A DNA stretch of 40,157 nucleotides, from positions 1 to 40,157 of the forward strand of contig CALEOQ010000503.1 in the NCBI GenBank assembly GCA_937910255.1, given 5' to 3'. The stretch comes from an uncultured Caulobacteraceae bacterium. GTDB lineage: Bacteria > Pseudomonadota > Alphaproteobacteria > Caulobacterales > Caulobacteraceae. Of the stretch, positions 1 through 40,157 are shown one piece after another. The notes under the pieces are model-generated. The model saw only the letters and a list, made by a program, of their open reading frames with translations, was not told the origin of the DNA and did not search any database. The position numbers and the translations under genes were made by a program. Numbering within the stretch: position 1 is the first letter of the stretch; each line of letters begins with the position of its first letter.

Positions 1-1
1 G

Positions 2-310
2 CCTCGGCCAGCCCGTCCCCGCCGCGCGGCCGCTCGCCCCTCGCGGGTCGTGCCGCCGCCGCGTCCGCTGGTGGTGGCCCTGTCCCCGGCGCCTGAGGGG
101 CCCGGCCTGATCACCGACATGGCGCGGCTCGGCGTCCACGCCTGCAAGTGGCCGATCGGCGATCCCAAGAGCCCGGACTTCAGCTTCTGCGGCCGCCATG
201 CGGAAGGGCGCTATTGCACCGCTCACGAGACCCAGGGCGTGCGGCCGGGGACCGCCTGGCGCGTCGACCGCGACCCTGTCGTCCGCCGCGCTTTGGCCGG
301 CTTGATCTGA
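2..310 (+). CDS. gcrA: GcrA-family cell cycle regulator, C-terminal part (5' end outside window)
   Basis: Open frame from the window edge; C-terminus CKWPIGDPKSPDFSFCGRHAEGRYCTAH resembles the GcrA C-terminal motif. Confidence 0.75.
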   Translation, partial: PRPARPRRAAARPSRVVPPPRPLVVALSPAPEGPGLITDMARLGVHACKWPIGDPKSPDFSFCGRHAEGRYCTAHETQGVRPGTAWRVDRDPVVRRALAGLI

Positions 311-323
311 GTGGAGATGAACC

Positions 324-872
324 ATGCTCCCCTCCCCGCTCCTGCGCTACGCGGAGGATCAGCCCGTGGCGGCGGCCGCGCCGCCACGGGCCCCCGGCAG
401 CGGCATGATCATCCCGCCGTTCACCACCCTCGCGGCGTGGCTGGCCGAGATCGATCGCCAAGGCGCCCTGATGCGGGCGAGGCGCTGTCTCTATGAGCGG
501 TTCGACCGCACCGCCCGCGCCCTCACGGCCGGGCGCATCCGCCGGGCGGACGATCCGGTCGCCATTGCCGAGCTGGTGGGTCGCCTACGGGCGGCCCGCT
601 ATCCGTGGGGCCATGACCTCCATGAGCTCGACCGCGTGTGGTCGCGCGCCGAACTCGGCGTCCTGATCACCGAGGCGGTCAATCGCCAGCGGCAGCTGGC
701 CATCGGCCGGGTGACGCCGCGGCTCAAGGGGCCGGCGCTGGATCCTCGGCGGCTGCCGGACGACCGCCTCGATCATCTGATCCAGCATCATAGGGACCTG
801 CAGGTGGTGGATGCGCTGCGCGCCGAGCGCCGGCGGCGCGAGAGCTTGCGAGGCGATCATGCGACCGCCTGA
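324..872 (+). CDS. hypothetical protein
   Basis: 182-aa ORF in the same direction as its neighbours; no family recognised. Confidence 0.6.
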   Translation: MLPSPLLRYAEDQPVAAAAPPRAPGSGMIIPPFTTLAAWLAEIDRQGALMRARRCLYERFDRTARALTAGRIRRADDPVAIAELVGRLRAARYPWGHDLHELDRVWSRAELGVLITEAVNRQRQLAIGRVTPRLKGPALDPRRLPDDRLDHLIQHHRDLQVVDALRAERRRRESLRGDHATA

Positions 873-1731
873 CCGGTCCTACCCGCTGACGCGCGATGTC
901 GACTTCCGCTTCTATGTCGGCATCCACCATCCGCGTCTGGCCTGGCCGCTGACCTTGCGCGGCTTCCCCGTGTGCATCTCGGCCAATGTGCTACGCGACC
1001 GCGTTTGCGAGGTCCCGTTTCTTGGGTGTGATGAGCCCTGGTTGCTGGATTCGGGCGCCTTTACCCAGGTCGCCCTGCAGGGCGGGTTCAGCCAAAGCCC
1101 CAAGGCCTATGCGGCGATGATCCGCCGCTACGCGGCGACGGGTCTCATCGCCGCTTCGACCCAGGACTACATGTGCGAGCTGCTGGCGCTGAAAGCCACG
1201 GGCCTCAGCGTCGCCAGGCATCAGACCCTGACCCTGGACCGGTTCGACGCGATCCAGGACGCTGGCACAGGACGCGTGCATCTGCTTGCCGTGCTGCAAG
1301 GCCGACGGCCCGACGACTACCGTCGTCACCTCGAGGCCTACGGCGACCGCATCGGTCACGGCGCCTGGGTGGGCGTGGGATCGCTCTGCAAGCGTCAGGG
1401 CGACCCGGCGGTGATCGCCGCTATCCTCGACGCCATCCTGCAGGACCGGCCGGACCTGCGGCTGCACGGGTTCGGCTGCAAGCGGACCTCGTTGCTGGAT
1501 GAGGCCGTCAGAAGCCGCCTGGCCACGGCCGACAGCATGGCGTGGTCCTTCGCGGCCCGCTTCGAGGGTCGGGACCAGAACGCCTGGGACGAGGCCGGCC
1601 GGTTCGCGCTCGGCGTGGGCGGGTGTCCAGAAGCGGTGGATCGGCTGGGCGCGGCGGCGGGGTGGCGCCGGGCCGTGGAGAGGTCCGCTGCAGCGTCCGA
1701 ACGCGGGGTGGGCGCGGCCCTCTGGCTCTAG
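859..1731 (+). CDS. DpdA-like / TGT-like deazapurine DNA modification protein
   Basis: Start refined to ATG 859. Motifs FYVGIHHP, WLLDSGAFTQV, QDYMCE, TGLSVARHQTLT, VLQGRRPDDYRRHL, GVGSLCKRQ, LHGFGCK, ADSMAWS match the DpdA-type TGT-like fold. Confidence 0.72.
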   Translation: MRPPDRSYPLTRDVDFRFYVGIHHPRLAWPLTLRGFPVCISANVLRDRVCEVPFLGCDEPWLLDSGAFTQVALQGGFSQSPKAYAAMIRRYAATGLIAASTQDYMCELLALKATGLSVARHQTLTLDRFDAIQDAGTGRVHLLAVLQGRRPDDYRRHLEAYGDRIGHGAWVGVGSLCKRQGDPAVIAAILDAILQDRPDLRLHGFGCKRTSLLDEAVRSRLATADSMAWSFAARFEGRDQNAWDEAGRFALGVGGCPEAVDRLGAAAGWRRAVERSAAASERGVGAALWL

Positions 1732-1732
1732 G

Positions 1733-1865
1733 GGACCTCGCCACCAATCGCCGGCCCCCACAAGGGGCGCTGCGCTCAAAGCCCTTGTGGGGCCCGCCGC
1801 TGGGCGGCGCGAGGCGGTCCCGAGCCGACGGGCTCGCACCCCCAACCCCGCGAAGGGACTTTCCC
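1733..1865 (+). promoter_or_regulatory. hairpin leader A (CGCTGCGCT loop) upstream of SLOG gene
   Basis: Perfect 11-bp stem CCCCACAAGGG (1756-1766) / CCCTTGTGGGG (1782-1792), loop containing CGCTGCGCT (1768-1776). Confidence 0.6.
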
Positions 1866-2795
1866 ATGCAGCTTCCCCCTCCCCTCTCCTCAGACCGACT
1901 GACCGCCTACGAGGCCCAGGCTCTCCAACTGGAGGACACCCGAACCCATCCGCCGGAGGCGGCGCTTCACCAGCTCGGCACGAGCCTCATGACCGAGCTG
2001 CTCGACATCGTCGGCGAGTCCGCCCTGGAGGACTTCCATGTCCTGATCGGCGAGGCCCTGATCGGCGCCTTCCACTCCGTGGCCCAACGCATCGAGCGCG
2101 ACGCCGACAAGGCCCGCGATCAGCTGGGCGGCCTGGTCCGGGATTTCGACGGGTCCGAGGTGCTCGACACCGAGATCCAGGAAGCCACCCTGAAGGCCTG
2201 CACCGCAGACGTCGCCACCCTGGCGATGGAGATCGTGCGAGATGCGGCCGCGGCCACCTACACGACCGCGACCGGCGAGGTCTGGAGCCCCTGGAAGGGC
2301 TCGGTGAAGGCTACCCGCACCACGGCGGCGCAGATCGAGGCGCGCGACGCCCTGCGGGCCGCCAAGGCCCGCAAGCACGCCGCGACGGACCCTGGGGCGA
2401 CCGTGGTCGCCTTCCGAGCCGCGCCGCAGGCTGACACCGCCGAGGATGCGAGCCGCATCTTCGACGCCCTCAATTGGGCCCGGGAGCAATGGCCGGACAT
2501 GGCGCTGGCGACCTCCGGCGCCAAGGGCGCCGAGAAGCTGGCGATCAAGTGGGCCAAGCAGAAGGGCGTCACCCTGGTGCTGGCCAAGGCCGATTTCGAC
2601 CGCCATGGCCGGGCGGCCCCGTTCCGAGCCAATGACGAGATGCTGGAGCTCGATCCGGTGTGCGTCCTCACCCTGGCTAACTCGATCAATCCGGAGCGGG
2701 CGGCGGACCTGAAGCCCTTTGGGCCGGCGTTGAACCTGGCCCAGAAGGCCGGAGAACGGGGTCTTCGTCATCACCCGGTCAAGGCGCGGGCCTGA
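1866..2795 (+). CDS. DUF2493 / cpYpsA-related SLOG family protein
   Basis: C-terminal FDALNWAREQWPDMALATSGAKGAEKLAIKWAKQKGVTLVLAKADFDRHGRAAPFRANDEML resembles the DUF2493 SLOG fold. Start refined to ATG 1866. Confidence 0.7.
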   Translation: MQLPPPLSSDRLTAYEAQALQLEDTRTHPPEAALHQLGTSLMTELLDIVGESALEDFHVLIGEALIGAFHSVAQRIERDADKARDQLGGLVRDFDGSEVLDTEIQEATLKACTADVATLAMEIVRDAAAATYTTATGEVWSPWKGSVKATRTTAAQIEARDALRAAKARKHAATDPGATVVAFRAAPQADTAEDASRIFDALNWAREQWPDMALATSGAKGAEKLAIKWAKQKGVTLVLAKADFDRHGRAAPFRANDEMLELDPVCVLTLANSINPERAADLKPFGPALNLAQKAGERGLRHHPVKARA

Positions 2796-2965
2796 ACCAG
2801 CCGGTGCGGCGGCCGCAAGGTCGCCGCATCTTCTTTGTCGATGATCCGCGAGGGCTTTGGGAGCCGGCAGGGTCATCACTGGCTCACCAGGATCTCTAAT
2901 CGGCGAGCGGGCGGGCTGAACGCGATCTCTCAGCGAACCTGGGCCGGGGCCGTTCGGGCTCAAGG

Positions 2966-3100
2966 CGACCTCGCCAAAGGGCGAGGCGTCGGCGCCGGAC
3001 CCTCCGGCCTTCCTTCGCTGCGCTCCGTGCAGGCCGGTTTCCAGCGCCGCCGACCCTGAGCCCGCCCCTCTCCCCGTCCCGGCCGGTCGCATGATCGCGG
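2966..3100 (+). promoter_or_regulatory. hairpin leader B (repeat of element C)
   Basis: GACCTCGCC..GGCGAGGC hairpin, then CCGGACCCTCCGG, stem CCGGCCT (3004-3010)/AGGCCGG (3031-3037) with CGCTGCGCT at 3016-3024, then TGATCGCGG. Confidence 0.65.
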
Positions 3101-3134
3101 GATGAGCCCGCCGGTCGAGCAACGGAGACTTCAG

Positions 3135-3350
3135 ATGGCGAGCATGGCGATGGCGCAGGCGGTTCTGGAACACGCCCACGAATTCTACGACGTGGGCAAC
3201 TGGTACGTCGTGGCGGAATGCTGGGACCTATGGTCGGTGCAGGAAGAGCTCGATCGCCACGAGGACAGCGCCAAAGTCCCCTTCGGTCTGGAGACCGCGG
3301 CTATCGCCCATTTCGCGAGCCGGTTCGGCGCGCCGCAGCGAGCTCACTGA
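3135..3350 (+). CDS. small hypothetical protein
   Basis: ATG preceded by a CGGAGACTTCAG RBS-like sequence; 71 aa. Confidence 0.55.
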   Translation: MASMAMAQAVLEHAHEFYDVGNWYVVAECWDLWSVQEELDRHEDSAKVPFGLETAAIAHFASRFGAPQRAH

Positions 3351-3447
3351 GGCGTCGGGGCGGCCGCGCGGCGGTCGCCCCTGTTGCCTTGTGCGGAAAG
3401 GTTCGGGCCGGCGGGCGTTGTAGGCAACGCGCCGACCGGACACCGCG

Positions 3448-4113
3448 ATGAAGCCGACCATCACAGCCTTTGCCTGCTCGCCCGACGAAGGGGTGGGTCT
3501 GGCGCGCGACATGCGGGTCCGCTGGGCGCTCGAGGAGGTCGGCCAGCCCTACGACGTGCGTCTGTTGTCGATGGCGGCGCTCAAAGAGCCCGAGCATCGG
3601 GCCCGCAATCCGTTCGGCAGTATCCCGACCTATGAAGCGGGCGACCTGGTCTTGTTCAAGTCCGGGGCGATCGTGCTGCACATCGCCCAGACCCACGCCG
3701 GCCTCCTGCCGCCGCCGGGGCCGGAGCGCGAGCGCGCCGTCATGTGGATCTTCGCCGCCCTCAATACGGTCGAGCCGCCGATCGTCGAGCATGAGATCGC
3801 CACCTTCTTCGAGCGGGACAAGCCGTGGCGGGACGAGCATTTGGCGATGGTGGAGGAGCGGGTGCGGAGTCGCCTCTCCGACCTAGCGCACCGGCTGGGC
3901 GATGCAGCGTGGCTGGACGGCCGGTTCAGTGCGGCCGATCTGATGATGGTCCTGGTGCTTCGCCGGCTGGAAGGCTCCGGCCTGGTCGAAGAGCATCCGA
4001 CCCTCGCGGCCTATGTGGAGCGGGGAACGGCTCGCCCGGCGTACCAGCGCGCCTTTCGCGATCAGGCGGAGGTCTACGCCCGCGCCGCTGGTACAGCTCC
4101 AAACCAGCCTTAG
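3448..4113 (+). CDS. glutathione S-transferase family protein
   Basis: N-terminal thioredoxin-like fold (NPFGSIPTYEAGDLVLFKSGAIVLHIA) and C-terminal helical GST domain (FSAADLMM). Confidence 0.9.
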   Translation: MKPTITAFACSPDEGVGLARDMRVRWALEEVGQPYDVRLLSMAALKEPEHRARNPFGSIPTYEAGDLVLFKSGAIVLHIAQTHAGLLPPPGPERERAVMWIFAALNTVEPPIVEHEIATFFERDKPWRDEHLAMVEERVRSRLSDLAHRLGDAAWLDGRFSAADLMMVLVLRRLEGSGLVEEHPTLAAYVERGTARPAYQRAFRDQAEVYARAAGTAPNQP

Positions 4114-4313
4114 CGCGGCAGGCCCTGCCCCCGTTCTAGATGTTGGGGAGCAGGTGCTCAGGTGTCGCTTTGCCGCCAGGTTGCGGCTCTACGCCGGCGA
4201 CCGTGACCCGCGTTGGGAGTCAGCATTGTCCCCTCCCCTCTCGGTCGACCGAGGCGTCAGGCGGTCCCGCGCGATCAATCACTGAAACCTAGGCCGGGTC
4301 GCTTACGGGCGAA

Positions 4314-4440
4314 GCCGACCTCGCAGGGCGAGGCGGCCGGGCCGGACCCTCCGGTCTTCGCTGCGCTGCAGACCGGTTTCCAACCCGGCCGGACTTCACC
4401 CCCTCGCTGGTCCCCGACCTGGGCGGTCTCGTGATCGCGG
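4314..4440 (+). promoter_or_regulatory. hairpin leader C upstream of ssb (repeat of element B)
   Basis: GACCTCGC..GCGAGGC hairpin, CCGGACCCTCCGG, stem CCGGTCT (4351-4357)/AGACCGG (4370-4376) with loop CGCTGCGCT (4359-4367), then TGATCGCGG. Confidence 0.65.
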
Positions 4441-4491
4441 CAGGGACCGCGGGCCGCCTGGGCTTTTCCGGGCGGAAGACGGAGAAAGACG

Positions 4492-4857
4492 ATGCTGAAC
4501 CAAGTCCAACTGATCGGTTTCACGGGCGCCGACGCGGAAATCCGCAGCACGCAAGGCGGCAAGAAGGTCGCCACCCTGAGGGTCTGCACCAGCCGCTACA
4601 CCAAGAAGAACGGCGAACGGAAGGACTACCCCACCTGGCATCAGGTCGAAATCTGGAACCAGGCGACGGTGAACTGGCTGGCCTCCAAGGGCCTCGCGAA
4701 AGGCTCCAAAGTCTTCGTCCAGGGCGAGATCCGCCACGACCGCTACACCGACAACGATGGCGTCGAGCGGTTCTTCTCCAAGGTGGTCATCGCCATGCCC
4801 GGCCACGAGTTGAAGTCCCTGGACCGGCCGGAGCACAACCCCGCCGACGAGGACTGA
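4492..4857 (+). CDS. ssb: single-stranded DNA-binding protein
   Basis: MLNQVQLIGFTGADAEIR...VATLRVCTS...WHQVEIWN...KGSKVFVQGEI: SSB OB-fold. Confidence 0.93.
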   Translation: MLNQVQLIGFTGADAEIRSTQGGKKVATLRVCTSRYTKKNGERKDYPTWHQVEIWNQATVNWLASKGLAKGSKVFVQGEIRHDRYTDNDGVERFFSKVVIAMPGHELKSLDRPEHNPADED

Positions 4858-4865
4858 TCTGCACG

Positions 4866-4892
4866 GCCCCCGCCCGCGATGCCGGGCGGGGG
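4866..4892 (+). terminator. hairpin (terminator-like) after ssb
   Basis: CCCCCGCCC (4867-4875) / GGGCGGGGG (4884-4892) stem just after the ssb stop; no T-tract. Confidence 0.45.
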
Positions 4893-4921
4893 TCTCCGTT
4901 GCAAGGTTCCCCGCCCTCCAA

Positions 4922-4937
4922 GTTTGTATGTCCAAAC
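4922..4937. promoter_or_regulatory. 16-bp palindromic operator, site 1 (GTTTGTATGTCCAAAC)
   Basis: Exact reverse complement of sites 2 and 3 (GTTTGGACATACAAAC). Confidence 0.7.
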
Positions 4938-4978
4938 TGCCGCTCGCACAGGCGGCGCCAACGCCATCCCCGGCGAAG

Positions 4979-5020
4979 AAAACATCATTAATTTCTCGCG
5001 CAGAAAACATAATGATGTAT
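4979..5020. promoter_or_regulatory. ACATCATTA / TAATGATGT inverted repeat upstream of par genes
   Basis: ACATCATTA at 4982-4990, inverted copy at 5010-5018, third copy at 5174-5182. Confidence 0.5.
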
Positions 5021-5046
5021 TCTAGCGTCAGAATCGGAGTGATCCC

Positions 5047-5172
5047 ATGTGGGCCGCCATCCTCGTGTTCATCGCCTTCGCCCTGGTCGGGCGAATCCAC
5101 GCCCCTCGCAGGAGCGAGGCGGAATGGCTGCTGTGGCGGCAAAATCAGGAAGGCCGCTACGATGACGGCTGA
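5047..5172 (+). CDS. small putative membrane protein (41 aa)
   Basis: MWAAILVFIAFALVGRIHAPRRSEAEWLLWRQNQEGRYDDG; hydrophobic N-terminus. Below the ORF-track cutoff. Confidence 0.4.
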   Translation: MWAAILVFIAFALVGRIHAPRRSEAEWLLWRQNQEGRYDDG

Positions 5173-5286
5173 AACATCATTACGTTTTGAGTATGCTGCG
5201 CCGGCGCGCCGTCGCCGACCGAATCGGTCGCGGCGCGAAGGGGCAGCGAGGAATCGGGCGTGGACGACGAAGGCGCTGGCGAAACT

Positions 5287-5466
5287 ATGATGAGCTTGAA
5301 GGTCCCGACGCAGCTGCGCGACGAGATCCGCGCCAAGGCGGTCAAGGAGGGCGTCACCTTGCGCGTGATCGTCCTGCGCGCCCTGAAGGCGGCGGGTTTC
5401 GAGGTGGAGGACGGGGAGCTGGCGGATCGGCGCCCGGCCCACTCGGGCAGGAGAAAAGGCGCGTGA
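5287..5466 (+). CDS. small ribbon-helix-helix-like DNA-binding protein
   Basis: MMSLKVPTQLRDEIRAKAVKEGVTLRVIVLRALKAAGF resembles an RHH/CopG fold; overlaps the parA start (GTGA). Confidence 0.55.
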   Translation: MMSLKVPTQLRDEIRAKAVKEGVTLRVIVLRALKAAGFEVEDGELADRRPAHSGRRKGA

Positions 5467-6227
5467 GAACGATCGTCGTCAACAACCAGAAGGGCGGCGT
5501 CGGCAAGACCATGCTGGCGGTTCATTTGGCTTGGTTCCTCGCCGAGGAGCACGGCGCGCGGGTGCTGTTCGTCGACCTCGATCCGCAGGCCAATGCCTCC
5601 TACACCCTCGACGCGGAGCGCAAGGGCGGCATCAGCTCCGCCCTGTTCTTCGGGCCCGACGTGCAGATCGAGGGCCTTCCCGGCATCACGGTCCTTCGCG
5701 CCGACGAGAAGCTGCATTCGGTCGAACAGCATATCAACACGGCCGTGCCGGCCATGGCCAAGCGGTTTGCGGCGCTGAAGGAGCAGTTCGACTACTGCAT
5801 CGTCGACACGCCGCCGACTTGGGGCGGCCGGAATTTCGCGGCCCTGCTGGTGACCGACTACGTGATCTCGCCCATCGACCTGGAGGATTATTCGCTCCAA
5901 GGCGTCGGCACCCTGCGCAAGCAGGTCAAGCTGGTCGAAGATCAGGCGCGCGGCGGCCGGCGCATCGGTTTCCTGGGCCTCCTCCCCTCGCGGCTCATCA
6001 GCAATTCGCCTCGCCAGCGGGAGAACCTGAAGACCCTGATTAATCAGGGTGGAACCTCCCTTATGTTTGAGGGCGTCATCACTCAGCGCCAGGGTTACGC
6101 CGAGGCGCTGAGCACCAAGACGCCCGTCTGGACCATCAAGAAGTCGGCAGCCCAGGACGCGGGTCGAGAGTTGCGCGGCGTGCTGGCCACCATCAAGGAC
6201 CGCATGGCGGCGCCCGTCGCCGCCTGA
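5463..6227 (+). CDS. parA: ParA-family partition ATPase
   Basis: GTG start; VNNQKGGVGKT Walker A, VDLDPQANAS, IVDTPPTWGG. Confidence 0.93.
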   Translation: MRTIVVNNQKGGVGKTMLAVHLAWFLAEEHGARVLFVDLDPQANASYTLDAERKGGISSALFFGPDVQIEGLPGITVLRADEKLHSVEQHINTAVPAMAKRFAALKEQFDYCIVDTPPTWGGRNFAALLVTDYVISPIDLEDYSLQGVGTLRKQVKLVEDQARGGRRIGFLGLLPSRLISNSPRQRENLKTLINQGGTSLMFEGVITQRQGYAEALSTKTPVWTIKKSAAQDAGRELRGVLATIKDRMAAPVAA

Positions 6228-6237
6228 AAGGATCGCT

Positions 6238-7197
6238 ATGGCACAGAGTAACTTCGCCGATCTTGTGGGAGGCCTGGTCGAAGAGGCCGGCGAGCCGGAC
6301 GGCGCCCGCCTCAAGGACCTGCCGGTCGCGGACATCTACGAAGATCCGAACAACCCGCGGCAGGCCTTCGACAAGGCCGAGCTGGAGGCCCTCGCCGCCT
6401 CGATCCGCAAGCATGGGGTGCTGCAGCCGATCACCGTCCGGCCGAAGGACGAACGCGGCCACATGATTCGCTACGGCGCGCGGCGCTTCCGCGCCGCCCA
6501 GCTTGCCGGGGTGGACAAGGTCGCGGCCATCATCACGACGAGCGACGCCAGCGAGGCCGACATCCTCGCGGCGCAGCTCATCGAGAACGATCAGCGCGAA
6601 GGGCTGAACACCGCGGAGATGGCGGCGGCGGTCCAACGACTGCTGAACCTCGGCCTCAATCAGATGCAGATCGCCGAGAAGCTCGGGCGACCGAAGGACC
6701 AGATCTCGATGTTTGCGGCGGTCAACGACATGCCGCAGCCGCTAAAGGACTTGGCGCCGAAGCTCGGTGTTCGGACACTCTACGAGCTGTCGGGCGCGTG
6801 GAAGCGCGACGCCAAGCGCACCGGAGCGCTGGTTGCGGCCAAGGGCGAGGCGATCACGACGGCGGAGGCCCGAGCGCTGGCGGCCGAGCTGAAGGCCGCC
6901 AAGGCCACGACGCCGCGCGGGAAGCCAGTGGCCGGCGACAATGCACCTGAGCCGGCGGCGGCCGCGCCAGGTCGGCGGAAAGAGAGTTTGGACATACAAA
7001 CCCCCTCCCCTTCGCAGGCCGGCGATGCCGCCGAGGCCCAGGTCAACGGTTTCGAGGTGAAGGTGGGCAAGCGCACAGGCCGCTTGCTGCTGGCCGCCGG
7101 CCCTGACCCGGAAACGGTTTTGATCGCCTTCGACGGCGCCAGCGTCGAGCCGACGCCGGCCGCGACCGTCCGGTTGGTTCGGGCCTGGAGCGAGTGA
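6238..7197 (+). CDS. parB: ParB/KorB-like partition protein
   Basis: PNNPRQAFDKAELEALAASIRKHGVLQPITVRP...RYGARRFRAAQLAG...ENDQREGLNTAEMAAAVQRL, then HTH. Confidence 0.92.
   Translation: MAQSNFADLVGGLVEEAGEPDGARLKDLPVADIYEDPNNPRQAFDKAELEALAASIRKHGVLQPITVRPKDERGHMIRYGARRFRAAQLAGVDKVAAIITTSDASEADILAAQLIENDQREGLNTAEMAAAVQRLLNLGLNQMQIAEKLGRPKDQISMFAAVNDMPQPLKDLAPKLGVRTLYELSGAWKRDAKRTGALVAAKGEAITTAEARALAAELKAAKATTPRGKPVAGDNAPEPAAAAPGRRKESLDIQTPSPSQAGDAAEAQVNGFEVKVGKRTGRLLLAAGPDPETVLIAFDGASVEPTPAATVRLVRAWSE
6986..7001. promoter_or_regulatory. 16-bp palindromic operator, site 2 (inside parB)
   Basis: GTTTGGACATACAAAC, identical to site 3. Confidence 0.65.
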
Positions 7198-7493
7198 TGG
7201 ACGCCCGCAGTCTTCCGGCTGCGATCCTTCGCGGCGCTGGGACGGCCATGCGGTATGTTGTGTTTTTCGCCATGCTTCACTGCCGCCCGCTCGTGAAGCT
7301 CCTGCTGCGGGGCTATATGGTCGTCGGCGTCGCCTTCGTCGTGCTCGGCCTTGCCCTCAAGTTGGACGTTCCGACGGCGGCGTTTGTTGTGAACGGGGTT
7401 GCCGTCTTCCTGGCCGCCTTGCTGAGTTGGAAGTACGACACGATGCTGATGTGGCTCACGCCGGACGGTCGGCGGCTCATCTTGGACGTCTAG
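7194..7493 (+). CDS. small membrane protein
   Basis: 99 aa with two hydrophobic segments; ATGA overlap with parB. Confidence 0.6.
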   Translation: MMDARSLPAAILRGAGTAMRYVVFFAMLHCRPLVKLLLRGYMVVGVAFVVLGLALKLDVPTAAFVVNGVAVFLAALLSWKYDTMLMWLTPDGRRLILDV

Positions 7494-7840
7494 GCGTCGT
7501 AAACGTCGCTCACCAAGAGCTCCATGAGTTCGGCCCGCGTGGCCCGGAGGCTGTCGATGGTGGCGTCGATCTTCAATAGCCGTCGTTGCCGCCGCTCCAC
7601 TTCGGCCGGGGCCGCCCCGTTCGCTGGATGCGAGAGACGGTCGATGAAGTCGCGGATTTCGCCGACGGTGAACCCAAGGTCCGCCAGATGCCCTACACGC
7701 CTGGCGACGGCCGCCATTTCGGGGGCGTAGCTGCGGTGGCCGTTCTCACCGCGACGGCCGGCGATGAAGCCTTCGCGCTCGTAACGCCGCACTTGGTGCA
7801 CGGTGAGATGGGCCCGGCGGGCAAGTTCGCTGATCTGCAT
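7490..7840 (-). CDS. MerR-family transcriptional regulator
   Basis: MQISELARRAHLTVHQVRRYEREGFIAGRR: MerR HTH. Confidence 0.88.
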   Translation of the reverse strand: MQISELARRAHLTVHQVRRYEREGFIAGRRGENGHRSYAPEMAAVARRVGHLADLGFTVGEIRDFIDRLSHPANGAAPAEVERRQRRLLKIDATIDSLRATRAELMELLVSDVYDA

Positions 7841-7893
7841 AGCGTTTGTCTCCGGCTCTGGCCTTACCGATTCTGGCGAGGTCTTTCGTGGGA

Positions 7894-7929
7894 GGCAGGG
7901 TGCAGGCCCCGCCCTGCACCCCTGCCCGC
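7894..7929. other. strong hairpin between merR and oriT
   Basis: GGCAGGGTGCAGG CCCCGC CCTGCACCCCTGCC: about 13-bp stem with one bulge. Confidence 0.55.
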
Positions 7930-8149
7930 CGGCGAGGCTGGGGGTAGCAAGTGGGACGCGGCCGGGGGGAGGGGGATCGCCCAGCCTGCACGACCGAAGG
8001 GAGGAAGGTTGGGGAACCCCCCCGGCCGGTCGTAGCGAAGCGGAGACTTTACGTCCCGCGCGCGAGGGGCGACGCCCCTTAGCTTATCCCCCTGTCTGTT
8101 CGGGTTGTTGGTCATGGCCTTTCTACTGCAGCGGTTGCTGACTTGGGCG

Positions 8150-8318
8150 CTTTGCGAGACATTCGCAACCCACGGTCGCCGAACCTATCCCATCCACGCT
8201 TAACGAGGCGACCATGTGGCCCGACTCATGCGAGGGTTCTTAGGCTGAGGGGGAATCTTGAGGGGTGTGAGGGCAGGATAGGCTTTGCGCCGGCATATTT
8301 ATAAATTACGCTCCGCTC
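8150..8318 (-). other. oriT: oriT with IncP-like nic sequence
   Basis: Reverse complement of 8271-8283 is GCCTATCCTGCCC, matching the IncP CTATCCTG|C nic core; predicted nic on the bottom strand between 8274 and 8273. IR TTGCGA/TCGCAA at 8152-8168. Located directly upstream of the mob genes. Confidence 0.65.
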
Positions 8319-8831
8319 ATGGCCATGTTCGCCTTCCAGCTTCCCGATGCGCTGGCCGCAAAGTTCGACGCGATCGCCTCCGGCGGCCGCTCCAAAAGGC
8401 TCCGCGCCCTTGTCTCCGAGGCCGTCGGTCAAGCTCCGCCAACCCGGCCCGCAACCGTTCGCGGGCAGTCGACCAAGCTGACTTTGCGGCTCAAGGACGA
8501 GGACCAGGCCGCCCTTGACGCGGCCGCCGAGGCTGACGGGCTGCTGCGGACGGAGTGGGCGTTGGCGGTGCTCCGCCGGCGCCTGCATGGGCGACCGAAG
8601 TTCGGCCGTCGCGAGGAGCTTGGGCTGTTCGCCGTGCAGGAGGAGCTGCGGCGGATCGGGGTCAACCTCAATCAGATCGCCCGTGCGCTCAACACCGCCG
8701 TCATGCCGGGATCGGTGCTCGATGCGGAGATCGCCCAGCTCGAGGCCTTCCGAACCGAGATCCGAGCCCACGTCGGCGGGCTGAAGGCCGCGTTCAGAGG
8801 CAACCTCGACTATTGGGAGGGCGACTCGTGA
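8319..8831 (+). CDS. mobC: MobC-like relaxosome accessory protein
   Basis: ELRRIGVNLNQIARALN motif typical of MobC/MbeC-like proteins; precedes the relaxase. Confidence 0.7.
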   Translation: MAMFAFQLPDALAAKFDAIASGGRSKRLRALVSEAVGQAPPTRPATVRGQSTKLTLRLKDEDQAALDAAAEADGLLRTEWALAVLRRRLHGRPKFGRREELGLFAVQEELRRIGVNLNQIARALNTAVMPGSVLDAEIAQLEAFRTEIRAHVGGLKAAFRGNLDYWEGDS

Positions 8832-9895
8832 GCGATTTCCGAACCGTCCGGGGGTTCGACACGCTGTGGCGGCCACCAGCGGGCGGCCGGAAGATCGTCC
8901 CGAAGCAACCGGTCATCAGCGCGCCGTCAAAGCGGGGCGGCGGGGGTGGGGAGGACAAGGCGCGTCTTGCGCGTGTCGTCCAGAAGGCGCCCGAGGTGAT
9001 GGTCAAGATCACCGGCCGGACCAAGGACGGCGATCATCTTGCGGCGCACCTCGAATACATCTCCCGGAAAGGAGAGCTGGACCTTGAGCAATCGGATGGC
9101 GCTTTGATCCACGGCCGTGAGGCCGTGCGCGAACTGGCCGACGATTGGTCGGAGGTGGGCGAGGGGGACAGCCGACGGCGGGCCAACAGCAACATGTCGG
9201 TGTCCGTCGTCCTGTCGATGCCGGCGGGGACGGACCCCAACCGCCTGAAAGACGCGGTAAGGGCGTTCGCCCGCGCCGAGTTCGGCGACACCTTCCCCTA
9301 TGTGTTCGCCTTCCACCAGGACGCCAAGGGCGAGCAACCCCACATCCATCTCAGTGTGCGGGCCCTGGGCGTAAACGGGGAGCGCTTGAATCCGCGCAAG
9401 GCCGACCTGGCCGATTGGCGCGAGCAGTTCGCCAAGGAGCTGCGCGGGCGGGGTATTCAGGCGGAGGCGACGCCGCGGCGTTCCCGGGGGATCACCCATA
9501 AGCCGGAGCGCACCTCGGTGAGGAAGGCGCGCGAGCGTTTCGAACGGACCGGCGCTAACGAACCGAGGGTGTTGCGCGAGGCGCGGCGTGAAGCTGAGGC
9601 CCTGGCGCACGGTGGGGCCAAGCCACAGCCCTGGGACAAGCAGATGCTTCAGCGGCAAGCGGAGGTTCGTTCAACCTACCAAGCGGCGGCGCGCGTTCTG
9701 GCCGCTTCGGCCGATCCTAAGGACAAGGCCCTTGCGCGCGATGTCCAGGCCTTCGTGAAAGCGATGCCGGCGCCGGTCAGCCGCAAGGTTGCGATGGCGC
9801 GGCAGATCGCTGTCGATGGCCAGCGCGCGCGACCCGCGAGCGAGCCCAAGCCGGATCGACCCGGCCCCGACAAGGGCCGCGGGCGGAATCGTTAG
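8828..9895 (+). CDS. relaxase, MobP/VirD2-like
   Basis: GTG start overlapping the mobC stop; HLEYISRKG, SVVLSMPAGTDP, FAFHQDAKGEQPHIHLSVRA (HxH metal motif). Confidence 0.88.
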   Translation: MSDFRTVRGFDTLWRPPAGGRKIVPKQPVISAPSKRGGGGGEDKARLARVVQKAPEVMVKITGRTKDGDHLAAHLEYISRKGELDLEQSDGALIHGREAVRELADDWSEVGEGDSRRRANSNMSVSVVLSMPAGTDPNRLKDAVRAFARAEFGDTFPYVFAFHQDAKGEQPHIHLSVRALGVNGERLNPRKADLADWREQFAKELRGRGIQAEATPRRSRGITHKPERTSVRKARERFERTGANEPRVLREARREAEALAHGGAKPQPWDKQMLQRQAEVRSTYQAAARVLAASADPKDKALARDVQAFVKAMPAPVSRKVAMARQIAVDGQRARPASEPKPDRPGPDKGRGRNR

Positions 9896-9910
9896 TTTGG
9901 ACATACAAAC
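9895..9910. promoter_or_regulatory. 16-bp palindromic operator, site 3
   Basis: GTTTGGACATACAAAC at the relaxase stop, upstream of the next ORF. Confidence 0.7.
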
Positions 9911-9926
9911 CGGCAGGGCAGGGGAC

Positions 9927-10154
9927 GTGACCGCTGCGAAAAGGTCGGACTTCATCAAGGCGTGCGACGACTACATCGCGCGTGTCCGGCAATACGGGGA
10001 TGCGCGCGCCGAGCAGGACGAGGCGTTACTGGGCTGGACCCTTGATCCAGACCGCGATTGTCGCGAAGAGGCCGAGGTATGGCGCGAAGGCTGCACGGCC
10101 GCCGCGGAGCCACCTCGGGGCCGGTGCGCGCAGATACGACGTCAGCCTCGATGA
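9927..10154 (+). CDS. small hypothetical protein
   Basis: GTG start after operator site 3; VTAAKRSDFIKACDDYIARVRQYGDARAEQDEALLGWTLDPDRDCREEAEVW; protein-like composition. Confidence 0.45.
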   Translation: MTAAKRSDFIKACDDYIARVRQYGDARAEQDEALLGWTLDPDRDCREEAEVWREGCTAAAEPPRGRCAQIRRQPR

Positions 10155-10594
10155 CCTGATGAGGTGGCGTCGGTCGCTGGCGCAAGCCCGTCTGCACAAG
10201 CGCGCTTGACCTCTTGAACGATTTCGTCGGCGCGCTGCAGCGGCCTGTACCGCTGCATCAAGTCCGGGCGTCGGGCCAGGGCCTCATCTATCGCATGTCG
10301 GCGCGCGTAAGGCGCGACATCGGTCAGGAACCGCTTGGCCTTGCGGTCAAGGGCCAGGCCGAGCTGCTGGCCTGCCGCCGCGGCTTTGAGCAGGTCGTGG
10401 CCGTGGACGCGGCGGTTATGATCATCGGTAACGCCGTGCGCGAGCAGAAAGGCCTTGAGCACCAACTCCAGACCCCAACAGACGTTCGACAGAACGTGTT
10501 CGTCGCTGTGGGCCTGGGCGGCGGCCCAGTGGGCGCCGGCGATGAACGCCTCGCCCCGGCTGAGGAAGAGCGGCGCCAGATCGCGATCAGTCAT
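10142..10594 (-). CDS. HEPN-domain-like protein
   Basis: NVCWGLELVLKAFLLAHGVTDDHNRRVHGHDLLKAA resembles HEPN helices with an Rx4H-type motif (RRVHGH). Confidence 0.6.
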   Translation of the reverse strand: MTDRDLAPLFLSRGEAFIAGAHWAAAQAHSDEHVLSNVCWGLELVLKAFLLAHGVTDDHNRRVHGHDLLKAAAAGQQLGLALDRKAKRFLTDVAPYARRHAIDEALARRPDLMQRYRPLQRADEIVQEVKRACADGLAPATDATSSGHRG

Positions 10595-11042
10595 CAGAGA
10601 CGGGTTCCTGAGCCGCCGACCTGATCAGGTCGGCGAGGAAGTTACGTTTGGAGGTCGGCAGGGCCCGCCAGGCCTGGAGGAGGGCGATGCCGCGCGGGTC
10701 GGCAGCCAGGTCCTCGGCCAAGGGGTCGACCGGCCCCTTGGCCGCTTGTGGCACGCCTTCGATATCCGCAAAGAAATAGTCGACCGGAAGACCGAGGTAG
10801 ATAGCCGCCATGGCGAGGCTGGAGGCTGAGATGCGGTTGGCGCCGCGCTCGTATTTTTGCACCTGCTGATGGCTGGCGAGGCCCAAGCTGGCGGCGAGAT
10901 CGCCCTGACTTAGGCCGCGCGCCTTGCGGGCCATGCGGAGGCGTCGGCCGACGGCGACATCGTAGGGATGCGGGGCAGTGGTGTTTGTATGAACAAACTC
11001 ACGCTGGCCCGGCGGTGGCGGTCGCGAGGGACCGGGCATCAA
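10587..11042 (-). CDS. XRE-family transcriptional regulator
   Basis: VGRRLRMARKARGLSQGDLAASLGLASHQQVQKYERGANRISASSLAMAAIYLGLPVDYFF. Confidence 0.92.
   Translation of the reverse strand: MMPGPSRPPPPGQREFVHTNTTAPHPYDVAVGRRLRMARKARGLSQGDLAASLGLASHQQVQKYERGANRISASSLAMAAIYLGLPVDYFFADIEGVPQAAKGPVDPLAEDLAADPRGIALLQAWRALPTSKRNFLADLIRSAAQEPVSDD
10983..10998. promoter_or_regulatory. 16-bp operator variant, site 4 (inside xre 5' coding)
   Basis: GTTTGTATGAACAAAC; one mismatch (C to A) to site 1. Confidence 0.65.
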
Positions 11043-12382
11043 CGGCCCCGCGTTCGCTCGGGAGCAGGCTTGTTCAGGTCAGGCTGACGCGTGGATGTGC
11101 CGCTGTCCCTCGCAGACCCCCGATCGGCCGGCGGTCGATCCCTGTCGGCCACCGGCTCTCGCAGGTTCGCACGCGAGAACCGGCCGCCTTGTTCGATGTG
11201 GGCGGCGATCTTCTCCTTGGCGCCGGCGATGAGGCGGTCCTGTACGGCCGGGTTCGGGTGGCGATCCTTGACGACAGCGGCTACGACCGCCAGACGGCTT
11301 TGGGCGTCGCGAAGGGCCGGGTCACGGGCCGCCTCGGCCGGGCTGGCGCTGCGAAAACGCTCCGCCTCGATGGTCCAGCGGTTCCGAGGCACCTCGCGCT
11401 GTTGCAAGGTGAGCTCCCCGGAGGCCTTGTCGCGGACCTCGAATGTCCGAGTGACCCGTTCGACGCCGTCGCGGCGGAGGGTGATCTCCTCGCCGATCTG
11501 AGCGCCTGAGCGCTGCAGCGCGGCGGGAAGACCCACGCCCCAGACTTCGATCTGACGGCCGTTCGCCTGCTCGACGCGGACGAAGGGGGTCAGCTCCTGA
11601 CCCGAGCGGTGCTTGTAGGGCGCTTCACCGCTTTCCAGCAGCCGGCCCGTGACGCCCTTGTCGTAGTCGAGCCGGGCCGGCTTGGACGGGCCGTCCGCCG
11701 CCTTGCCAGGCGAGGAGGGCGGTGCGGCTGAACCCGCTTCGCGGCGCAGGTCCTTGGCAGGGGCGACGGAATTGACGTCCCGGGCGTCGAGGTGGCGGGC
11801 CAGCTCCTGCAGGTCCCGTTCCGTAGGCTTATAGCCGCGGACCTCGAGCCCGGCGACCTTCGCCTCCAGCCAGACGGCCCGGCGAAAGTCGTCCTCGCCC
11901 CGAACCTCAATGGCCTTCCAGCCGCGATGCTCGGCGATGGCCACCAGGTCGCGCACGATATCGGGATTGCTATCCCGCACGGTCAATTTGCCGCCGGCGT
12001 CACGGAACGCCGGCTGTTCATTGCGGGCGTCGGTGAAGAAGCGGACTTCAGGCGAGAACTGAGGCTCCTCGGCGAAATACCGGCGCTTGATCGCGTCTGG
12101 CACATCGCCGCGCTCCACAGAAAGCCGCTCCAGGTCGTTCGCGTTGGCGGGCTGGGGGTCCGCAGCGTCGCGAAGAGTCCCCGGCGGCGAGGAAGGCTCT
12201 TCCCCGTCCTGATGGCGAGCCGCTTCGGCGGACCGCTCCGAGACCGGCGCAACTGTGTTTTCGTCCGCGACCCGGTCCACCTCCTCGCGATCAGCGGCCC
12301 CCAATGGCACCGGCGCATTCGCCGCGAGGGGGCGGGGCGGACCAGGCGTCGGATCGGCGCCGGTGTCGGTTTCGTCGGCCAT
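11039..12382 (-). CDS. LPD7-domain protein of conjugative elements
   Basis: RRYFAEEPQFSPEVRFFTDARNEQPAFRDAGGKLTVRDSNPDIVRDLVAIAEHRGWKAIEVRGEDDFRRAVWLEAKVAGLEVRGYKPTERD is LPD7-like. Confidence 0.78.
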   Translation of the reverse strand: MADETDTGADPTPGPPRPLAANAPVPLGAADREEVDRVADENTVAPVSERSAEAARHQDGEEPSSPPGTLRDAADPQPANANDLERLSVERGDVPDAIKRRYFAEEPQFSPEVRFFTDARNEQPAFRDAGGKLTVRDSNPDIVRDLVAIAEHRGWKAIEVRGEDDFRRAVWLEAKVAGLEVRGYKPTERDLQELARHLDARDVNSVAPAKDLRREAGSAAPPSSPGKAADGPSKPARLDYDKGVTGRLLESGEAPYKHRSGQELTPFVRVEQANGRQIEVWGVGLPAALQRSGAQIGEEITLRRDGVERVTRTFEVRDKASGELTLQQREVPRNRWTIEAERFRSASPAEAARDPALRDAQSRLAVVAAVVKDRHPNPAVQDRLIAGAKEKIAAHIEQGGRFSRANLREPVADRDRPPADRGSARDSGTSTRQPDLNKPAPERTRGR

Positions 12383-12399
12383 GGCGGCCTCCTTTACAG

Positions 12400-14346
12400 T
12401 CAGCGTTCGATAGCTTCGGTCTCAAGCAGGAGGCCGGAGTTGATGTAGCGGTCGATCCATTCTTCGGACTGCTTTTCGGTGGCGCCCGGCGGCAGGTCCT
12501 CGAGGTCGACGGAGTCGAGTTCGAGCGAGATCGCCTCCATGTTCAGCTCCGCCTCGCCTGCGGCCTCGGCCTCGGTCAGCGGCCGCTGAATGATCCGGGC
12601 GTGGATTTCTCCCACTGTGCGGGTGAGATCGGCCAGGTCGGCCGCCATGGCGTCGAGACGGTCATGGGCGCCGGCAGGCTGCGGTGAGGCCGCTGCCGCT
12701 GCAGGAACCGTCGGCGGCCGCTGGACGCGCTTGGTGAAGTCTTTGCTGGCGAAGTAGAAGATCTTGCGGGCCTTCACCGGCGGAATTCCGCCGCGCAGGA
12801 CGATCAAGGCGTCCCGGCTCATCTGCAGGAGCTCCTGCGGCAACATGAGCGCGCGGCGCTGCTCGGAGGCCGTCGTCGTCCATTTGCCGGACCCGACAAA
12901 GGTCGGACGGCTCTTCGAGCGGCCTTCGTAGGTGTAGTAACCCAGACGCTCCGAGAGGTCCTGGGCGACCTTCAGCTCCTTGGGCGTGAAGACCACCTCG
13001 ACACCGCAGTTGGTCATGATCTCCTCAGCGACGTCGGGCCCGTACTCGGCGCGAAGCTGAGAGGGGCTTTGGATAACCGGCAGCAGGCGCAAGCCGTAGC
13101 CGGCGACGTAGGAGAAGCCCTTGGCGATCACAGCCGCATGGCCGAGGCGGGCGAATTCGTCCAACAGAACCAGGACTTGGAGAGGATGGCGGTCGCCGCT
13201 TGGCAGATCGCGGGTGTTGAGGTCGACGAGCTGCTGGAAGAAGAGGTTATAGAGGGGCGCGACGCGGGCCATGTTGTCGGGCGTGACGCCGAGATAGATC
13301 GAGATGCGGCGAGACCGCAGGTCGCGCAGGTCGAAGTCGCTGGCGCTGGTGGCCGCGTCGACGTGCGGATTGAGCCAGAGGTTCATCCGAGAGGTGATGG
13401 TCTGCCTGACGCCGGCGAAGGTGTTGTCGGAGGACGCGCAGAAGTCGCCAAGAGCGTTGACGCAGCCCTTGGAGAGGGGCGCCGGACCCTTGGCACGCGC
13501 TTCGATCAGGGCCAGCAAGCGGGCCTTCGGGTTGCCGGTGGTGAGCTGGCGGTAAATCTCGCCGATGGTGAAAGGCAGATCGGGCGTTTCGGCGACGTAG
13601 GCGCCGACACCGAGAAATCCCGTGCGGGCGGACTCCGCCCAGAAGGGGTCGGTCTTGTCCGGCGACGGGAAGAGCATCGTGGCCAACTTCTGCAGCTCGT
13701 CGAGCGCTTCGACGGAGTTGCGCCGGTCGATCCAGCCCAGGGGATTGTAGCGGGCGGTCCGTCCTTCCGGATCGAGCGGATCGAACATCACGACGTGTTG
13801 TCCGTGCACCGCCCGGAAGCCGGCGCTGGCCTCCCAGTTTTCCTTCTTGATGTCCAAGACCACGACGGAGTCCGGCCAGTTCAGGAGGTTAGGAATGACC
13901 ACGCCGACGCCTTTGCCGGTCCGCGTCGGCGCGTAGAGCATCACATGCTCGGCGCCGCCGAACACCAAGTACCCCGAGCCTTTGCGGCCGAGGATGATTC
14001 CCTTCTTGGCGCGCAGGTTCTCGCGGGCGATTTCTCCCTCGGTCGCCCAGCGCGCCGCGCCATGCAGCGGTCGCCTGACCCGCAGTGCGGCGAGGACGGC
14101 GATGGCAAGGATGAAGAGTCCCGAAGCTAGGCCCGCAACCTTGAACCAGAGCTGGACCTGCGGGTGGGCGCGGTTAGCCCAGAGCCAACGCGGCACGGCG
14201 ACGAAGTCGACGTCGGAGCCCAGCCGTCCAACGCCGGCGAGGGTGCCGACCATCGTCAGCGCCGCCCACAGGATGAGGAGCAGGACTGCGGCGGCCGCGA
14301 CGATGCTGGCCTTACCGGCCGGCGAGGCGCTTGCGAAGCGGGTCAT
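12400..14346 (-). CDS. virD4: type IV coupling protein VirD4/TraG
   Basis: APTRTGKGVGVVIPNLLNW Walker A; LLDEFARLGH Walker B. Confidence 0.95.
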   Translation of the reverse strand: MTRFASASPAGKASIVAAAAVLLLILWAALTMVGTLAGVGRLGSDVDFVAVPRWLWANRAHPQVQLWFKVAGLASGLFILAIAVLAALRVRRPLHGAARWATEGEIARENLRAKKGIILGRKGSGYLVFGGAEHVMLYAPTRTGKGVGVVIPNLLNWPDSVVVLDIKKENWEASAGFRAVHGQHVVMFDPLDPEGRTARYNPLGWIDRRNSVEALDELQKLATMLFPSPDKTDPFWAESARTGFLGVGAYVAETPDLPFTIGEIYRQLTTGNPKARLLALIEARAKGPAPLSKGCVNALGDFCASSDNTFAGVRQTITSRMNLWLNPHVDAATSASDFDLRDLRSRRISIYLGVTPDNMARVAPLYNLFFQQLVDLNTRDLPSGDRHPLQVLVLLDEFARLGHAAVIAKGFSYVAGYGLRLLPVIQSPSQLRAEYGPDVAEEIMTNCGVEVVFTPKELKVAQDLSERLGYYTYEGRSKSRPTFVGSGKWTTTASEQRRALMLPQELLQMSRDALIVLRGGIPPVKARKIFYFASKDFTKRVQRPPTVPAAAAASPQPAGAHDRLDAMAADLADLTRTVGEIHARIIQRPLTEAEAAGEAELNMEAISLELDSVDLEDLPPGATEKQSEEWIDRYINSGLLLETEAIER

Positions 14347-15319
14347 AGTAGAGCTCCGTCATGCGGAAGCGGCCGTCGACCTTCTTCATCTGCACGACCA
14401 CATCGACCAACAGGTGCAGAAGGCTGCGAATGTCGTCCCGCCCGAGATCGCGACCGCCTTCCGACTCTTTGACGAGCAGGGTCAGCTGCTCGAAGGCCAG
14501 GCTGGCGGAATCGGCGTGAACGGTCGTGATCGAGCCGGGATGGCCCGAATTGACGTTGCGGAGGTAGAAAAAGGCGGTCCCATCTCGGAGCTCCTGCAGC
14601 AAGATCCGATCCGGACGCATGCGCAGGGCGCTTTCGAGCAAATGCTTGGGCCCGACCTTCGCGAGGCCCTGCTGGTCCTTCGCATAGATCAGGTGGACGA
14701 CGTTGCGGTGGGGGACCGTGAGTTCACGGGTATCCTCGATCGTCAGCAGCCTCTCGGTCTCCGGGATGAGCTGGATCAGGCCCTTGCTGAAGGTGGTCTT
14801 GCCGGAGCCGGTGGCGCCGCTGATGAGGATGTTCTTCCGGGTCCGGACGGCGAGGTCGAAGAAGGCCGGCCACTCGGCTGCGTCGCGCAGACGCAGCAGC
14901 TCCGTCTCGGTCTCGTCCAACTCGTCGGAGGCGGCCTTCGCCGCCTCAAACAGGCCCGACTTGCAGAAATCCTCCATCCCGAAGGTGATGCTGGAGGGTT
15001 TGCGGATCGTGATCGAAATCTGGTCGACCGGGACCGCAGGCGGCAGCACGACCTGGCAGCGCTCGCCTTGGGGCAGGACCGTTGAGCAGATCGGCGTTTC
15101 GGCGTTCACGTCCTGACGGGTGAAGGCCGCTGCGGCATTGGCCAGAGTGGCGAGCCATGCCGCGCTGAGCTCGGGCACTTCGTGCCAGCGCCAGCCGCCC
15201 GGTGCTTCCACACCGACCTCGCCAGGACGGTTGATCACCAGCTCCGTGACGTCGGCCGGCTCCAGCAGGCGCTGAAGCGGCTGCAGGTAGTGCACCAGGA
15301 CGGAGCTGTCGGCGTTCAT
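14312..15319 (-). CDS. virB11: T4SS ATPase VirB11
   Basis: ISGATGSGKTTFSKGLIQLIPETERLLTIEDTREL; HPGSITTVHADS. Confidence 0.95.
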   Translation of the reverse strand: MNADSSVLVHYLQPLQRLLEPADVTELVINRPGEVGVEAPGGWRWHEVPELSAAWLATLANAAAAFTRQDVNAETPICSTVLPQGERCQVVLPPAVPVDQISITIRKPSSITFGMEDFCKSGLFEAAKAASDELDETETELLRLRDAAEWPAFFDLAVRTRKNILISGATGSGKTTFSKGLIQLIPETERLLTIEDTRELTVPHRNVVHLIYAKDQQGLAKVGPKHLLESALRMRPDRILLQELRDGTAFFYLRNVNSGHPGSITTVHADSASLAFEQLTLLVKESEGGRDLGRDDIRSLLHLLVDVVVQMKKVDGRFRMTELYYDPLRKRLAGR

Positions 15320-16569
15320 CGGGCGCTGACCCCGTAGACGTCGGAGAAGTCGAAGTCCTGGGCCACCATGATCCCGACGTCTTCGCCCTGGTTTTTGCGT
15401 AGGATCGGCGGGAGGTTAATCGAGTTCTGCAGGGCGATCCCGGCGACGTCCGAGGGCACCCGCACCGTATTCTGGAAATTGCGCTGGTCGCCCTGGGCGG
15501 CGATGTAGACCCCGTCGTCGACGAGCGAGAGCAGGATGGCGCTGCCAAAGCGTTCGAAGAACCGGCTGTCGAGATCGCCCCCGAAGCCGGCCCGGCCCAA
15601 TGAGTCTGAGGCCGGAGAGGCGAGGTCGATCGCCACCCCGCGCGGGGTCACGGCGCGGTTCCAGAGGACGAAGAGCCGGCGCTGGCCGCGTTGCATGCCG
15701 CCGCGATATTCGCCGAGGACCTTGGTGCCCTTTTCGAGCAGGACCACGCGGCCGTTGTCGGAGAAGACATCCCTCGGGATGATGCAGGTCGTGTAGCCCG
15801 GCAGCGACGAGTCCATCGCCGTCTGCAGCACGCAAGGAATCTGCGTGCCGGCGAGGATCATGTAGCTGCGGTCGCCCAGGACTTTGGCGCGCGCCGTGTT
15901 GATCGTCGAGCCGCGCCGGAGGTTCTCCAGCTCGGTCGGCGTGCGGGGCGCAGCCATCTCCAGCGGCATGTTCGCCGGTACGGCGGCCGCGTAGCCGTTC
16001 CCGAGTTGGCCGCCACCGGTGGCGCTGAACGCCATGATGGGCGCTCGACGGGACAGATCGGCGAGGCTTTCGCGCGTGCCGCCCGCTGTGGCGCCTTGCG
16101 CACCGTAGGGGCTTGGTGCGGGTACCACCTGGCCGGCCGCGAGGGGTTGGCCCGTCAGCGGATCGATCCCTGGGCCCGGACCAGCGGTCGGCGCCGGCGG
16201 GAGGGGAGGGGGAGGGGTCTTGGCGACCTGATCGTAGCTAACCACCTGGCGGGCCGGTTCTTTTGGCTGTTCCTTGCCGTTGCGGGCGTCGCCACGGTCC
16301 CACGTGAGGAAGAGAAGTAACGCGGCGCCGCCAACCATGGCCACGACGCCCGCCATCTTGGCCTGATCGGAGCTGAAGCGGCCCGCGACGGGCGTGATCC
16401 CGCGCTCACCGGCGATGCCTTCGCCGCGTCCGGTCTCTCGATACTCTGGCGGGATATTGGCGTCGTCCAAGGGGCGACGGCGATTGAAGGGATCGTCGGC
16501 GCCCACCTCGTCGCGGCGGACGTCGTCTTCGGCGCGGCGCGGAGCGCCGGGGTCGTGAGGATCGCTCAT
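15316..16569 (-). CDS. virB10: T4SS protein VirB10
   Basis: AGTQIPCVLQTAMDSSLPGYTTCIIPRDVFSDNGRVVLLEKGTKVLGEYRGGMQRGQRRLFVLWNR. Confidence 0.95.
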   Translation of the reverse strand: MSDPHDPGAPRRAEDDVRRDEVGADDPFNRRRPLDDANIPPEYRETGRGEGIAGERGITPVAGRFSSDQAKMAGVVAMVGGAALLLFLTWDRGDARNGKEQPKEPARQVVSYDQVAKTPPPPLPPAPTAGPGPGIDPLTGQPLAAGQVVPAPSPYGAQGATAGGTRESLADLSRRAPIMAFSATGGGQLGNGYAAAVPANMPLEMAAPRTPTELENLRRGSTINTARAKVLGDRSYMILAGTQIPCVLQTAMDSSLPGYTTCIIPRDVFSDNGRVVLLEKGTKVLGEYRGGMQRGQRRLFVLWNRAVTPRGVAIDLASPASDSLGRAGFGGDLDSRFFERFGSAILLSLVDDGVYIAAQGDQRNFQNTVRVPSDVAGIALQNSINLPPILRKNQGEDVGIMVAQDFDFSDVYGVSAR

Positions 16570-17426
16570 GGCTGTTGTCCCGGGCTGCGGGTGGTCCGTT
16601 CCACGGAGGAGGAGGCCGTGTTGGTCCCGAAATTGACGCCGTAGGGCTGGACGGCTTCGTTGAAGATGCAGAGGACTTCCTTGCCGCGGCGCAGGACGAG
16701 CTTCGGCGCGACGGTGTGGATCACGACGAACTCATCGCGCACATCGAACGGGACCTGGCTCTCTGTGCCGTCAGGATTGGTGGTGAAGAAGCTCGGCAAC
16801 TCCTGGTTCGCCGGGAAGCGCAGCACGGTGAACTGACCGTTGTCCGACACCTCGGACGGCTGGAGCCTCGAGGAGCCCTGGATCGTGTAGTTGAGGTTGC
16901 GTGGCCCCTCGACGACGGCGTGATCGAGCATAAGCCCGGTCCTGGCCTTGTCGATGAGGCCCGCTTGGCGCTCGAGGACCAGCGCCGCGGCCGCGCGTTC
17001 GTCCTGGGGGTAGCGAAACCGGACCTGGAAAAACGTGTCCGGGGAGTTGGCGGAGATCGCGCCGGACCGGACGCCGAGCTCGAAGGTGTAGTTGCGCAGC
17101 TCGGCGCCGCGCCGCGTCGTCACGATGAGGTTCGTAGGCATCCCTTTTTCGCGGGGCTTGATGAAGAGGATGTTGGTCTCCGCCGCGACCTCCCAGGACA
17201 CCGTGTCGCCGAGGGCTACGTGCTGGATTTCCTCCCCCGGCCCGAAAATGATCTGCGTCGCCGTCCGGAAGGTCCCGACGATGCGGACCACCTGCTTGGG
17301 GTCGTAGTCGACCTCTTTGACGCGAGGATCCGCCTGGCCAGGTTTGGGAATGTCGACGGCCGCCGCGGGCGAGGCGATCGTGGCCAGCGCCGCGCTGGCG
17401 ACCAAGGCGAGCAGCGCGCGCTTCAT
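16566..17426 (-). CDS. virB9: T4SS protein VirB9
   Basis: Start refined to 17426 (ATGA overlap with virB8), signal peptide MKRALLALVASAALATIASPAAA; VirB9-like C-terminus. Confidence 0.92.
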   Translation of the reverse strand: MKRALLALVASAALATIASPAAAVDIPKPGQADPRVKEVDYDPKQVVRIVGTFRTATQIIFGPGEEIQHVALGDTVSWEVAAETNILFIKPREKGMPTNLIVTTRRGAELRNYTFELGVRSGAISANSPDTFFQVRFRYPQDERAAAALVLERQAGLIDKARTGLMLDHAVVEGPRNLNYTIQGSSRLQPSEVSDNGQFTVLRFPANQELPSFFTTNPDGTESQVPFDVRDEFVVIHTVAPKLVLRRGKEVLCIFNEAVQPYGVNFGTNTASSSVERTTRSPGQQP

Positions 17427-18103
17427 TGCAGAATCTCCGGATCGGCCCGGTAATTCTGGACTTGGAAGCCCAGCGGATTGCGCAGGCGGTCCGACTCCAG
17501 CATCGGGGCTTGGGTGTATGAGAACGTCAGGGTCGCGATCCAATCGTTGGCTTGGACCTCCTGGGCCTTGCGGACGGTCCGCGTGAACCGGACGTTGGCC
17601 ACCTTGTCGTTGATGAAGGTGATGTTGCGGATCGCGACGGTGGCGACCCCGTCGGGCCCGAGGACCGCCTGCGGGCTCAAGGGGTTGGTCGAGCGGTAGG
17701 CGTCTGCCCAGCGCTGTTGCTCGTCCGGCGTCGACATGATGGAGACGAAGCGGAAGTTCTCTTCGGCCGCAGGCGGGAGGTAGCCCTCGCGGGCCCGGAC
17801 GTACTGGCCGAGGAAGTATTTGCTGACCGCCTCGTTGTAGGTGACGTCCCTGGAGCCATTCACCCCTGTCATCACGTCGACGGCGCCGGTGCTTTCGTTC
17901 ACGCGAACGACGAACGGTTCGACGGTTTTGAGCGGGGCGAGGGCGACGACGGCGGCGATCGACGCCAGCGCCAGACCGCTCGTGATCGCGGCGATCGTCC
18001 AAGCCAGTCGCTTCGACCGATTCGCGGCCTGGACCCGATCCTGGTCCCAGCGCCGGGCTTCTTCAAAATAGGTTTTGAGGTCGTCTGCGGGCACGCCGGT
18101 CAT
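17423..18103 (-). CDS. virB8: T4SS protein VirB8
   Basis: Single N-terminal TM, PFVVRVNESTGAVDVMT, operon position. Confidence 0.92.
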   Translation of the reverse strand: MTGVPADDLKTYFEEARRWDQDRVQAANRSKRLAWTIAAITSGLALASIAAVVALAPLKTVEPFVVRVNESTGAVDVMTGVNGSRDVTYNEAVSKYFLGQYVRAREGYLPPAAEENFRFVSIMSTPDEQQRWADAYRSTNPLSPQAVLGPDGVATVAIRNITFINDKVANVRFTRTVRKAQEVQANDWIATLTFSYTQAPMLESDRLRNPLGFQVQNYRADPEILQ

Positions 18104-18501
18104 CCGCGCCCCTCCGATCCGCAGCTGGAATAGGCTGGCGTCAGCGCCGACACCTTGCGGGCCGCCGCCGCCGCCGCCGCAGGTCGGGTCGCGGCTGTCG
18201 GGGTTTTAGGAACCGCGCCTGTGGCAGAGGGCGGTGGCGCCGCGGCGCCAGTGGGCGATTTTGTCGGCCTGCCGTTGGGCCCAGGCGTCGGCGGCGGAGG
18301 AACGGGCGCCGTTGTTGCCGGCACCGGCGAACCGGGGAGGACCGAGCCGTAGATATTGACCGGACGACGGCTGTGTCCGTCGCACGACTTGGGCTTCGAT
18401 GCGCCGGTGGTGGAGCAGGCGGCCAGGGAAACTGCGCAAGCCGCCAGGGTGACGATACGCAACACGGAAGAATCTCCTCGGAAGGGAAGGGGGGCGTTCA
18501 T
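18100..18501 (-). CDS. Pro/Ala-rich lipoprotein, VirB7-like
   Basis: Lipobox AVSLAAC; located between VirB6 and VirB8. Confidence 0.65.
   Translation of the reverse strand: MNAPLPFRGDSSVLRIVTLAACAVSLAACSTTGASKPKSCDGHSRRPVNIYGSVLPGSPVPATTAPVPPPPTPGPNGRPTKSPTGAAAPPPSATGAVPKTPTAATRPAAAAAAARKVSALTPAYSSCGSEGRG
18199..18216 (+). promoter_or_regulatory. ectopic iteron inside virB7-like gene
   Basis: TCGGGGTTTTAGGAACCG is identical over 18 bp to the oriV iteron at 26493-26510. Confidence 0.75.
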
Positions 18502-19454
18502 CGGCGGGGGTGCCCGTTGCGGTTGCTTCCCGTCTGCCGCGTCGGTCGGACGGACCCGCCGCCTTGAGGGAAGGGACCCCTGCCGCCGCCGACAGGGACC
18601 GATGATGTCCGTTGACCTCCGAAGGCGGCGCTGGCGGCATTGGCGAAATCTCCAATCCCCGCAGCTGCTCCGCCGGCGATCCCGGCCGCGATGTTCGGTG
18701 TCTGAAGGAAGAAGATCCCGCCGAGAATGCAGAGGGCGGTGAACAGCACGCCGCCCATCTCAGGATCAGCCTGGCCGTTGATGCTGGCCCACTGGCCGTC
18801 GACCAACGCAAGGATGAGCTCGAAAATCGTGATGATGAGGGCAAATAGAAGCAGGTAATTCACCCCCTGCTTCAGCCAGCCAAAGAAGAATTGCCTGGAG
18901 GCCTCGAACACCAGGCAGGCGATAAAAATCGGCCCGAGAGCCACTAGGAGCGCCAAAGCGACTTTGGCGATCATGACGATGCCAAATCCTAGTCCGGTGA
19001 CGAGCACAGTCGCGACGATGACGATCGCTGCGGTGATGTAGGGACTGGGATCAACCAGTGTGGCTGTATCGGTGATGCTGGTGGCGAGGTCGAAGCCTCG
19101 CGCCAGGAACTTGTCGAAGGAGTTACCAACCGACGAGACGGTGCCGCCGCTGATCGCGCCGGCGAGCCAGTTGGGTAGGTCGTTGAACAACGGCTGCGTG
19201 ACATAGTCGTTGTAGGCTACGGTCGTAGCGACTGCGAAGATGAAGCAGAGCTTCACCAGACGCAGGACCCCATCCATTATGGGCTCCGAGATTGAGCCGC
19301 GGAAAATCGCGTAGCCGTAGAGGACGATGTAGAGCGTCAGCGCCACGAGGAGCGGACCGCGCACGGCGGCGATCACATTGCCGAGCCCAGTCCCGAGGAA
19401 GTTGGCAAGCTGGCCGTCGACGTATGTGTAGGCTGGTCCGTAAATCTCAAACAC
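18498..19454 (-). CDS. virB6: T4SS protein VirB6
   Basis: Multiple TM segments, VALGPIFIACLVFEASRQFFFGWLKQGVNYLLLFAL. Confidence 0.92.
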   Translation of the reverse strand: MFEIYGPAYTYVDGQLANFLGTGLGNVIAAVRGPLLVALTLYIVLYGYAIFRGSISEPIMDGVLRLVKLCFIFAVATTVAYNDYVTQPLFNDLPNWLAGAISGGTVSSVGNSFDKFLARGFDLATSITDTATLVDPSPYITAAIVIVATVLVTGLGFGIVMIAKVALALLVALGPIFIACLVFEASRQFFFGWLKQGVNYLLLFALIITIFELILALVDGQWASINGQADPEMGGVLFTALCILGGIFFLQTPNIAAGIAGGAAAGIGDFANAASAAFGGQRTSSVPVGGGRGPFPQGGGSVRPTRQTGSNRNGHPRR

Positions 19455-19472
19455 GAGGCTGCTCCAGCATTC

Positions 19473-19736
19473 TTACTTAGCCGGCGGGGCTTCGTAGGTT
19501 TGGCGCAAGATTTCGCGTCGGTTCGCGTGGCGTTGTTTGACTGCGATAGTGTCGGCCGCGAGCTGGGCGAGCTGACACTCTTGGCCGGTGTGGGTGCCAT
19601 TCTTGCAGCCGGCCAATACCTCGGCGCGTTCAGCCTCATGGATCTCGAAGTAGCTTTGGGACCGCGGCTCCCTCCCGCAGCTGGTCAGGCCACAAGCGCC
19701 GATCGCGAGGAGGAGCACTGGGAAAGTCACCTTCAT
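19473..19736 (-). CDS. EexN-like entry exclusion lipoprotein
   Basis: Lipobox LTSC; YFEIHEAERAEVLAGCKNGTHTGQECQLAQLA resembles EexN; located between VirB5 and VirB6. Confidence 0.7.
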   Translation of the reverse strand: MKVTFPVLLLAIGACGLTSCGREPRSQSYFEIHEAERAEVLAGCKNGTHTGQECQLAQLAADTIAVKQRHANRREILRQTYEAPPAK

Positions 19737-20521
19737 TGATAAACCTCCTGTAGGGCCTGATGGCGGGCCTGCCGCCGAGCGGCCGCGGCTTCGCGGTCGC
19801 GTTGTTCGGCCAGTCGGCGCTCTGCGTCCTGCATCATCGCCAAGCCCTGGAGCTGCATCTGGTCGTTGTTGATGAGCGCCTGTTCGGCGTCGATCCGGGC
19901 CTGAAGGTCCATGACCTCCTTCGCGGTCTTGGCGTTGTTGAGGGCAAGGCGGAGTTCATCCAGACCCGTCTGCCGCTGGGACGCGGTGCGGTAGGCGCTT
20001 TCGCCCAGAGCGATGTCGCGGGCGGCGCGATCGCCCGATTTCACGAGCGAGTCCTGATAGTATTGCTCGACGGCCGAGAGCCCCGAGGTCACCGGCGTGA
20101 ACAGACGATTGGCGTCGCGGATCGAAGTCGCCCGCGTGCCGATCGAGCCGAGATCTGAAAGGGTCCCGTTGAGAAGGCGGGAGGTGTCCTGGACTTCCGC
20201 AGGCAGGTAGCGCCGCAGGGCAGGGTTGTTCAGCACACCGGCCAGGCTGTTGACGTTGGTCAGCTTGTTGAAGTCGTCGTAGAGCTGCTGGCCCTGGGAG
20301 ATCAGCCGAGTGCCTTGCTGGACCTGGGTCTGGAGTTCCTGCAACTGTGAGCGTGCTTCGTTGAGCTGCTGCAGCATCCGGGCATAGGCACCGGGATCCG
20401 TAACCGTCATCTGGGCCGAGGCCGGCGGCGCAGCCCCCAGGATGAGGACGGCCGCCGCCGCCCCTAAAAGCCGGGTTCTCATAGGATTCTCCGTCGCTCT
20501 TTCTGGAAGATCGGCCCCCAA
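19733..20521 (-). CDS. virB5: T4SS protein VirB5
   Basis: Signal peptide, coiled-coil, VTDPGAYARMLQQLNEARSQLQELQTQVQQG; operon position. Confidence 0.88.
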   Translation of the reverse strand: MGADLPERATENPMRTRLLGAAAAVLILGAAPPASAQMTVTDPGAYARMLQQLNEARSQLQELQTQVQQGTRLISQGQQLYDDFNKLTNVNSLAGVLNNPALRRYLPAEVQDTSRLLNGTLSDLGSIGTRATSIRDANRLFTPVTSGLSAVEQYYQDSLVKSGDRAARDIALGESAYRTASQRQTGLDELRLALNNAKTAKEVMDLQARIDAEQALINNDQMQLQGLAMMQDAERRLAEQRDREAAAARRQARHQALQEVYQ

Positions 20522-22884
20522 ACGGCGGGGTCGTCGCCGTGCTGGGCCCGGATGCGGTCAAGCAGCTCGACGGTCTCAGCCCGGCCGGACAGGACCGCCA
20601 ATTCGTCGTCAAGGCCGTTGAGGTTCAGCTCGACGACCACGGAGTTGTGTCCCTGCTTGACGAGGAACATCCTGGATTCCGGTGACAGCTCCTCGCGGAC
20701 CAGGCGGAACTCCTCGCGCGTCAGCCCGAAGCCATCGACGTAGTCGCGGGCCTGCCCATAGGGGTTAGGAAGGAAGATCTTGGTCGGGCATTGCTCCAAG
20801 ATCGTGTGCGAGATCTCCGAGCGAAGGACGTCGGCCGGGCTTTGCGTGCCGAACACCATGAAGGCGTTCTTCTTCCGGTAGGTCTTCAGGCCGTCCTGGG
20901 CGAGGCCCCGGAAGCTCTCGTCGCCCAGCGCCTTCCAGAACTCATCGATGTCGACCACGAGGCGGCGGCCGTCGACCAGGGCTTCCAGCCGGTGGATGAG
21001 GTACATCATGATCGGCGTGCGGACCTCGGCGTTGTCGAGGAAGTCCGTCATGTCGAAGCCGATCAAACGGGCCTCCAGCGGCACCTGGTCGATGTCGTTA
21101 TCGAGGACCCAGCCGAGCGAACCCGACCGTGTCCACTTCTCCAGCCGGGCCCCGATGCCCTCGGCGTCGCGCTGGCCGAGTAGCTGGCGGAGGGCGAGGA
21201 GGGAGCGTTGGCGCGGCGCCATGGGCTGGAGGGCGGCGATGCCGTCGGCGATCAGGCGCTCCTCCTGAACGCTCAGCGGCCGATCCGGCGGGGTGACGAG
21301 CTTGCGCACCAGCTGCGATAGAAACACCAAGTTCGCCGGGCTGTAGTCGAGCGCTTGGAAAGGGGCGAAGCCCGTCGGTGACCCGTTCTTGAGAGAGAGG
21401 TAGGTGCCGCCCGACGCCCGGACGAAAATCTCAGCCCCGCGGTCCTTGTCGATGAAGACCTGCTGCGCTCCGAACTTCTCGAGCTGGGCGAGCATGAAGT
21501 TCTGGACGACCGTCTTGCCCGAGCCCGACGGGCCGCAGATGAAGGTGTGGCCGAGATCGCCCGCGTGGAAATTGAAATAGAAAGGCGACAGCGCCGAGGT
21601 GCGGAGCAGCGCCACGGCCGGTCCCCACTGATTGCCGGTCGGCCGGCCGGACGGATAGGTGTGGAAGGGCGACAGGGCCGCGAAATTGCGGGAATTGATG
21701 GCCGCCGGGCGAGACCGCTTAGCAAAGTTCCCGGGGAATTGGGCCCAAAAAGCCGCTTCGAGCGCCAGGTCCTCTCGCGCGACAACCAGACCGGAATCGG
21801 CGAGCGTCGCCCGCGCGGCCGACATGTTGTCTGCGAGCTCCTTGGTGTTGGTTCCGTAGACCAACATCGAGAACTGATGTTCGCCCATGACGAAGCGGTT
21901 GCTGACTAGGTCGTCGATGGCGTCGTCCAGGCCGTCGACCTGGGAATGGGCGCGATCGTTGGCCTTGATGAGCTGGTTCTGTTTGCGCTCCAGGATGGCG
22001 CGCGCCGACGCCTTCGACAGGAAGGCGAAGGATTGGGTGGCGACGAAGGGGTATTTGGCCCGCAGGAGGCCGTCCCACAGGCCTGGCCGTGTGGTGGCGG
22101 GATATTCCTTCACCCCAAAGATGCCGGCGAACTTTTCCTCGCCGGGTTCGCGGATCTCCAGCGCCTCGCGGCCGAAGATCACCCGGCAGGTGTAGAGCGC
22201 ATGGCCCAGATGGCCCCTGACGAGCGGTATCCGCTGCTGGCGGCCGGTCAGGACCAGATGGAGCAGCTCCATCGGCTCGGAGAACGCCAGGCCGTTGTGC
22301 TGATAGAGGCCAAGCGGCCGCACGCCGTACCGCGACAGATACTGGAGAAGGTCGCGTCCCTTGTCCTCAAGGAGCCTGATCGCCTCCTCGTCGACCTCCA
22401 GCCCTGCCCGGCTGCGCGCGCGCAGCCTGTTGAAGAAGGCGGCGGCGCGATCGGCGGCGTCGCGGCCGGGGTGCAGGACCACGGTGACATAGAGATCGTT
22501 GGTGAACAGCCGCGTGCCGGTCACCCGCTTGCGGTACTCGGCGTCGAGATCGCGCGCGAAGGCCGATTGGAAGGCGCCTTCGGGATAGCCGCGATCCTCA
22601 CGCCGGATGATGTGCGTCCAGATGGCCAGGCGTTCGTCGGCAAGGTTGCGCCAGGCATTGTTGAGCTTGGCGTGCCAGTCGTTGATGTCACGCACGTCGG
22701 CCGTCTCGAACGAGGCGCCGTCGAGCTTGAAGCAGATCATCAGGGCGCGATTGTCGAGCGCCACGACATGGTCCGAGACATGCCGAGCGTAGGAAAGATT
22801 GCCGCCCAGCTCGGATTCGCGCTTCAACACGCCCAGAGGCGGCCGCGCCGAGGGCGCGGCCAGCACGGTCGCCGCCTTAGCCAT
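20479..22884 (-). CDS. virB4: T4SS ATPase VirB4
   Basis: GHTFICGPSGSGKTVVQNFMLAQ Walker A; 801 aa. Confidence 0.96.
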   Translation of the reverse strand: MAKAATVLAAPSARPPLGVLKRESELGGNLSYARHVSDHVVALDNRALMICFKLDGASFETADVRDINDWHAKLNNAWRNLADERLAIWTHIIRREDRGYPEGAFQSAFARDLDAEYRKRVTGTRLFTNDLYVTVVLHPGRDAADRAAAFFNRLRARSRAGLEVDEEAIRLLEDKGRDLLQYLSRYGVRPLGLYQHNGLAFSEPMELLHLVLTGRQQRIPLVRGHLGHALYTCRVIFGREALEIREPGEEKFAGIFGVKEYPATTRPGLWDGLLRAKYPFVATQSFAFLSKASARAILERKQNQLIKANDRAHSQVDGLDDAIDDLVSNRFVMGEHQFSMLVYGTNTKELADNMSAARATLADSGLVVAREDLALEAAFWAQFPGNFAKRSRPAAINSRNFAALSPFHTYPSGRPTGNQWGPAVALLRTSALSPFYFNFHAGDLGHTFICGPSGSGKTVVQNFMLAQLEKFGAQQVFIDKDRGAEIFVRASGGTYLSLKNGSPTGFAPFQALDYSPANLVFLSQLVRKLVTPPDRPLSVQEERLIADGIAALQPMAPRQRSLLALRQLLGQRDAEGIGARLEKWTRSGSLGWVLDNDIDQVPLEARLIGFDMTDFLDNAEVRTPIMMYLIHRLEALVDGRRLVVDIDEFWKALGDESFRGLAQDGLKTYRKKNAFMVFGTQSPADVLRSEISHTILEQCPTKIFLPNPYGQARDYVDGFGLTREEFRLVREELSPESRMFLVKQGHNSVVVELNLNGLDDELAVLSGRAETVELLDRIRAQHGDDPAVWGPIFQKERRRIL

Positions 22885-23215
22885 TGGGGAAATCCTTCCT
22901 GCTGTAGCGGCGCAAAACAGTCATTGGCGATGGCGAGCTGCCGCCCCACCAGCTGCGGTTCCGGGCCCGGCCCTTCGTCTCAAACCACATGAAGAGGACG
23001 CGGAACGCGTTGTGGTCGTGCTTGACGATGGCGCGGAAGAGGAAGTGCAGCGCCACCCCGAGGCTGAGGTAGAGGAGGCTGTGTCCGACCAAATAGACGA
23101 AGCCGGTGACGATGACGTTCATCCCCATGGCTTCGACCGGGACGCCGAGCACCATGGCCGGGCGCGTGCAGGCCAGGAATAGGGTGTCTTCAGTGATGCG
23201 TTCGTCGTCTTCCAT
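22877..23215 (-). CDS. virB3: T4SS protein VirB3
   Basis: DTLFLACTRPAMVLGVPVEAMGMNVI typical VirB3 N-terminus. Confidence 0.9.
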   Translation of the reverse strand: MEDDERITEDTLFLACTRPAMVLGVPVEAMGMNVIVTGFVYLVGHSLLYLSLGVALHFLFRAIVKHDHNAFRVLFMWFETKGRARNRSWWGGSSPSPMTVLRRYSRKDFPNG

Positions 23216-23278
23216 GGCGGGGGGACCTCATCCGCTGCGCGACCGCCCCCCGGCGTCGCGTGGCGTGATGACGGGCGG

Positions 23279-23614
23279 CTAGGCCGCGCCGCCCGTCAGG
23301 AGGTTGACGATCTCCGCCGCGCCGAACACGACGATGATCCCCACGACCACGATCGCCATGCGGCGGAAGTCGAAGATCCCGAACATGGCGAGGATGCCCA
23401 TGATTACGATCGCGATCACCGCCAGGAGCCGGGCGGTGTTGCCCGTGAGGATGTCGAGGACGTTCTGTAGCAATCCTTCGACGTTCTGGGCCGCGGCCGG
23501 CTCGACCAGACCGAGCGTCAGGACAAGGACGGCGAAGGTTACAGCGCCGATCCGCCGCGCGGTCGTGATCCGCGCGCCGACCGGCCTATGACCGATTCCT
23601 TGTGGGCTCATCAT
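23279..23614 (-). CDS. virB2: VirB2/TrbC pilin
   Basis: Signal peptide followed by two hydrophobic helices. Confidence 0.9.
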   Translation of the reverse strand: MMSPQGIGHRPVGARITTARRIGAVTFAVLVLTLGLVEPAAAQNVEGLLQNVLDILTGNTARLLAVIAIVIMGILAMFGIFDFRRMAIVVVGIIVVFGAAEIVNLLTGGAA

Positions 23615-23948
23615 GGGGGGCTGGCTCCTGCTTCTCTGTTTCGAGAATTATCGGGCCGTAGTAGTGGTATGCGTCCCGACAATGGGCGACCGCGGCGGAC
23701 AAGTGTTTGTACCGCTTCGGTTTCGTAGAGCCGTAGACGGAGACCAGATGTTCTCCGCTCTTCCAGCTCAACGTGACGTACATGGTCCATGTACTTTCGG
23801 TCGCCTCGACGATCCGGACGCCGACAATCCTGCCGCTCTTTGGCCGCAGGCTGGTCAGCATTCGCTCTCGGATCGTCCCGTCGGGCATACGCCCCACCCC
23901 CAAGCTCACAAGGGGTCCAGCATACGTCGGCGGGGCAGCCGTGGTCAC
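23586..23948 (-). CDS. hypothetical protein between VirB1 and VirB2
   Basis: 120-aa ORF collinear with the virB operon; no family recognised. Confidence 0.55.
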   Translation of the reverse strand: MTTAAPPTYAGPLVSLGVGRMPDGTIRERMLTSLRPKSGRIVGVRIVEATESTWTMYVTLSWKSGEHLVSVYGSTKPKRYKHLSAAVAHCRDAYHYYGPIILETEKQEPAPHDEPTRNRS

Positions 23949-23978
23949 GTTTGACGTTTTTGAAGGCGATCAGCTTGC

Positions 23979-24614
23979 TCACCTTCTGAACACGAGTTTG
24001 GGGGATTCCTTGGTCCGGGCGAACACGTCCCAGGCCGGGGGCGGCGGCTCGGCCGGCGCCAGATCGGGGCCCAGATTCTCCGCCGCGATTTGTCGGGCGA
24101 CCTCGGCCGGTGTCGGCGCCGGCGGTGCGAAGGTCCCGCCGATCGCCGGCACGACCTGGCCGGCGGCCGCCTCGACCTTGGCGACATAGCCGTTTGTGAA
24201 GCCGCGCCCGTGATCGCCCGTGTTGTAGGCGGAGAACGCCATTCGTAGCGCCTGCTGCTGAGGCGCCGAACGTGCGGCGCTTACGTAGCCCGCCTCGAGC
24301 ACCCTCGCGGCGCCGGCAAGGTTCCGGCAGGGGTCGAAGGCGTCGGCGACCGTCATGCCGAGCCAGGCGAGGTTCTTGCTATTGATCTGGGCGAGGCCAA
24401 GGTCGACGCTGCGGCCCTGCCGGATAAGGGCCTCTGCGGTGCGGATCGCTTCGCTCGCGGTCCGCGCCGGCGCAGGATCCGCCGCCCCGTTGACGTTGAT
24501 GGCCAGAGGATTGAAGCGGCTTTCGACCTGGACGACGCTCAGCATCGTTTCTGGGGCGATGGTCGGAGCACACCGCTGGGCCAACGTCAGAACGGCGGCG
24601 AGCTCCAGGATCAT
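23979..24614 (-). CDS. virB1: VirB1-like lytic transglycosylase
   Basis: VVQVESRFNPLAINVNG...DLGLAQINSKNLAWLG...AFSAYNTG. Confidence 0.94.
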   Translation of the reverse strand: MILELAAVLTLAQRCAPTIAPETMLSVVQVESRFNPLAINVNGAADPAPARTASEAIRTAEALIRQGRSVDLGLAQINSKNLAWLGMTVADAFDPCRNLAGAARVLEAGYVSAARSAPQQQALRMAFSAYNTGDHGRGFTNGYVAKVEAAAGQVVPAIGGTFAPPAPTPAEVARQIAAENLGPDLAPAEPPPPAWDVFARTKESPKLVFRR

Positions 24615-24794
24615 CCCTACGCTCCTGTCGCCTGCTGGGGTTGTGCGGCAGCATCGACGCCGTGGCGCGAGGCCTTGTCAGGCAAGGCTTCAGGGGCTCT
24701 GACACGCCCTCTCAACTGCAATCGCGACGCGAGCTTCATCATTCGCCGCGCAGCCTGGGCCGCGCGCCCTCAACCCGGATGCTTGCCCGGAAAA

Positions 24795-24820
24795 TGTCGT
24801 ATTTCCTGACAAATGCGACA
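24795..24820. promoter_or_regulatory. inverted repeat in virB/repA divergent intergenic region
   Basis: TGTCGTATTT CCTGAC AAATGCGACA: 9 of 10 arm positions pair. Confidence 0.55.
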
Positions 24821-25155
24821 CTAACCCGGTGCGGATTCGTCTATCAAGTGCTATTTTGGGGGGAGTCGGCAGAAAGCCTGGTGCAACCCTGCGGCGCATG
24901 GATCGGTAAGGCAAGCGGAGCCATTGTGTTTTTCAGGTCGAGTCCCATACTGGAACATGGCGCGAACGCGATTCCGCGCGCCACCCCCTCGGCCGACTCG
25001 GAAGTCCACGTCATGATGTGCGTGGTTGAGATGCAGGCCGCTAGGCGGGCCAACCCTCGCAGGGGCTCAATGGGCCGCTGGATTAGCTGGGAAACAACTT
25101 TCGGCGCGCGTCAGGCGAGCCTGACCGAAGGCGGGAAAGGCGCCGAGAGCAGACG

Positions 25156-26181
25156 ATGAACACTAGGTCCGACCCGCACCCCATCCGAGATTTCTTCATC
25201 TCCGACCTGGTCGATTACGCGCCCAAGGACAGCGCGGAGATGATGGAGCGTCCGTTCTTTTCGATCTCCAAGCGCAAGCGCAACAAGTCGATCCATTACG
25301 AGAGCCCCGACGGCAAGCTCTGGATCAAGGTGAACGCCAACCCCACACACGGCATGGCGACGATCTGGGACGCCGATATCCTGATCTGGTGCATTTCGCG
25401 GATCATGGCGCAGAAGGACGCGGGCAAGAACGAGGTCCGGCCGATCATTCATACGACCCCCTACGAGCTGCTGCGCGGTATCGCGCGCAGCACTGGCGGG
25501 CAGGACTATGTCGAGTTGATGAAGGCGATCCGCCGGCTACGGACCACGGAGGTCGAAACCAACATCCGGGCTGGCAAGCGTCGCTACATCGCGTTCCACT
25601 ACCTGGGGGACATCGAAGGGGATGGCGACAGCCCGGAAGATCCAGAGCAGCTGAAGTCCCTGACCCTGCGGGTCCCCGATTGGCTGCTTGAAGGCATCAT
25701 GGGCGGTCACGTCCTGACGCTCGATCGGGAGTATTTCCTCCTCACCGGGGGCATTGAGAGGGCCATCTATCGTGTGGCGCGCAAGCACGCCGGAAACCAA
25801 CCGAAGGGCTGGGTCTGCAAGATGGAGACCCTGCACACCAAGACCGGCAGCGAATCCCCGCTGAAGAAATTCACCTTCCGGCTTCGCGAGATGTGCCGCA
25901 ACGACGAGCTCCCCCGCTATGCGATGAAGGAGACCAAGACCCAGGACGGCAGCGCCGCAGTGCTTTTCATCGACCGGACGTTCCTGACCGAGCAGGCGGC
26001 GGAGCGTCGCGCTGCAGATGCCGGCCAGCGGCATCGGGAAGACGGACGTACCGCCTGGATCGACGCCGATCGCGATCCGCGCGACTTCGATCTGGCCTGG
26101 TCGGCCTGGATAGAGAAGGGTCACGCGCCGGCCGAGTTCGCCGCCGCTTGCAGCGACAAGCGCGCGATCATGCCGTCCTAG
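25156..26181 (+). CDS. repA: plasmid replication initiator protein A (RPA family)
   Basis: RDFFISDLVDYAPKDSAEMMERPFFSISKRKRNKSIHYES...MATIWDADILIW...TPYELLRGIARSTGG typical of RPA; followed by iterons. Confidence 0.9.
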   Translation: MNTRSDPHPIRDFFISDLVDYAPKDSAEMMERPFFSISKRKRNKSIHYESPDGKLWIKVNANPTHGMATIWDADILIWCISRIMAQKDAGKNEVRPIIHTTPYELLRGIARSTGGQDYVELMKAIRRLRTTEVETNIRAGKRRYIAFHYLGDIEGDGDSPEDPEQLKSLTLRVPDWLLEGIMGGHVLTLDREYFLLTGGIERAIYRVARKHAGNQPKGWVCKMETLHTKTGSESPLKKFTFRLREMCRNDELPRYAMKETKTQDGSAAVLFIDRTFLTEQAAERRAADAGQRHREDGRTAWIDADRDPRDFDLAWSAWIEKGHAPAEFAAACSDKRAIMPS

Positions 26182-26185
26182 CGCG

Positions 26186-26670
26186 TCGGGGTAACAGGAA
26201 CCCGCCCTTCAAGCATGGGGCCGCCGGCGCATGAGACTCGGTGTTTTAGGAACCAGCGATGGGGTGGAGTCACCGAGTGAGGTGCGATTCGTGGCGATTC
26301 GGCGAGTCCAAAGCGACGTCTGTCGGGGTTTCAGGAACCCAAGGCCGAGCCTGAGTCGATTAGTTGGCGCCGATTCTAGGTGGAGCGCGAGTCTGGCATG
26401 TCGCATTGTCTAGCAAATCCGCCATATCTGCTTAAGGAACCGCGTCTCGGGGTTTCAGGAACCCCTGGAAGCGACCCGAGGCGGCGTCACCCTCGGGGTT
26501 TTAGGAACCGGCGAGGCGCTTGCTGGCGCCATCCCCTGCCTGCTCAGACCGCCCCCCAGTGTCGGGGTATTGGGAACCGTCTGGATCGGGGGATCAGGAA
26601 CCCCGAATCACGGGGTATTCGGGACCGGATTTCGTGGTAACAGGAACCAACTCACGGGGTATCAGGAACC
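26186..26670 (+). repeat. iteron array, 10 copies of ~17 bp (TCGGGGTWWYAGGAACC)
   Basis: Starts at 26186, 26238, 26323, 26447, 26493, 26562, 26586, 26610, 26632, 26654; the last five are spaced 22-24 bp apart. Confidence 0.92.
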
Positions 26671-26711
26671 GCGCGTCTGAAAATCGCAAGATTTTCCAAG
26701 ACCTAAGTCAG

Positions 26712-26720
26712 TTATCCACA
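26712..26720 (+). promoter_or_regulatory. DnaA box TTATCCACA
   Basis: Perfect consensus match. Confidence 0.85.
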
Positions 26721-27075
26721 GCCCTTAACGCCTTAACTTCATTCTATAACAGAGTCTCTTTTAACGCGGCGGGGGCCGAACCGTCCGGAAAGACACCGCC
26801 TCTTGGGGGCTTCGCCCCCGCCGGCTCGCTTCGCCGCTTCGCGGCTACGCCCCGGGCGCTAACGCGCCCTCCCACCCGGCATCCCCCGATCGGCGTCGGG
26901 CTCCGCCCGACAAGTTATTCTTGGAATCGAAGGTTCCCATGATCTTGGTCCTGGAAAACCGTCGAGTCCGCCGCAAACGCCGCAAGGGGCTTTCCGAGGA
27001 AAGCCTCGCGTTTTCGGCAGAGAATCCCAGGAACCATTGGTGGGCTGCCTCGACGTCGCAGGGGGGCGAACTTCG

Positions 27076-27579
27076 GTGAAGTCCCGGTTCCTACGATTTT
27101 CGAAACCGCGCTTCAGCCTGGACACCGGGCTCTTTTTGGCGTTTGCGGTCGCGGCCATCACCCTGGCCGGCCCGCGGGTCATCGGCGGCCTCCGGGAGCA
27201 GGCTCCGGCGCTTCCCACCTTCCGCCCGATCACCGGGCCGGTCAGCCGCATCGGCGACGGCGATACGTTCTGGATCGGGCGCGTGAAAATCCGGCTCTGG
27301 GGCATCGATGCGCCCGAGGCCGCGACGACCGACGGTCCGGCGGCGACCCGCTACCTGACCGAGGTCGTGGCCGACCATCCCCTCACCTGCCGCCAAGCCG
27401 GCCCGCCTTCGCATGATCGGCTTGTGGCGCGATGCGAGGACCCGTGGGGACGCGACATCGCGGAAATCATGGTCGGCGCCGGCTGGGCGCTGGACTGGCC
27501 TGAATATTCGCGCGGCCATTACGGGCCGGCGCAGAATCGCGCCGCTTCATTGGGCGCTGGCCTACATGCCGGGCCGTGA
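27076..27579 (+). CDS. thermonuclease (SNase-like) family protein
   Basis: GPVSRIGDGDTFWIGRVKIRLWGIDAPEAATTDGPAATRYL; membrane anchor at N-terminus. Upstream ATG at 27037 is an alternative start. Confidence 0.85.
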   Translation: MKSRFLRFSKPRFSLDTGLFLAFAVAAITLAGPRVIGGLREQAPALPTFRPITGPVSRIGDGDTFWIGRVKIRLWGIDAPEAATTDGPAATRYLTEVVADHPLTCRQAGPPSHDRLVARCEDPWGRDIAEIMVGAGWALDWPEYSRGHYGPAQNRAASLGAGLHAGP

Positions 27580-27662
27580 ATCGACGGCCAAGGAAACTCC
27601 TAACTGGCGGTCTGTTCAACAAGGCGTCTCAGAGGAGGGCGCTCGCGACGGTTATGCTGTCG

Positions 27663-28082
27663 CTAATGCTCGCTCGCGCACCGGCTATGGTCAGCTAGTG
27701 TCTCTATCACACGGCAGTCGCCTGCTATCCCGCGGCAACCAGCATCGGCCATACGCTTCAATTCGGTGCGCAGCGCCATCAGCTGGGCGATCTTACCTTC
27801 GACCATAGCAAGTTGCTGTGCGGCGAGGGCGTTTGCGTCGTCGCACGCGCGGTCGGGATGGTCTGCCAGATCGAGAAGCGTGCGGATCGCATCGATCGGA
27901 AAGCCGAGCTGCCGGGCGTGCTTGATGAAGGCGAGCCGCTGCACGGCGCCGTGGCCATAGACGCGCCTGTCGTTCGCTGTGCGGTCCGGTTCGGGCAGCA
28001 ATCCAATTTGCTCGTAGAAGCGGATCGTAGGTACCTTCACGTCCGCCGCCTTGGCGAGCTTTCCGATGGTGAGCGCCGACAT
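27663..28082 (-). CDS. MerR-family metal-responsive regulator
   Basis: LTIGKLAKAADVKVPTIRFYEQIGLLPEPDR...DDANALAAQQL...CRGIAGDCRVIETL; start refined to 28082. Confidence 0.9.
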   Translation of the reverse strand: MSALTIGKLAKAADVKVPTIRFYEQIGLLPEPDRTANDRRVYGHGAVQRLAFIKHARQLGFPIDAIRTLLDLADHPDRACDDANALAAQQLAMVEGKIAQLMALRTELKRMADAGCRGIAGDCRVIETLADHSRCASEH

Positions 28083-28117
28083 GAGTCCTCCGAATGAGGC
28101 CTTGAAATAGGTGCTTG

Positions 28118-28138
28118 ATCCTCTAGCCACTAGAGGAT
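28118..28138. promoter_or_regulatory. MerR-type operator
   Basis: Perfect IR ATCCTCTAG CCA CTAGAGGAT overlapping a TTGATC -35 in the divergent intergenic region. Confidence 0.75.
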
Positions 28139-28151
28139 GCAAGGTGGCGGC

Positions 28152-28850
28152 ATGTCGAGTTGTTCTACATCCGAAAAGCCGGCGAGCGCCGGTTGCGGCT
28201 GCGGAAGCGCGGTCGCGTTCGACGGCGCGTCTCCAGCCTATCGTCGGGCGCTCAGCGCCGTCATCGTCATCAATGTTGTGGGCTTCGTCGTCGTCGCCGT
28301 CGGCAGCTGGTTCGCCGACTCGGCGGCGCTCGCGGCCAACACCCTCGATTTCGCCGCCGATGCGGCGACCTACGCCCTGAGCCTGTGGGTGATTGGGAAG
28401 AGCGTTCGGGTGCGCTCTGGCGCCGCCCTGATCAAAAGCGGGAGCCTCGCGCTTATGGCTACCGGCATCCTCGGCCTGGCGATCTGGCGAGCCGTGACGG
28501 GAGCCTCGCCCGAAGGGGGCGCGATCTCCGGTCTCGGGCTGTTCGGCGCAGCGGCCAATCTCTTAGCCGCCTTGCTTCTGGTGCGCTTTCGCGACGGAGA
28601 CGCCAACGTACGCTCCGTCTGGCTTTGCACGCGCAACGACCTGATCCAGTGCTTGGCGGTGGCCGCGACGGGTCTGGCCGTTACGGTGACTGGCTCGCGC
28701 TGGCCAGACCTCATTGTGGGCGTGCTGCTCGCGGCCGTCTTCTTCCGTTCGGCCTGGCTGATCACCGCACAGGCGACGAACGAGCGCCGCAGTGCAGCCA
28801 ATGAACGTAAATTTGTAACGCATTCCCCTAATAGTCTGACGCGCGTATAG
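28152..28850 (+). CDS. cation diffusion facilitator-like transporter
   Basis: Multiple TM segments; SWFADSAALAANTLDFAADAATYALSL. Confidence 0.85.
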   Translation: MSSCSTSEKPASAGCGCGSAVAFDGASPAYRRALSAVIVINVVGFVVVAVGSWFADSAALAANTLDFAADAATYALSLWVIGKSVRVRSGAALIKSGSLALMATGILGLAIWRAVTGASPEGGAISGLGLFGAAANLLAALLLVRFRDGDANVRSVWLCTRNDLIQCLAVAATGLAVTVTGSRWPDLIVGVLLAAVFFRSAWLITAQATNERRSAANERKFVTHSPNSLTRV

Positions 28851-28859
28851 GGTCCGGCG

Positions 28860-29228
28860 ATGGCGAGCTTTTCGACATGGACAAGAGCAGTGAGGTGGCT
28901 TGCGGCCGCCTTGCTGGTCGCTGTCCTGTCGCTCGGACCGAGTGTGGATGCGCTCGTCTGCGGGAATGATGGAAGCTTGAGTGCAGCCGCGGCGGAAGCG
29001 CCGACCGTGGCCGGCCAGTCAACCGCCGCTCCGGAGGATCAACATCAGGGATCTGACGTCGCGGATGTCTGCATTCACGGACATTGTCACCACTACGCTC
29101 CTTTCGTGCCTTTGAATGGCGATGGCGAGTTCCTCGCGAGGAAAATTCAGTCCCAGCACGACTTGGAGCGAGGTGCTATTCGCACCTCCGATCCGCACTT
29201 CGGCCTGAAGCGACCACCTCGCGGCTGA
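28860..29228 (+). CDS. small periplasmic His-containing protein (CzcI-like)
   Basis: Signal peptide, CIHGHCHHYAP motif, located immediately upstream of czcC. Confidence 0.55.
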   Translation: MASFSTWTRAVRWLAAALLVAVLSLGPSVDALVCGNDGSLSAAAAEAPTVAGQSTAAPEDQHQGSDVADVCIHGHCHHYAPFVPLNGDGEFLARKIQSQHDLERGAIRTSDPHFGLKRPPRG

Positions 29229-29276
29229 CGACCGACGCGCCCAGCGCGAGTTCTGTCGTCATCAGCGAGAAGGTTT

Positions 29277-30536
29277 ATGTCTCTCAATCATCGAAGGCCG
29301 CTGCACGCGGCCGCTTCAGGGCTGGCTGCCCTGGGGCTCCTTAGCGGCACCGCCGCCGCGGAGCCTGCCCCGCCCTTCACGGAACTTCTTCGGCAAGCAC
29401 AGGCAACCGCGCCCAGGCTAGCCGAGGCACGGGCGGAAGTCGCGCGCACGGAGGGGCTGGCTCGCCAAGCCCGCGCGTACCCCAACCCGTCGCTCGGCCT
29501 AGAGGTGGAGAATTTCTCCGGATCGGGCCCCTACAAAGGTATCGACCAAGCCGAGACTACCGCGTCGATCAGTCAAACATTCGAGCTGGGCGGCAAGCGG
29601 CCGGCGCGCATCGCTGCTGGCCAAGCGGAGGTGCAGGCGTCTCGTCAGCGCGTCGCTCGAGCGCTGGCGGACTTCCGCTTCGATCTGACGGCGTCATACG
29701 CCGAAGCCGAAGCCGCTGACCGCCGACTGCAACTCGCCAAGGAGTCGTTGTCGCTCGCCGAAGAGGATGCCCGGATTTCCCGAGCTTTCGTCCAGTCCGG
29801 CCGAGAGCCTGACCTTCGCCGCATCCAGGCGGAGGCGGCCGTACAGGCGGCGCGGGCGAGCCTTGAGGAGGCGCAGGCCACGCGCACAACAGCTTTTGCC
29901 AGCCTCACGGCGCTCGCGGGGTCGTCAGCGCCTATCACGTCGATTCCCATCAGCCTGTTGGACCAGCCGCCCCCCTCGCTGGGGTCAGCCGGGCTGAGCA
30001 CGGCTAGCGCGCCAGGAATCATGGTGGCCCAAGCCGAGCGAGACGCCGCAACACGTCGGCTGAGCCTTGAGCGTCGGCGCGCTGTTCCAGACGTAAACGT
30101 CTCCATCGGCTTTCGGCGGTTCGAAGACAGCAATACCTCCGCTGTAGTCGCCGGAGTTTCTGTTCCGCTACCTCTGTTCGATCGAAATCGCGGCAACGTC
30201 AGCGCCGTTCGAGCCGAGGTGACGGCCGCGGAGGCGCGCCTTCGCGCCGCGAGGCTCGATGCGGAAGCCGCCCTTCGGTCAGGAACGGCGCGGGTGGCGG
30301 CGGCGGAGACGCGGCTTGTCGCATCTCGAAATGGCGAGCGAGCCGCCCAGGAAGCCTACCGACTTACACGCATAGGGTACGAGAGCGGAAAGCTCAGCCT
30401 CGCGGAACTGCTCGTTGCACGCCGCGCGCTCATTGATGCGCGCGGCCAATCCATCGCCGCCGCCGTCGAGCGGGTAAGCGCGCAAGCAGCCCTCACTCGG
30501 TTGAGCGGAGCTCCCGGGCCCGGAGAATCACAATGA
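29277..30536 (+). CDS. czcC: outer membrane efflux protein CzcC (TolC family)
   Basis: OEP repeats; first gene of the CBA operon. Confidence 0.9.
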   Translation: MSLNHRRPLHAAASGLAALGLLSGTAAAEPAPPFTELLRQAQATAPRLAEARAEVARTEGLARQARAYPNPSLGLEVENFSGSGPYKGIDQAETTASISQTFELGGKRPARIAAGQAEVQASRQRVARALADFRFDLTASYAEAEAADRRLQLAKESLSLAEEDARISRAFVQSGREPDLRRIQAEAAVQAARASLEEAQATRTTAFASLTALAGSSAPITSIPISLLDQPPPSLGSAGLSTASAPGIMVAQAERDAATRRLSLERRRAVPDVNVSIGFRRFEDSNTSAVVAGVSVPLPLFDRNRGNVSAVRAEVTAAEARLRAARLDAEAALRSGTARVAAAETRLVASRNGERAAQEAYRLTRIGYESGKLSLAELLVARRALIDARGQSIAAAVERVSAQAALTRLSGAPGPGESQ

Positions 30537-31735
30537 AGCAAGATAAGTCGCGCCTCTATGGCGCTGTCGCCGCTGTGGCGCTGATTGCAGCCGCCGGCGG
30601 CTTCGGTCTGTCTAGCCTATTGAACCGTAGCGATGCCCCCCCTGCCGCAGCTGCGGACGAGCATGCAGAAGGCGAGGAGGGACATAAGGAAGGTGAAGGG
30701 GGGGCGGAGAAATCGGCCGAAGCCCCAGAGGGGATCGTTGCGCTCACGCCCGCCCAAATCCAGGCCTCCGGCATCAACGTCGTTGGGGTAGGACGTGGCG
30801 GCGGCGGCGAAGCCCGGCTCTCTGGACGCGTCGAGCCGATGATCGACGCGCGAGCCAGCGTGGGCGCTTCCGTCGCTGGTCGGGTGGAACGAGTGCTGGT
30901 GGCGCCGGGCCAGTCGGTTCGTGCTGGTCAAGCGTTGGCGATCCTTGTCAGCGGAGACGCCGCGACCTTTCGCGCCGAGGCTGACGCGGCCGCGGCGTCG
31001 GCCGACGCCGCCCGTCGTGCCTACGAGCGGGACCGAAGTCTTGGCGAGCAGGGTGTCGTAGCGCGCCAGGAAGTCGAGGCCTCGCGCGCCCAGGCGCTGA
31101 GTGCTGAAGCCTCCACGCGGGCGGCGCGGGCGAGGGCGTCGGCGGCAGGGTCGCCAAATGCGGCTGGCCGGGCCAGCATTTCCTCCCCGATAGCCGGGGT
31201 CGTAACAACGGTGCAGGTGGGACCGGGAGGTTTTGTCGCGCAGGGCGGGATCGTTGCAGAGGTGACGAATCCAAGCCGCGTCGAACTGGTCTTCAACGCG
31301 CCGCCGGCAGCTGCAGCGGGGGTTCGGGTAGGATCGCCCATCCGGGTGCAAGGTCCCTCTGGTGAGTTCGAGGCCGTTGTCACCGGCGTCGCCACGGGCG
31401 CCAACGCGCAGAGTGGTGCAGCCATCGTCCGGGCGCGTCCGAGCGGTGGGGCGCTGCCGCCGGCCGGCTCGGCTGTGACAGGCGCTGTGGTCACGGGGGC
31501 TTCCGGCGAAGGGACCACTGTCCCCTCCGAGGCCGTTCAATCGGTCGAAGGCGCAAGCGTTGTGTTCGTGCAGACGCAAGGCGGCTTCAGGGCTGTCCCA
31601 GTACTCGTCGGGCGCCGAGCCGGCGGTCGAACGGAGATCCTCAACGGGCTCAATGGCTCTGAACGAATCGCCGGCGCCAACGCCTTCCTACTCAAAGCCG
31701 AGCTCGCCAAGGGCGAGGCCGAGCACGGTCACTAG
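30533..31735 (+). CDS. czcB: RND periplasmic adaptor CzcB
   Basis: Membrane-fusion protein; acidic/His-rich linker EHAEGEEGHKEGEGG. Confidence 0.9.
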   Translation: MKQDKSRLYGAVAAVALIAAAGGFGLSSLLNRSDAPPAAAADEHAEGEEGHKEGEGGAEKSAEAPEGIVALTPAQIQASGINVVGVGRGGGGEARLSGRVEPMIDARASVGASVAGRVERVLVAPGQSVRAGQALAILVSGDAATFRAEADAAAASADAARRAYERDRSLGEQGVVARQEVEASRAQALSAEASTRAARARASAAGSPNAAGRASISSPIAGVVTTVQVGPGGFVAQGGIVAEVTNPSRVELVFNAPPAAAAGVRVGSPIRVQGPSGEFEAVVTGVATGANAQSGAAIVRARPSGGALPPAGSAVTGAVVTGASGEGTTVPSEAVQSVEGASVVFVQTQGGFRAVPVLVGRRAGGRTEILNGLNGSERIAGANAFLLKAELAKGEAEHGH

Positions 31736-31746
31736 GGGCGACGATC

Positions 31747-34700
31747 TTGTTCAAAGCTATCATCGAAGCGTCGGTTCGGTTCCGCTGGTTCGTCATTATT
31801 GCCGTCAGCCTCGTTGCGGCGCTGGGTCTGTTCGAACTGACCAAGCTGCCGATCGATGCGGTCCCCGACATCACCAACCGACAGGTGCAGATCACCACGG
31901 TCGCCCCCGCCTTGGCGCCAGAGCAGATCGAGCGTCAGGTCACATATCCGCTGGAGACGGCCCTGGCCGGCATTCCCGGCCTGACCAGCACGCGGTCCCT
32001 CTCGCGCAACGGCTTCAGCCAGATCACCGCGATCTTCACGGACCGGACCGACATCTACTTCGCCCGTCAGCAGGTCGCCGAGCGGCTTGCCGCAGCGTCC
32101 GAGGGGCTTCCCGAAGGTGTGGAACCGGCCCTGTCGCCCATCACGACCGGCCTCGGTGAAGTCCTGATGTGGACGGTCGACTATGTCCCGTTCTCGACCA
32201 AGAGCCTGGCGAAGCCGGGCGAGCCTGGTTGGCAGGCGGGCGGCGTCTATTTGACCCCCGAGGGCGAGCGATTGTCGACGCCCGAACAGCGCGCAACCTA
32301 TCTGCGCACGGTCCAGGATTGGATCATAGCGCCCCAGATGCGCACCACCTCCGGTCTCGCCGGAGTCGATACCGTAGGCGGCTACGTCAAGGAGTACGCC
32401 GTCCGTCCCGACGCCGCGCGGCTGTCCGCCTATGGCCTGGGCCTCGGCGATCTGGTCGAGGCGGTGGAGCGCGCCAACACCCAGGCGGGCGCCGGCTACA
32501 TCCAGCGCGCGGGCGAGGCCCTGGTCGTTCGTACCGACGCTCTGGCGCTAACCATCGGCGACCTGGCCCAGGCCCCGGTCGTCAATCGCGGCGGTCTGGT
32601 CGTTCGGGTCGCCGACGTCGCCACGGTCGAGATCGGTCAGGCCCCCCGTCTGGGCGGCGCCAGCCGCGACGGCCACGAGGCCGTTCTGGGGACGGCCCTG
32701 ATGATCGCCGGCGGCAACAGCCGCACCGTCGCCCAGGCCGCCGCCGACAGACTGGCGGTGGTGGACGACAGTCTTCCCCCAAGTATCGTCGCCATCCCGG
32801 TGCTGAATCGCAGTGAGCTTGTCAACTCCACCATCGCGACGGTCGCCCGGAACCTGACCGAGGGCGCCCTTCTCGTCGTGGTGGTGCTGTTCCTGCTGCT
32901 GGGCAACATCCGCGCCGCGACCATCACAGCATTGATGATCCCGCTGTCCTTCCTGTTCGCGGTCATCGGCATGAACCGGTTCGGCATCAGTGGAAACCTG
33001 ATGAGCCTTGGCGCCCTCGACTTTGGTCTGATGGTCGACGGCGCGGTTGTGGTGATCGAGAACACACTGCTGATGCTGACACAGCGGCGGGCTCAGCTCG
33101 GTCGGATGCTGACGCGCCACGAACGATTGGGCGTTGCGGTTCAATCCGCGCGTCAGATGGTCAAGCCGGCCGCCTTTGGCCAGCTGATCATCCTTCTCGT
33201 ATTCGCCCCGCTGCTGATGCTGGAAGGCGTCGAGGGCAAGACGTTCCAGCCCATGGGCGCGACCGTCATGCTAGCCCTGGTTGGAGCGTTTATTTTCTCC
33301 TTCACCTTCGTGCCTGCCATGACAGCCCTGCTGGTGCGCGATCCCAAGTCGGTCCACGTCGGCCCCGACGGTCAGGCCGTCGAGCATGAGACTTGGATTC
33401 TTCGGTTTGCCCGCCGGTTTGTCCAGCCCGCGATCAAGGCTGCGGTCGGACGGCCTAAGCTCGTGCTGATCTCGGCGGTGGCGACCCTTGTCATCGGCGG
33501 GGTCTCCTTCATGTCGTTGGGTCGGGAATTCATTCCGACGCTCGACGAAGGCGACATCGCCCTGCAGGCGCTGCGCGTGCCATCGGCATCCTTGGAACAG
33601 TCCTTGGCCATGCAGATGGCTCTGGAGCGCGTCATCAAGGCCCAGCCTGAAGTTGAGACCATGTTCTCACGCACCGGCACGGCCGAAGCGGCTGTGGACC
33701 CGATGCCGCCGAACATCTCCGACAGCGTGATCGTGCTGAAGGACCGCAAGGACTGGCCCGATCCTAGCCTTGAGAAGGAGGCGCTGATCGAACGGGTGGA
33801 GAAGGTCGCGGGTCAGCAGATCGGCAACAATTTCGAGTTCAGCCAGCCGATCGAACTCCGCTTCAATGAACTGATCTCCGGCGTCCGAACCGACCTCGCC
33901 GTCATGGTCTATGGCGACGACTTCGACACGCTCCAGCGCGTCGCGGATCAGGTCGCGACTTCGCTCCGGAACACGACCGGGTCGGCGGACGTACGGGTCG
34001 AGCAGGCCTCCGGCCTGCCCACCCTGACCGTCAGCGTTGATCGTACTGCCGCCGCCAGCTACGGCCTGTCTGCGTCCGACGTCAGCGAAGCGGTTTCGGC
34101 CGGGATCGGCGGCGCTGAGGCCGGGCGTATCTTCGAGGGGGACCGGCGCTTCGATGTCGTCGTTCGCCTGCCGGACGACGCCCGCAACGATCCGGCGGCC
34201 CTGGCGGCACTCCCGATCGTCTCCAGTACCGGGGTTATCGTGCCGCTGTCTTCCGTGGCCCGCATCCAGACTGGTGAAGGTCCGAACCAGATCAGTCGTG
34301 AGAACGGCAGCCGTCGCATGGTGGTCCAGGCCAATGTGCGCGGACGAGATCTGGGGGGCTTCGTCACTGACGCCCAGCGCCAGGTCTCGGAGATCGAACT
34401 GCCGGCCGGGGTCTATCTCGATTGGGGCGGCCAGTTCGAGAACCTCAAGCGGGCTGAACAACGGTTTGGTCTCGTCATCCCCGTCGTCTTCGTGTTGATC
34501 GGCCTGTTGCTGTTCCTGGCGCTGGGATCTTTCGCGGAGGCCGGGCTCGTTTTCGCCTGCGTCCCCCTGGCCCTGGTTGGCGGCGCGCTCGCGCTGCTGT
34601 TGCGCGGTATGCCCTTCTCTGTCTCTGCAGCGGTCGGCTTCATCGCCGTCTCCGGCGTGGCGACCCTGAATGGCCTAGTGCTTATGCAGGCGATCCGCGA

Positions 34701-34968
34701 ACGGCTGACAGCCGGGCTGACTCCCTACGACGCGGCCATCGAAGGCGCCTCAAGCCGTCTTCGGGCCGTATTGACGACCGCCCTCGTGGCGATCGTTGGC
34801 TTCATCCCGATGGCGCTCGCGCATGGTGCGGGTGCTGAGGTGCAGAAGCCCCTGGCCACGGTCGTCATCGGCGGCCTCCTCACAGCGACGGCGCTGACGC
34901 TGCTGGTGCTGCCGACCTTCGCCGCGAAAGCTGTGAAGCACCGGAAGGCTGAGGGGATGGACGATTGA
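31747..34968 (+). CDS. czcA: CzcA-family RND heavy metal efflux pump
   Basis: LPIDAVPDITNRQVQI...DFGLMVDGAVVVIEN; 1073 aa, TTG start. Confidence 0.96.
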   Translation: MFKAIIEASVRFRWFVIIAVSLVAALGLFELTKLPIDAVPDITNRQVQITTVAPALAPEQIERQVTYPLETALAGIPGLTSTRSLSRNGFSQITAIFTDRTDIYFARQQVAERLAAASEGLPEGVEPALSPITTGLGEVLMWTVDYVPFSTKSLAKPGEPGWQAGGVYLTPEGERLSTPEQRATYLRTVQDWIIAPQMRTTSGLAGVDTVGGYVKEYAVRPDAARLSAYGLGLGDLVEAVERANTQAGAGYIQRAGEALVVRTDALALTIGDLAQAPVVNRGGLVVRVADVATVEIGQAPRLGGASRDGHEAVLGTALMIAGGNSRTVAQAAADRLAVVDDSLPPSIVAIPVLNRSELVNSTIATVARNLTEGALLVVVVLFLLLGNIRAATITALMIPLSFLFAVIGMNRFGISGNLMSLGALDFGLMVDGAVVVIENTLLMLTQRRAQLGRMLTRHERLGVAVQSARQMVKPAAFGQLIILLVFAPLLMLEGVEGKTFQPMGATVMLALVGAFIFSFTFVPAMTALLVRDPKSVHVGPDGQAVEHETWILRFARRFVQPAIKAAVGRPKLVLISAVATLVIGGVSFMSLGREFIPTLDEGDIALQALRVPSASLEQSLAMQMALERVIKAQPEVETMFSRTGTAEAAVDPMPPNISDSVIVLKDRKDWPDPSLEKEALIERVEKVAGQQIGNNFEFSQPIELRFNELISGVRTDLAVMVYGDDFDTLQRVADQVATSLRNTTGSADVRVEQASGLPTLTVSVDRTAAASYGLSASDVSEAVSAGIGGAEAGRIFEGDRRFDVVVRLPDDARNDPAALAALPIVSSTGVIVPLSSVARIQTGEGPNQISRENGSRRMVVQANVRGRDLGGFVTDAQRQVSEIELPAGVYLDWGGQFENLKRAEQRFGLVIPVVFVLIGLLLFLALGSFAEAGLVFACVPLALVGGALALLLRGMPFSVSAAVGFIAVSGVATLNGLVLMQAIRERLTAGLTPYDAAIEGASSRLRAVLTTALVAIVGFIPMALAHGAGAEVQKPLATVVIGGLLTATALTLLVLPTFAAKAVKHRKAEGMDD

Positions 34969-35567
34969 GCCCGCCCACGTTCGAAGACGATCAGCAGCGA
35001 AAAACGCTGCTGATCGTCTTGATCCTCAACGCGCTGCTGTTTGCTGTCCTCGGTGTCGGCGGGCTGATAGCGGACTCGAGCGCTCTGGTGGCGAACGCCG
35101 TCGACAATGGCTCGGACGCGGCCGTCTACTTGATCAGCTTCCTGGCTGTGGGTCGCGCCGCCCGGTGGAAACGCCGGGCGGCGCGCGCCTCCGGCATCAT
35201 GCTCCTGATCTTTGCGGTCGGCGTGCTGATCGACGCGGGGCGGCGCTGGTGGTTCGGGGCGGAGCCTGTTGGTTGGACGATGATGGCTCTCGCCCTTGTA
35301 GCGGCAGGCGTGAATCTGGTTTGCCTGCTACTGCTGCGCCGCTCGCAAACCGATGACGTGAACATGCGGGCCGCGGAAACCTTCAGCCTGAACGACTTTG
35401 CGTCCAACGGGGGCATCCTCGTCGCCGGCGGACTTGTCATGTGGCTGGACCGCGCTTGGCCGGACCTGGCGGTCGGCGTTCTAGTCGCAATCATCGCCGC
35501 CAAGGGCGGCCTCGAGATCCTACGTGACGCCGCCGCAAGCGGCGACCAACCCGACAAACAGGCCTAA
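34965..35567 (+). CDS. second CDF-like cation transporter
   Basis: LIADSSALVANAVDNGSDAAVYLISFLAVG; overlaps the czcA stop. Confidence 0.85.
   Translation: MSPPTFEDDQQRKTLLIVLILNALLFAVLGVGGLIADSSALVANAVDNGSDAAVYLISFLAVGRAARWKRRAARASGIMLLIFAVGVLIDAGRRWWFGAEPVGWTMMALALVAAGVNLVCLLLLRRSQTDDVNMRAAETFSLNDFASNGGILVAGGLVMWLDRAWPDLAVGVLVAIIAAKGGLEILRDAAASGDQPDKQA
34984..35020. other. perfect 16-bp stem / A5 loop hairpin in CDF 5' coding
   Basis: AAGACGATCAGCAGCG AAAAA CGCTGCTGATCGTCTT. Confidence 0.9.
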
Positions 35568-35580
35568 AGGGGGGGCTGCC

Positions 35581-38118
35581 ATGGCCGAGGAAAAACTTCG
35601 TCTCGCGATCCCAGTGTTACTCCCGTCCGATGGGGACGCATGCGAGCGCTGCGTTCAAGAACTGACGGAAATCCTCAAAGGCCGCACCGGTGTAGCTGAA
35701 GCTCATGTCGAAGGGCGCGAGGACGCACATCTTTGCATCCACTTCGACCCGTCGCTGATCACCCCATCGCAGGTGCGCGCCCTTGCCAAACAGCAGGGGG
35801 CTCGGATCGCCGAGTCCTTTGGACATATGAACTACCGGCTCGCGCAGCCTATGCACGCGAGGGCTGCGCGAACCCTAGCGGAAGATCTGCGCGCCAAACC
35901 GGGCGTAGTTCGCGCTGAGGTGGGCTCTACCGGGGCCGCCATCGTCGAGTTCGACCGAAATCAGCTCGACGAGCAGACGCTGCGGGCTTTCCTCGACAGT
36001 CGCGCGGTCGCTTTAGGGCAAGCGCCAGGCGCCGAGGCCCCTAGCAGCTTCGTGGAACCCTCGAACGACGACCATGCCGCCCATGGTCACAGGCCGGGCG
36101 AGGGGCACGGCCATAAGCACGGAGGCGTCTTCGGCGAGCGAACTGAGCTCGTCTTCGCGGTGCTCTCTGGTGTCGCCCTGCTAGTAGGCTGGCTGGCGTC
36201 GTTCCGGCTCTCTGGGCCCGTTCCTCTAGGCTTTTACGTGCTGGCCTATGGCTTTGGGGGCTACTTCACCCTGCGGGAGGCTCTGGAAAACCTCCGCAAC
36301 CGGCGCTTCGAGATCGACACCCTGATGCTGGTTGCGGCGGCGGGCGCCGCAGCATTGGGCGAGTGGGCGGAGGGCGCCCTGTTGCTGGTCCTGTTCAGCT
36401 TGGGGCACGCACTGGAGCAGTACGCAATGGGGCGCGCCCGACGGGCCATCGAGGCGTTGGCCGAGCTCGCGCCTGAGCGTGCGAGCCGCAAGCGCGGAGA
36501 CGTTTTCGAAGAGGTGCCGGTCGAGGCGCTACAGGTTGGCGACATCGTCCTGGTGCGGCCTAACGAACGGCTCGCCGCAGATGGCGTGGTGGTGCTTGGA
36601 GAGAGCGCTGTCAATCAAGCGCCCGTCACCGGCGAGAGCATGCCGGTGGAAAAGCGCCCATCGACTTCGGAAACCCCGTTCGAAACCGCAGACGCAGCTC
36701 ATAAGGTTTTCGCAGGCACCATCAATGGCGCGGGTGCGCTGGAAGTCCGCGTGGCTCGCCTGTCGAGCCAGTCCACGCTGGCGCGTGTGGTCACCATGGT
36801 CGCCGAGGCGGAGGCGCAGCGATCTCCTACGCAGCGCTTCACCGACAAGTTCGAGCGCATCTTCGTGCCAGCGGTGCTGGCCGGTGTTGTCGCCCTGATG
36901 TTCGCCTGGGTCGTCGTGGACGAGCCTTTCAGTGTCAGTTTCTATCGGGCGATGGCCGTTCTAGTCGCCGCCAGCCCCTGTGCCCTGGCGATCTCCGTAC
37001 CCAGCGCTGTGCTGAGCGGGGTGGCTCGCGCCGGTCGCGGCGGCGTGCTCGTCAAGGGCGGCGGGCCGCTTGAGAACCTGGGAACGCTGCAGGCGCTGGC
37101 TTTCGATAAGACCGGCACACTGACCGAAGGCCGTCCGCGGGTCACCGACGTCGTGCCGCCAATCGGCGTCACCAAAGAGCGACTGCTGGAGACAGCTGCC
37201 GCTGTGGAGGCGCTTAGCGACCACCCGCTGGCCTCAGCTGTCGTCACGGCCGCCTCCGAGGCGCTGTCTGCGCCACCTGGGCGGGCGGAGGAGGTGGAGA
37301 GCATCACAGGCCATGGCGTCCGCGGTCGCTATCGCGGCGAGGACGTCCACATCGGCAAGCTCAATATGTTCGAGACCGTCGGCGGTCCCCCTGTTCCCGA
37401 CGAGGTTCGGGGCGAAGCTGAGCGGCTCGCGGCCTCCGGGCGGACCGTCATGGTGGTTCGGAGCGGCGAGACCTATCTCGGAGTTCTAGGCCTTCAGGAC
37501 ACGCCCCGAGAGGGCGCCGCAGAGGTGATCGCCTCCCTTCGCCAGCTTGGCGTCAAACGCATGATCATGCTGTCTGGCGACAATCAGGGGGTCGCCGACG
37601 CCATCGCGGCGAAGCTCGGGCTGACCGAAGCGAAGGGCGGCCTGATGCCCGAGGACAAGGTCGCCTTTATCAAGACCATGCGCGAGCAGCGCGGCGGCGT
37701 CGCAATGATCGGTGATGGTGTCAACGATGCGCCGGCCATGGCCAACGCCACAGTCGGGATCGCCATGGGGGCGGCGGGGTCCGACGTCGCGCTCGAAACC
37801 GCAGACGTGGCGCTGATGGCCGACGACCTGCGGCGCTTGCCGTTCGCAGTCGGGCTAAGCCGTCAGACGAGCGCGATTATCAAGCAAAATCTCTTCGTCA
37901 GCCTCGGGATGGTAGCCTTCCTCATCCCGGCCACGATCTTTGGGCTCAAGATTGGCGTAGCTGTCATCTTCCACGAAGGCTCGACCCTGCTGGTGGTCGC
38001 CAATGCTCTTCGGTTGCTGGCTTTTGCTGAGAAGCCCCTCCGCGCCCGGATCGTCCAAACTCCGCGGCGGGGATCAAAGAGAGCTATGCTTCCTGACTCC
38101 CAGCCGCCCGATCTCTGA
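35581..38118 (+). CDS. heavy metal P1B-type ATPase (SPC / HEGST motifs, P1B-4-like)
   Basis: DKTGTLTEG, TGESMPVEK, SPCALAISVP, HEGSTLLVVANALRLL, His-rich N-terminal segment. Confidence 0.92.
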   Translation: MAEEKLRLAIPVLLPSDGDACERCVQELTEILKGRTGVAEAHVEGREDAHLCIHFDPSLITPSQVRALAKQQGARIAESFGHMNYRLAQPMHARAARTLAEDLRAKPGVVRAEVGSTGAAIVEFDRNQLDEQTLRAFLDSRAVALGQAPGAEAPSSFVEPSNDDHAAHGHRPGEGHGHKHGGVFGERTELVFAVLSGVALLVGWLASFRLSGPVPLGFYVLAYGFGGYFTLREALENLRNRRFEIDTLMLVAAAGAAALGEWAEGALLLVLFSLGHALEQYAMGRARRAIEALAELAPERASRKRGDVFEEVPVEALQVGDIVLVRPNERLAADGVVVLGESAVNQAPVTGESMPVEKRPSTSETPFETADAAHKVFAGTINGAGALEVRVARLSSQSTLARVVTMVAEAEAQRSPTQRFTDKFERIFVPAVLAGVVALMFAWVVVDEPFSVSFYRAMAVLVAASPCALAISVPSAVLSGVARAGRGGVLVKGGGPLENLGTLQALAFDKTGTLTEGRPRVTDVVPPIGVTKERLLETAAAVEALSDHPLASAVVTAASEALSAPPGRAEEVESITGHGVRGRYRGEDVHIGKLNMFETVGGPPVPDEVRGEAERLAASGRTVMVVRSGETYLGVLGLQDTPREGAAEVIASLRQLGVKRMIMLSGDNQGVADAIAAKLGLTEAKGGLMPEDKVAFIKTMREQRGGVAMIGDGVNDAPAMANATVGIAMGAAGSDVALETADVALMADDLRRLPFAVGLSRQTSAIIKQNLFVSLGMVAFLIPATIFGLKIGVAVIFHEGSTLLVVANALRLLAFAEKPLRARIVQTPRRGSKRAMLPDSQPPDL

Positions 38119-38127
38119 GGCTGAGCC

Positions 38128-38604
38128 ATGCATCAAGCTTCCCGAGAGATCGTTGTGCGGGCGTCATCGAAGCGCGTCTGGGACACACTCACGACGTTCG
38201 GAAGCTATCCCGATTGGACCCCCGCTGTCCGAGTGAGGGGTGACCTCGCGCCTGGCGGCAAGTTCGACTACGCCATCTTGGTCGGGCGTCCCGGTGGCCA
38301 GCCGCGTCACTTCAGCTTGGCCGGCAACATCGAGCAACTTGAGCCCCTTGCTTTGCTGTCTTGGGACGTTGGCCTGTCGGGCCTGCTGAGGATGCAATTC
38401 GCCATTCATCTCACCCCACGGCCGGACGCAACCAAGGTTCGTCAGAGCGTTCAGATCACCGGACTGCTGGGAGCCGTCGCCGGCAATCATCTGGCGAGGG
38501 TCTTCGGAGCGATCTTCGATCGATTGGGCGGTGATCTTCAACGTCACCTGGGCGGGGCCCCTCTCAAGCATGGCCGGAATGGTCGAAGGCGCCGGGGGTC
38601 ATGA
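38128..38604 (+). CDS. SRPBCC family protein
   Basis: REIVVRASSKRVWDTLTTFGSYPDWTPAV...GGKFDYAI. Confidence 0.85.
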   Translation: MHQASREIVVRASSKRVWDTLTTFGSYPDWTPAVRVRGDLAPGGKFDYAILVGRPGGQPRHFSLAGNIEQLEPLALLSWDVGLSGLLRMQFAIHLTPRPDATKVRQSVQITGLLGAVAGNHLARVFGAIFDRLGGDLQRHLGGAPLKHGRNGRRRRGS

Positions 38605-38810
38605 CCACGAATTTCTCGCAGTTCCGGCGGTCATTGCGCCGGCTGCTGCCGGCTGCGCCTGAGGCCGGCGCCAACACTGCAGTTCTCTAGTCCCGCAGGA
38701 ATATGCGACTTTCGGACCACTTACGTCACACTCTAGCTGAAGCAAAGGCGACGAACGACGACCGGCACAGACGTTGATCGCCGGCTGCTGCTCGGCCACA
38801 GTTGGCCTTG

Positions 38811-38884
38811 ATGGGGATGGAGTGCCCCCGATAACCGCCGCTGTGGCTGATGACTCCTACCTCGCGCCGTTCTGGCGGAGGTAG
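38811..38884 (+). ncRNA. fluoride riboswitch (crcB motif)
   Basis: GGGGATGGAGTGCCCCCGATAACCGCCGCTGTGGCTGATGACTCCTAC matches the crcB RNA consensus, followed by a CTACCTC...GAGGTAG hairpin; upstream of crcB. Confidence 0.9.
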
Positions 38885-38920
38885 GTTCGTGCGCCGCCTC
38901 CGAGACAATCGAGGAGGCAT

Positions 38921-39313
38921 ATGGGCTCGTTCACTTCGTACTTCTGGCTGTTTGTCGGCGCTGGAATCGGCGGCGCGCTTCGACACGGCGCAAACCGAGC
39001 CAGTGTCGCCTTGGTGGGGATTGGATTTCCTGCCGGCACGCTTTTCGTGAACTTGGCTGGTTGTTTCGCGATGGGCGTGCTGGCCAGCCTGTTCGCTTTC
39101 CGCGGCGAGTGGTTCACGCAACACAGCCGCTTATTCCTGACCACGGGTATTCTGGGCGGCTTCACCACGTTCTCAGCATTCTCGCTTGACGCCGCGGTCA
39201 TCTGGGAACGAGGCCAAACTGGGTTAGCCTCGACCTATGTGCTCGTCTCCCTGGCCGGATCCCTGGTTGGGGTGTTCGTCGGTCTCTGGGTCGGGCGCGT
39301 GATCTTCCGGTAG
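38921..39313 (+). CDS. crcB: fluoride channel CrcB/FluC
   Basis: GAGIGGALRHGANR...GTLFVNLAGCFAMGVL...GILGGFTTFSAFSLD. Confidence 0.95.
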   Translation: MGSFTSYFWLFVGAGIGGALRHGANRASVALVGIGFPAGTLFVNLAGCFAMGVLASLFAFRGEWFTQHSRLFLTTGILGGFTTFSAFSLDAAVIWERGQTGLASTYVLVSLAGSLVGVFVGLWVGRVIFR

Positions 39314-39436
39314 GGCCGCGATGGCGACAAATCGCGAGCTAAGCTCACTCCTTCGTTCCCGGGTACGGCCAGGCCGTCCCAAAACTCCTAAGTTTCGAGA
39401 CTCAGGGCAGATGTGCGATTTCCCGCAGCGCAGCCT

Positions 39437-39487
39437 GTCTCAAAAGTCAGTCTCGAAAGCGTTGACTATCGAGACGGGTTTTGAGAC
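39437..39487. repeat. nested inverted repeats (res-like) upstream of recombinase
   Basis: GTCTCAAAA (39437-39445)/TTTTGAGAC (39479-39487) enclosing GTCTCGA (39450-39456)/TCGAGAC (39469-39475). Confidence 0.65.
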
Positions 39488-39495
39488 TCTTCGGC

Positions 39496-40035
39496 ATGCT
39501 GCTCGGCTACGCCCGCGTTTCGACCGACGACCAGGACCTCGCGCTTCAGCGCGCGGCGTTGAAGGAAGCTGGCTGCAATAGGATCTTCGAGGAGAAGGCG
39601 TCGGGGGCGAAGCGGGCCCGCGCGGAACTCGATCGGGTACTGGATCAACTGCGGGATGGTGACGTCATCGTCGTGTCGCGCCTGGACCGGCTGGCGCGCC
39701 CGACGCGCGACTTGTTGACCTTGGCGGAAGAGATCGCCGAGCGCGGCGCGGGCCTGCGGTCCTTGGCGGAGCCCTGGGCCGACACCACGTCAGCCGCGGG
39801 CAAGATGGTGCTCACCGTGTTCGCCGGCATTGCGGAGTTCGAGCGCAGCTTGATCTTGCAGCGGACGGGCGCGGGCCGGGTGGCGGCCCAGGCGAGGGGT
39901 GTCAGGTTTGGCCGTCCCGCGAAGATCAGCGACGATCAGTGGGCCCACTATGGACCCTTGCTGCGCAACGGCTCGCTCAGCGTGCCGTCGGCCGCGAAGC
40001 TGATCGGCTGTGGGCGGGCCACCCTCTACCTGTAG
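39496..40035 (+). CDS. serine recombinase (resolvase/invertase family)
   Basis: LLGYARVSTDDQDLALQRAALKEAGC...DVIVVSRLDRLARPTRDLL; C-terminal HTH. Confidence 0.93.
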   Translation: MLLGYARVSTDDQDLALQRAALKEAGCNRIFEEKASGAKRARAELDRVLDQLRDGDVIVVSRLDRLARPTRDLLTLAEEIAERGAGLRSLAEPWADTTSAAGKMVLTVFAGIAEFERSLILQRTGAGRVAAQARGVRFGRPAKISDDQWAHYGPLLRNGSLSVPSAAKLIGCGRATLYL

Positions 40036-40157
40036 CGGCGCGCAATAGTGAACGGCTCGACGCGAGATACAAGGCGTGTTTCGACGCATATTAGCTGAGA
40101 CGTCTGTGCCTACTCGGCGCACATTGTGTGAGACTGAAACCACAATGGTTGAGACCG

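Follow-up and report, generated by a model that had tools for sequence, protein, structure and literature searches.

A dpdA-family transglycosylase gene on a conjugative plasmid of the Caulobacteraceae and its possible use of host-made preQ0

The stretch of DNA analysed here, in the following called the window, is a complete contig (G000:C503) of 40,157 bp from an uncultured Caulobacteraceae bacterium. It opens with the C-terminal part of a GcrA-type regulator (50-310, plus strand), the N-terminal part of which lies past the contig end; a full-length homologue (L106:6936-7439) matches PF07750. A gene for a 182-aa protein of unknown family follows (324-872, plus strand), and its end overlaps by 14 nt the start of a dpdA-family transglycosylase gene (859-1731, plus strand), so that translational coupling of the two genes is possible. 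Further along the same strand are genes for a SLOG-superfamily protein (YAcAr/DUF2493; 1866-2795), a small conserved protein that belongs to the cassette described below (3129-3350), a single-strand DNA-binding protein (SSB; 4492-4857), a ParA-type partition ATPase (5463-6227), a ParB/KorB-type partition protein (6238-7197) and a MobA/VirD2-type relaxase (8555-9895). SSB, ParAB and dpdA form one same-strand block, the relaxase lies about 7 kb from dpdA, and no oriT was located. Conjugation genes occupy the minus strand from 12400 to 24614 (coupling protein, TrbB-like ATPase, TrbI, TrbG/CagX, TrbL, TrbE and an SLT transglycosylase), and a RepA-type replication initiator (RPA) is encoded at 25156-26181 on the plus strand. 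With a replication initiator, partition genes, a relaxase, a coupling protein and a Trb-type T4SS next to the SSB, the contig is, judged by its gene content, a conjugative plasmid, as had been proposed in the first-pass annotation. Its ends share no overlap that would indicate a circular molecule. Also on the plasmid, at 29277-39310, are genes for an outer-membrane factor, an HlyD-type protein, an RND pump and a P-type ATPase (metal efflux) as well as one of CrcB type, with a resolvase gene after them.

The source genome contains three copies of dpdA: that of the window, a second on contig C510 (63% identity) and a fragment on C290 (81%). Within the family, dpdA was found in 12 of 300 Caulobacteraceae-level genomes, nine of them from the window's own genus. 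Since the named relatives that carry the gene are mainly Phenylobacterium, the host is very likely a Phenylobacterium or a close relative. As left neighbour of the window, contig C462 is plausible: it stops in the GcrA region and, with L105 as reference, the window starts about 80 bp beyond that point. The two were not joined, since C462 may just as well go with the C290 copy. Contigs C510 (L002), C66 (L085) and C462 (L190) end in sequence that resembles Illumina adapters (with peptides like 'RKSTRLNSSHVVISYAVFCLKKKK') or in low-complexity junk, and gene breaks close to contig ends are therefore to be distrusted.

The window dpdA starts with ATG and encodes 290 aa; an in-frame ATG at 811 would lengthen the product to 306 aa, with the extra part overlapping the preceding gene. 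Six motifs had led to the initial reading of a DpdA-type, TGT-like enzyme, and all of them (LDSGAF, QDYMCE, VLQG, GVGSLCKRQ, HGFGCK and ADSMAWS) are present in the translation. The reading is borne out by matches of the 290-aa product to the Pfam family PF23859 'DpdA' (E 2.5e-35, 122.3 bits at a cut-off of 27) and to PHROG 1279 'queuine tRNA-ribosyltransferase' (E 3.9e-50). At the sequence level this family match is far beyond chance, and by these profiles the ORF is a member of a widespread PF23859 branch within the known DpdA family. A PDB sequence search with the single window protein as query gave no match. PhnG, the sole NCBIfam match, lay below the cut-off and was dropped as an identity. 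Compared with Caulobacteraceae orthologues of 80-91% identity, the gene shows dN/dS values of about 0.1-0.16. Values of 0.11-0.16 indicate that it is kept as a protein, and purifying selection, as read from these substitution ratios, acts on it. This bears on the view that the gene is a decaying passenger without a present role on the plasmid. Frameshifts break dpdA in Phenylobacterium haematophilum and Phenylobacterium sp. J367 (L116:8001-8869 and L111:8001-8871), which means that the gene is dispensable or that these assemblies contain errors, and a damaged copy in another genome as well as the C290 fragment in the source genome would also be in line with decay. However, the window ORF is not only under constraint but intact, with every motif residue retained, and its SLOG neighbour is retained in all 13 loci compared. 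Decay is thus a very improbable description of the window gene.

An alignment of 46 homologous sequences was the base for both the conservation count and an AlphaFold2 model. Invariant in this alignment are D64, S65, D103, C106, E107, Q147, G148 and C177, and further towards the C-terminus H203, F205, G206, K208, D225, S226, M227, W229 and S230. The model of the window protein has a mean pLDDT of 84 and a pTM of 0.82, with residues 260-290 being unreliable. In a Foldseek search against the PDB, every one of the best 50 matches listed is a TGT (prob 1.00, E 1.7e-7 to 7.7e-6, TM about 0.5, identity 13-18%), so the predicted structure has the TGT barrel that had been suggested as a check. By motif reading, LDSGAF, QDY and ADS of the window protein are the counterparts of DSGGF, DEC and FDC in the host Tgt. 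The roles of the Asp residues at the corresponding TGT positions are established, and Asp64, Asp103 and Asp225, all invariant, are the putative catalytic equivalents. The predicted TGT-type fold together with these Asp positions is what characterizes the DpdA family, and a TGT-fold transglycosylase of this family is the highly probable enzyme class. Fold and catalytic Asp positions are shared with bacterial Tgt (PF01702), but the window protein is shorter, lacks the zinc site, is borne on a mobile element and has no match at the sequence level. It matches neither PF01702 nor the CxCxxC...H zinc motif of tRNA Tgt; the absence of CxCxxC, noticed early on, was confirmed by a motif check of the 290 aa.

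The fold raises the question of whether the enzyme acts on RNA, be it tRNA or another RNA, instead of DNA. A TGT fold is what such an enzyme would have, phage members are annotated as 'queuine tRNA-ribosyltransferase', and our literature search found no DNA activity for the PF23859 branch. Against this stand the missing zinc motif and the Tgt of the host, which makes a second tRNA enzyme unnecessary, and the genomic setting. The homologues listed lie on phages, on plasmids and in phage-like regions; they occur in 98 plasmid records, in 398 phage records (390 of them mycobacteriophages) and in 220 stretches of viral contigs, and adjoin DNA-metabolism genes such as those for DNA methyltransferases, RecT, SSB and RadC. 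We consider an RNA target rather unlikely, and DNA is the likely target of the window DpdA.

The DpdAs of 9g, CAjan and the Rosebush type modify DNA with 7-deazaguanines (PMC6884629). For comparison, the DpdA of Hedgerow (taxonomically Rosebushvirus rosebush) stands in for that of Rosebush. The PF23859 profile does not match the DpdA of 9g, CAjan, Hedgerow or Salmonella phage 7-11, and BLASTP aligned nothing meaningful between the window protein and the Rosebush-type DpdA. Comparison of profiles linked the window family with 9g DpdA (95% probability, E 2.3e-8), with Hedgerow DpdA (90%, E 1.6e-6) and weakly with CAjan DpdA (56%, E 1.1e-4), the outer motifs being aligned, and gave no convincing alignment with the DpdA of Salmonella phage 7-11. 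The 9g alignment pairs LDSGAF, HGFG and ADSxxW of the window protein with LDSGAF, HGFG and CDSSSW of 9g, and the QDYMCE region faces an Asp-containing region; a similar pattern is seen with Hedgerow. According to the profile alignments, the 9g/CAjan/Rosebush type shares with the window protein a pattern of DSGAF, HGFG/HAFG/HGWG and DSxxW, and it likewise has no CxCxxC zinc motif. Lack of a PF23859 match combined with remote profile similarity places the window protein in a branch other than that of the DNA-modifying DpdAs: by these comparisons it is only remotely related to the validated DpdAs and lies outside their clade. Another difference is that phages of the 9g/CAjan/Rosebush type bring their own preQ0-synthesis genes, while none was recognised around the window dpdA. 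As had been noted from the letters, neither preQ0-synthesis nor other Dpd genes are visible: Pfam matched none among the scanned window ORFs, dpdB-K included, the left neighbourhood being cut by the contig end. Common ground with the Dpd restriction-modification island (DpdA-K) is the DpdA idea, and no PADLOC model matches the window DpdA, the upstream gene, the SLOG protein or the small neighbour.

PF23859 and PHROG 1279 are typified by the lone dpdA of mycobacteriophages of the genera Pegunavirus (e.g. Sigman) and Anayavirus, and the best PF23859 scores (466 and 583 bits) belong to such lone DpdAs. Sigman gp20 is 34% identical to the window protein over 226 alignment columns, and every motif is common to both. 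Neither gene has preQ0-synthesis neighbours, but that of the window resides on an alphaproteobacterial plasmid and not on a phage. The Sigman DpdA also has a C-terminal Cys cluster (C229, C236, C239), which the window protein does not have. In the Sigman member (L091:3989-4762) this cluster follows the nucleophile Asp, at the position of the TGT zinc site. Of the types of relative that have been tested, the nearest is the lone DpdA of mycobacteriophage Orion, which we take to group with the Sigman-like (cluster B1) phages. Orion, which encodes DpdA only, had no detectable 7-deazaguanine in M. smegmatis, and this null result was ascribed to the lack of a preQ0 pathway in M. smegmatis (PMC6884629). 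The host of the window plasmid, in contrast, has preQ0-pathway genes. The PF23859 branch is thus common on plasmids and phages, yet our literature search found no member with demonstrated activity.

That lone DpdAs draw on host intermediates was suggested earlier for phages encoding only dpdA, and 9g DpdA alone in E. coli produced dPreQ0 in plasmid DNA (PMC6884629). The window gene is a PF23859 member in a less studied setting to which this existing idea applies. Genes of the queuosine pathway are present in its host: QueC matches were found in the source genome, split or partial in the fragmented assembly, as was an own Tgt, and from ORF reading QueD and QueE adjoin QueC, and QueA adjoins Tgt. 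The host Tgt (L086:1501-2565, minus strand) has SSCPAS at the expected CxCxxC, with two of the three zinc Cys apparently missing. The presence of queC, queD, queE, tgt and queA makes host-made preQ0 plausible for the window plasmid, and we judge the case for it as the substrate of the window DpdA to be evenly balanced. Host preQ0 is no general answer, since 20 of 29 actinobacterial carriers are without QueC over the cut-off. This figure comes from 50 named genomes carrying the family, surveyed at the NCBIfam cut-off with the group split counted from rows and titles, among which QueC was above the cut-off in 27 (18/21 outside Actinomycetota, 9/29 within). With carriers that lack queC being this frequent, the substrate question can be put to the test.

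If the enzyme works as TGT does, C1' of a guanosine in DNA would be attacked by an Asp, Asp225 being the most likely one; guanine would then depart and be replaced by a 7-deazaguanine, for which preQ0 from the host queuosine pathway is the most likely candidate, and Asp64 and Asp103 would recognise and activate the incoming base. The plasmid would mark its own DNA in this way, possibly other cellular DNA too, and the marked plasmid may be less sensitive to restriction during transfer or establishment. CAjan needed dpdA for modification and restriction resistance, and EcoRI was not blocked by dPreQ0 from 9g DpdA alone (PMC6884629). An anti-restriction benefit to the plasmid is conceivable, at somewhat less than even likelihood, and the same caution applies to calling the window DpdA a shield against restriction enzymes. 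The best explanation as a whole, in which plasmid DpdA swaps guanine in DNA for host-made preQ0 and lowers restriction sensitivity, may be right or wrong in about equal measure. DNA modification by base exchange is well described for phages and hardly for conjugative plasmids. A plasmid dpdA whose host has the queuosine pathway offers a clean test case for whether lone DpdAs use host preQ0 and whether plasmids pass restriction more easily as a result.

The neighbourhood offers a different candidate source of the base. We describe here a conserved Caulobacteraceae cassette, recognised from gene order and apparently new, of GcrA, dpdA, SLOG/DUF2493 and SSB. The SLOG/DUF2493 gene is downstream of dpdA in 13/13 Caulobacteraceae genome loci; most close relatives have the 182-aa gene upstream of dpdA, L107 has it downstream, and in others it is replaced. 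Recurrent around dpdA are the GcrA-type regulator, the 182-aa gene, SSB and RadC, and also a C5 DNA methyltransferase, a Strawberry-notch-type helicase and partition genes. Often two PP-loop 'PAPS reductase' genes accompany the cassette upstream; one protein of the pair is a PAPS_reduct (PF01507) match, and Pfam recognises no family in the other. In a Shinella plasmid and a Hyphomicrobiales contig, this pair stands immediately before dpdA. PP-loop enzymes include QueC, which synthesises preQ0. It is hence conceivable, if unlikely, that the enzyme exchanges bases in DNA with a substrate other than plain preQ0, made or tailored by element-encoded enzymes such as these PP-loop proteins. The many actinobacterial carriers without QueC are in line with this, as is a PP-loop gene no more than 1.3 kb away on the same strand in 10 of the 14 non-Caulobacteraceae loci having one (rough binomial P 5e-5, a figure that ignores the general clustering of early phage genes). 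On the other side, most homologues have no PP-loop neighbour, and PP-loop genes were not found in the window; two lie elsewhere in the genome, on C462 and C510. In the reverse test, dpdA was present in 4/80 phage PAPS-reductase loci, and the idea of PAPS reductase as an obligate DpdA partner was rejected as a general rule on this count. RecT control loci had dpdA in 2/44, a number biased by a RecT query taken from a dpdA locus. Viral contigs scanned with the Phenylobacterium PP-loop protein gave no relative. The PP-loop association is a lead only, and host preQ0 stays the preferred substrate for the window enzyme. Less probable still is that a cassette of PF23859 transglycosylase, one or two PP-loop ATPases and the SLOG protein installs a base outside the described 7-deazaguanines; if true, it would modify plasmid and phage DNA even in hosts without preQ0 synthesis. 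As a separate observation on a phage locus, in Rhizobium phage RHph_TM3_3_3 an annotated attL (L087:12165-12179) lies inside dpdA.
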